DNA from: a virus
Direction: 5' to 3' (one strand)
IMG/VR virus record: IMGVR_UViG_3300044535_001024
Coordinates: 1-40,527 of that record
DNA length: 40,527 bases
Shown here: positions 1 through 40,527 of the stretch, piece after piece
Layout: each line of letters opens with the position of its first letter
How positions within the stretch are numbered: the first letter of the stretch is position 1
Made by a program: the position numbers and the translations under genes
Notes under the pieces: model-generated
Database searches by the model: none
Seen by the model: the letters and a program-made list of their open reading frames with translations, nothing else
What the model was told of the DNA's origin: nothing

Positions 1-535
1 AAAATTTACATAAATCTAAGTAACTTTTAATTAACTCTAAATCGGAAAGTTCTTCTTCGTCAGTAAAATTTCTGTATTTTTTTAAATTTTTAACCAATTC
101 CCCCTTATTAATCCCTTTAAAATCTGAGATGATATAATTGTAAACCGCCTCTTTAATAGTGTTTGGATTATGTCCTCTCGCAGTGATTATCGAAAAAATT
201 GAACCGTTATTAATACACTCTACAAAATCATTCCAAGCAGGACCCGGTTTTGCTAACATAGAGTCAATTAAAAATGCTTTATCTCCTGCGGTTCTGAAGT
301 TTCTAAATGGGTCTTCATCAAAACCAACAATCATCTTACCATTATAGTCAAAATCTTCTTTACCAATTTTACTTCTATAATGTGCAAAATCTTCAGTTGT
401 CATTCCAACTACATCACCGTTATCATCTTTAACCATAATACGGGTTGGCATTGTTACAATATTATCGTCCCAATCGAACGCGTAGTACTTTAAATCTGGA
501 GTACCTTCTTCTGTAAATCCTTCTCTTAATCTCAT
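1..535 (-). CDS. HAD-like hydrolase domain protein (C-terminus beyond window)
   Basis: The frame opens with ATG at 535 and runs off the left edge, giving about 178 visible residues beginning MRLREGFTEEG. Residues 20-25 read FDWDDN, which fits HAD motif I (DxD). SIITARG near residue 113 fits motif II, a hydrophobic strand ending in Ser/Thr. The part holding motifs III and IV is only partly in view, so the catalytic set cannot be completed. HAD proteins usually hydrolyse phosphate esters through an Asp nucleophile; the substrate here is unknown. The gene lies 53 bases downstream of the tail sheath gene on the same strand and may be co-transcribed with it. An alternative is a structural protein that keeps only the fold. 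Confidence 0.6.
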   Translation of the reverse strand, partial: MRLREGFTEEGTPDLKYYAFDWDDNIVTMPTRIMVKDDNGDVVGMTTEDFAHYRSKIGKEDFDYNGKMIVGFDEDPFRNFRTAGDKAFLIDSMLAKPGPAWNDFVECINNGSIFSIITARGHNPNTIKEAVYNYIISDFKGINKGELVKNLKKYRNFTDEEELSDLELIKSYLDLCKF

Positions 536-555
536 AGTTTATAAATAGGCGATAA

Positions 556-590
556 GGGGATACTTTACGTACCCCCTTTTTATTTTTTTT
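556..590 (+). terminator. Hairpin plus T-run between sheath and HAD genes
   Basis: Bases 556-563 pair with 569-576 (GGGGATAC / GTACCCCC, one A-C mismatch) around a 5-base loop. A T-rich run follows at 577-590. Read on the plus strand this is a canonical intrinsic terminator. Read on the minus strand, the direction of the flanking genes, the stem is better paired (G-U replaces the mismatch) but no U-run follows. It may block antisense transcription or act as a processing or stabilising hairpin between the two minus-strand genes. Confidence 0.5.
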
Positions 591-3500
591 AGATATTATC
601 AAATGACGCTCCTGTTGGAGTAATCAAGAACTCAATATCAATGAATTCCAATGATTTAGTAGGTTTGATATAAATCTTACCAACTAATTGGTTTCTATCT
701 AAATCTTCAGCTGAAGATGAAACTGTTACACGGAAATCGTATAACCCTCTGTCTCTTCTGATAGCGTCTAAGATAGGATTAACTGCGTCTAAGAAATCTT
801 GTCTTACTTTATCGTCGTTTTGTTCGAACAATAACCTTACAGCTACTGCTGAAATCAACTTACGAGCTTGTAATAACAATCTTCTAACATTAATTCTGTC
901 AAGAGCACTTTCTCTAATTTGTAGAGTTTTGTTACCCCAAATTACAGTTCCCACATCAGAGAATGTTGCGATTGGATTAATTCTACCAACATAAAGAACA
1001 TCTCTGTCTTCTTGTGTTAGTTTACGTCTTGCTTTAACCGCGTTTACTAAACCTCTTGTGTAACCCGCTGATGCGAACCAAGGGAAAGCAATATTATCAG
1101 TTAATGCTAAGTTTCTACAAACCTCACCTGTTGCTGGTAAATAGATTTGTGTGTTATTAACAGTATCACGAGTTAATACCCAAGGATAATAAGTTGCCGT
1201 GTAGTTAGAGTCTAAATAACCGTCAATCATATCAACAGCTTCTTGTGGATATATGTAATCAGTTTCGTTAGTTGTTGATGGTACAAACATATTAAAGTCA
1301 GGGATTGTACAGATATACAATGAATCCGCTCTATTATATTCAATCATTTCAACAGCGTCCTCAACTAAGTTACTATTGTTTTGGAAGTCAATACCAGGTG
1401 TAACAAACACGTTAATGTTAACCGCTTCAGGATTTATATAAGTTCTTTGTCCTAATAAATAAGCGTAGTAGTCAGTGTTTGCATAATCTTGAGTATTATC
1501 TTCTACAGTTATTCTTCTGAATAATCCTGTACCTGTAGCGTTAGGATATCTATCATCAGGTGCCGCACCTGCTAAATAACCTGAAGAACCTAATTGGAAT
1601 CTATCACTATTTGTTCTAGACTCTCTGTATATATCCCATCCGTCGAATCCTCCCGCAAATAATAAAGTGAATTTTCTTGCAAATAATCTATAATAAGGAT
1701 TATCCGCGTTTTGTGGTTCACCTCTAAATGGAGCTGCCCCAACCGCAAATGCCGTTTTACCTGAAGTAACACCGTCAGTAATTGTGACAACAGTTGCTCC
1801 TGAGTCCATATGGAATCCTTTAGTCATATATGCCCAATCTTGTAATGCCGGTGATGCTGTATCTCCAAGATTTTGTTTACCAACATATTGGAAGAAATCT
1901 AAATCATATCCAATATTACTTGATACACCTAAATAAGTTCTTCTTACGTTATCTCCAGCACTTCTTGTAGGATTATCAGTACCACTTGCAAATCCGAATG
2001 GAGGGTTAAATATTGTTTCACCAGGAAAATCATATTTAGTTTTAAAAATTGGGAATGGTGAATTAACTCCATCGTATAATCTAAAGTTATATCCTTCAAA
2101 ACCACAAGGTAATGAATCCGTCGGAGCATCTTCATTAAGTTCAACCATTATAAATTTAGAATTTAATGAGTATTCCCCATCTGATGAACCAATTTTCTTA
2201 GCTACGAAGTTATTTTGGTTAGGGTCCATAGAACAATTAGTAAATTTCTCTAAAACAACAGGTGCATCATCAGTATCGTAATAATCACGAACCATTACAT
2301 CAAATGTTCCATTACTAAATGAAATATTAAAAATTGATATTTTTATTTGGTAGTTTGCACTATTACCATCCGCAATTGATATAAATTTAAATAATCTATA
2401 AACTTTAGTACCTCTTAATTCCGAAACTAAAAAAGGAGTTTCAGGTGCTTGATATCTCTCAGCGTAGTATGCGATATTATCTGACTCATTACTTCTTGCG
2501 TCCGGTAAAGAAACTAATTGGGATTTTAAACCTCTAACGTAACCTTTATTATACGCCCATCTTAATAAACTATGGAAATGTTCTTCAACAAATAAAGGAA
2601 CCTCACTTCTTGGTTTATCAAAATTACTACTACCAAATACTTTTGGTAAGTAAGTTGAATCAGAAATCGATAAAGAAGTTTTGAAAACTAAATTCTTACC
2701 ACTATCGTTAGTAACGTTAATTGCAAACGGTGCATATGGGTTTTTATCAACAGATGAATAACTTCCAGAAAAATCTAAAGTAACTGCACTTAATGGACTA
2801 ACTTCATAAGTTGGACCATCACTAGTTGAATTAAATTGAGATATACCTCTTGAACGTAAAGTTGCAACAACTAAATTATTATAGTTAGTGTAACTTGTTC
2901 CTGTATAGTAATAAATTTTACCGTGAACCGTCCCTGAGAAACTAGTTGGTTGAGTTGTAGTTGTTGTAGTTACAGGTAATGTAGTCGTTGTTGTTGAACA
3001 AGGATTTAGTGTAGTAGTAGTTGTTGTTGTTGTGGTACCTGATGGAGTTACAGGTATTGATGATGTTATAGTTAAACCAGTAACTGTAGTCCAAAATGAA
3101 AATCCTGAATAACTATTACCACTATAATTGTTAAATAACGCATAATACCAAGGGTCATTTTTAGGGTCAGTGTAATCTTCATAATAAGAAGATATTGAAG
3201 GAACACCTAATACATTAGTTTCTGTTGTGAACACGGAGCTTAAAATACCATAATCAATTTCCGAAATAGTTCCCCAATAGTTGATAGATGTTGCACTTAA
3301 ACTATTGTTTTGGAAAATAGATTGTAGTTGAGATTGAATATCTTGGTTTAAAGTTGATGTACCACCGTTGAATTGGGTATAACTATTATTCAAAATGTTT
3401 TGAATTTCAGCAGGGAATGCTGTTGAGTAACTAATACTACCGTCAACATTAGTAGTACCAGTGAAATTAACATCAAATGATACTGTGTCCGCAGTACACG

Positions 3501-3921
3501 ATAAATCACAGGTACCATCTTTATAATTAGGGATACTTGTACAATATTCCTCGAACCCAACTGTTGTTGAATCAACATTTGCAATTGTTCGAATTGACCA
3601 AGACGGACCCGCATCATAACCTGATAAACCTAATATTCTTGTCATAAACATTTGATTAGATTGTTGTAGGTATGATTTTGCAATATACGATGATTCGTAC
3701 TTTGGAATTTGTGTGTTTATGAATTTTTCTGGGTTAGTCCCACCGAAATAGGTTTGAAACTCGTCGTAGTTTGTTATAAAAATAGGTTCAAATGCAGGAC
3801 CCTTTAAAGACTCCCCAACTATACCTAAAGTTGTAACACCAACACTCTGAGCCACAAAGCTTAAGTCTCTTTCAGAAGTGTATACTCCAGGAGACACGAA
3901 TACTTTACTGTTTGTTGCCAT
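589..3921 (-). CDS. Contractile tail sheath protein (T4 gp18-like), oversized
   Basis: This 1110-residue protein is a tail sheath subunit, the contractile outer tube of a myovirus tail. The N-terminus (VFVSPGVYTSERDLSF) and the C-terminal 150 residues (VRRLLLQARKLISAVAVR, then DAVNPILDAIRRDRGLYDF and VGKIYIKPTKSLEFIDIEF) match the conserved ends of the phage sheath family. T4 gp18 has about 660 residues, so this version carries roughly 450 extra. The extra sequence lies mostly between residues about 120 and 640 and includes Thr-rich linkers at about 294-325. The core resumes near residue 650 (RRTYLGVSSNIGYDLDFF). I infer an extra domain or domains displayed on the outside of the tail. The start at 3921 is preceded by a late-promoter-like AATAAATA. 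Confidence 0.93.
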   Translation of the reverse strand: MATNSKVFVSPGVYTSERDLSFVAQSVGVTTLGIVGESLKGPAFEPIFITNYDEFQTYFGGTNPEKFINTQIPKYESSYIAKSYLQQSNQMFMTRILGLSGYDAGPSWSIRTIANVDSTTVGFEEYCTSIPNYKDGTCDLSCTADTVSFDVNFTGTTNVDGSISYSTAFPAEIQNILNNSYTQFNGGTSTLNQDIQSQLQSIFQNNSLSATSINYWGTISEIDYGILSSVFTTETNVLGVPSISSYYEDYTDPKNDPWYYALFNNYSGNSYSGFSFWTTVTGLTITSSIPVTPSGTTTTTTTTTLNPCSTTTTTLPVTTTTTTQPTSFSGTVHGKIYYYTGTSYTNYNNLVVATLRSRGISQFNSTSDGPTYEVSPLSAVTLDFSGSYSSVDKNPYAPFAINVTNDSGKNLVFKTSLSISDSTYLPKVFGSSNFDKPRSEVPLFVEEHFHSLLRWAYNKGYVRGLKSQLVSLPDARSNESDNIAYYAERYQAPETPFLVSELRGTKVYRLFKFISIADGNSANYQIKISIFNISFSNGTFDVMVRDYYDTDDAPVVLEKFTNCSMDPNQNNFVAKKIGSSDGEYSLNSKFIMVELNEDAPTDSLPCGFEGYNFRLYDGVNSPFPIFKTKYDFPGETIFNPPFGFASGTDNPTRSAGDNVRRTYLGVSSNIGYDLDFFQYVGKQNLGDTASPALQDWAYMTKGFHMDSGATVVTITDGVTSGKTAFAVGAAPFRGEPQNADNPYYRLFARKFTLLFAGGFDGWDIYRESRTNSDRFQLGSSGYLAGAAPDDRYPNATGTGLFRRITVEDNTQDYANTDYYAYLLGQRTYINPEAVNINVFVTPGIDFQNNSNLVEDAVEMIEYNRADSLYICTIPDFNMFVPSTTNETDYIYPQEAVDMIDGYLDSNYTATYYPWVLTRDTVNNTQIYLPATGEVCRNLALTDNIAFPWFASAGYTRGLVNAVKARRKLTQEDRDVLYVGRINPIATFSDVGTVIWGNKTLQIRESALDRINVRRLLLQARKLISAVAVRLLFEQNDDKVRQDFLDAVNPILDAIRRDRGLYDFRVTVSSSAEDLDRNQLVGKIYIKPTKSLEFIDIEFLITPTGASFDNI
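2955..3038 (-). repeat. Threonine-codon microsatellite in sheath gene
   Basis: Runs of ACA/ACT/ACC triplets (seen as tgt/agt/ggt on the plus strand) encode two or three poly-Thr blocks, interrupted by LNPCS and LPV, at about residues 294-325 of the sheath protein. Such low-complexity tracts usually form extended linkers and vary in length by slippage. Confidence 0.75.
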
Positions 3922-3945
3922 TATTTTTTAATTTCTGTTCAGTTT

Positions 3946-3953
3946 TATTTATT
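3946..3953 (-). promoter_or_regulatory. T4-late-like promoter element upstream of sheath gene
   Basis: The minus strand reads AATAAATA, 7 of 8 bases of the T4 late promoter box TATAAATA, about 25 bases before the sheath ATG. Late promoters of T4-like phages drive head and tail genes, which fits. The match is short and the region is very AT-rich, so it could be chance. Confidence 0.35.
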
Positions 3954-3961
3954 CATAAATA

Positions 3962-3992
3962 TTTGTTTTTATATGAAAAAACTTTACTTTTA
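3962..3992 (+). promoter_or_regulatory. Bacteroidetes-type promoter before the small RHH gene
   Basis: TTTG at 3962-3965 is followed after 19 bases by TACTTTTA at 3985-3992. The primary-sigma promoter consensus of Bacteroidetes is TTTG, a spacer of about 19-21, then TAnnTTTG; here 7 fixed or free positions of 8 fit the second box, with the last base differing. It lies 49 bases before the ATG at 4041 and points the right way. Confidence 0.4.
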
Positions 3993-4040
3993 TAAAGATA
4001 TTTTTATTTTGGCAGACTTTTTTCTACCTTTTTTCTACTT

Positions 4041-4211
4041 ATGTATATGAGTGATAACAATAAAAAAATTAAAAATCTTAAGATTTCGGTTGAATCTCAC
4101 GAAATATTGAAGAAATATTGCGATAAAAAAGGTATTAAGATTTACAAGTTTGTGGAGAATTTAATTATCGAAACTTGTAAAGAAAAGAAAGATATCTATG
4201 GTGAGCGTTAG
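4041..4211 (+). CDS. Small ribbon-helix-helix-like DNA-binding protein
   Basis: This 56-residue frame starts MYMSDNNKKIKNLKISV and ends at TAG 4209-4211; ATG 4047 is an alternative start. The pattern is a short strand (IKNLKISV), a helix (SHEILKKYCDKKG) and a second helix (IYKFVENLIIETCKEKK). This is the layout of Arc/MetJ-type ribbon-helix-helix repressors, which bind operators as dimers through the strand. It lies on the plus strand between minus-strand structural genes and overlaps the end of the gp15-like gene by 4 bases. A host-type promoter sits upstream, so an early-expressed regulator is plausible. The fold assignment rests on pattern only. Confidence 0.6.
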   Translation: MYMSDNNKKIKNLKISVESHEILKKYCDKKGIKIYKFVENLIIETCKEKKDIYGER

Positions 4212-5248
4212 ACTATCGTCGCTTTAAATTCAATAGTCGACGTTTGATTTGGAAATTCTTTCACGATTTCAAACCTAACAATACTATTAGCATTTAGTTG
4301 TATTTTGACAGGGTTTATACCGTAGTATTCATCATTAACAAAAACATCATATGAATCAACATTGTCAGTTTTAATTAATGTCAAATCAACTTTATCGTAA
4401 AATCTTTTTGTTGCAAAAACATTTTCGTCAACAAATTCAATCGTGGTATTATAATTTTTAGGATTGTCTGATAGAGACCTTCTTTTTCTATTATCAACAC
4501 CTTGAGTTGTTTCGAATAATTGGAAAACTCTTTCGACACCGGGTTTAACTTCAAACTCATCTTCATCCATTAAGAATCCCATCATAGTGAACTCGTAACT
4601 TTGTATATAATATTTTCTTTTCTCAACGTCCATTACCGATTCGTCAGATACATTATCCATAATTATAGGAATGTAATGTCCTTTAATTTGAGTATATGCT
4701 TGTTTTGATGAAAATTTCTGTAAAATAGTTTTATTAAGAGTGTTTAATTCTCTCATTCTGTTACAAATAATTTTAACAGAATATTTTATATCAACAGGAA
4801 CAGGTTGAGGTATCTTATACACATCAACATTAATTCTATTCCCATCAAAACTTGGAACCGAGGCGTAATAAAATTCTTTTCTGTTTGGGATTGTCCACAG
4901 TAGTGATGGTAATGAACCGTATTTTATTTCAGGATTTCTAACAACTGTAATAAATGGTGGTGAGACATTTTTATCCAAGTCTTGGAAGTTCCAAGTTTGT
5001 GTAAATTGAGCCCAATTTTGTGTGGTAATTAAAATATCTGTTGTTGGAATTACTTTTCCTTCTGTAACCACTTTTAAATCATTTTTAACAAAATCTAAAA
5101 ATCCTCCATCCAAATCTGCGTGTAAAATTGATTTTGGTAAAAAAGTTCCGTGTTCGTTAATTTTATCTAATAACTCAACTCTACGAGGATATAATGTCCT
5201 GTAGGGAGTTAACTCAATATTTTTTTTTATTTGTTTAGGAAATCCCAT
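4208..5248 (-). CDS. Putative tail terminator / sheath stabiliser (T4 gp15-like)
   Basis: This 346-residue protein has no signal peptide or membrane segment. The middle part (DIKYSVKIICNRMRELN at about 153-169, then VMDVEKRKYYIQSYEFTMM at about 207-225) has the layout of T4 gp15: a beta strand over a region handling 'multiple-subunit' contacts, a central 'ipi' strand and a terminal xxRxxxxxxxEF strand. gp15 caps the tail tube and sheath and docks to the neck. The context supports this: it lies in one minus-strand series with a gp14-like neck protein and directly upstream of the sheath gene. The C-terminal 80 residues are beta-rich and may be an added Ig-like or PEGA-like domain (YDVFVNDEYYGINPVKIQL). 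Similarity to gp15 is weak by eye. Confidence 0.5.
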   Translation of the reverse strand: MGFPKQIKKNIELTPYRTLYPRRVELLDKINEHGTFLPKSILHADLDGGFLDFVKNDLKVVTEGKVIPTTDILITTQNWAQFTQTWNFQDLDKNVSPPFITVVRNPEIKYGSLPSLLWTIPNRKEFYYASVPSFDGNRINVDVYKIPQPVPVDIKYSVKIICNRMRELNTLNKTILQKFSSKQAYTQIKGHYIPIIMDNVSDESVMDVEKRKYYIQSYEFTMMGFLMDEDEFEVKPGVERVFQLFETTQGVDNRKRRSLSDNPKNYNTTIEFVDENVFATKRFYDKVDLTLIKTDNVDSYDVFVNDEYYGINPVKIQLNANSIVRFEIVKEFPNQTSTIEFKATIV

Positions 5249-5249
5249 A

Positions 5250-5798
5250 TTAGTATTTTAAAATTTCGTTAATTACGAATAATTTATTCTTTTGGTTAAT
5301 CATATCAACCTCTTTCGCTCGATATACAGGTTGTTTTGTTGATTTATAAACAAAACTATCATATTTGTAAGGGTCGTATGTTACGACATTATCATTTGAT
5401 TCCTGAGGCATATTTTTACAAGGATATTTACAATAATCAACTAAATCTCCAATAACAAAAGCGTGAACATTTTTACTTTTTTCACTTCTAACTTTTTCTT
5501 TTCCACCCTTTCTAACCCTAAACTCAACATCGTTTAATTTAACATAATCTGCGTGAAGGATTACTTTGGATTTATAAGTAACCGAAAAAGTATGTTTATG
5601 TAAGTTATAATAAACCATAACTCTTTTACCTTTAAAATCTTCTTCAGAATTATCGTGTCCACATTTATGACAAATATATGGGTCGTCACCACCTTCAGAT
5701 AAATCCCAAGACCAACCACAATTGTCACAAATTACTTCTTTATTTGTGACAGTTTCAACTATTTTTTCATACTGGGTTTCCGTTAATAATATTTTCAT
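5250..5798 (-). CDS. Zinc-ribbon protein of unknown function with N-terminal LTE tag
   Basis: This 182-residue protein begins MKILLTETQYEKIVE. Residues about 24-47 hold a zinc ribbon (CDNCGWSW and CHKCGHDN, two CxxC pairs). Next comes a conserved-looking domain, GKRVMVYYNLHKHTFSV followed by KNVHAFVIGDLVDYC, a type I recall from other phage genomes without a known function. The first seven residues fit a T4-style capsid-targeting sequence ending in L-T-E, and the next gene upstream has almost the same tag. Its ATG overlaps the upstream stop (TAATG), so the two are translationally coupled. Possibly a virion-internal, DNA- or RNA-binding protein. Confidence 0.7.
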   Translation of the reverse strand: MKILLTETQYEKIVETVTNKEVICDNCGWSWDLSEGGDDPYICHKCGHDNSEEDFKGKRVMVYYNLHKHTFSVTYKSKVILHADYVKLNDVEFRVRKGGKEKVRSEKSKNVHAFVIGDLVDYCKYPCKNMPQESNDNVVTYDPYKYDSFVYKSTKQPVYRAKEVDMINQKNKLFVINEILKY

Positions 5799-6091
5799 TA
5801 GTTCTTTCTAGAGTATTTGAACCCTGTTTTTAGTTTATCGTTATACACCGCAGATATTATCCTTAAAAAATCTATTTTTTTATAATCAATGTTAGGGTGT
5901 CTACGTTGGAACATATCACTAAGTCTTTGGGCTACCCAATTTTCATATACCCCAAAATTGTCGGGTTTATTTCTTGGACCACCACTTTTAATCTCATTAT
6001 TCAAATGATGAATAACGTAATCAACAAGGTCACTTATTTCGTGAGCTCTTCGTAATACCTCTATTTGTGATTCTGTAATTAATATTTTCAT
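5798..6091 (-). CDS. Small protein of unknown function with N-terminal ITE tag
   Basis: This 97-residue protein begins MKILITESQIEVLRRA and continues with a helical, charged sequence (ISDLVDYVIHHLNNEI, then RLSDMFQRRHPNIDYKKID). I do not recognise a domain. The first eight residues nearly repeat those of the next gene (MKILLTET). The tag resembles the T4 Alt propeptide MELITE, which the prohead protease removes. It is coupled by stop/start overlaps to both neighbours in a minus-strand operon with the gp14-like neck gene. It may be processed to about 90 residues. Confidence 0.65.
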   Translation of the reverse strand: MKILITESQIEVLRRAHEISDLVDYVIHHLNNEIKSGGPRNKPDNFGVYENWVAQRLSDMFQRRHPNIDYKKIDFLRIISAVYNDKLKTGFKYSRKN

Positions 6092-6606
6092 TATAATCCT
6101 TTAAATTCGTCAGCACTTACAGGTGATGCCGTAATAGTTCGGTAAAATGGTTTGTAACCCGCATACGTATGTTTATTATCTGAGACAACTCTACCATCAT
6201 TATTAACCACATAGTATCTAACTCTTGTTTCCGTTTCGTAGTATCCAATATAGTCTCCATATTCAATATCAATACCCAATTCTTCAAGTTGTGATTGATA
6301 TACCGATATACGAATATTACCTGGCTCAAACTGTTCAATTTTAGAATTACCTATATACTTGTTCTCAGGTGCCATTACTTGAACAAGACCCTTAAACTCC
6401 ACAGGAACTTGAAACTTAATACCATTGGAGACGGTTTCACCGTAAACATCATCTGTTTTGGTTTTATATCTATCAACACGATATAGTATTAAAGTGAAGT
6501 TCATATCTCCCTCTAACCACTCCCTTCCCATTCCAACCTCTAAATTGAAATCTTCTCCACCGAAAAATTTTCCTAATCTTGTTATAGGTACTTTATTTTG
6601 ACTCAT
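6091..6606 (-). CDS. Putative neck protein (T4 gp14-like)
   Basis: This 171-residue beta-rich protein ends with YGDYIGYYETETRVRYYVV, DGRVVSDNKHTYAGYKPFY and RTITASPV. That ending resembles the C-terminal half of gp14 neck proteins in marine T4-like phages. gp14 joins gp13 to complete the head and close the DNA channel after packaging. It is the first gene of a minus-strand series leading to the gp15-like and sheath genes. Its start at 6606 overlaps the divergent helicase reading frame by up to 9 bases. The assignment is from remembered motif similarity plus context. Confidence 0.5.
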   Translation of the reverse strand: MSQNKVPITRLGKFFGGEDFNLEVGMGREWLEGDMNFTLILYRVDRYKTKTDDVYGETVSNGIKFQVPVEFKGLVQVMAPENKYIGNSKIEQFEPGNIRISVYQSQLEELGIDIEYGDYIGYYETETRVRYYVVNNDGRVVSDNKHTYAGYKPFYRTITASPVSADEFKGL

Positions 6607-8424
6607 ATTGATAAATATCTAAAAGTTTATTATCATTACATAAATAACTGCGATTTGGAAATTAATACATCAGACAGTAAACCATTAATAGAACAACAAG
6701 CCCTTGAGATTCTTGGGACTTATTCTGGTGCGAATAACTATTTGATGAGGTTAAAAAGACAACAAGAGTTGAATAAAAAGTTCTTCCCAACAAGAGCTCA
6801 GTCAGAATACATTATAAATTATTTTAACGTCGTTCCTAAGGTTGCAAAGAAATGGGTTAATTTGGACCCCTACTTCGCTCAAAAGATTGCCGATGAAAAA
6901 CTATACACTAAAGTCCCTGAACAAATTTGGATTGAAAAACTTTTAGTTGAAAAGGACAAATCCTATCACATTTGGGGTAAGGTGTTTGAAAATGAAGATT
7001 TGCACGAATTTTGGTTGCCAAAAGGTGCTGTTATCAAAACTCATAATGTTGAAAAGGTTGAAATTGATTACTCGAAATATTCTCATCGTCCCCCACTTAA
7101 TCACCAAAAAGAGGCTATAGAAAAATTAGTAGGATGTAAAAGATTTATTTTGGCGGATGATATGGGGTTAGGTAAAACAACCTCAACAATTATCGCAACC
7201 TTAGAGACAGGAGCAAAAAAGATATTAATCATCTCTCCGGCATCCCTTAAAATTAACTGGATGAGGGAAATTCAGAATTATACTGATAGAAGTGTCTATA
7301 TTTGTGAAGGTAAAAACTACTCAACAGAACACGACTTCGTAATCATTAATTACGACATTATTAAAAATTTCTACGATATTAAGGACAAAGAGAACAGTCC
7401 AATATATCAAACAAACTTTGATTTAATAATCATCGATGAGGCTCATTATCTTCAAAACTCTCAAGCACAAAGAACAAAACTTGTCAATCATTTTGCCAAA
7501 CAAGTTGATAGATTATGGTTATTAACAGGTACCCCAATGACTTCTCGACCAATAAATTATTACAATTTATTAAACTTAATTGAGTCTCCCGTGGCACAGA
7601 ATTGGATGGCTTATGCAATTCGTTATTGTGAAGGGTATCAATTTAAGGCGGGACCAAGAAAGGTGTGGAATGTAAAAGGGGCGTCAAACTTAGAAGAATT
7701 AAGAGACAGAACATCAAGACAAGTTTTAAGACGTTTGAAAGAAGATGTGTTAGATTTACCTGATAAAATTATAACACCAGTATACCTGAGATTAAAATCA
7801 AGATTATACGAAGAATTAATGGGAGAGTATTACGATTGGTATAGAACTAAAACCGAAGAATCATCATCATTAACACTACAATTTTCAAAATTAACTAAAG
7901 TCAGACAAATCATTGCTGAGGAAAAAATATCAAGTACAATCGAGTTATGTGAGAATATCATAGAACAAGGTAAGAAGGTGATTATCTTTACAAACTTTAC
8001 AAATTCACTTCAAAAATTAGTCGAACATTTTGGAAAACAATGTGTTTTTCTTGACGGAAGTTGTTCTCAACCACAAAGACAATACGCAGTTGACCAATTC
8101 CAAAATAATGATAAAATAAATGTTTTTGTGGGTAATATTAAAGCCGCGGGAGTTGGAATCACGTTAACAGCTGCGGAGGCGGTTATTATGAATGACTTGT
8201 CGTTTTTACCTTCGGACCACAGTCAGTCTGAAGATAGGGCGTATAGATATGGACAAAAATCAAATGTATCGGTGTATTATCCGATATTTGAAAACACCAT
8301 AGAAGGTGTTATTTATGATATATTATCCAAGAAGAAATCAATCATTGAAACTGTTATGGGTGATAACCTTGATAAGACGGATTTTGTTGAAGAAGTTTTG
8401 AATTCTATAAACAATAGTAGATAA
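6598..8424 (+). CDS. SNF2-family DNA helicase/translocase
   Basis: This protein of up to 608 residues is a superfamily 2 ATPase of the SNF2/SMARCAL1 type. Visible motifs are I (DDMGLGKT, 187-194), II (DEAH, 280-283), III (LLTGTP, 308-313), a second RecA-like domain from about 455 (VIIFTNFTNSL), motif V (AAGVGITLTAAE) and motif VI (QSEDRAYRYGQ, 543-553). Such phage enzymes remodel DNA in replication and recombination, a role played by UvsW in T4. The N-terminal 160 residues hold an accessory domain. No in-frame ATG occurs before 6744, inside what looks like conserved sequence, so initiation at TTG 6598 or a nearby non-ATG codon is likely. A TGATAAATA element at 6605-6613 could be a promoter if the start is downstream. 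Confidence 0.9.
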   Translation: MTHIDKYLKVYYHYINNCDLEINTSDSKPLIEQQALEILGTYSGANNYLMRLKRQQELNKKFFPTRAQSEYIINYFNVVPKVAKKWVNLDPYFAQKIADEKLYTKVPEQIWIEKLLVEKDKSYHIWGKVFENEDLHEFWLPKGAVIKTHNVEKVEIDYSKYSHRPPLNHQKEAIEKLVGCKRFILADDMGLGKTTSTIIATLETGAKKILIISPASLKINWMREIQNYTDRSVYICEGKNYSTEHDFVIINYDIIKNFYDIKDKENSPIYQTNFDLIIIDEAHYLQNSQAQRTKLVNHFAKQVDRLWLLTGTPMTSRPINYYNLLNLIESPVAQNWMAYAIRYCEGYQFKAGPRKVWNVKGASNLEELRDRTSRQVLRRLKEDVLDLPDKIITPVYLRLKSRLYEELMGEYYDWYRTKTEESSSLTLQFSKLTKVRQIIAEEKISSTIELCENIIEQGKKVIIFTNFTNSLQKLVEHFGKQCVFLDGSCSQPQRQYAVDQFQNNDKINVFVGNIKAAGVGITLTAAEAVIMNDLSFLPSDHSQSEDRAYRYGQKSNVSVYYPIFENTIEGVIYDILSKKKSIIETVMGDNLDKTDFVEEVLNSINNSR

Positions 8425-8468
8425 ATCTGAATTCCCGATTATTTATTATAAACAAAATTGCCTAAAAT

Positions 8469-10130
8469 ATGAAAAACTTAGTAAACAAGATTGAAGAGTT
8501 GAAAGAAGAAGTTAAAAAAAATGAACGTGACTTTGCCCAAAAATTTTTCATTAATGAAATGAAAAAAATAGGTATTGAAAAATTACCTTACTCCTACAGT
8601 TCCCTTAAAAGATTTATTGACCCCGAAACTATGGATGTCCACTATAACAAACACTACAAAGGTTATGTGGAAAAATTAAACTTAGCATTGGATAAGAAAA
8701 AATTTGGGGATTTAGATTTAGAACAAATAGTTAAAACAATTAGTAGATTTAATAATGATGTTAGAAACAATGCCGGAGGAGCTTACAATCACGCATTATT
8801 TTGGAAAATGTTATCCCCAACCCAACAAAAACCGGGAGGATTAGTTTTAAAAAGAATTGAAAAAGATTTTGGAAGTCTTGCGGGTTTAAAGAAAAAATTT
8901 AACGCAATTGCAAAAGAAAGATTTGGTTCAGGATGGGTTTGGTTAGTTATCACCAAAAACAATTCTTTAAAGATTATGTCAACACCAAATCAAGACAATC
9001 CATTAATGAACGATGTTGAAAATGGTGGGTACCCAATTCTTGGATTAGATATATGGGAACATGCTTATTATTTAAAATACAGAAATAAACGAGACGAATA
9101 TGTTAAAAACTTTTGGGAAGTTGTTAATTGGGAGTTTGTTGAAAAACTTTATAAAATGAAAATTGAAACTCGTATTGATGAAGAAGTAGTTATGATGCAA
9201 TTAATGAATAGTACATCTCAAGATATTTTAACAGAATCAGAAATAAAATCTCAAAGTTGTTCTCACAGTGAGGAACTTAAATTTAAATCCTTATTATTTC
9301 CATCCAGTAATTTACCATACATTTTTAAGAAGTTTAAATATGACTATGTACAAGGGTGGATGGATATTCTTAAAAAAGAATACCCTCAAAATTGGAGAGA
9401 AAAAAACTCATTATTTGTTGGTCACGAGGCAGGTTTATACGATAAACAAAATGTTAGGTCTTTATTAATGAATTTAACTTCATCATATTCTGCATTTTGT
9501 GTTATCCATAAAGATATTAACCAATATTTGTCTCAAAATGGACAACCTAAAATAGAATACGGTGATGACCCACAGATAAATTTATCTGAATTAAAAAGAT
9601 TCTTTTCTGTTTTAGACGGACTTCGTTCACAAATTTTCAATAGAAATACACAATCTAATACTTTAAAACAAATAGGGGGTATCTTAAAAAGAACCGATTG
9701 TTTAGGTAAACGAAATGAAGACGCGGCAATGAAAATTATTAACCAACATTTAGGTGAAGGTGCTTGTGAAATCCAAGCCGGAGCGGGTAGTTCTTCAGAT
9801 ATGTTGTCAGGGATTGATGCCACTGTAACTATAAATAACCAATCATTAACGGGTCAAATTAAACCTTTTCAAATTATAACACAATTACCAGATGGTAGTT
9901 TTTCAATACAAGGTTCGTCAAGTCTTCAAGAATATAAGAAAGTTGATATTATCATATTTGTCAATGTTAAAAGTAAAACTGTTAAGATTTATAAAACAAA
10001 TGGTATTAAAATCAATAAAAATACATTCGTTATTCCAAATGAAAATGAAATTATGACATTAGTTGGTTCTAAAGATTTGGAATTAATTGATTGTAACAAA
10101 TATTTATCAGAAAACATAATATGGGAATAA
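8469..10130 (+). CDS. Superoxide dismutase fused to PD-(D/E)XK nuclease-like domain
   Basis: Residues about 37-230 form a complete Fe/Mn superoxide dismutase. The metal ligands are H58, H108, D194 and H198 (DIWEHAYY), with GSGWVWLV at 153-160. Q175 in STPNQDNPL and AGGAYNH suggest the manganese type. This enzyme turns superoxide into oxygen and hydrogen peroxide. Residues about 260-553 form a second domain. Its motifs E417, D450 (SGIDATV) and Q463-I-K465 (TGQIKPF) fit a PD-(D/E)XK nuclease core. The junction at 251-257 reads QDILTES, a good match to a T4-type prohead protease site. No family I know joins these two domains. It overlaps the next gene by 10 bases. The SOD call is firm; the nuclease call is tentative. 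Confidence 0.88.
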   Translation: MKNLVNKIEELKEEVKKNERDFAQKFFINEMKKIGIEKLPYSYSSLKRFIDPETMDVHYNKHYKGYVEKLNLALDKKKFGDLDLEQIVKTISRFNNDVRNNAGGAYNHALFWKMLSPTQQKPGGLVLKRIEKDFGSLAGLKKKFNAIAKERFGSGWVWLVITKNNSLKIMSTPNQDNPLMNDVENGGYPILGLDIWEHAYYLKYRNKRDEYVKNFWEVVNWEFVEKLYKMKIETRIDEEVVMMQLMNSTSQDILTESEIKSQSCSHSEELKFKSLLFPSSNLPYIFKKFKYDYVQGWMDILKKEYPQNWREKNSLFVGHEAGLYDKQNVRSLLMNLTSSYSAFCVIHKDINQYLSQNGQPKIEYGDDPQINLSELKRFFSVLDGLRSQIFNRNTQSNTLKQIGGILKRTDCLGKRNEDAAMKIINQHLGEGACEIQAGAGSSSDMLSGIDATVTINNQSLTGQIKPFQIITQLPDGSFSIQGSSSLQEYKKVDIIIFVNVKSKTVKIYKTNGIKINKNTFVIPNENEIMTLVGSKDLELIDCNKYLSENIIWE

Positions 10131-11233
10131 TTGCAGAACCACAAAGAACAAAACTATATACGAGAGTTAAACATTTACTTGGAGCTCCGTTAAGAAGTGT
10201 TGAATTAGAAGACGAAATGTTAGATTCATTACTTGAATTATCTATTGGGGACTATTCTCAATACATTCAAGATTGGTTAATAGAATCTCAATGGGCGGCA
10301 CTTCAAAATCTTAATTTAGACGAACAATCTCTGACTCGAGCGTTTATTACAAGAAGTTTAGATTATGAAACAAGATATTCTTACGCATATTCTAAAATTG
10401 TTGGGTTACAAGCTGGAGGAGATTGGGTGTTGAAAAAAGATTATTTTGAATTAGTTAGAGGACAACAATTATATGAAATACCTAAAGGAAGAGAAATTAA
10501 TGAATTACTTTGGTTTACTCCCGCAACATTAACCAATGTTCTTTTTGACCCATTCGCATTTGGTGCTATGGGTGGACCTGGACTTGGTGGAACGGGTGGA
10601 TTCGCTCAATTGGGTTATTCAGGTTCGTACACAATGATGCCGGCTTTTGATATGTTGTTAAGAATGCAAGAAACCAACATACAAAGACGTATCTTAGGAG
10701 GTGATTTAACTTATAGAATAACCGCGTTACCTGACGGCAAAAAAATGATTCATTTAATGAACACACCTGGTGGTAAATTTGACTTTGGTAGTGCAAATAT
10801 GCAGGGTGGTAAAGTTTGGTATTGGTATTACGATGTTGACGGTCCCGATAGAGACGCTTGTTTAAAGGCAAATCCTGATATTGTAAAATTACCATCTGAC
10901 GTTCCGATTGATGAAATTTCTTGGGTTGATTTAAATAATCCCGCTCAACAATGGGTAAGAAGATGGTTCATCGGATTATGTAAAGAAACTTTAGGAAGAG
11001 TTAGAGGAAAATATAGTGGTAACTTAAAAACACCTGATAGTGAACTTACTATGGATTATACAAGTTTGTTAACTGAGGGTAAAGATGAAAGAGCGAAACT
11101 ACAAGAAGAATTAATGGCACGTCTTGAAAGATTAAGACCTGAAAAAATGATGGAAAAAGAAGCATCAATCGCAGAAAATTTAAATAAGGCAATGAAGTTT
11201 AGAGCAATGCCAAGACAAATATACGTAATTTAA
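10121..11233 (+). CDS. Putative neck protein (T4 gp13-like)
   Basis: This 370-residue soluble protein starts MGIIAEPQRTKLYTRVKHL, followed by an acidic helical N-terminal region. It has a Gly-rich insert at about 150-170 (GGPGLGGTGG). It ends with a long helical stretch, LGRVRGKYSGNL, ELTMDYTSLLTEGKDERA and LEERLRP-like LMARLERLRPE. This layout resembles neck protein gp13 of marine T4-like phages, which docks on the portal after packaging. Lying next to a small structural-looking gene and near a gp14-like gene supports this. The LTEG in the conserved helix is probably not a cleavage site. Function is inferred, not shown by catalytic residues. Confidence 0.5.
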   Translation: MGIIAEPQRTKLYTRVKHLLGAPLRSVELEDEMLDSLLELSIGDYSQYIQDWLIESQWAALQNLNLDEQSLTRAFITRSLDYETRYSYAYSKIVGLQAGGDWVLKKDYFELVRGQQLYEIPKGREINELLWFTPATLTNVLFDPFAFGAMGGPGLGGTGGFAQLGYSGSYTMMPAFDMLLRMQETNIQRRILGGDLTYRITALPDGKKMIHLMNTPGGKFDFGSANMQGGKVWYWYYDVDGPDRDACLKANPDIVKLPSDVPIDEISWVDLNNPAQQWVRRWFIGLCKETLGRVRGKYSGNLKTPDSELTMDYTSLLTEGKDERAKLQEELMARLERLRPEKMMEKEASIAENLNKAMKFRAMPRQIYVI

Positions 11234-11237
11234 TTAT

Positions 11238-11573
11238 ATGGCAATAATAAGAAGTACACCTTCAGAAAGAATCGTAAACGGAAATTTAGTAGTTTCATCA
11301 GAAACTGCAATAGTATCTGATAGTCAATTTAGAACAAGGGGTGAAGGATTTGTGATTGTAAAAGAGGTGGATAACTGTAAAGTAATATTGGACCACTCAA
11401 CAACTGACCACATAACAATCAAAGCATTAACAAACGTTTTAATTTTAACAAGTACTGGTAAAATTGATGAAGAATTTGATGAAATTTTAATTAGTAGAGG
11501 TGCTTGTGTTGAATTCGTATTCAGTGGTGGTAATTGGTATATTATGAGTTCTGATGGTTTAAAACAATCATAA
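11238..11573 (+). CDS. Small beta-rich putative virion protein
   Basis: This 111-residue protein is made mostly of predicted short beta strands (GNLVVSSETAIV, GFVIVKEVDNCKVIL, HITIKALTNVLIL) and ends VEFVFSGGNWYIMSSDGLKQS. It has no signal peptide or membrane segment. The sequence of strands and the aromatic end recall trimeric beta-helix caps of head fibres or decoration proteins. It starts 4 bases after the gp13-like gene and is followed at once by a terminator, so it is the last gene of this plus-strand unit. The exact role is unknown. Confidence 0.55.
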   Translation: MAIIRSTPSERIVNGNLVVSSETAIVSDSQFRTRGEGFVIVKEVDNCKVILDHSTTDHITIKALTNVLILTSTGKIDEEFDEILISRGACVEFVFSGGNWYIMSSDGLKQS

Positions 11574-11612
11574 AAAAAAGGAATATGTTAATAACACATA
11601 TTCCTTTTTTGT
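11572..11612. terminator. Bidirectional intrinsic terminator between converging genes
   Basis: GGAATATGT (11580-11588) pairs perfectly with ACATATTCC (11596-11604) around a 7-base loop. An A8 run precedes the stem and a T6 run follows it, so it works for both strands. It separates the plus-strand neck unit from the end of the minus-strand polymerase gene. Confidence 0.9.
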
Positions 11613-11613
11613 T

Positions 11614-14325
11614 TTAATTAATATATTTTTCCCATCCTTCTTCCGCCAATTCGTACATATAGTCAGGACTTAATCCTCTTTTTTTCCAATATACCATCTC
11701 AGGTTCTGAAATTGCCAATACATCCTCAAGTTTATCTTGACCTGATTCGTCAAACGGTTTTCCGTTAATTAACTCACATTGTTCTTTAGTGAATAACCCA
11801 CGTTTTTCAGGTTCCAAAACTAATAACCCATCTCTAACCTCATCTTTAAATACGACTAATAATGGTTCAATACGTTTGTTGAATGTTGTAATCGCCCTCG
11901 CTACGTTATATTCTCCTGTTAAGTCAGGGTTATCTTCTAACTCCTTACTATCTAACATATAACAATTCAAAATTGTATTATCACCTTTCTTTTGTACGTC
12001 ACCGTGAGATGCTTTAAGTCCATTGTTCACGTAAAAAATAACATCACCTAAGTTTATGTTTAATCCGTGTTTAATTGCTAATTCCATATGAGCCATTTTA
12101 CTCATAGAACCTCCTGATTTAGTTTTTTGAGTACTTCTAATTCTATAATCTTCTAATGATAATTTAACCTTGGCTCTTTGAGCAATTTGTTTTAAAGGTA
12201 TTTTTTGGTCAAAGATTCTTTGTAAGTATTCATAATACCATTCCACAAATTCTTGTCCTTTACCTTCTAATAACATTTTAACCCCCTTGTCTAAGAATGA
12301 TTCAATATATAATGGTAATTTTTTAGATTTAATAGTGTTACCAGTTAATTTTACTTTACCCTTGGAGTCCATAACAGCATAATTCTTACGAGCCAAATTA
12401 ATACAAGACGGCCAAGTCCCATCGGTATCTAAAGCCATTTCACCTCTCATAAATAAATCGTTGAACTCTGCAACGTCAGCGTCATCACCCGTATATTCTT
12501 TACCCTCTTTAACTTTCCAATTCAAACCTTTACCCACGTAACGTCTGTTTTCCCAACCTTCAGGTTTTGAGAAGTTCACACCGTCAGTATCCATTACAAG
12601 AGGAGTATAACCACGTTTCATAAAGAACTTAATCATCATACGAAGATATTGTCTACCCGTACACGTAATTTGTTCTCCCATATACATATCACCCCAAGCA
12701 AACACCTGTGGAGCGGATAATGCACCGAACATAGAGTTAATGAAAATCTTAATCGGTAACTGTTTACGGTCATAAGATAAAGACTTCTTAGGGTCTGTTT
12801 TTTCATATTGTCCTGCCAAGTTCTTATACAAGATACGAGTATCTCGGAAGTACTTTAACATCGCTTTCATACCACCTGTAACGTCACATTCAGGAAATAC
12901 ATCGTGTACCAACTGAATAGATGGGTATAGGGAACTAAAGTCAAGTTTTAATACATTACGAGAATAACCGACTTTAAGTAATCGAGATAAACCACCTACG
13001 AAATCCGTCTTATCTTGTTTTTTAGGAATGGCTAATTTGAATTTATAAGACCAAGCTAACATCAACATTTTCCATAATGTTGCGGTACCCATAGTTGAAA
13101 CCCTTTCATATGTTGTTGGAATCATTGATGCCAATAAGAACGAACCTTGATTGAACTCATCATCTACAGTTAAGGTTTCTTCCAAGTCATCGTCAAGGTA
13201 TCTCTCAACGATATTATCTCCCGTTACTTTAAGATATTTCCCAGGAAATCTTGTATCTAAATTATCAAATGATGGATTATCCGCTTTTTTGTATTTACCG
13301 TTTTCAACATTTAACCAATACTCTTCTTTCTTAGCATACATTGGACCGATTTCTAAATGGTCAATATAAACACGGTCAGGAGCTTCGGCTTGGATGTATT
13401 GTGTAATATACTTCAAACCTGCGGATTTAATACTTGAATTAATAGCCTGAGCTCTACGAACTGAGTGAATAATGTCGATAATATTATAACCCCAAATAGA
13501 TACTTGATTAAATCTTTCAACCTCATTTGCTAGTTTTAACATACTCTCTTTTTGAGAGATTGTTTTAGTAGGATTTAAAGAACGACAAGTTTTTTTAATA
13601 TCAAGATTAAGTGCTTGACATCTTTCAAAAATCCAAAACCAGTCGAAGTTTGCTGAATTATACCCACCAATAATACTTGGTTTGATTTCATCTATAATAT
13701 TAAAAAACTCAATTAAACCTTGTCTTTCTTGTTCTTCAGTTGCACACTCAATAACTTTTTGATATCCTTTATTAGTTTTAATCCCAATCATAAAGATACG
13801 ACCGTCTTTAGGTTCTAAAGCAGTTGTCTCCAAGTCAAATACAAGTCGAGTAACATCATTATACTCCTCATATCCTTTAAATAAACGTTTTTCTCTTTGA
13901 ATTAGATATTGTTCTACGGGGGGTAGAATCATTATTAAATCTTTTGACCTTTCACCCCAAGGGTCCAATCCACCGTCTCGGAAGAATTGAATTAAGGTTC
14001 GGTAACCTTTTAAAGATTTAACCATATACTTAAGACCTTGTTCCATTCTATCATCACCTTTTGTTTCTAACTTTTCGATAACGATACCATATTTTGTCAT
14101 ATGTTCTTTTTGAGCCGCTTTTGAGTTTTGATAAAAGTTCAAACCTCTTAAGTCTCCGACCCAAGCAAATGCAATAAAACTGTCTTTTTGGATTACTTTA
14201 CCCTGACCAGGGATTTCTTTAATTTTATAAACTGAATCTGACGCATAATCAAATTCGACTGCAACAATGAATTCTTCGGGGTCATTACCTTCGAGGAATG
14301 TTTTAATTTCTTCTTGACTAATCAT
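11614..14325 (-). CDS. Family B replicative DNA polymerase (T4 gp43-like)
   Basis: This 903-residue protein matches T4 gp43 in length (898) and domain order. The 3'-5' exonuclease has motif I D164-L-E166 (VFDLETTAL) and motif II with D228 (GYNSANFDWF). The polymerase has motif A with D462 (KLDFSSLYPSI), motif B KIFINSMFGA at 526-535 and motif C D579-T-D581. Motif C reads DTDG rather than the usual DTDS, while both catalytic aspartates remain. It would replicate the phage genome with proofreading. It stands alone between the terminator on its 3' side and a sigma70-like promoter on its 5' side, with AGGA just before ATG. The later exonuclease at 30129 is a separate protein. Confidence 0.96.
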   Translation of the reverse strand: MISQEEIKTFLEGNDPEEFIVAVEFDYASDSVYKIKEIPGQGKVIQKDSFIAFAWVGDLRGLNFYQNSKAAQKEHMTKYGIVIEKLETKGDDRMEQGLKYMVKSLKGYRTLIQFFRDGGLDPWGERSKDLIMILPPVEQYLIQREKRLFKGYEEYNDVTRLVFDLETTALEPKDGRIFMIGIKTNKGYQKVIECATEEQERQGLIEFFNIIDEIKPSIIGGYNSANFDWFWIFERCQALNLDIKKTCRSLNPTKTISQKESMLKLANEVERFNQVSIWGYNIIDIIHSVRRAQAINSSIKSAGLKYITQYIQAEAPDRVYIDHLEIGPMYAKKEEYWLNVENGKYKKADNPSFDNLDTRFPGKYLKVTGDNIVERYLDDDLEETLTVDDEFNQGSFLLASMIPTTYERVSTMGTATLWKMLMLAWSYKFKLAIPKKQDKTDFVGGLSRLLKVGYSRNVLKLDFSSLYPSIQLVHDVFPECDVTGGMKAMLKYFRDTRILYKNLAGQYEKTDPKKSLSYDRKQLPIKIFINSMFGALSAPQVFAWGDMYMGEQITCTGRQYLRMMIKFFMKRGYTPLVMDTDGVNFSKPEGWENRRYVGKGLNWKVKEGKEYTGDDADVAEFNDLFMRGEMALDTDGTWPSCINLARKNYAVMDSKGKVKLTGNTIKSKKLPLYIESFLDKGVKMLLEGKGQEFVEWYYEYLQRIFDQKIPLKQIAQRAKVKLSLEDYRIRSTQKTKSGGSMSKMAHMELAIKHGLNINLGDVIFYVNNGLKASHGDVQKKGDNTILNCYMLDSKELEDNPDLTGEYNVARAITTFNKRIEPLLVVFKDEVRDGLLVLEPEKRGLFTKEQCELINGKPFDESGQDKLEDVLAISEPEMVYWKKRGLSPDYMYELAEEGWEKYIN

Positions 14326-14390
14326 TTTTCCTATATTTTACGTGTGGTTCATTAGCTGCCGAAAAATTCGACATTTACCTTACAAATATA

Positions 14391-14419
14391 AATATAGAAA
14401 TTTAAAAAACCTAAGTCAA
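14391..14419 (-). promoter_or_regulatory. Sigma70-like promoter for DNA polymerase
   Basis: On the minus strand TTGACT (14419-14414) is followed after exactly 17 bases by TATATT (14396-14391), each 5 of 6 to the sigma70 consensus. The polymerase ATG lies about 65 bases downstream. The second box extends to TATATTTG, which also fits the Bacteroidetes TAnnTTTG element, but no TTTG is correctly spaced. Confidence 0.45.
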
Positions 14420-14800
14420 TTAACAACAAGGAGTATCTGAAATAAAACTATCTTGGACAGTAATAAATAATTGTTCTCTAATCGGTACTATCAGGTCCCC
14501 TTGTGTATTTTTTAACATAAATTGACCCTCATAACGACCGACTCTATTGGTATCTTTTTTAGTAAAAGTATAATAAATATAATATTCAGTTGGAGTATTT
14601 GGGTCTATAAAAGTTTTTGACACAAATCCAGCAGCCTTGGACGTTATTTTTGGAATACCTGTTTCAACATCAACCATAGAAAAAATAATAGAAGATGATT
14701 CGATTAAATCCATAAAATTATGGTAATCACTTCTACCGTCTTTCACCACTTGCATTTTTAGTACAGGTAAAGTTGCATTTTTCTTTATAAAAAATTCCAT
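14420..14800 (-). CDS. BppU-like baseplate/fibre Ig-type domain protein
   Basis: This 126-residue protein begins MEFFIKKNATLPVLKMQVV. The layout is that of the N-terminal domain of baseplate upper protein BppU: a first strand on a 'property to be modified', then SSSIIFSMVDVETG, then YIYYTFTKKDTNRVGRYEGQ, then IREQLFITVQD. These are small beta-sandwich modules used in phage baseplates and fibres. It lies between the polymerase gene and a glycan-modification operon, and ends in CC. The role as a structural adaptor is inferred. Confidence 0.55.
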   Translation of the reverse strand: MEFFIKKNATLPVLKMQVVKDGRSDYHNFMDLIESSSIIFSMVDVETGIPKITSKAAGFVSKTFIDPNTPTEYYIYYTFTKKDTNRVGRYEGQFMLKNTQGDLIVPIREQLFITVQDSFISDTPCC

Positions 14801-14827
14801 TTAATTATTTTATAATAAATACCTCGA

Positions 14828-17173
14828 TTAAGATTCTTTTCTTAATTTTCCATCATAAAAATCAAAACGATTGTGTTCTGTTGGAGTTAACAATAGTAAT
14901 CCCGGATTAATATTTCCTTTTACAGTCTCTTGATAACAATGACTCATTAATGTTTGTTCAAAAGGACGTTCCCATTTTGTTTCTAAATAACATTTATAAT
15001 TACCTTCTCTTGTTAATACTATAGGCCAATTACACAAATAAATTTCACCTGTGGCATAAGGTAAACCTTTATGTGTTTTTATCTCCTTAAACTGTGTTTT
15101 AGGTGAATTTGGGTCTAACCCTTGAACCGGTAATTTAGGATTATTTGGCCATTGTTTCTGTCTAAAATCTTGAGGTACATTATACCAACTCCATTGGACG
15201 CTATTATCACCAAAAAATTCACTAAAATTTAATTTAAGGAAATCAAAATTTTCTTTTTGTAAAATATCTAAAGATTTTTGATACAAATTATTAACAAACC
15301 TAGGAAATCCATTTCTACACACCTCTCCAATTTTAGGGTAAAACGCCATATCATCTTCAAACCACCAATAACAATCTAAATCAGTCTCATTAAAATGTTC
15401 GGCAACAAACACTCTACCACCAACAATACCAATGTTATCTTTTTTAATGTGTTCAAAACCATACTTTTCACATAATTCAATATATTGTGGTGTTGTTGAT
15501 AAATCTGTTGAATTATCTAATAAGAATTTTCTTGGTTTTTCAATAAAATCCGCATCATAATCTAACATTGATTGTATTAACACTTCAAATTGTTTTGGTG
15601 AATTGAAAGTAATTACATAAAGACCAACTTTTGATGTGTCTATGTCCGCACTATTAATTAAAATAGATTTAGAACTTTCTGTTTTTACCTCAACATTATC
15701 ATTCTTTAAATCCTCAAAAAATTTACCCATTAAACCATTACCATCAATTTCAGAATACGTAATTAATTCAGGGTATTTATATGTCATAATTGTAAATAAA
15801 CTTTCCTCAGTACCCATTAAACCTTGGGATAAAGTGTCATTCATTAAACCATAATAAAGATTATTTATATCAGAAATAGAATCTTTCTTACCTCCAAAAA
15901 AACCAGCTCTAGCAACTTTATTAACCGATTTACCTGCTAAGTCACATAATTCATTATATTTAAATCCGTGTATTTCAGTATTTGCGTCATATGGAAAACA
16001 AACAAAATGAAAGTTTTTAACTAATTTAGGTAACTTATCTAAAACTTTATCGTGAGTAAAATAACCAGGGTGAATTGTATTGGTTAATCCAGCATCAATC
16101 CAAAACATATATTTAGAATTAAATTTATCTAAAATTTTGGCGTCGTGTAATAGATACACTTTTGACATAACCAAAGGATTGTACATTTCTAATTTAGCTT
16201 GTGTTGAATTTGTTAACCAACCAACTTGATTATACCAATCAGGATTAGTTCTTATTTTTTGTATTTTATTATAAAAATCATTGTTCTTAAACCAAGATAA
16301 ATCTCTACGAACAAATTGAGTTTTTTCACTACTTCTATTATTTAATACAAATTTTTCTAATTCTTCATCACCAAAAATTATCATATTTACATCAACTTGT
16401 AATAGTTGTTGGAATTTATCCAAATAATGTTGGAATGAACGAGACCAACCTTCTTGAAGGTTACTTCTACCAATATCCCATAATCCGGTAACTAATGTTG
16501 TTGCATTATTAGAACCACCACCACTTTTAATTTTAACTATTTTTGAATTTTTTTTGTAACCACCTACTTGAGTAACAACCTCAACTACATTATTTTCAAT
16601 ACCTTTTAATTCAAAGAAATCCTTAATAGCTGCTTCAACTCCTGGTAAATCATTTCTTTTATAATCGTGGAAAAAAATATAACCACCATCAACGACTCTG
16701 TCGTATACCTTAACCAAACTATCGTATATTGAATCGTAAAAATCTCCATCTAAAAACGCAAATGAAATTTTTTCAGGTAACCTATTTTCCGGAATATCAC
16801 AAAACCAACCTTTTGTTATTATTGGAGTTGGTAAATTATTCTCAATAAAATTACTTGTTAAAACGTCTTCACTAGTAACCAATGTTCTAGGTCTCCAACC
16901 AGTGTTTATTTCCCATTTAGACAAATCCGGCAATCCCTCAAATGAATCATATACATATAATTTTTTATTAGAATTAGTTTCAATTAAAGTTTTCATTAGG
17001 TATTTACTGGATTCACCAACATAACAACCTAATTCAACAACATCACCATCGATATTATTTTCAATAGTATCTAACAAATACTCAACTAATTTTTTAACTT
17101 GGTCTTGATTAATAATTGACGAATCCACTTGTTTATTGTGAAAATTCATTATTTCATTTAACTTATTTTTCAT
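14828..17173 (-). CDS. Trimodular methyltransferase / HtrL-YibB-like / glycosyltransferase protein
   Basis: This 781-residue protein seems to be three enzymes in one. Residues 1 to about 210 match TylF/MacroCin-type O-methyltransferases: SAM motif VVELGCYVGESS, VYDSFEGLPD, and metal-site SFAFLDGDFYDS. A GGG-rich linker (about 217-223) leads to residues about 225-480, which resemble the HtrL/YibB family (TTLVTGLWDIGRSNLQE, MFWIDAGLTNT, AGFFGGKKDSI), thought to be GT-A glycosyltransferases. Residues about 515-781 look like a third GT-A domain (GLYVITFNSPKQFEVLIQS, WWFEDDMAFY). It probably methylates and elongates a glycan. It is the last gene of the minus-strand sugar operon. Confidence 0.75.
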   Translation of the reverse strand: MKNKLNEIMNFHNKQVDSSIINQDQVKKLVEYLLDTIENNIDGDVVELGCYVGESSKYLMKTLIETNSNKKLYVYDSFEGLPDLSKWEINTGWRPRTLVTSEDVLTSNFIENNLPTPIITKGWFCDIPENRLPEKISFAFLDGDFYDSIYDSLVKVYDRVVDGGYIFFHDYKRNDLPGVEAAIKDFFELKGIENNVVEVVTQVGGYKKNSKIVKIKSGGGSNNATTLVTGLWDIGRSNLQEGWSRSFQHYLDKFQQLLQVDVNMIIFGDEELEKFVLNNRSSEKTQFVRRDLSWFKNNDFYNKIQKIRTNPDWYNQVGWLTNSTQAKLEMYNPLVMSKVYLLHDAKILDKFNSKYMFWIDAGLTNTIHPGYFTHDKVLDKLPKLVKNFHFVCFPYDANTEIHGFKYNELCDLAGKSVNKVARAGFFGGKKDSISDINNLYYGLMNDTLSQGLMGTEESLFTIMTYKYPELITYSEIDGNGLMGKFFEDLKNDNVEVKTESSKSILINSADIDTSKVGLYVITFNSPKQFEVLIQSMLDYDADFIEKPRKFLLDNSTDLSTTPQYIELCEKYGFEHIKKDNIGIVGGRVFVAEHFNETDLDCYWWFEDDMAFYPKIGEVCRNGFPRFVNNLYQKSLDILQKENFDFLKLNFSEFFGDNSVQWSWYNVPQDFRQKQWPNNPKLPVQGLDPNSPKTQFKEIKTHKGLPYATGEIYLCNWPIVLTREGNYKCYLETKWERPFEQTLMSHCYQETVKGNINPGLLLLTPTEHNRFDFYDGKLRKES

Positions 17174-17194
17174 TTTTTTCGATATATTATTGTA

Positions 17195-17812
17195 TTATTT
17201 AATGTCATTTAAAGAACATAAGTGAATAAATTCGTGAGCACCCATAACTACTTCAGTTCTCTCTAATTTTTCATTTAAATAAGTTCTTGTTGAATCACCT
17301 GACGGGTGATAATGGTAATATTTTAAGTCCATACTCGGGTTAAAAACATTCAATTTTAAATCGCACATTAATATTGACGCGAGTCTATTATCACATCCTG
17401 GACGACCCAAAGGTATTTGTTCCTCAGTGTTTAAATCAACTGAACCGTAAAATATAAAAACGTCTTGAGAATCTTTAGCCCTAAAATGTTTAATATCATT
17501 TTCGTTTAAATAATCCCATCTTGTTAATCCTAAACATAATTTTTCTTTATCTTTATAATTGGTATATAAATTGTGTAAATCATTTAAAAACTTATCATCA
17601 AAAAAATTATCGGGGTTTGCAATTATATTAATATCGTTAGGGTATTTTTTCATTTCGTTTAAAAACGAATTATATGTTGGTCTTTTAGTATTATCAATAT
17701 AATATTGATTAAAATTTAATTTTTTATTTTTTTCATAACAAAAATTAAATTCATTTTCTCTTATTATATTTTTAGTGTCATAAAACCAACCTGTAAAAAG
17801 ATTAATATTCAT
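17195..17812 (-). CDS. GT-A-like glycosyltransferase
   Basis: This 205-residue protein has a single domain. Key motifs are IIANPDNFFDD near residue 63 (an N-P/S-D element taking the place of DxD), LGLTRWDY near 93, DSQDVFIFYGSV near 114 and LGRPGCDNRLA near 134. It ends with NPS and the His-rich YYHYHPSG. I know this pattern from phage and giant-virus sugar loci. It shares its start with the stop of the next gene upstream (overlap of one base), so the two are coupled. The sugar and acceptor are unknown. Confidence 0.6.
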   Translation of the reverse strand: MNINLFTGWFYDTKNIIRENEFNFCYEKNKKLNFNQYYIDNTKRPTYNSFLNEMKKYPNDINIIANPDNFFDDKFLNDLHNLYTNYKDKEKLCLGLTRWDYLNENDIKHFRAKDSQDVFIFYGSVDLNTEEQIPLGRPGCDNRLASILMCDLKLNVFNPSMDLKYYHYHPSGDSTRTYLNEKLERTEVVMGAHEFIHLCSLNDIK

Positions 17813-19329
17813 TACAACGGATTATTTTTAATATAGTTTTCACCATTTATCTCAGGTTGGGATTTTGCCTGTCCCTGATATCGTCTTGAAGCATCCGTAT
17901 GTCCAACATATGGACCTTCACCCATATCTCCATATAAAAAAGTTCCCCAATCATCTCTAATATCTTCCCATTTATTTTCACTAATAATTTTTCGGTAATG
18001 AGGTATCATAGTTTCCTCAACATTGTGACAACTTTGATGTGAAAACCCAACATGCTCATTTTTAATAATATTATAATACCATTCTTCCATTTTAGATGTT
18101 CTAAAAATAACGGGATTATTAGACCATCTACAAGTTGTGACTAAATCAACCTCTGTTACTCGAGTTTCTTTTTCAAATGGAGTTGTCTTATCTTCAACAT
18201 CTCTAGCAATCTCAAATCCCCTCATAATATTATCATCTTTTGCAAACCAAACCGCGTTAATAAAATTATGATTATTAAATGCTTTTAATAAGTTGTCAAA
18301 ATTAATCTTATTTTTTTCTAAGAAAACCCAATCGTGTTCCAGAAATAAAAAATAAGGGGTTTTTATTTTTGGTAATACGTTATCTATTGTTGATATTAAA
18401 CCACCAAAACTAAATGATAACTCAGCGTTTAAATCTGATTTAACATCTCTAAAATAGGCATTTAACTTAACAATTTCACTATTAATATCATCATTTCCAG
18501 ATTTATCATAATGTATTATAAATTTACATTTTGAAAGTTCATTAGGTAAACTATGTAATAAATAATTTAAATAAAATTTGTGATTTTCTACAAAATGTCC
18601 GGCAACAACAACTGTTAATTCTTTTTCTATTTTAAAATCTGTAAATACTCCGTTTGGATAGTTATCATATAAAAATTTATGATAATTCCCCATAATCCAC
18701 GTTGTATAATCAACCGGACCCCTAGGTTGTAAAGTAGATTCAAAACCGACTGAGTGATTAAAACTTAATGGTATTGTTGTTAATGTTATAAATCCTTTAC
18801 TATTTAATAGTGGTAAATAATCATCGATGGCAATATAATCTTTTTTATAATTAGAATTTTCTAAAATATATTTATACGCTCTTTTTTTAATTAAATAAGC
18901 CCAAGCTCCGGTACTTTTATCTACAATACCAAGATTATTTGTTATTGGTCGTATTTGTGATTTAGGATTACATCCTAATAATATTACATCCCATTCTACA
19001 TTTTGTAAATCAGTATAAACATCTTTAAGAACATCACTAAATTTTTTAATATCATTATAAGGAAAATAACATTCATCCTCAATATTAAAATCATCCTCAC
19101 CAACAAATATTATTGGCAAATCCTCGTCCAATGATTGTTTAAAAACTTCTAAATGACTCTTAGTACAAGAGTATTGTATCATTTCATCAGTCAATGCCTC
19201 GAAACGATTTAACCCCTCAATATTATATTGTAACATTAATTCTTTCATCTTTTGGTTTCTATCTGTAGATGTCGGTAAATTAATGTAATATCCTTTATCT
19301 GCTAATTTATAATTTAATATTTTAAACAT
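17812..19329 (-). CDS. Two-domain glycosyltransferase (GT25-like plus GT2-like)
   Basis: This protein has 505 residues. The N-terminal half resembles GT25 LPS glycosyltransferases: GYYINLPTSTDRNQKMKEL, SCTKSHLEVF, IIFVGEDDF and WDVILLGCNP, then GAWAYLIKKRA. The C-terminal half, from about residue 215, resembles a GT2-type domain: ELTVVVAGHFVENHKFYL, LISTIDNVLPKIKTPYFLF and LEHDWVFLE. Two active sites in one chain would allow successive sugar additions. It lies 2 bases after the stop of the upstream gene, inside a tightly packed operon. Confidence 0.7.
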   Translation of the reverse strand: MFKILNYKLADKGYYINLPTSTDRNQKMKELMLQYNIEGLNRFEALTDEMIQYSCTKSHLEVFKQSLDEDLPIIFVGEDDFNIEDECYFPYNDIKKFSDVLKDVYTDLQNVEWDVILLGCNPKSQIRPITNNLGIVDKSTGAWAYLIKKRAYKYILENSNYKKDYIAIDDYLPLLNSKGFITLTTIPLSFNHSVGFESTLQPRGPVDYTTWIMGNYHKFLYDNYPNGVFTDFKIEKELTVVVAGHFVENHKFYLNYLLHSLPNELSKCKFIIHYDKSGNDDINSEIVKLNAYFRDVKSDLNAELSFSFGGLISTIDNVLPKIKTPYFLFLEHDWVFLEKNKINFDNLLKAFNNHNFINAVWFAKDDNIMRGFEIARDVEDKTTPFEKETRVTEVDLVTTCRWSNNPVIFRTSKMEEWYYNIIKNEHVGFSHQSCHNVEETMIPHYRKIISENKWEDIRDDWGTFLYGDMGEGPYVGHTDASRRYQGQAKSQPEINGENYIKNNPL

Positions 19330-19331
19330 AA

Positions 19332-20099
19332 TTAATATCTATCTTCAATTTTATGATTGGGATAAAATGGGAATGATTCCCATTTTAATTTAAATCCAGA
19401 TGTTGGAATAACAAAGGATAAGTTTCCGTGTTTATTATTACCATAACCATATCCAAATTCTTTTTCATATCCAAAAGTGGTAAACTTATGCCAATTATCA
19501 ACGAATTTAAGAATATCTTTATTAGTTTCACCAATAAAAACTTGGCAAGGACCATCTAAGGTATCATAATCATCAACATTGTAATTTAAATTAAAATGTT
19601 TAATATAATCATCGTGATAGTTAAAAACGTCATCAGGTGTTTTATTTGAATATTTAAAAACCGCAGAATTTGTTTTAACTGTATTTGGTTCATATTTTTG
19701 TTTCAATTCGTTAAAAATTTCCTCACCTGTTAGGTGTGTGTGAAATCGATTATCCGCATCTACATATATGATATAATCAAACCCATCAATTGCTGCTTGT
19801 TCAATGATAAATCTTCGTAGATTCCAGGGATATCTAGAAGGATATAATCCTTTAGGGTCTTCTGGTAATAATTCTAATTCTTTTGATTTAATATTATTTT
19901 TACGTAAATCATCTATGTTAAAAACTTTAATAAAATCATTTGAATTATATTCGATGAATTCATTAGGTATATTTGTTGATATATAATATGATATATCAAA
20001 GTCGTATAATTTTTTATTCAAAAAATCATTTAATGACGATAATTTTATTCTATTTACATAATTAGGGTATGTAACTTCTGTTGCAAAACAAATTTTCAT
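19332..20099 (-). CDS. GT-A-fold glycosyltransferase
   Basis: This 255-residue protein starts MKICFATEVTYPNYVNRIK. The donor-site DxD is seen in YIIYVDADNRFHTHLTG at about residues 111-127. RYPWNLRRFIIEQAA precedes it and DGPCQVFIGE, then HGNLSFVIPTSGFKL, follow. No membrane segment is present, so it is probably cytoplasmic. It is packed 3 bases after the GlcNAc-transferase-like gene on the same strand. The sugar donor and acceptor cannot be told from the sequence. Confidence 0.6.
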   Translation of the reverse strand: MKICFATEVTYPNYVNRIKLSSLNDFLNKKLYDFDISYYISTNIPNEFIEYNSNDFIKVFNIDDLRKNNIKSKELELLPEDPKGLYPSRYPWNLRRFIIEQAAIDGFDYIIYVDADNRFHTHLTGEEIFNELKQKYEPNTVKTNSAVFKYSNKTPDDVFNYHDDYIKHFNLNYNVDDYDTLDGPCQVFIGETNKDILKFVDNWHKFTTFGYEKEFGYGYGNNKHGNLSFVIPTSGFKLKWESFPFYPNHKIEDRY

Positions 20100-20102
20100 A
20101 TA

Positions 20103-21353
20103 TTATAAATTTCCTTCAATTTTATCACACCATCCTTTAGATGATGAGTATGGCCAAACAACCCATTTAGTTGGTTTTTCCGCAGTTTGGAATTCTCTCC
20201 AAATCTTACAATATCCGTCTTTATCAGATTTAATTCTTGAGATTTCATCTTTATCAGCATCCCTTCTATACAATTCTTGACCTCCTTCTCTTTCAAAAAT
20301 AACCGCCCAAAAATCATAATCATTTTCAGGAACTTGAGAAAATGAAACATCAATACAATGTTTAAAAATAGATGAGAAACTATTCATCCATTCTTCATCA
20401 TTCTCATAATTGTAAGGGTTCGGAGGATACTTTTTATCCAAAGTATATTGTTGTACCGCTCTTTTACCAAAAAGAAGTCCTGAGTATTTTTCATAATCTT
20501 TTAACGTTCTTTCAGTACCAAATCCAAAAATACCAAACTCCTCAGGGTTAAACACTTCACCATCCATACTGAATAATCGTCTATTCTTTGCGTGAGCTCT
20601 TGAGTTCTTTTCACCCCAAGTCTTGTCATCATCCCATTGTTTAGTTCTACCATTACGAGTATATTCATGCCAAATAACAACTTTATGTGGGTGGAATAAA
20701 TCATATCCGTGAGTATAAGCTCTTGCGGCAATTGAAATTTCTTCACCGTGGAAATAGAATTCAGGGTCGTGTTGAACTTCTTTTGAGAATTGTCCTACTG
20801 TGAATGCGAAATGAGCAGAATAAAATCTTGACGGTACAGGTTCTGTTAAAGTCTCCCAATTTGGTATTGTTTCAGGTAAAAAGAATACAGCACCTTCAGG
20901 AATGAATCTATCAAATGACATTCTCCACGGAACAGTAACCCTTCCGTTAGGGTCGTTTTCAGGGTCAAAGGAAGACACATAACTCGTTAATAACGGTTTT
21001 TTATATCCTTTTTTTTGTAAACCCTTAATCATATCAATTAAGGTTTTATCCCAATTCTTCTCAAATCTCATATGAGAATCAATTTGCATTGTATATTTTT
21101 CTCCCTGATATAATTGTTGGGTTATGTGTCGTGCCCAACAAACACCTTTTGATTCCTCATAAGGAATATTTGTAATTCTGAATCTATCGTCATTTTCATA
21201 TTCGGATAAATCATCAAATTTATCATTAGGATGAAACTGTCGGGCAATTGAAAAAACTAAATTTTTTGGATTCTTAGCTTTATCAATTGCATCTTTAATT
21301 GTTGGTATTAATTGTGGGTCGCGATAAGAGGCGATTTGAATGAATATTTTCAT
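20103..21353 (-). CDS. GlcNAc-transferase-like glycosyltransferase (GlcNAc/Skp1 type)
   Basis: This 416-residue protein begins MKIFIQIASYRDPQLIPTI, the signature start of the family that includes Skp1 polypeptide GlcNAc-transferase (Pfam GlcNAc, PF11397). Further matches are GVCWARHITQQLYQGE, TMQIDSHMRF (the DxH metal site) and FYFHGEEISIAARAYTHGYDL. In eukaryotes the family adds GlcNAc to a hydroxyproline; bacterial and phage members are mostly uncharacterised. It lies just downstream of a fibre gene rich in Thr and Pro, which suggests a possible protein acceptor. The C-terminal 110 residues (from about 300) may be an extra domain. Confidence 0.8.
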   Translation of the reverse strand: MKIFIQIASYRDPQLIPTIKDAIDKAKNPKNLVFSIARQFHPNDKFDDLSEYENDDRFRITNIPYEESKGVCWARHITQQLYQGEKYTMQIDSHMRFEKNWDKTLIDMIKGLQKKGYKKPLLTSYVSSFDPENDPNGRVTVPWRMSFDRFIPEGAVFFLPETIPNWETLTEPVPSRFYSAHFAFTVGQFSKEVQHDPEFYFHGEEISIAARAYTHGYDLFHPHKVVIWHEYTRNGRTKQWDDDKTWGEKNSRAHAKNRRLFSMDGEVFNPEEFGIFGFGTERTLKDYEKYSGLLFGKRAVQQYTLDKKYPPNPYNYENDEEWMNSFSSIFKHCIDVSFSQVPENDYDFWAVIFEREGGQELYRRDADKDEISRIKSDKDGYCKIWREFQTAEKPTKWVVWPYSSSKGWCDKIEGNL

Positions 21354-21373
21354 AATATTATTTTTTACTTTAA

Positions 21374-21435
21374 AAAAATAAAAAATAAAAGAAAATAATA
21401 AACTATAAATCTTAGGTTAAAGATTAAAATAGTTT
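21374..21435 (-). terminator. Intrinsic terminator after the fibre gene
   Basis: On the minus strand AAACTAT (21435-21429 region) pairs with ATAGTTT (21406-21400) and AATCTT with AAGATT (21425-21420 with 21413-21408), with a small internal loop and a 6-base loop. A T-rich run (A-rich on the plus strand, 21374-21399) follows. It ends transcription coming from the 1420-residue fibre gene. Confidence 0.7.
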
Positions 21436-21564
21436 CTAATCATTAAGAGCAAAAATAACTCTTGTTGATAAAATTCTTAATACATTATTGGAAACACTAA
21501 ACGAGGTATCATTTGCTCCGACATTACTTATTGTTACTAATACTGTTTGAATTACCGTACTATT
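21436..21564 (-). other. Out-of-frame open extension of the fibre gene
   Basis: After the fibre stop TAA (21565-21563) a frame shifted by one base stays open for 42 codons to TAG at 21438-21436. It starts [16 protein letters not shown] and ends ILSTRVIFALND, a protein-like beta-rich sequence. It has no start codon of its own. It could be a 3' end lost through a recent frameshift, the product of programmed +1 slippage at the stop, an assembly error, or chance. It fills most of the 209-base gap before the next gene; the rest is the terminator and an A/T-rich leader. Confidence 0.35.
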
Positions 21565-24500
21565 ATGAAATTGATACTGTCACTGGTTCGTTTACTGGTG
21601 GAGTTCCATTAATTAAATTATTAAAATCCGTTACGTTATTATATTTTGGACTTCCTGTTCCTATAATTCCTAAATTTCCAAATTTAGCCCAACTAGTCGC
21701 AGCCAAATCGGTTAATATTTGGTCAACTTCAGTAGTATCAAACCCTGAAGAAGCGGAATCAATACGTAAAGTTTGAAAATTTGAAGCCCAAGCTCTTGGT
21801 GCACTATATGTCGTTATTGTATTATCTCCTGCAATAACAAAATAAGTGATATTTGTAGGTATTAATGATAAATCACCACTTACTGTATTATCACCATCAA
21901 TATAAACATAAGTTGCTGTTGATGGTAAATCTTGAATTTGTCCAAATACGGTATTAGTACCATTTATAACTATCACCTCCATATTTGGTGGAAGATTATT
22001 AGTTCTTCCACTCACAGTTGTATCACCACTTAATCGAAGATTGATTAAACCTGTTGGTAAGTCGGCAATATCTCCATATACCGTATTAAGACCACCAAGT
22101 TCTAAACTTTGTATCGTACTAGGTATCGACGCAGTATCTCCGTCAATAGTGTTCACTCCTGTAACCGCAAAATTAGTAATACTAGTAGATGCCCAACTTG
22201 CAAAGTCACCAGATAAGGTATTTTCACCTCTTGCTTCAAACGAAGTAATCGATAAAGGTATATTACCGGTATCTCCTGATATAATACCATCCAAATCGCT
22301 ATAAGTTAGTAAACTAGCAGGTAAATATACAACATCTCCAACAACACGCAAATTAGTTCCCCCACTAAATGATTGACACGAAGTTGCTTTAGCAATTTCC
22401 GTAGTAAGTATGATTATATTAGGATTCAAATCTAAACTTCCCACAACTAATTCTTCAATAGTTGACAAATCAATTGAACTAACAACTATATTACTATTGG
22501 TTGCCGGAGAATAAGTATGGGTTAAAGTTGTTAATGGTCCAACATTAAAAACCTCAATCGGTGAGCCGTCACCCCAATTTACATAAACAGGATGTATAAT
22601 AGTTGTTATACCCAAGGTAGCACCCGTTGACTCCTTAGGATTTATATACATTTCCATTAATGGTACCAGTGTTGGTGTTGGAGTATTTGTTGGAGTATTT
22701 GTTGGAGTATTTGTTGGAGTATTTGTTGGTGTTAATGTTGGAGTATTTGTTGGTGTTAATGTTGGTGTTAATGTTGGAGTTGGAGTATTTGTTGGTGTTA
22801 ATGTTGGTGTTGGAGTATTTGTTGGTGTTAATGTTGGAGTTGGGGTATTTGTTGGTGTTAATGTTGGAGTTGGTGTGGAAGAAGGGCATGGAAATGGTAA
22901 TCCCCAAGTTAATTGTGTATAATATTCTTGTACACTAAATGTTAAAATAATTTCGTTAACTGAACCACTAAATTGAATAATACCATAACCTTCCGTACCA
23001 GATAAAGTTTGATTTGGGAGGTCGTATGTGATTTGATAAACAGGGTTACTAACCGTATCACAATAAATTGAGAATGGTGTGTTAGCTGACATTGTTACTG
23101 TAACTCCTGTGTAGATATTATTTCCTAACGAATATATTGCCAATAACGGATTTAGTACAGATTCTGAGAAAGTATATGTGTACGTATCTGCATCAAAAAT
23201 ACTTTGAACATTAGTATTTGGATTTTTATCAATACATCCTGATAATGGAGTATAATCAAACACCGGCTGAATATACGTTAAGCTCGATGAAGTTAAATTT
23301 AATGAAATGGTTGTACCCGTAAAATTACCACCAGTGGTTCCCGTCCAAGTTATCCATTTTGTGCAAGGTATTGGTGTACGAGTTGGTGTTGGTGTTGGTG
23401 TATTTGTAGGAGTTTGTGTATTTGTTGGAGTATTTGTTGGTGTATTTGTTGGAGTATTTGTTGGCGTTAATGTTGGCGTTAATGTTGGAGTATTTGTTGG
23501 TGTATTTGTTGGAGTATTTGTTGGCGTTAATGTTGGCGTTAATGTTGGAGTATTTGTTGGTGTATTTGTAGGAGTATTTGTTGGTGTATTTGTAGGAGTA
23601 TTTGTAGGAGTATTTGTAGGTGTATTTGTAGGTGTATTTGTAGGAGTTTGTGTATTTGTTGGGGTTACTGTTGGTGTTGGTGTATTTGTTGGAGTATTTG
23701 TTGGTGTTGGTGTATTTGTTGAAGTCATTGTTGGTGTTAATGTTGGAGTTGGAGTATTTGTTGGAGTATTTGTTGGAGTTGGAGTATTTGTTGGAGTATT
23801 TGTTGGAGTTGGAGTGTTTGTTGGCGTATTTGTTGGTGTTAATGTTGGAGTTGGTGTATTTGTTGGTGTTAATGTTGGGGTTGGTGTATTTGTTGGTGTT
23901 AATGTTGGGGTTGGTGTATTTGTTGGGGTTGGGGTTGGAGGAATACAATTAGGACAATCATAGTTAAATAATTCAAATTTATCTTTTAATAATAAAAAGT
24001 TATGTTTAACTTCATCCGCAGATAATGGTTCAGTATACATTCTAAATTGAGATATCGCACCGTCAAAACTTCCCGCAAAATTTTGTTCTAATAAAATATT
24101 TGTGGTTAATGCTGATAATGAAGTCCCGCTTAAAATATTATTCGGTAAACATTCGGGGTCCTGTTGATATATTAATCCGTTTAAAGATTCAGGACATCCT
24201 GTGAACGTTAAATTATTATGTAACCCTTGAGTTCCACCTCCCCAAGAAATATTATATGGTACACCTACTTGTCTTTCTTTTTCAGTATCTAACGCTCTCG
24301 GTATTATTTCTTCAATATCTTCAAATGTGTGGAAAATTCTACCATTAACATAAACTTTTAACCTACCTTTTCTATAATCTTTTTCAATTAACCATCTCTC
24401 GTTTAATCTAACAACTTCAATTTTTTCTGCAGGTGTTGAACCAGTACTTGTTATAGGAGGTTCTATTAATTTTGTGGACTGATTGACTAATGAAAACAAA

Positions 24501-25825
24501 TATGGGTTATCAGTAATTAAACCTAATCCACCTCTATACCATAAATCACAAGTATCAAACCAAGTATATCTTTCCCAAACTAAATCTAATTGAATCCAAT
24601 GTTCTCGAATCAAAAAATCAGGATTGATATTCTCACAAAAATCGTATATTCCATTAGGTGTGCATAAGTTATCAACAGTATAACCTGTTTGATATGTAAT
24701 ACCTGTAGTTGAACAACTACCTGTTGTAACGCAATCTCCTGTGAATCTTAAAATTCTAACCCCTATTTGTGGGTTATGAACATCTCCACATAATTTAAAT
24801 GCCAACGCATTTGAAAAATCATCCCATTCAGGATTTTTATCAGGGTTAATACTTGTAATTGTAGTTAAATTACATCCGCAATTGCAATCCAAACCGTGAG
24901 ATTGAATCTCATCACTAGGATTGTACACATCAATACAACTTGAGTTTGTGATTCCGGTGTTTCCACAAGAACAAGTTTTTAAACAAGTTAATGTTTCTGT
25001 TACTCGAGTATATCCACTATCCGATTCGGGACTACCACTGGCGTGATGGTAAAATTTATTCTCAGCTCTAGTCCCAAGATAAAAGAAAATATCTTTGTTA
25101 TTTGGATAAAATTGATTTAAAGTTACCTGATTAATTGGAGGATTGTATTCGTTTACAAATCTTGGTTTTAATAATACCTCAACGGTCCAACCTTTATTAA
25201 CCCTTTCAGGGTATAATGTATAATCATATCCAAATAACTTATAAAATCCTTGGTAGAAACCACCATATAGTTCGTGGTACACCCCAACTTTATAGTCTTC
25301 TTTTGAAACAATATTATATGATATGTCATTAGGTAAACCCGAAAATCTAATATTTGGTGATTGGGTAAACCCCGTAACTTGGTGTAATTTTAATCTTCTA
25401 TCAAAACTTAATCTATCGAATTTTTCTGAATCAGGTAGTAATCCTTCTGTTACTGAAATAGTTTCACCTGTCATTTGAGTTACTAATCCATTATCAATAC
25501 CTGTTAAACCAATATCACAAATAGTTTTTGCGGTATAACAACTTAAATCAACATTATTCGGATTATAATAGTTTGAAGATATTAGGTTATTTTCAAACAC
25601 ATAATCGTTAAAATTAAGAACAAATAATTCACTATTTTCTGGATTATCCAAATCAAAATTAAATGGTAATCTGTTACCGTCATTTTCGGCGATAATTAAT
25701 GGGGAGAAAATCACTTCCTCCTTATAGTCCCTCTCGTCTGAAGATAAGGAAAAATCCTGAATTTCAGACCTACCAAGAAGATACCACTTCTTAAAATTAT
25801 ATTGATTTATATTTTGATATGCCAT
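21563..25825 (-). CDS. Large fibre/adhesin with lectin-like head, Thr/Pro stalks and LRR-like tail
   Basis: This 1420-residue protein has no signal peptide. Residues 1 to about 628 look like a baseplate-attached N-terminus ([19 protein letters not shown]) followed by LamG/concanavalin-like beta sequence ([36 protein letters not shown]) with a Cys-rich insert near 285-320. Residues about 629-816 and 984-1054 are TPTNTPTPT repeats, likely extended stalks. A beta domain lies between them. Residues about 1055-1420 hold some seven repeats of about 22 residues with the pattern NTV-x-GD-x3-LP, resembling a leucine-rich or BspA-like solenoid. I infer a virion adhesin for host binding. A T4-late-like promoter (TATAAATA) precedes it. 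The GlcNAc-transferase gene lies downstream. Confidence 0.75.
22665..22878 (-). repeat. Second Thr/Pro codon repeat tract of the fibre gene
   Basis: Tandem units of 6 to 12 bases (seen on the plus strand as gttggt, gttgga, gtattt, gttaat) encode TPTNTPT and TPTLTPT at about residues 984-1054. The units are imperfect, typical of slippage-prone stalk repeats. Confidence 0.9.
23379..23943 (-). repeat. First Thr/Pro codon repeat tract of the fibre gene
   Basis: About 565 bases of imperfect tandem units encode [12 protein letters not shown]-type repeats at about residues 629-816. Longer blocks recur: one unit containing two copies of the gttggcgttaat pair appears twice, near 23460 and 23520, which points to duplication. 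Open frames on the opposite strand here are a by-product of the repeats. Confidence 0.92.
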
Positions 25826-25833
25826 AATACTAT

Positions 25834-25861
25834 GATAAATACTTTGTTCGGAGTATTTATA
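25834..25861. promoter_or_regulatory. Divergent T4-late-like promoter pair within a perfect inverted repeat
   Basis: ATAAATACT (25835-25843) and AGTATTTAT (25852-25860) form a perfect 9-base inverted repeat with an 8-base spacer. The minus-strand arm reads TATAAATA exactly (25861-25854), the T4 late box, about 28 bases before the fibre ATG. The plus-strand arm reads GATAAATA (7 of 8), about 33 bases before the ATG at 25875. Each arm is placed to drive the gene it faces. Confidence 0.65.
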
Positions 25862-25874
25862 TATAAAAAGTAAA

Positions 25875-26729
25875 ATGATTGAAACTAATAAAGAATATTT
25901 TTTAAGTCCGTACTATTTTTATATCACGGAAAAAAACGATAAAATATCGTTATATTATTCAATTGCCGACACTTTAACTGAATCAAGAAAAAAAGATGAT
26001 GTAATTGATTTTGATAAAAAAGATTTGGGTAAGGTAAAAAAAGGTATTTCTAATATTTTAAAAGGTAAAAAACTTAAAACAAAACAACAAGTTAAAAACT
26101 ATTTTGAACCAATCTCAAAAGATAAAACTGAAATTGAAGAATTAGTTGATGGAGATGGTAATTTGACAGGTTCAAGAATCCCACCATTAAATCAGGCATT
26201 GTCCCCAAGACAAACTACGGACCAAACTGTTGCTCAATCAAGAATGCCAGGTAATCCTCTTATGGGTTATAAAAAATATTATAACGAGTCTTCCAAAAAA
26301 GATGAACAAATTGTTAATGAAGTTGATTATTCTGAAGCATTTGGTTATGAAGAGACTAAAGATATGGATGGTAAAGAAACTTATCATTATTTAGTTAAAA
26401 AAATGGGAATGACTCCTGATGATGCAAAAGAAAGAGTTAACCAATTTGGAAAAGATTATACAGGAAAAAGAACTAAAAACGCACCAAAAAAGATTAGAAA
26501 TAAAAAAGGTTTTATTGATAGAATGACTTTATCTGAAATTGAACGTCAAAAGATGATTAAAGTGATTGATGAAATTTTATTAAACAAGAAAAATAGAGAT
26601 ACCGAAATTACCAAAAAAGAAAGTAATGCGTCTAAAATTGTTAAGAAGAATGTTGAATCATTAAAGAAAATGGCGGAAAAAGAGGGTTTAACGATAAATC
26701 AATTAATTAAAATGTTAAAAAGTGAATAA
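25875..26729 (+). CDS. Lysine-rich protein of unknown function with LTES site
   Basis: This 284-residue protein is rich in Lys, Glu and Asp. It begins [17 protein letters not shown] and has LTES at 34-37, followed by RKKDD. A middle part ([19 protein letters not shown]) is probably disordered. Two helical parts follow ([19 protein letters not shown] and [19 protein letters not shown]). It ends in a small helical module, [17 protein letters not shown]. If the LTES site is cut, the product is a basic protein of about 248 residues, as expected of a T4-like internal head protein that binds DNA. That is an inference; I recognise no domain. It is the first gene of a five-gene unit under a late-like promoter. 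Confidence 0.7.
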
Positions 26730-27135
26730 GGATTTATACGGAAAATCTTATAAGATTCCTCCACATATTTTGAAACATTTACAAAGTTGTTCTGGTGAAC
26801 AGACTATTGGTAATTTATTATCTTCAGGTAATATTTCATATTCTTTAATTAAGAAATGTATTCACAGAATGGAAAATGGTGAAAAAGAATCTTTAGGTGG
26901 TGATACATTCTATAATTGGTTAAAACAAACGTTATCTTCAGATAGAAACAGTTTAGAACTTTCAAAAAACGCTAAGTCTGAGTCAGGTGTTTCAAATGCT
27001 CACAATCAAACACATACTAAAAATAATTTAAAAGATATGAATAGACCAAGTAAAAGTCATCATTCTCACAATGCTGATATTAAAATTACTGAAAGTCTAA
27101 AAAGAATAAACGAACTTATTTTAAAAATAATATAA
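26722..27135 (+). CDS. Small phage protein of unknown function with C-terminal ITES site
   Basis: This 137-residue protein starts at GTG 26722, inside the end of the previous gene (8-base overlap); no better ATG is near. The start [19 protein letters not shown] and a mid-part GGDTFYNWLKQTL belong to a type I recall from other phage genomes, always without function. A His-rich stretch (KSHHSHNADI, 111-120) leads to ITES at 122-125 and a 13-residue helix, LKRINELILKII. Cleavage after E124 would release this C-terminal peptide. It may be a structural or head-associated protein. Confidence 0.65.
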   Translation: MNKDLYGKSYKIPPHILKHLQSCSGEQTIGNLLSSGNISYSLIKKCIHRMENGEKESLGGDTFYNWLKQTLSSDRNSLELSKNAKSESGVSNAHNQTHTKNNLKDMNRPSKSHHSHNADIKITESLKRINELILKII

Positions 27136-27136
27136 T

Positions 27137-27427
27137 ATGGCACAACAAGAACCAATTGATTTAACTCAAAATGAGAAAAACTCATTATCGGCAATCGCCG
27201 AATTAGAAAGAAAAAAATTATTTCCAAGAAACGATTACAACACATCTAATTTGTATTCGTCCACTAATCCAGATGCTTTGGCAACAGGAGATGAACTAGG
27301 TAAAGGAACTGGAGGTGATTTAGATGTGTATAATAATAACGCAGGAGCAATTCAAGATATTATTGAAAGAAAAAAAGAAATAGTTATTAACAAGTTCACC
27401 CAAGATAAAACATATCCTGATTTCTAA
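27137..27427 (+). CDS. Small phage protein of unknown function
   Basis: This 96-residue protein begins MAQQEPIDLTQNEKNSLSAI. A helix (AIAELERKKLF, 19-29) is followed by a Tyr/Asn-rich part, DALATGDELGKGTGGDLDVY, then DIIERKKEIVINKF. It is hydrophilic with no membrane segment. IAE at 20-22 fits a loose (L/I)-X-E protease site but lacks the T-E-S form of its neighbours. It is packed between genes carrying that form and its stop overlaps the next start (TAATG). It may belong to the same virion set. Confidence 0.6.
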   Translation: MAQQEPIDLTQNEKNSLSAIAELERKKLFPRNDYNTSNLYSSTNPDALATGDELGKGTGGDLDVYNNNAGAIQDIIERKKEIVINKFTQDKTYPDF

Positions 27428-27834
27428 TGAAATTAATTAACACGATAAAAAATTTAATTACCGAAGCAGCAACTTTGGAAGATGTTCTTGATTCTATTAA
27501 GAATAGAAAAGTTGTTATAATCTATTATGATGGTGATGAACCAGGTGGTAGAGGTTTAAGAGAAATTGAACCTGTTTGCATCGGTGTTAGTAAAGCGAAT
27601 AATAGAATTATTAGAGCTTGGGATAAAGAAGGTTCTTCTCATACCGCGTATAAAGGGGAACAACCATTACCAGGGTGGAGAATATTTCGTCTTGATAAAA
27701 TTTTATCACTAAAACCTACCGGTGAAGTTTACAATGAACCAAGACCTGGTTATAATTTTAATGGAGATAAGACTATGGCAAGTGTCATACTTAACGCCAA
27801 ATTTAATCAACCACCAGAAGAAAACGTAGTATAA
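27427..27834 (+). CDS. WYL-like domain protein with N-terminal ITEA tag
   Basis: This 135-residue protein begins MKLINTIKNLITEAATLED. Residues about 28-100 resemble a WYL domain: KVVIIYYDGDEPGGR, REIEPVCIGVSK, RIIRAWDKEG and GWRIFRLDKILSLKP. WYL domains are ligand- or nucleic-acid-binding regulators in bacterial transcription factors and in phage-defence systems. Here it stands alone, without a DNA-binding helix-turn-helix. The N-terminal 13 residues, amphipathic and ending in I-T-E, look like a T4 capsid-targeting sequence (MKTYQEFIAE in IPI-III). It may be injected to act on the host, which is speculative. Confidence 0.7.
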   Translation: MKLINTIKNLITEAATLEDVLDSIKNRKVVIIYYDGDEPGGRGLREIEPVCIGVSKANNRIIRAWDKEGSSHTAYKGEQPLPGWRIFRLDKILSLKPTGEVYNEPRPGYNFNGDKTMASVILNAKFNQPPEENVV

Positions 27835-27835
27835 T

Positions 27836-28402
27836 ATGAGCGATTTAATGCAAAAATTGGCAATATCTAAAGCCATTATGGATAGACATAACAATATTGA
27901 TAGAGGACAATCATCATCAAGTCCTATGAATATTAATCAACCGTCATTGGACGAGTTTCAAACTCCTAGAGCCAACTATAACTTACCTCAAGAATTTATG
28001 TCTGAGAGTAAACCAATATCAACTGAGGCTCCTGTTAATACCAAAGATAAGATATTAAATTCACGATTACCTGATGAAATTAAAAAATTAATGTTAGAAA
28101 ACCCTATACACGTTTCTAATCCATTATCACCCTCAAATTCAGTATTAAGTGATGAATTAGTGGAAAAAGCATCTAGATTGATGGGTACTAAAAAACCTCA
28201 ACAATCTCCTCAATCTCAACCTCAAGGACAAAATGTCTCAGATAGTAATTTAAGACAAATTATGAAAGAAGTGGTTCAAGAGGTTTTAAAAGAAAATGGT
28301 TTAATAACTGAAAGTTCATCAAAGACTGACGAAATAATGATGATTAAAGTTGGTAAACATTTATTTGAAGGTAAAATCTCACGAGTAAAAAAATTGAAAT
28401 AA
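27836..28402 (+). CDS. Putative head-associated or scaffold-like protein with ITES site
   Basis: This 188-residue protein begins MSDLMQKLAISKAIMDRHN, a helix. A Ser/Pro/Gln-rich disordered middle follows (QQSPQSQPQGQNV). A coiled helix, LRQIMKEVVQEVLKENGL, ends in ITES at 157-160. The last 28 residues are basic and beta-like (KVGKHLFEGKISRVKKLK). Cleavage after E159 would split off this basic tail. The order helix, disordered linker, helix is like small prohead core proteins, but I cannot name a homologue. It is the last gene of the unit; 49 bases follow before the glycosyltransferase block. Confidence 0.6.
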   Translation: MSDLMQKLAISKAIMDRHNNIDRGQSSSSPMNINQPSLDEFQTPRANYNLPQEFMSESKPISTEAPVNTKDKILNSRLPDEIKKLMLENPIHVSNPLSPSNSVLSDELVEKASRLMGTKKPQQSPQSQPQGQNVSDSNLRQIMKEVVQEVLKENGLITESSSKTDEIMMIKVGKHLFEGKISRVKKLK

Positions 28403-28451
28403 ACTTTCTTTTTTACCATTTTTTTGTTATTCTTATTTGAAAACAATTATA

Positions 28452-29663
28452 ATGGCAAAAATCAATGTATTAGTATTACCATCAGACAAAACCGGCGTTG
28501 GTAAATTTCGCTCTGTCGACCCTCACGTTAAATTACAAAATTTATATCCCGAAGATTTTCAAGTCGATATCGACTATGAACCTAAAATCCAAGACCCTAA
28601 TTTTTGGAAAAAATACCAAATAGTTCACATTCATAGAACTGTGGGTAATAACTACGACGACACCCCCAATTTATTAAAATATCTACAAAGTCAAGGTATC
28701 ATCACAATTATAGATATTGATGATTATTGGATGCCAACTCAAGAACACCCAATATATCAAATCATTAAGACTCAAAAAATTAATGAAAAAATTGTTACAA
28801 ATCTAAAGGCGGCTCAATTTGTTACAACAACAACTGAAATATTTGCGGACGAAATACGTAAATTTAATAAGAATGTTATTATATTACCTAACGCAATTGA
28901 CCCTTCTGAATCCCAATTTAAAGAACCAACATTACCTAGTGATAGATTAAGAGTTGGATGGTTAGGAGGTTCTTCTCACTTACACGATTTAATGTATTTA
29001 GAATCTTTATCAAAAATAAACAGTGATAGAGATAAATTACAATTTGTTTTATGCGGATTTGATACAAGAGGTACCGTTACAGAAATTAATCAGGAAACAG
29101 GTGAACAAAAACAACGAGCTATTAAACCTGATGAAACTGTTTGGGCAAAATATGAATCAATTATCACCAGTAATTACCATAATTTACCTGAAGATTATGT
29201 GTCTTTTTTGAAAAAATATAAAGAAGACGAATATTCTAATCTTGAAGATTTATCATATAGAAGAGTTTGGACTCGTCCTGTTACATCTTATGCTGCAAAT
29301 TATGCGAAATTTGACGTATCTTTGGCACCGATTAAAAATCACGTATTCAATAGAATGAAATCACAATTAAAAGTCATCGAAGCAGGGTTCTATAAAAAAG
29401 CGTTAATCGCATCAAATATTGGACCTTACACTATCGATTTAAAACACGCATTAAAGAATGGTAATTTTACTGACGGTAATGCTTTGTTGGTTGATGAAAA
29501 CAGAAATCACAGTGATTGGGCGAAAAATATTAAAAAACTTTTAACAAACCCTAACTTAGTAACTGATTTAGGTGAACGTCTATATGAAACTGTGAAAGAC
29601 AAATATGATTTAAATCAAGTGACGAAAACAAGAGCTGAGTGGTATAAATCTTTAATTAAGTAA
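28452..29663 (+). CDS. GT-B glycosyltransferase (group 1 / GT4-like)
   Basis: This 403-residue protein starts at ATG 28452 (MAKINVLVLPSDKTGVGKF); an in-frame TTG at 28437 is less likely. It has a GT-B fold. The N-terminal half ends with VIILPNAIDP. The C-terminal half begins RLRVGWLGGSSHLHDL and has SLAPIKNHVFNRMKSQLKV, then EAGFYKKALIASNIGPY, the donor-binding E-x7-E region of GT4 enzymes. It transfers an activated sugar to a glycan or glycolipid in the cytoplasm. It opens the plus-strand sugar block. Confidence 0.8.
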   Translation: MAKINVLVLPSDKTGVGKFRSVDPHVKLQNLYPEDFQVDIDYEPKIQDPNFWKKYQIVHIHRTVGNNYDDTPNLLKYLQSQGIITIIDIDDYWMPTQEHPIYQIIKTQKINEKIVTNLKAAQFVTTTTEIFADEIRKFNKNVIILPNAIDPSESQFKEPTLPSDRLRVGWLGGSSHLHDLMYLESLSKINSDRDKLQFVLCGFDTRGTVTEINQETGEQKQRAIKPDETVWAKYESIITSNYHNLPEDYVSFLKKYKEDEYSNLEDLSYRRVWTRPVTSYAANYAKFDVSLAPIKNHVFNRMKSQLKVIEAGFYKKALIASNIGPYTIDLKHALKNGNFTDGNALLVDENRNHSDWAKNIKKLLTNPNLVTDLGERLYETVKDKYDLNQVTKTRAEWYKSLIK

Positions 29664-29673
29664 AAAACATAAT

Positions 29674-30126
29674 ATGGACACTAAAAAAGGAAAAATAGGT
29701 TTTACCGCAGGTAATTTTGATTTATTACATCCGGGTTACATTTACACATTTGAAACCGCAAAAGAACATTGTGATTATTTTATGGTATTTTTGCAAAGAG
29801 ACCCATCTGAAACAAGGTTTACAAAATATAAACCCGTAGTTCCTTTATATGAAAGATATAAAACTCTAATGTCAATCAAATACATCGATGAGGTTGTTTG
29901 TTATGATGATGAAGATGATTTATTAAGATTAATCGAATTTTATAAACCTGACGTTAGAATATTGGGAGATGATTATATCGGTAAAAGATTTACAGGTGAC
30001 CACCTATCAATTGATGTTATCTATACAACTCGTTCTCACGGATGGTCGACAACTAAAATTAAAGATTTAATTGCAATACAAACAATAAAACAAAACCCTG
30101 ATATTATTAACGATATAAAAAAATAA
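29674..30126 (+). CDS. Cytidylyltransferase-like nucleotidyltransferase (TagD/RfaE type)
   Basis: This 150-residue single-domain protein matches glycerol-3-phosphate or heptose nucleotidyltransferases. GFTAGNFDLLHPGYIYTF holds the signature motif as H19-P-G-Y22, where the usual form is HxGH. VVPLYERYKTLMSI, then RILGDDYIGKRFTG and RSHGWSTTK (120-128, the usual RTxGxSTT), complete the active site. It would couple CTP (or another NTP) to a phosphorylated sugar or alcohol. It probably supplies an activated precursor for the neighbouring glycosyltransferases. Confidence 0.8.
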   Translation: MDTKKGKIGFTAGNFDLLHPGYIYTFETAKEHCDYFMVFLQRDPSETRFTKYKPVVPLYERYKTLMSIKYIDEVVCYDDEDDLLRLIEFYKPDVRILGDDYIGKRFTGDHLSIDVIYTTRSHGWSTTKIKDLIAIQTIKQNPDIINDIKK

Positions 30127-30128
30127 AA

Positions 30129-30830
30129 ATGATTAAAATTCCAATTACCAAAATATTATTTCTTGACATAGAAACCGTTGGTGGGTGTAAGGATTATGAA
30201 AGTTGCAAAACTAGTAATCCTAAAGTTGCCGAACAATTTATTAAATACATAGATTGGTTTCAAAAAAGATTCCCTGAAGATTCTCAATTATCTTTAGATG
30301 AAATTTTTGCAAAAAGAACTGCTTTGGTTCCCGAATTCGCAAAAATTATTTGTGTTAGTGTTGCCTTTGTTTTAGATAATGGAGAAATTAAAAGACAAAC
30401 ATTTTCGGGCGATAATGAAAAAGAATTATTAGAAGGTGTGCAAAAATTACTTAATAGATGTGGAAAGTTAGACTTCCATTTATGTGGACATAATCTTAAA
30501 AACTTTGACATCCCTATGTTAGCAAAACGTATGATAATTAATGGATTAATGCCATCATCAATTTTACCATCGTATGATACTAAACCTTGGGAAATTAAAG
30601 CTATTGACACCAAAGAAATTTGGCAATACGGTGCTTATACCGCAATCGGTTCATTAGATTTAATGTGTACTTGTATGGAGGTTCCATCTCCTAAGAATGG
30701 TGAAGTAACTGGTGATAAAGTTCACGACGCTTATTGGAATAAAAATATGTTAACAGAAATTGCGGAGTATTGTGAACGAGATGTTGACGTATTAATAGAC
30801 GTAATTAAAAAATTAAAAAACTTACAATAA
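30129..30830 (+). CDS. DEDDy 3'-5' exonuclease (PolB-associated type)
   Basis: This 233-residue protein is a stand-alone exonuclease like those of Pfam DNA_pol_B_exo2. Motif I is D13-I-E15 (LFLDIETVGG). Motif II is N122-x3-F-D127 (GHNLKNFDIPML). Motif III is Y214-x3-D218 (YCERDVDV), so it is of the DEDDy kind. It would trim 3' ends of DNA or RNA. The phage polymerase already has its own exonuclease, so this one is likely used in repair, recombination or nucleotide scavenging. It starts 2 bases after the cytidylyltransferase stop, inside the sugar block. Confidence 0.88.
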   Translation: MIKIPITKILFLDIETVGGCKDYESCKTSNPKVAEQFIKYIDWFQKRFPEDSQLSLDEIFAKRTALVPEFAKIICVSVAFVLDNGEIKRQTFSGDNEKELLEGVQKLLNRCGKLDFHLCGHNLKNFDIPMLAKRMIINGLMPSSILPSYDTKPWEIKAIDTKEIWQYGAYTAIGSLDLMCTCMEVPSPKNGEVTGDKVHDAYWNKNMLTEIAEYCERDVDVLIDVIKKLKNLQ

Positions 30831-30831
30831 T

Positions 30832-31389
30832 ATGATAGAAAATTTTGAGGATTTTTTTCCTGACGATGAAAATGAAATAAAAGAAATGTTAAAAGAAAGA
30901 GGTATAGACTTAGATGAGTTAGAAAAAGAATTTGAGAACTACCATCCTCGTAGACCATTAAAGTTTGAAAAAATAACTGAGGAGGCAGTTACTCCGTTAT
31001 ATAACTACCCATCTGATTCAGGATTTGATTTACACTCAACTGAAGATTTGGAGGTTGGACCTTTTGGTAGAATATTGGTACCGACAGGATTAAAATTTGA
31101 TATTCCTGATGGAACTGAAATACAAGTTAGACCTAAAAGTGGTTTAGCCATTAAACAAGGATTAACTGTATTAAATACTCCAGGAACTGTTGATTCAGGG
31201 TATAATGGGGAAGTTAAAGTTATTATATTCAACACAAATAATCATTCAGTAACGATACCGAAAGGTATGAAAGTAGGACAAGCAGTTCTTTGTCCCGTTA
31301 TCAATGGTAAATGGGTTGAATTGATTCAAGTAAATTCACTTGATGATAAAGAAAGGGGTTCCAACGGATTTGGTTCAACAGGAATTTAA
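30832..31389 (+). CDS. dut: dUTP diphosphatase (trimeric dUTPase)
   Basis: This 185-residue protein hydrolyses dUTP to dUMP and pyrophosphate, which keeps uracil out of phage DNA and feeds dTMP synthesis. All five motifs are present: 1 SDSGFDLHS (61-69), 2 RPKSGLA (100-106), 3 NTPGTVDSGYNGEV (115-128), 4 GQAVLCPV (149-156) and 5 RGSNGFGSTG (175-184). An acidic extension of about 45 residues precedes the usual start and is not typical of the family. It lies one base after the exonuclease gene. Confidence 0.95.
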   Translation: MIENFEDFFPDDENEIKEMLKERGIDLDELEKEFENYHPRRPLKFEKITEEAVTPLYNYPSDSGFDLHSTEDLEVGPFGRILVPTGLKFDIPDGTEIQVRPKSGLAIKQGLTVLNTPGTVDSGYNGEVKVIIFNTNNHSVTIPKGMKVGQAVLCPVINGKWVELIQVNSLDDKERGSNGFGSTGI

Positions 31390-31399
31390 AATATTAAAA

Positions 31400-32116
31400 A
31401 TGAAAATCGCATTAGTTTGTATAGCAAAAAATGAAGACCATTACTTAGAAGAATGGATTAACTATAATAAAAAATTAGGATTTGACGATATTTTCATATA
31501 TCAAAATGATTGGAGGTGGTCAGGTGAATCAGAAAATGTACATAAAATTGAATTTGACGGTATTAACAAACAAAGAGACTCTTATAATAATTTTATAAAA
31601 AACTACCACGACAAATATGATTGGGTAGCATTCTTTGATGTTGATGAGTTTTTAGTGTTGAAAAAACATAATGACGTTAAGTTATTTGTATCTGATTATT
31701 CTCAATACCCAGCAATTGGGATTAATTGGGTTTTATTTGGTAATAACGGGCATTCTAAAGTTGATGGGGATTATAGTGTTATTAAAAGATTCACAAAACG
31801 ACAAAAAGATGTCAATCAACATATTAAATCTATCGTAAAATTAAGTCGAGATACTTATATGGACGTTCATTGTCCAAGTAGTTGTTGGTGGGTTAATCCG
31901 CATAATGAAAAAAATCAAGGCTCTTTTACCTCAAACCATACTGACGATATTGCTCAGATAAACCACTATTTCTGTAAAACAGAAGAAGAGTTTCAAGAAA
32001 AATGTGATAGAGGTAGAGCAGACAACCCAATAATTAGAAGAACGATGTCAGAATATGAAGGTCATAATTGTAATGACATAGAAGATTTTTCAGCATACAA
32101 ATTTTTATACGAATGA
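31400..32116 (+). CDS. GT92-like glycosyltransferase
   Basis: I choose ATG 31400 (MKIALVCIAKNEDHYLEEW), which follows A-rich sequence after the dUTPase stop and fits the family start; the frame is open further upstream but inside the dUTPase gene. The 238-residue product has LGFDDIFIYQND and the donor motif WVAFFDVDEFLVL (DxD/E), typical of GT92/DUF23 and GT2-like enzymes. SSCWWVNPH and NHYFCKTEEEF follow. It overlaps the next gene by 4 bases (ATGA), so the pair is coupled. Confidence 0.75.
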   Translation: MKIALVCIAKNEDHYLEEWINYNKKLGFDDIFIYQNDWRWSGESENVHKIEFDGINKQRDSYNNFIKNYHDKYDWVAFFDVDEFLVLKKHNDVKLFVSDYSQYPAIGINWVLFGNNGHSKVDGDYSVIKRFTKRQKDVNQHIKSIVKLSRDTYMDVHCPSSCWWVNPHNEKNQGSFTSNHTDDIAQINHYFCKTEEEFQEKCDRGRADNPIIRRTMSEYEGHNCNDIEDFSAYKFLYE

Positions 32117-33624
32117 TTACAATAATATATTCAACCCACAGAGATGAGAAATACAATAACAAATTTAAACAACATTTGTTACAAACTTCAGGATTAAAAA
32201 ATGTTCAAATATTAGAATATATTAATCATAATCAATTTACATTATCCGAACTTTATAATAAAGGAATTTCTGAATCAACTTATGATGTTGTGGTTTGTTG
32301 TCATAATGATATTAAATTAGAAAAGAATTGGGGTAAAAAATTACTACAAGACTTTGATAATAATCCTGATTATGGAATTATTGGTAAAGCCGGTTCTTGT
32401 TATTTTCCTGAATCAGGAGTTTATTGGGAAAAAATGCACCAAACAATGGTTGGACAGGTTTATCATCATCCACCAGGACAAAATAAATGGGTTAACAAAT
32501 ATAGCCCTAAATTACCTTTTTTAATTCCTGTTGTAACCATAGACGGTTTATTCATATCGTTTGATAAAACCAAAATTAAACATACTTTTGATGAATCTAT
32601 TGGTAGATTTCACTTTTACGACCACTTATTTTGTTTACCAAATTATTTAGATGATGTTAAAATTGGAGTAACTTCATCATTTGAAATTACTCACGAATCT
32701 ATTGGACGACCAAACCAAGAATTTTACGAATCTAAAGAAAAATTCCTAACTAAATGGAGAAGTAAATTACCATTGGATTTAAAACCAAATACAATATACG
32801 TTCCTGAGGTTAAAGAAAAACCGATTAAAAATATTGGAAAAGTTGCGGTTATAATACCAACAAAAAGTAATATAGATTTATTATTACCTTGTATTGATTC
32901 ATTTTATGAACATTGTAATTCTGATTTGTTTGACATTTTTATTGCGGATACAGGTTCTTCTGATGAAGAAAAAAATCAAATTAAAACCCATTTTTTAGAT
33001 AAAAGTAATATCAAATTAATTGAATACGATTATTATAATTTTGCAAAAATAAATAACGATGTTGTTAAAAACCATATTAATGACGATTATGAATTTTTAT
33101 TATTCTGTAATAATGATATTAAATTATTAAATAATGTTATTTATGGAATGTTGAAGATTTTTAAAACAACTCCGAAAGTTGGTACTGTAGGTTGTAGGTT
33201 ACATTATGGTGATAATACGATTCAACATGATGGTATTTTTATGGCGGTAAATAAAAATAAAGAATTATCGGTTGGACATATCGGATTTACTAATTATTTT
33301 AACCACTCAATAGGACAAAAATCAGTTATTGGTTCAACCGCCGCACTTCTAATGATTAAAAAATTAACATTTGAAAAATGTGGGTATTTCAACGAAAATT
33401 ATAAAACTTGTTTTGAAGATGTTGAATTAAATTTAAAATGTGTTATATTAAACTATGATAATATTATTGATAGTACATTGGTTGCTTATCACTTAGAAAG
33501 TCAAACAAGAGGTAAAACAGAGATTAATCAAAAAAATGAATTATTTGATTATCAGAATAATTTATTTCCCTATGTTAAACAAAATTTTGACAAGATAAAA
33601 ACACACTTAATGGTTTTACAATAA
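32113..33624 (+). CDS. Two-domain GT2-type glycosyltransferase
   Basis: This 503-residue protein has two GT-A domains. The first (1 to about 230) has ITIIYSTHRDEKYN, SELYNKGISESTYDVVVCC and HNDIKLEKNWG. The second (from about 243) has KVAVIIPTKSNIDLLLPCI, DIFIADTGSSDEE, FLLFCNNDIKLLN (N-N-D in place of DxD) and YNFAKINNDVVKNH, then CFEDVELNLKC. The second resembles rhamnosyl- or GlcNAc-transferases of the GT2 class. It would add sugars to a growing chain. Confidence 0.8.
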   Translation: MITIIYSTHRDEKYNNKFKQHLLQTSGLKNVQILEYINHNQFTLSELYNKGISESTYDVVVCCHNDIKLEKNWGKKLLQDFDNNPDYGIIGKAGSCYFPESGVYWEKMHQTMVGQVYHHPPGQNKWVNKYSPKLPFLIPVVTIDGLFISFDKTKIKHTFDESIGRFHFYDHLFCLPNYLDDVKIGVTSSFEITHESIGRPNQEFYESKEKFLTKWRSKLPLDLKPNTIYVPEVKEKPIKNIGKVAVIIPTKSNIDLLLPCIDSFYEHCNSDLFDIFIADTGSSDEEKNQIKTHFLDKSNIKLIEYDYYNFAKINNDVVKNHINDDYEFLLFCNNDIKLLNNVIYGMLKIFKTTPKVGTVGCRLHYGDNTIQHDGIFMAVNKNKELSVGHIGFTNYFNHSIGQKSVIGSTAALLMIKKLTFEKCGYFNENYKTCFEDVELNLKCVILNYDNIIDSTLVAYHLESQTRGKTEINQKNELFDYQNNLFPYVKQNFDKIKTHLMVLQ

Positions 33625-33680
33625 AAACCACATAAACGAATAAAGTATATTTATATCAATAAAAAATAAATTTTTTAAAA

Positions 33681-34241
33681 ATGGAAAATAAAATAACATT
33701 CATTATACCTTCTTTAAATAGACCAACAATTACAAGGTCCGTAGAATCTTTATTAAAACAAACCAATCCTAATTGGCAGTGCATTATTATTTATGATGGT
33801 GTTGATGGTGTTGAGTTTAATGATGACAGAATTAAATGTTTAAAAATAGAAAAGACAGGAAGAGTTGGTCCTCATAATGGAGAATCAGGATTAGTTAGAA
33901 ATTTTGGAATCAAAGAATCTAAAACAGAATGGATTGGGTTTTTAGATGACGATGACACTTTACATCAAGACTATGTAAAAGATTTATTCGAGAAATATTC
34001 TAAATATGATTTTGTTGTTTGGAGAATGGTATATAGTGATGGTAGAGTATTACCTCCTCCAAATAATGATGATTTATTATTTGGGAGTGTCGGTATTTCT
34101 TTTTGTTTTAAAAATAAATTTGAAAATCTGTTATTTGACAATAACAGAAATGGTGAGGATTATGATATGGTAATAAAGTTAAAATCATTAACTTCGAATT
34201 TTGTAGTCACTCCTGAAGTATATTATAATATAAGACACTAA
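33681..34241 (+). CDS. GT2 glycosyltransferase
   Basis: This 186-residue protein is a short GT2 domain. It starts with ITFIIPSLNRPTITRSVES, has IIIYDGVDG, GLVRNFGIKESKTEWIGF and the donor motif LDDDDTLHQDY at about 92-102. The C-terminal acceptor part (NGEDYDMVIKL) is small. A 56-base gap of A/T-rich sequence lies before it, the longest in this half of the block, and may hold a promoter that I cannot define. It shares one base with the next gene (TAATG). Confidence 0.85.
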   Translation: MENKITFIIPSLNRPTITRSVESLLKQTNPNWQCIIIYDGVDGVEFNDDRIKCLKIEKTGRVGPHNGESGLVRNFGIKESKTEWIGFLDDDDTLHQDYVKDLFEKYSKYDFVVWRMVYSDGRVLPPPNNDDLLFGSVGISFCFKNKFENLLFDNNRNGEDYDMVIKLKSLTSNFVVTPEVYYNIRH

Positions 34242-34972
34242 TGAAAACACATTTAATTATTTTTGGTACGGACGATTACCAAAATGCAATATCGTCATTA
34301 ATAAACAGTAGTAAAGATTATTTCACCGATATTCACGTTTTTTCAACTAAAGATATTGATTCTAATTTTTATAATGAACACATTGAAATATTGAATCAAC
34401 GAAGGGGTGCTGGTTACTGGTTATGGAAACCATATTTTATAAACAAGGTATTAACAAATGTAAATTATGGTGATATTATTTTTTATGTTGATGCTGGAAA
34501 CATTTTCCTATATGACCCTTCATTCCTTTATGAAAAAATAAATGAGAATAATGGGGTTATTTTATTTGATAATCGAGACGGTGTTCAAAATGGTGAATCA
34601 TCTAAAAACTTCATATCGTGTAAAAAAGATTGTTTTGTCTTAATGAATTGTGATTCCATCGAATATATTAATGGAAATCATTTAAACGCTTCTTATCAAA
34701 TATACTCCAAAAACGATTTTACATTAAAATTTGTCAAGGATTATTTGGAATCATGTAAAAATAAATACATACTTACAGACACACCAAACCAACACGGGCA
34801 AAATTATGATGGATACTATGACCATAGACACGACCAAAGCGTATTATCATTAATATCCATCAAAAACAATATAAACCCTTTAGTTGACCCATCTGAATGG
34901 GGTAATAAATGTGGATGTAGAGGTTTCGACCAATTATTTCTACACCATAGAAATCCTAATTATAAATTATAA
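34241..34972 (+). CDS. GT-A-like glycosyltransferase
   Basis: This 243-residue protein begins MKTHLIIFGTDDYQNAI. It has GAGYWLWKPYFINKVL near residue 56, a strong signature of a family of uncharacterised transferases in capsule and LPS loci. The donor motif appears as DIIFYVDAGN at about 78-87. HDQSVLSLISIKN lies towards the C-terminus. It is probably cytoplasmic. The sugar is unknown. Confidence 0.7.
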   Translation: MKTHLIIFGTDDYQNAISSLINSSKDYFTDIHVFSTKDIDSNFYNEHIEILNQRRGAGYWLWKPYFINKVLTNVNYGDIIFYVDAGNIFLYDPSFLYEKINENNGVILFDNRDGVQNGESSKNFISCKKDCFVLMNCDSIEYINGNHLNASYQIYSKNDFTLKFVKDYLESCKNKYILTDTPNQHGQNYDGYYDHRHDQSVLSLISIKNNINPLVDPSEWGNKCGCRGFDQLFLHHRNPNYKL

Positions 34973-34979
34973 ATTATAA

Positions 34980-35831
34980 ATGACAATAGTACCAATTTTA
35001 GTCGGTGGATTTGGAAATAGATTATATCAAATCGCAAATGCGTTTAGATTACAAAATCAATTAGAATGTGACGTTAAATATTATAAAATAAATCCGATAG
35101 ACAGTGATGTATCAAATTTTAGAAATTTAGTGTTAAGGAAGAGTGACTTTGAAGATTTCGGAGGTCATGATTTAATAATAAAAGAAGGTTTACCATCCAA
35201 TATTTTTGAAGTATTTCCTCATCTAAATTACACTCAAACCCCAACAAAAATAAATGATATTTTAATTAATAAAAATTTATTTTTTGAACATACAATTGAT
35301 AGTATAAATCCGGATATTGATTCCGTCGTTATGGGATACTATTTTGGGTATAGGTTTATCAAAAATCATATAGAGGATGTCAGAAATTCTTTAAATCCTA
35401 ATATTGAGAGATATGTTAATCAGAAATATCCTGACCTACTAAGAAAAAGAATTTTAGGTATACATTTAAGATTGGGTATTGGTAGTGATAATAATCCCGC
35501 AATTGTTGTTCCTGAGGATTATTATAATAAAATTCTAGAAATTGAACGGGGTAATTTTGACGAAATATACATTGTTTCAGATAACATTGAAAAATCAAAA
35601 AATTTTATTTATAATTTCAATACTAAAGGTGTTAGTGTAAAATTAATTGAGGGGGAACCAATGTATGTTGATATGTTAATATTAAGTAAGTGTTCAGTAT
35701 TATTAATCGCCCCGTCAACATTATCAGCCTGGTCAGCATATTTAAATAAAAATAAAAATGTATATGTTCCCAAAATATGGGTATCACATCATTGGACAAA
35801 CGACATACCGCAAGAATGGAAACTATTTTAA
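34980..35831 (+). CDS. GT11-like (alpha-1,2-fucosyltransferase family) glycosyltransferase
   Basis: This 283-residue protein begins MTIVPILVGGFGNRLYQIA, a variant of the GT11 start GGLGNQLFQ. GIHLRLGIGSDNNP at about residues 159-172 matches the HxRxGD motif that binds GDP-sugar. IYIVSDNIEKSKNF and LSKCSVLLIAPSTLSAWSA are the usual C-terminal motifs. Family members transfer fucose or another GDP-sugar onto galactose. The donor here is not proven. The next gene starts within its last 16 bases. Confidence 0.82.
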   Translation: MTIVPILVGGFGNRLYQIANAFRLQNQLECDVKYYKINPIDSDVSNFRNLVLRKSDFEDFGGHDLIIKEGLPSNIFEVFPHLNYTQTPTKINDILINKNLFFEHTIDSINPDIDSVVMGYYFGYRFIKNHIEDVRNSLNPNIERYVNQKYPDLLRKRILGIHLRLGIGSDNNPAIVVPEDYYNKILEIERGNFDEIYIVSDNIEKSKNFIYNFNTKGVSVKLIEGEPMYVDMLILSKCSVLLIAPSTLSAWSAYLNKNKNVYVPKIWVSHHWTNDIPQEWKLF

Positions 35832-36535
35832 AATATAAAAATGAAAATCTAGATGAGGTTTATCAAAGTTTACAGAATGAATTTTATAACGATTCAATTT
35901 TACTAAATCACCGAACCTACATTGAAGAAAATAATTTAGGTTATGGTGAAAAACCATTCCATGTTATTTGGAGAGAAATTATAAATTCCCAACCTAAAAA
36001 GTTTAAATTTTTAGAAATAGGGGTTTATAAAGGTCAGGTTTTAAGTTTGGTTAAACTTCTATCCGATTTAAAAAATAAAGAATGTGAATTTTATGGTGTT
36101 ACACCTTTAAGTAATGTAGGAGATAAATATTCAAAAAAATATGATTCCGTAGATTACGCTTTAACTATAGAATCATTATTTAAAAAATTTAATTTAGAAT
36201 TTGATTTAAACACAAACATAATCAATGGAAGTTCCGTTGAAGAGGATGTGAAAAATAAAATTAAGCAATTAGGTATTTTTGATGTTGTTTACATTGATGG
36301 TTGTCATGATTATGATTGTGTTGTTTCCGATATATTATTAATAAAAGAAATTACAAAAAATGGTTCATACATTATTATGGATGACGCATCTTGTTATAAA
36401 CCAATAAATCGAATCGGAGCACACTTGGGACACTCTGACGTTTGCGACGCGATAAAGGATTATATTGAAAATGATAATTGTTTTGAAGAGGTTATTTGTG
36501 TTGGACACAATAGAGTATTTAGAAAAATAAAATGA
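35816..36535 (+). CDS. SAM-dependent methyltransferase-like protein
   Basis: I choose ATG 35816 (METILKYKNENLDEVYQSL); the frame is open 39 bases further upstream, deep in the previous gene. The 239-residue product has a class I SAM-binding motif, FKFLEIGVYKGQVLSL. IFDVVYIDGCHDYDCVVSD and YIIMDDASCYKP give the metal-dependent methyltransferase or cephalosporin-hydroxylase-like pattern. The likely role is O-methylation of a sugar. It overlaps the next gene by 4 bases. Confidence 0.75.
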   Translation: METILKYKNENLDEVYQSLQNEFYNDSILLNHRTYIEENNLGYGEKPFHVIWREIINSQPKKFKFLEIGVYKGQVLSLVKLLSDLKNKECEFYGVTPLSNVGDKYSKKYDSVDYALTIESLFKKFNLEFDLNTNIINGSSVEEDVKNKIKQLGIFDVVYIDGCHDYDCVVSDILLIKEITKNGSYIIMDDASCYKPINRIGAHLGHSDVCDAIKDYIENDNCFEEVICVGHNRVFRKIK

Positions 36536-37305
36536 CAAAAAATAATATCACCTGTTTATTAACGGCTCATAATAAGGAAAATTTAATTGAATTAGTTTCG
36601 AACGGAATTATTCAAAACGTGTCTGATTTGACTAAACAGATTATTGTTGTTTTTGATGGGTGTATAGATAATACTGAGAATTTAACGAAAAATATTTTTA
36701 AAAATTTTAAAGGTATAGTTGATTATGTTTATACTGATGATGTTTTCGAATTGAAAGCGAATAACGCCGGATTAAAAGTTGTAAAATCGGAATATGTGAT
36801 TTTAATTCAAGATGATATGGTAATAAAAGAAAAAGATTTTGACAAAAGAATGTTAAAACCTTTTTTATCTTTTTCGGATGTTTTTGCAGTAACATCACAA
36901 ACCGCACATAATAATAAAATCATTGGTAGTACTGTATATTCGGTTGATGAGGCAGATAGACGGCACGGATATCCTAGAGATAAATTTGCGGTAAGAGAGA
37001 TTGCGAATAGAGGTCCTTTAATGTATGACTATAGTGACTTAGTTAAATTAAATTTTTTTGACGAATTTTTATCACCAAATTCATATGATGACCACGATAT
37101 TTCTTATCGCGCTTACAAAGAACTAAATAAGATTAGTGGTTTATATTGGATTAATTATGATTCTGAACCTGAATGGGGTACTGGTAGACAAAAAAATCAA
37201 AATATCCATAGGGATGCACATACAAGAAATTCTAAAATAATAATTGAACGTCATTCAGATGTTTTAAATGGTGTAATTAAAAATGAAGATAGAAATTTAA
37301 AATAA
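36532..37305 (+). CDS. GT2 glycosyltransferase
   Basis: This 257-residue protein has a GT2 domain: ITCLLTAHNKENLIEL, IIVVFDGCIDNTENL, NNAGLKVVKSEYVILIQ and the donor motif DDMVI at about 94-98. FDEFLSPNSYDDHDISYRA holds the probable catalytic acid (the ED-like motif reads DDHD). RQKNQNIHRDAHTRNSK follows. It would transfer a nucleotide-activated sugar. It starts within the stop of the methyltransferase gene. Confidence 0.82.
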   Translation: MTKNNITCLLTAHNKENLIELVSNGIIQNVSDLTKQIIVVFDGCIDNTENLTKNIFKNFKGIVDYVYTDDVFELKANNAGLKVVKSEYVILIQDDMVIKEKDFDKRMLKPFLSFSDVFAVTSQTAHNNKIIGSTVYSVDEADRRHGYPRDKFAVREIANRGPLMYDYSDLVKLNFFDEFLSPNSYDDHDISYRAYKELNKISGLYWINYDSEPEWGTGRQKNQNIHRDAHTRNSKIIIERHSDVLNGVIKNEDRNLK

Positions 37306-37315
37306 ATAACAAAAA

Positions 37316-37996
37316 ATGAACAATAATATAATAAATGAAAGACCATTTTTACAATGGGGTCTAAAACATGAAATTGGTTCGTCAAATGATGGTGAAGATG
37401 ATTTCGTTATTTCGTATTTTAAAGACAAAAAAATAAATAGGAAAAGGGTGGTTGTGGATATTGGTGCTGCTGATGGTTTAACAGGGTCAAATTCAAAAAA
37501 ATTAATAAATGAACATAATTGGTGTGGAATATTAATTGAACCATTTTTACCTTTTTATAATTACTTAACTAAACTATATTGTGATAATGATAATGTTACA
37601 ATTTTAAATTACGCATGTGATATCGATGAAAAAGATACTGTAATTTACTATCAAGATAACCATGATAAGGTTGGGTTGACATCATTACTTCCTGAAACCG
37701 CAATTAATCAAAATTTAAACCAAAAACAAATAATTAAAACAAAAAAATTTAACGATTTAGTCAAGACTCAATATATTGATTTTATTTCTATAGATACAGA
37801 AGGTAAAGATTTTGATATATTAAAAGATATTGATTATAAAAAATATACAATTGAAATTATTTGTTGTGAAAGGTGGGTTGGTCACGATATTGATTATAAT
37901 AACATTGTTATTCAATTTTTATCTGAAAAAAATTTTAAACTTGTTAAAACTACTAACGCCAATTTAATTTTTTTAAATAATGATATACGTATTTGA
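37316..37996 (+). CDS. FkbM-family methyltransferase
   Basis: This 226-residue protein matches FkbM methyltransferases. The SAM motif is VVVDIGAADGLTGSNS at about 45-60, GILIEPFLPFYNYL gives the acidic ribose-binding residue, and IDFISIDTEGKDFDILKDI is the family signature. FkbM enzymes O-methylate sugars and polyketides. Its last 17 bases overlap the HAD gene that follows. Confidence 0.9.
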   Translation: MNNNIINERPFLQWGLKHEIGSSNDGEDDFVISYFKDKKINRKRVVVDIGAADGLTGSNSKKLINEHNWCGILIEPFLPFYNYLTKLYCDNDNVTILNYACDIDEKDTVIYYQDNHDKVGLTSLLPETAINQNLNQKQIIKTKKFNDLVKTQYIDFISIDTEGKDFDILKDIDYKKYTIEIICCERWVGHDIDYNNIVIQFLSEKNFKLVKTTNANLIFLNNDIRI

Positions 37997-38300
37997 CTTA
38001 GATAACACTCTGTGTGATACTAAAAAGAAGGAAGATGGTAATTGGGATTACTTGAATGCCGAACCATTTATAGATAGAATTAAAATGGTAAATGACTTAT
38101 ATGATAAAGGTAATCGTATTATTGTGGAAACTGCAAGAGGTTGTGTTTCTAAAAAGAATTGGTACGAACAAACATATCATCAATTAGTTGGGTTTGGGTT
38201 AAAGTTTCACGAATTAAGAGCCGGTGTTAAATTTAATGCAGATTTTTTCATCGACGATAAGGCAATAAATTCAAATGATTTTTTTAATGGGAATAATTAA
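37980..38300 (+). CDS. Small HAD-family phosphatase
   Basis: This 106-residue protein begins MIYVFDLDNTLCDT, the full HAD motif I with nucleophile D6 and acid D8. Motif II is IIVETARG and motif IV is FFIDDKAIN near the end. Small HADs of this kind are common in capsule loci and probably dephosphorylate a sugar phosphate or related intermediate. It has no cap domain. It overlaps both neighbours, so it belongs to the same operon. Confidence 0.85.
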   Translation: MIYVFDLDNTLCDTKKKEDGNWDYLNAEPFIDRIKMVNDLYDKGNRIIVETARGCVSKKNWYEQTYHQLVGFGLKFHELRAGVKFNADFFIDDKAINSNDFFNGNN

Positions 38301-39621
38301 TCGAATAATAAAAAAACAACCTAAATTAATAAAAAAAATTTATTATGATTTAGTACCGTTCAAACATAGATACGGTAAAACTTTTTCTGATACCTGTAAC
38401 TTCTTAAATGAAGTTGATAATTGGTCTTATGATAGGTCTATAGAATATCAATTCAACCAATTAAAACAGATTTTAAATCATTGTAATGATAACGTACCAT
38501 ATTACGGTAAACTATTTGCAAACTATGGATTTAACCCAAATATACAATCATTTGACGATATTAAAAAACTACCGTTACTTACCAAAGACATTATTAATGA
38601 TAATTTTGGTGATTTAATTTCTAAAAATTACAACGGTAATAAAATTATGTTTAAAACGTCGGGTTCTAGTGGAAGTAGGTTAAAATTATATGGTGACGAT
38701 TCCATGTACAAAAAAGAAGCTGCATATATCCTACATAGCTTTAAATCGCATAGTAGTGACCTTTACGATAAATGGACGATATGGATTAGAAGACACTCAC
38801 CTAAAGATATGAATGATTTGGTTGTGAAAGACTACGAATTGAAAAGAATTTACATTTCTCCATTCCATTTAAATGATGACACTATTTTATACTATGTTGA
38901 TTTAATCAATAAAAGTAAATCAACAACCATAGTAACTTACCCATCAACAGCTTTTTGGTTATCCTGTTTATTGGAAAAACATAATATAAGGTTACCATAC
39001 ATCAAATCAATACACGGAGCTTCTGAAAAATGTTTAGATACGTGGGGAGATAAAATTAGGAAGGTTTTTGGGTTTAATTTAAAAATGCACTATGGTCAGG
39101 TTGAGAAAGTTTCTTTTATGTACCAATCTAACGATAGTGAATTATACCATAATGATTTAACATATTCATACACAGAGTTTGATAATTCAAATACCATTAT
39201 TGGAACCTCTTTTATGAATTATGTGATGCCGTTTATTCGTTATAAAACAAACGATGTTGTCACATTAAATGATAATGTCGAATATAACATCTCAAGACCT
39301 TTAATGGTTTCCAAAATAGATGGTAGAGTGGACGATATGATTGTTTCGGAAAATGGAACAAGAATACCTTCCGTTAATTTCTATACCGTAATGTCAAAAA
39401 AAGAGGAAATTAATATGTTTCAACTCTACCAAAAATTGGATAAATCATTATATTTTAAAATAGTAATTAAAGACAACTTTAATGATACTGTTTTGGATGA
39501 GCTTAGGTCTGAAATAATTAAAAGAGTGGGAAATCTACCATTACAATTTCAAATTGTGGATGAAATACCAAGAGACCAAAATACCGGTAAAATAAGGTGT
39601 GTAATAACTGAATTAAAATGA
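38275..39621 (+). CDS. Adenylate-forming ligase, PaaK/CapK-like
   Basis: This protein of up to 448 residues resembles phenylacetate-CoA ligase and CapK proteins of capsule loci. NVPYYGKLF is near residue 73. TSGSSGSRLK at 128-137 is the AMP-binding P-loop. GRVDDMIVSENG near 330 is the hinge region, and RDQNTGKIRC near the C-terminus holds the usual catalytic Lys. It would adenylate a carboxylic acid and perhaps pass it to a thiol or amine, to decorate a sugar. ATG 38287 (MGIINRI) is an equally likely start. Its stop overlaps the aminotransferase start (ATGA). Confidence 0.82.
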   Translation: MIFLMGIINRIIKKQPKLIKKIYYDLVPFKHRYGKTFSDTCNFLNEVDNWSYDRSIEYQFNQLKQILNHCNDNVPYYGKLFANYGFNPNIQSFDDIKKLPLLTKDIINDNFGDLISKNYNGNKIMFKTSGSSGSRLKLYGDDSMYKKEAAYILHSFKSHSSDLYDKWTIWIRRHSPKDMNDLVVKDYELKRIYISPFHLNDDTILYYVDLINKSKSTTIVTYPSTAFWLSCLLEKHNIRLPYIKSIHGASEKCLDTWGDKIRKVFGFNLKMHYGQVEKVSFMYQSNDSELYHNDLTYSYTEFDNSNTIIGTSFMNYVMPFIRYKTNDVVTLNDNVEYNISRPLMVSKIDGRVDDMIVSENGTRIPSVNFYTVMSKKEEINMFQLYQKLDKSLYFKIVIKDNFNDTVLDELRSEIIKRVGNLPLQFQIVDEIPRDQNTGKIRCVITELK

Positions 39622-40527
39622 TAAAAAAAAATAACAGATTAGAGTTAATTGATGAATATAAACCGTCTAAAAGAACTGTTGGGGGTAATGTTAAGAAATT
39701 AGATTGGAATGAATGTAATTTAACATATGACGAAGAATTTAGTAAGATTTTATTTTCATCACTATCCACAATTAATTATAGTGAGTATCCAAATATTAAT
39801 AATGAAAGTTTAATTAATAAATTAAGTCTTTATTGTGGTGTTGAATCAAAAAATGTACAAACTTTTAACGGTTCGGATTCCGCACTACATTACATCTTTG
39901 CAACTTTTTTAAATGCTGATACCAACGTATTAATTTATTATCCTAACTATACTCAAATTGAAACGTACATAAAACTTTACTCAGATAATGTAAATCATTC
40001 CACAATTAATAATCCGTTTGATGTACATGAATATAATTTTTATGATATCATTCAAAATGATGTGGTTTATATTAGTAACCCAAATAACCCGACGGGTTAT
40101 TGTTTGGACGTTAATATAATTGAACATTTATTAACTATCCATCCTGAGAAATTATTCATAATTGATGAGGCTTATTATGAATTTTCAAAAAAATCATGTT
40201 CAAAATTAGTTAACACATACAACAATATAATTGTAACTCGAACTTTTTCCAAAGCATTTTCTTTAGCATCAATTAGACTTGGTTATATATGTGCAAATGA
40301 AGAATTAATTAATTCAATCAATAAAATTAGAAACAGTAAAGAAGTAAACTCCTTCGCTCAAAAATTAGGTGAAGTCTCATTGGATAATATCAAATATATT
40401 GAGAATAGAATTGATATTATTATAAATAATAGAAATAGATTTGAAAAGGTGTTAGAGAATAACAATATTGAATTTATTAAATCGGATGCCAACTTTATTT
40501 TGATTAGAGTTCCTGATAGTAAAAGAA
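39618..40527 (+). CDS. HisC-like PLP aminotransferase (C-terminus beyond window)
   Basis: The visible 303 residues start MIKKNNRLELIDEYKPSKR. They match class I/II fold-type I aminotransferases near histidinol-phosphate aminotransferase. FNGSDSALHYIF binds the cofactor phosphate. SNPNNPTGY lies at 153-161 and D183-EAYYEF holds the Asp that contacts the pyridine nitrogen. TFSKAF contains the PLP lysine K212, and R220 is in SIRLGY. In this setting it more likely makes an amino sugar or amino alcohol, or a related amine, for glycan decoration than histidine, since no other his gene is present. Confidence 0.88.
   Translation, partial: MIKKNNRLELIDEYKPSKRTVGGNVKKLDWNECNLTYDEEFSKILFSSLSTINYSEYPNINNESLINKLSLYCGVESKNVQTFNGSDSALHYIFATFLNADTNVLIYYPNYTQIETYIKLYSDNVNHSTINNPFDVHEYNFYDIIQNDVVYISNPNNPTGYCLDVNIIEHLLTIHPEKLFIIDEAYYEFSKKSCSKLVNTYNNIIVTRTFSKAFSLASIRLGYICANEELINSINKIRNSKEVNSFAQKLGEVSLDNIKYIENRIDIIINNRNRFEKVLENNNIEFIKSDANFILIRVPDSKR

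Follow-up and report, generated by a model that had tools for sequence, protein, structure and literature searches.

What use could two adjacent viral genes have for almost the same first residues when the proteins that they encode share nothing else? The question arises in IMG/VR record IMGVR_UViG_3300044535_001024, which we analysed at its full length of 40,527 nucleotides (the window); this is the whole record, yet just a 40.5 kb fragment of the virus. In the motifs below, a vertical bar marks a known or predicted cut.

Two unlike proteins with a common head

The first protein, P1 (182 aa; 5250..5798, minus strand), has about 600 relatives in IMG/VR. It consists of an N-terminal tag (MKILLTETQYEKIVE, 5754..5798 (-)) with a predicted cut after E15 (IVE|T), a zinc ribbon (CDNCGWSW...CHKCG, residues 24-47, 5658..5729 (-)) with four invariant cysteines in alignment A1, and an L5_gp82 domain (residues 56-170, 5289..5633 (-); Pfam PF25735, Phage_L5_gp82, E 4e-30, 104.5 bits, above the gathering cut-off of 27). 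The structure model places the tag in a separate low-confidence helix (residues 7-17). L5_gp82-type proteins (Bacillus, other phages) align with P1 from about residue 42-62 among the matches listed, thus the body also occurs without the P1 head. Two contigs that are close to the window (L084 1717- and L085 10292-) have a P1 that is frameshifted right after the zinc ribbon, so that only the tag and the ribbon are left.

The second protein, P2 (97 aa; 5798..6091 (-)), combines an N-terminal tag (MKILITESQIEVLRRAHE, 6038..6091 (-)) with a helical body and has 46 relatives. Its model is all-helical (pLDDT 85); we found no family match in Pfam and PHROG and no significant match in a fold search against PDB. 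Candidate cuts follow E7 (ITE|S) or E18 (AHE|I). T6, E7, Q9, R14 and R15 are invariant in the family alignment and E18 is nearly so. The second site reads A-H-E in the window, outside [ILV]-x-E, and V/L/I-x-E in most relatives.

The sequence-only reading had reported near-identical heads on two adjacent, otherwise unlike proteins, one of them a zinc-ribbon protein, and both observations hold. The heads MKILLTETQ (P1, MKILLTETQYEKIVE) and MKILITESQ (P2, MKILITESQIEVLRRA) are identical at 7/9 positions and conservatively replaced at 2/9, their first codons are similar at the DNA level, and the bodies are unrelated. The proposed 7-residue unit proved too short, as the common part extends to [ILV]-x-E at about residue 15 in P1 and residue 18 in P2.

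Tagged proteins exceed chance in long relatives

Among 1361 ORFs of related loci, the motif [ILV]TE[STN]Q occurs 45 times within residues 1-10 and 3 times elsewhere; these loci were fetched via P1 and P2 relatives, and many of the 45 are P1 or P2 homologues. Because of this bias, we examined four long relatives with the head pattern of the sequence-only reading (MK-x(1-10)-(L/I)TE), using as control shuffles in which residues 2-41 were permuted and composition was preserved. Collected in this way, tagged proteins number 33 in G001 (292 kb; 3.6 in shuffles), 21 in G002 (273 kb; 3.1) and 12 in G003 (199 kb; 2.5), genomes in which P1 and P2 homologues are few. G005 (112 kb) has just 3, against 1.1 in shuffles. 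T4 shows no comparable excess with the same pattern and shuffles (4 vs 2.1), and its four matches include Alt and the Alt duplicate, both MELITE. Grouped by body, the tagged proteins of the relatives fall into many families that have nothing else in common.

One neck-protein start in G001 (MSIVIINEPERS) fits the pattern and was taken as a chance match because of the Pro after E. A C-terminal version of the tag (window 26722-27135 (+), ...DIKITESLKRINELILKII / ITESLKRINELILKII) was rejected, being not enriched in the relatives (11 vs 7.8 expected). A 23-residue tag used as tblastn query gave no match among cultured phages, a search in which short queries are insensitive, and the tag sequences were absent from the literature searched.

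Tag classes end at a common boundary

We distinguish four tag classes: class A (MKIIITESQYxxLxE), to which the P1 and P2 finding belongs, class B (MKKIIRLTESDLxRIVRRVINE), class C (MKNLFLLTEEEKxRILxLHE...) and class D (MxxLxxEIxxIKxxMxxLxE). In every class a hydrophobic start seems to lead through a Thr/Asn cap into an amphipathic helix running to hydrophobic-x-Glu.

IMG/VR was scanned with the DNA of the first 12 residues of class B, so that residues 13 onward were unselected. With a minimum length of 30 residues and bodies clustered at E 1e-3, we obtained at least 125 distinct proteins in at least 102 body clusters. Among the matches listed, [ILVMF]-x-E stands at residue 22 or 26 in 122/125; the hydrophobic-x-E lies at residue 22 in 107 and one helical turn on, at residue 26, in 15. 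Information content among these matches drops from 3.0 bits at E22 to 1.2 one position later and then stays at 0.1-0.5 (no higher than 0.46) starting with residue 24, and the residue after E is Gln, Asn or Ser in 80/122, with Gln at 10x background. Similarly, 73 of the 85 class A/B-type starts in G001-G003 have a second [ILVMF]-x-E no more than 20 residues past TE, compared with 42 in shuffles. Synonymous codons differ at most fixed tag residues, which indicates that selection acts on the protein sequence of the tag.

The boundary is retained where the tag itself is replaced. The P1 family is mostly class A, class D (MKKLLKEINFIKTRMSHMCE|GIEGEKVVC...) is found in several of L054-L081, and in L017 the P1 body is a downstream domain with NISE before it. 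Despite this class swap, the boundary Glu (E15) with a hydrophobic residue two positions before it (P3) is found in 49/51 distinct homologues. Among the few homologues that depart from the pattern, L034/L043 read LFD. In a HAD-like family the boundary hydrophobic-x-E is present in 41/41 members and followed by Gly in 40, while the N-termini differ greatly in length and sequence. A DHH-type protein starts with MKMVITESQYKRLLNE|SGIRN in G001 and with MKKLIKE|SGLRN in G003. The stop in conservation at [ILV]-x-E, together with the Glu kept under tag swapping, can be taken to mark the border between tag and body.

The portability of the signal, suspected from a single pair of genes, is thereby strongly supported: the same classes sit on more than 100 unlike bodies, and classes are exchanged on the same body. 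Loss of the tag from a body that is kept, which had been named as evidence against the idea, was seen in one case, the P2 of L058/L059. Here ILITES is gone through a true in-frame deletion, which goes against the idea, but the RRIYE boundary is kept. A check at the DNA level ruled out a mis-called start as the cause.

Head protease, capsid protein and hosts of the carriers

The long relatives encode the capsid protein gp23 and a gp21-type Peptidase_S77. We picked 22 long contigs solely through the DNA of class A or B tags; 20 of them have both genes, and the other two lack both and are probably fragments. Within our data gp21 and gp23 are seen in the relatives only, and the 40 kb window contains neither. 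In an alignment of major capsid proteins (MCP), LINE|A of the relatives falls on the T4 gp23 cut site FLTE|A, and Mel-JY01 has LISE|A. The tag carriers can be classed as T4-like phages by sequence, and the parallel to the T4 Alt propeptide (MELITE, removed by gp21) drawn in the sequence-only reading is well supported by this co-occurrence and by an MCP cut site that is likewise [ILV]-x-E.

The Bacteroidota -7 promoter box is TAnnTTTG, and the upstream words TATCTTTG and TATATTTG fit it. One P1 relative sits in a Flavobacteriales MAG contig, and by capsid protein Flavobacterium phage immuto (vB_FspM_immuto_2-6A, NC_055915) is one of the closest cultured relatives. For similar freshwater phages that encode prohead proteases, an assignment to Bacteroidetes has been published (PMC9723584).

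Immuto follows the design of the metagenomic relatives with different tag sequences. Its gp230 and gp083 have the common head MKKQILSEQF[KR]RMQ[FK]LAGIITE|S on unlike bodies, gp003, gp092, gp077 and gp076 have common FDLKKFLVEN[KR]LT-type heads, and its capsid protein, gp066, reads IVSE|A. The predicted cuts follow ITE22 in gp230 and gp083 and INE24 in gp003. A FDLKKFLVENKLT head, a class that we did not find in the metagenomic relatives, is found on four immuto proteins with largely unlike bodies (L324 1803-2318; L326 3806-4354, 17631-18632 and 18632-18931).

A variable cassette of tagged genes

P1 and P2 belong to a hypervariable tagged-gene cassette (window 4208-6606), with counterparts at this position in about 90 loci. 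Cassette comparison shows it anchored upstream by a conserved 171-aa gene (6091..6606 (-)) and downstream by a conserved 346-aa gene (4208..5248 (-)). Each relative has 0-4 inserted genes, nearly all tagged: P1, P2, MEYIITESKLFNAIYQ types (some duplicated), MKVLITESKRDRL, MKYIITESRLENFI and forms of 460-600 aa. G001 has no insert between the 171-aa and 346-aa genes. One insert clearly has no tag, a 233-aa protein (MIKICKICNIG...) resembling a homing endonuclease. The cassette resembles the situation of the T4 internal proteins (PMC3012670).

A TATTTAT box (6611..6617 (-)) is directly upstream of the gene set with P2 and P1. This word occurs 10-30 nt before the start in 53/85 tagged and 219/817 untagged genes (Fisher P 1e-10). 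We read it as a late-type promoter; the DNA polymerase gene has one too, and tagged genes may more often lead transcripts. In the window it also precedes the sheath gene. It is separate from the TAnnTTTG-type box, and this phage group likely has two promoter classes. The late T4 box TATAAATA was discarded, as it gave no consistent signal, unlike TATTTAT. Instances of TATTTAT 10-30 nt before start codons were seen in G001-G003, at window 6611-6617 and 25835-25841, and elsewhere.

The tag as a probable capsid-targeting propeptide

With tags on dozens of unlike proteins that end at the expected site of the head protease, an address label is the most likely function. We consider it quite probable that this portable head serves as a capsid-targeting propeptide, cut after [ILV]-x-E, and that the body is packaged and ejected. 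The hydrophobic extended start and the N-capped amphipathic helix (M-K-h-h-h-T-E-x-Q...h-x-E) would dock newly made cargo in the prohead's scaffold core. The gp21-type (S77) prohead protease would then cut after [ILV]-x-E and release the body, which would enter the head together with the DNA and reach the next host by ejection. In this scheme P1 and P2 would both be cargo, encoded by a cargo cassette within a structural operon. These steps of docking, cleavage, packaging and ejection are what we infer for the tagged proteins in general. The A-H-E site of P2, the lack of gp21 and gp23 in the 40 kb window, the few homologues outside the pattern (L034/L043 and L058/L059), the lysozyme- or amidase-like bodies and the different tags of immuto count against this reading.

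If the tag stayed uncleaved and merely docked the protein elsewhere (at the tail, the baseplate, a replication site, a protein partner or another phage assembly or compartment), the amphipathic helix by itself would be enough, and some tagged bodies are peptidoglycan hydrolases that may be tail-borne. We nevertheless hold it to be improbable, as it leaves unexplained why conservation stops right after [ILV]-x-E, why the boundary E survives a complete tag swap and why the same motif ends the propeptide of the capsid protein; moreover, no such head is present in the conserved families of tail sheath and DNA polymerase. Within the targeting system itself, the first site, ITE7|S, might take the main cut instead of E15/E18, the second site, on the model of T4 Alt (MELITE|L). 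In favour are the match of ITE to the L/I-x-E motif, the comparable position of the Alt cut, and the A-H-E at the second site of P2 in the window; however, Q9 and the following helix are conserved and the body starts after the second E in P1 and in proteins with class B tags, which makes a main cut at the first site rather unlikely. Both Glu sites may be used; use of both has been reported for phiKZ propeptides (PMC9026906).

The adjacency of P1 and P2 and the likeness of their first codons in DNA would also follow if their starts descended from a common gene start through duplication or recombination, with no present common function. This is very improbable, considering that the tag is on about 100 unlike bodies scattered across genomes and viruses with differing synonymous codons, that it is kept while bodies diverge, where unconstrained starts would drift, and that codon variation at fixed amino acids reveals selection on the tag. 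Still less credible is a preference in translation initiation or early codons rather than a protein signal: AT-rich MKI/MKK starts are common in these genomes, but the fixed T-E-x-Q/D...h-x-E residues are not AT-driven, the codon variation disfavours such a preference, and tagged proteins are in 5- to 9-fold excess over composition-preserving shuffles.

Comparison with known systems

Capsid targeting by a cleaved head, the function that we prefer for the tag, has its closest counterpart in T4. The heads in the T4 record are MKTYQEFIAE|A (ipII/ipIII), STITE|A (ipI), MAKINELLRE|S (gp24) and MELITE|L (Alt), with cuts that we presume from the motif and general knowledge of T4. The gp21 motif is L/I-x-E, and the 10-19-residue propeptides of the T4 internal proteins (IP) are capsid-targeting sequences (CTS) (PMC9026906); T4-like phages have been suggested to package various proteins via such propeptides (PMC9026906; PMC3012670). 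Like the CTS of IPI, IPII, IPIII and Alt, which gp21 cuts, the tags described here are short MK/ME heads on unlike bodies that end in L/I-x-E, the virus group has a gp21-type S77 protease and gp23, and the bodies are variable and often small. Unlike T4, they have another sequence (no MKTYQEFIAE) and several classes, mark roughly 10% of the proteins in the richest genome rather than four or five, belong to phages of Bacteroidota, and have a cleavage and a targeting that are predicted. We found no homology to the T4 head MKTYQEFIAE, with which only MK and the terminal h-x-E are common, and since the ipI, Alt and gp24 heads of T4 itself differ from it, that homology is not defining. Assignment of the tags to T4-type CTS is thus supported in every sequence comparison made except identity to this one T4 head.

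Among other phages, the SPN3US/phiKZ propeptides include identical heads on diverged proteins (gp53 and gp54; PMC5694885). SPN3US and phiKZ also have a Glu-specific prohead protease related to gp21; they differ in their motifs (A-x-E in SPN3US, S-x-E in phiKZ), in having longer propeptides and in the smaller number of proteins concerned. In DarB of phage P1, the N-terminal 30 residues are enough to bring a reporter into the head (PMC9024508); this is another phage with another head assembly, for which no set of proteins with a shared head is described.

Three things are new: the scale of tag use, the existence of several classes that can replace one another, and the cassette. T4 loads a handful of proteins by cleavable tag, whereas dozens per genome, in several classes, are apparently loaded here. 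On balance we lean slightly towards the broader proposal that T4-like jumbo phages of Bacteroidota mark up to about 1/10 of their proteins with a few interchangeable cleavable tags, so that the head cargo, including ejected effectors, can be read from the genome; the classes possibly load different core positions or stages. If true, the tags would list hundreds of unknown proteins carried into Bacteroidota cells, open a direct route to takeover and anti-defence effectors, and provide a ready label to load chosen proteins into these heads.

Candidate cargo

Most tagged bodies match nothing known; those with matches comprise, among others, phage lysozymes, LysM, amidase, DUF5856 / starvation-inducible regulator and WYL. 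The lysozyme- and amidase-like bodies could act from within as well. By fold, the P1 domain recurs within multidomain phage proteins that also contain ART-PolyVal, PcfJ and lysozyme parts; for such polyvalent proteins, injection along with the phage DNA has been proposed (Iyer et al. 2017, PMC5512222). P1 of the window differs from these multidomain giants in being a small protein of tag and zinc ribbon joined to this domain.

Two further proteins of the window have probable propeptides. A WYL-like protein (gene 27427-27834, (+); WYL E 7e-4) starts with MKLINTIKNLITE| (27427..27465 (+)), and its homologues have VITE|V and LINE|I at the corresponding boundary. A superoxide dismutase (SOD) fusion with Sod_Fe domains (gene 8469-10130, (+)) has a probable propeptide of 30 aa (8469..8558 (+)) that ends FINE|MKKIGIEKLPY, and N-extensions of its relatives end in LTE before the same MKKIGIE. 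The fusion is possibly a packaged, cleaved SOD. In this protein, composed of an Fe/Mn SOD and a further domain, [IL]-[TN]-E occurs both before the SOD and between the domains (ILTE|SEI, residue 254). Elsewhere in the window, a large tail-type protein (gene 21563-25825) contains a long 11-residue-letter repeat tract (22600-24000 (-)).

Follow-up and report, generated by a model that had tools for sequence, protein, structure and literature searches.

A superoxide dismutase-nuclease fusion gene of uncultured T4-like phages: a candidate capsid cargo polyprotein with conserved (I/L)-x-E sites at its joints

Why should a phage encode a superoxide dismutase (SOD) and a predicted DNA nuclease in a single polypeptide chain, and what is the role of the short (I/L)-x-E tripeptides found at the joints of that chain? 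The question is raised by a gene in a 40.5-kb virus-record fragment (IMGVR_UViG_3300044535_001024), the whole 40,527 nucleotides of which are referred to here as the window. The original prediction, made from the letters alone, held that the protein enters the prohead as one chain and is cut there into two cargo enzymes. The gene and its two enzyme domains are located as follows.

8469..10130, plus strand: SOD-nuclease fusion gene, an intact ORF of 553 aa plus stop (553 codons)
8574..9155, plus strand: Mn-type superoxide dismutase domain, residues 36-229, from Pfam, PDB matches and invariant ligands
9237..10127, plus strand: predicted C-terminal PD-(D/E)XK-type nuclease domain, residues 257-553, from AF2 and Foldseek
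9717..9863, plus strand: putative active-site residues of the nuclease (E417, D450, Q463, K465), the same in all 79 full-length homologues

The N-terminal enzyme had been described as a full Mn-type SOD, and it was indeed found to be intact. Residues 36-116 matched Pfam Sod_Fe_N (E 3.7e-21, 75.8 bits against a curated cut-off of 27) and residues 125-226 matched Sod_Fe_C (E 5.5e-40, 136 bits, curated cut-off 20.9), solved SODs were retrieved in a PDB sequence search with E values down to 4e-63, and the metal ligands H58, H108, D194 and H198, together with the Mn-type Q175 and G104, were invariant in 79/79 full-length sequences. By sequence, residues 36-226 are a canonical Fe/Mn SOD of the Mn type and, as the active-site residues are invariant over deep divergence, the domain appears to be under selection. 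Fe/Mn SODs are likewise found in other large phages (e.g., Callisto, PA5oct-like phages and Vibrio phage 2.275.O), in which they are free-standing proteins of 182-190 aa comprised of the SOD only, whereas here a nuclease is fused to it; a fold search with the full model added one further free-standing viral SOD (A0A6J5L7W0, 182 aa) and nothing else notable. The SODs encoded by freshwater phages have been interpreted as host-protecting auxiliary genes (PMC6802176). Both this interpretation and the free-standing phage enzymes favour the main rival to a packaged polyprotein, namely a bifunctional enzyme which is synthesised during infection but does not enter the virion, its SOD being an auxiliary metabolic gene fused by chance; we regard this as unlikely, if well short of negligible.

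The C-terminal domain gave no sequence-profile match, and nothing credible was found for it in Pfam, PHROGs or PDB-sequence searches; matches to LcrV, a histidine kinase and ERCC6 were scattered, below cut-offs, and were rejected. Its AlphaFold2 model (35 sequences) has a pLDDT of 89.3 and a pTM of 0.84, and when this was compared with the PDB using Foldseek the PD-(D/E)XK homing endonuclease I-Ssp6803I came first (E 1.9e-3, prob 1.00) with Hjc resolvases next, these two filling ranks 1-8. The similarity is modest, with a TM-score of about 0.5 on the target for the best match and a sequence identity to these nucleases of only 8-14%; fold matches in a viral library include annotated PD-(D/E)XK proteins. 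The E/D/QxK pattern first proposed from the sequence (E417...D450...Q463-x-K465) was invariant in 79/79 and lies on a confidently predicted fold, so that the nuclease assignment stands, the comparison with PD-(D/E)XK folds proposed alongside it having given the solved matches above. The domain is accepted here, by modelled fold and residues, as nuclease-type and of the PD-(D/E)XK type, i.e., as a predicted nuclease.

The QxK variant is known to be catalytic in the DREN domain of SPARDA (D41, Q60, K62), which itself resembles I-Ssp6803I (PMC12205087). The D...QxK arrangement of DREN is shared by the C-terminal domain, which differs from I-Ssp6803I, Hjc and DREN in adding approximately 120 helical residues before the core and in its conserved C264, R330 and C344. 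It is this large extra helical part (residues 265-390), for which no match was found, together with the modest resemblance to solved nucleases, that would suit a DNA-binding scaffold holding the SOD on the packaged genome in place of an active nuclease. However, the invariance of E417, D450, Q463 and K465 is as expected for catalysis and the precedent of DREN points the same way, and the scaffold is considered very improbable. A longer relative of the domain was also seen in the viral library: A0A8D9CCA0, from an uncultured marine phage, carries the C-domain fold inside a much longer chain of 1113 aa (TM-score 0.73 on the query, 17% identity), and is possibly another polyprotein with a different cargo.

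The original prediction knew of no such fusion. This holds for the named phages in INPHARED, in a search of which the fusion was absent, and no published description of a SOD-nuclease fusion was found in a literature search; it does not hold for viral contigs, a scan of which with the fusion gave at least 599 related stretches, nor for UniProt, where the viral-library fold search located the fusion in A0A6J5L953 (501 aa, from an uncultured phage), labelled only 'superoxide dismutase'. Among the best 80 of these at least 599 relatives, nearly all encode the complete fusion as a single ORF of 509-559 aa. The fusion gene is therefore real, old and widespread, and it is carried by large, uncultured T4-like phages which form a widespread group. 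Several INPHARED matches to SODs at 40-48% identity were set aside as short unannotated or whole-genome-shotgun records which, judged from the listing, have the look of bacterial DNA. No relative of the C-terminal domain was found in a scan of genome contigs with patterns from one sequence, which distant relatives would escape, and scans from divergent C-domains added few loci beyond those already collected. Two contigs carry one and the same sequence (L075 and L076, 5995-7625) in which the fusion gene lies in two frames with the break inside the nuclease domain, either a real frameshift or an assembly error; these were rejected as SOD-only versions, as the remainder of the nuclease follows the break.

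The SOD is preceded by an N-terminal extension, and the boundaries of the protein are marked by three tripeptide sites (a slash denotes the predicted cut).

8469..8558, plus strand: N-terminal tag, residues 1-30, a predicted single helix, variable, ending in a conserved INE
8550..8558, plus strand: site 1, (I/L/M)xE, residues 28-30 (INE/M), in 73/73 homologues with a correctly called start
9174..9182, plus strand: site 2, (I/L/M)xE, residues 236-238 (IDE here, elsewhere mostly LNE or INE), in 79/79
9228..9236, plus strand: site 3, (I/L)xE, residues 254-256 (LTE/S), in 79/79 despite linker indels

Solved SODs do not have the 30-residue extension, their alignments beginning at query residues 27-38. 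In the full-length model it forms a helix (residues 2-33), and its sequence is free to vary up to the site at its end, with a mean column entropy of 2.06 bits for residues 2-27 compared with 0.39 for E30, the latter arising from mis-called starts only. It is likely to be a capsid-targeting propeptide, in other words a capsid address. One site lies at each boundary of the protein, the first closing the tag, the second following the SOD and the third preceding the nuclease, and they are conserved although tag and linker diverge around them. A protease-like site had been proposed at the domain junction (QDILTES, residues 251-257); it is present there, although it is not the sole site but one of three which are conserved, and the (L/I)-x-E of this junction was found in all 79 full-length homologues, so that among these the prediction passed the check, set with it, that no linker should lack this motif. 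In a first set of 59 non-redundant homologues all three sites were present in every one (counting one M at P3 of site 2). Six homologues seemingly without site 1 proved to have mis-called starts, and five of these have the site once re-read, the sixth (L147) not being among them.

Within the sites P1 is always E and P3 always I or L (rarely M), whilst P2 may be N, T, S, V, L, K, D or others; a variable P2 between fixed P1 and P3 is the signature of a motif and not of a conserved fold. Apart from the SOD active-site strand (residues 195-197, IWEH), no aligned position other than these keeps (I/L/M)xE in at least 90% of sequences, and site 3 is kept in all 79 across a linker indel of roughly 10 residues. 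In composition shuffles the motif fell exactly at residues 28-30 in 5% of sequences and two linker sites arose in 22%, compared with 73/73 observed in each case, a comparison which should not be read as an independent-sample p-value because the sequences are related. The full-length model is least confident at residues 235-261, the linker containing sites 2 and 3; as it was built with a shallow SOD alignment and has a low pTM (0.50), this is no more than a hint that the linker sites are flexible. The motif is also short, which counts against a cleavage reading, and for an enzyme never packaged the tripeptides would be helix caps or other structural residues. Such an explanation does not sit easily with a motif which every one of the three boundaries retains and which, the SOD active site apart, is kept nowhere else in the alignment, nor with a site 3 that survives linker indels. 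As conserved sites of the phage-protease type lie at every joint, packing as one chain followed by cutting is probable.

Natural versions of the protein without the SOD indicate which parts belong together. There were 26 distinct C-domain ORFs in the set without the SOD motif, although one of them arises only from the broken frame of L075/L076 and another is cut short where its contig ends. These versions are comprised of a tag and a nuclease at the same locus as the fusion, and in most of them the tag is retained, which again argues against the unpackaged bifunctional enzyme. In the L165 type (309 aa) the tag with INE/MKKIEIEKL and ISE/G is joined straight to a nuclease that is 93% identical to that of a SOD-bearing relative, a clean excision of the SOD from between the two outer joints. 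In the L157 type (294 aa) the order is tag, LSE/S, nuclease. On a tree of 74 C-domains two state changes are required, on the starred branches, and as SOD-bearing rows lie on both sides of the midpoint root, two losses of the SOD are the simplest reading, so that it went at least twice. The tag region and nuclease stayed while the SOD was lost, which makes tag plus nuclease the invariable element and the SOD a cargo that can be dispensed with; in this respect the original prediction is changed. Homologues with the two halves as separate genes had also been anticipated; no SOD was found elsewhere in eight SOD-less records (93-318 kb, possibly incomplete).

The sites are not uniformly retained once the SOD has gone. 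In some SOD-less lineages the tag is much shortened, and the L219 (LVLIQT) and L231 (ILSTEK) groups have lost the (I/L)-x-E before the nuclease, which the L165 and L157 types keep; this partly qualifies the outcome of the linker check in the full-length homologues. Neither tag nor site can thus be strictly needed for the nuclease, and the lost sites fit a site serving mainly to separate the two enzymes.

The fusion gene has the same neighbours in nearly all relatives.

6598..8424, plus strand: SNF2-type helicase gene (Pfam SNF2-rel_dom and Helicase_C), directly upstream of the fusion gene
10121..11233, plus strand: neck or head-tail adaptor gene (PHROG 211, head-tail adaptor Ad2, E 3.6e-9)

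The SNF2 gene lies upstream in 87/87 relatives with room for it and the neck gene directly downstream in 91 of 94 distinct relatives; in the window the start of the neck gene overlaps the end of the fusion gene. This position, between the two genes and overlapping the neck start, suggests late, virion-related expression, and the synteny with a neck gene is a further point against an enzyme that is never packaged. The same neighbourhood, and a nuclease that is constant beside a dispensable SOD, could instead mean that the nuclease serves the neck/portal region, either structurally or as a head-completion enzyme, and that gp21 trims it, with the SOD as a passenger of little role. We find this improbable: a passenger would hardly keep its active-site residues invariant over deep divergence, the C-terminal domain has no similarity to any annotated head-completion family, and the nuclease also occurs without the cleavage site. 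Elsewhere in the window, a tail sheath protein of 1110 aa (589-3921, minus strand) has a Thr-rich insertion (TTTTTTTTLNPCSTTTTTLPVTTTTTT), its PHROG tail sheath match being confined to the C-terminal part, and a 1420-aa protein (21563-25825, minus strand) with long Thr-Pro repeats and a Cys-rich N-terminal half has the look of a surface or fibre protein. Two large gene blocks (14828-21353, minus strand, and 28437-40526, plus strand) resemble, judged from their translations, glycosyltransferases, methyltransferases and nucleotidyl- or sugar-modifying enzymes.

A prohead setting requires a protease. Both gp21 and gp23 are absent from the window itself, which is a 40.5-kb fragment, and among 15 partial records carrying the fusion a gp21-type prohead protease (PF03420, over cut-off) was found in five and the gp23 major capsid protein (PF07068) in six; the presence of this T4-type pair in related contigs supports the prohead setting of the original prediction. 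In all six gp23 proteins examined, the N-terminus reads ...AS(F/H)LINE/A at residues 57-60, which is near the propeptide cut of T4 gp23, a protein that loses a propeptide of 65 residues (PMC9958956). In T4, gp21 cuts Alt at ITE-6 and LTE-619 (PMC5694885), the second of which is the very tripeptide found at the SOD-nuclease junction. Alongside these T4 gp21 cuts, tripeptides of one kind thus occur both in the capsid protein, where a cut is expected, and at the joints of the cargo.

The closest parallels are with proteins that T4 packages and injects. The internal proteins of T4 are injected and bear a sequence that targets them to the capsid, and staphylococcal nuclease has been packaged in active T4 by means of an internal-protein targeting sequence (PMC3012670), so that a nuclease inside the head is not absurd. 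Removal of a propeptide at (I/L)-x-E is common to Alt and the internal proteins, and the same protease family is present in relatives with the fusion; by analogy, the fusion may be read as working like a gp21-processed ejection protein such as Alt. There are differences. The T4 internal proteins share their tag, whereas the tag of approximately 30 residues was not found in any other protein of G001, a 158-kb relative (203 ORFs; best local score 40, compared with 163 for itself), and because it is unshared in this record the fusion was not placed with the IPI-III family. Moreover, Alt and the internal proteins are trimmed at their ends, whereas the cuts predicted here would release two folded enzymes; in the proven cases of prohead-protease action consulted here it is the ends of single proteins that are trimmed, and two enzymes from one chain would be new. 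The ejection proteins of phiKZ/SPN3US-type giant phages have long N-terminal propeptides with several protease sites which are removed before ejection (PMC5694885, PMC10052503), but there the specificity is S/A-x-E and the propeptides are not enzymes, whilst in the fusion it is (I/L)-x-E with enzymes lying between the sites. A functional parallel is provided by the chlorovirus PBCV-1, the virion of which packages a Cu/Zn SOD and DNA restriction endonucleases, the latter thought to degrade host DNA within minutes (PMC7019647). There, SOD and DNA endonucleases are combined in one virion, as is predicted for the fusion; PBCV-1 is an unrelated virus whose SOD is Cu/Zn and not Mn-type, encoded by separate genes without prohead-protease processing.

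The best explanation is a T4-type capsid cargo polyprotein, packed into the head as one chain and cut there, and on the sequence evidence we hold this to be probable. From it we infer a course of packaging, cleavage and ejection, and an activity and target for each enzyme. The tag would direct the chain to the prohead's scaffold core. Cuts there by the gp21-type protease, one behind each of the three glutamates, would discard the tag together with an 18-residue linker and leave the SOD and nuclease as two separate enzymes. DNA would then be packaged around them and both would be ejected with the genome; the nuclease would most likely attack host DNA or competing DNA at an early stage, and the SOD would limit superoxide damage, whether to the packaged DNA or within the infected cell. 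Of the two, the nuclease would be the function that is always present, whilst the SOD would be an accessory cargo dropped by some lineages. That a tailed phage delivers a SOD and a DNA nuclease in its virion by means of a polyprotein whose capsid address can be removed and whose joints each bear a protease site is, in our judgement, slightly favoured; so, taken jointly with it, is the view of the locus as a modular cargo cassette that can lose an enzyme from between its sites, as the SOD-less versions have.

Short N-terminal peptides of a similar kind were noticed on other proteins. Many begin with MK-x-(I/L)(I/L)TE(S/T/N), for example MKILLTET, MKILITES, MKYIITES and MKKIIKLTES; such starts are found in the window at 5250-5798 and 5798-6091 (both minus strand) and 27427-27834 (plus strand), and in G001 (loci L097-L104). 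In G001, (I/L)(N/T/S/A/V)E occurs within residues 2-13 in 24 of 203 ORFs, where 6.8 are expected from shuffling and the maximum in 500 shuffles was 15. These proteins may represent a large class of tagged, packaged proteins (compare ITE-6 of Alt), or a paralogous family. The 135-aa protein at 27427-27834 (34083-34490 in G001), which has no PHROG match, begins with MKLINTIKNLITE/AA, behind which lies a compact, conserved domain (KVVIIYYDGDEPGGRGLREIEPV...), and is a further candidate for tagged head cargo.

If the polyprotein reading is correct, common aquatic phages would bring antioxidant and DNA-cutting enzymes into the cell with the genome, before any phage gene is expressed, and would do so by means of a polyprotein cut by the capsid protease. 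A bacteriophage would here have a SOD packaged in its virion, and some phage SODs at least, now taken for auxiliary metabolic genes expressed during infection, would have to be seen as virion cargo. The boundary motif, in which folded domains are bracketed by (I/L)xE, would then provide a sequence rule by which other head cargo could be sought in uncultured phages, and the arrangement as a whole would be a natural, modular route for loading enzymes into T4-like capsids.
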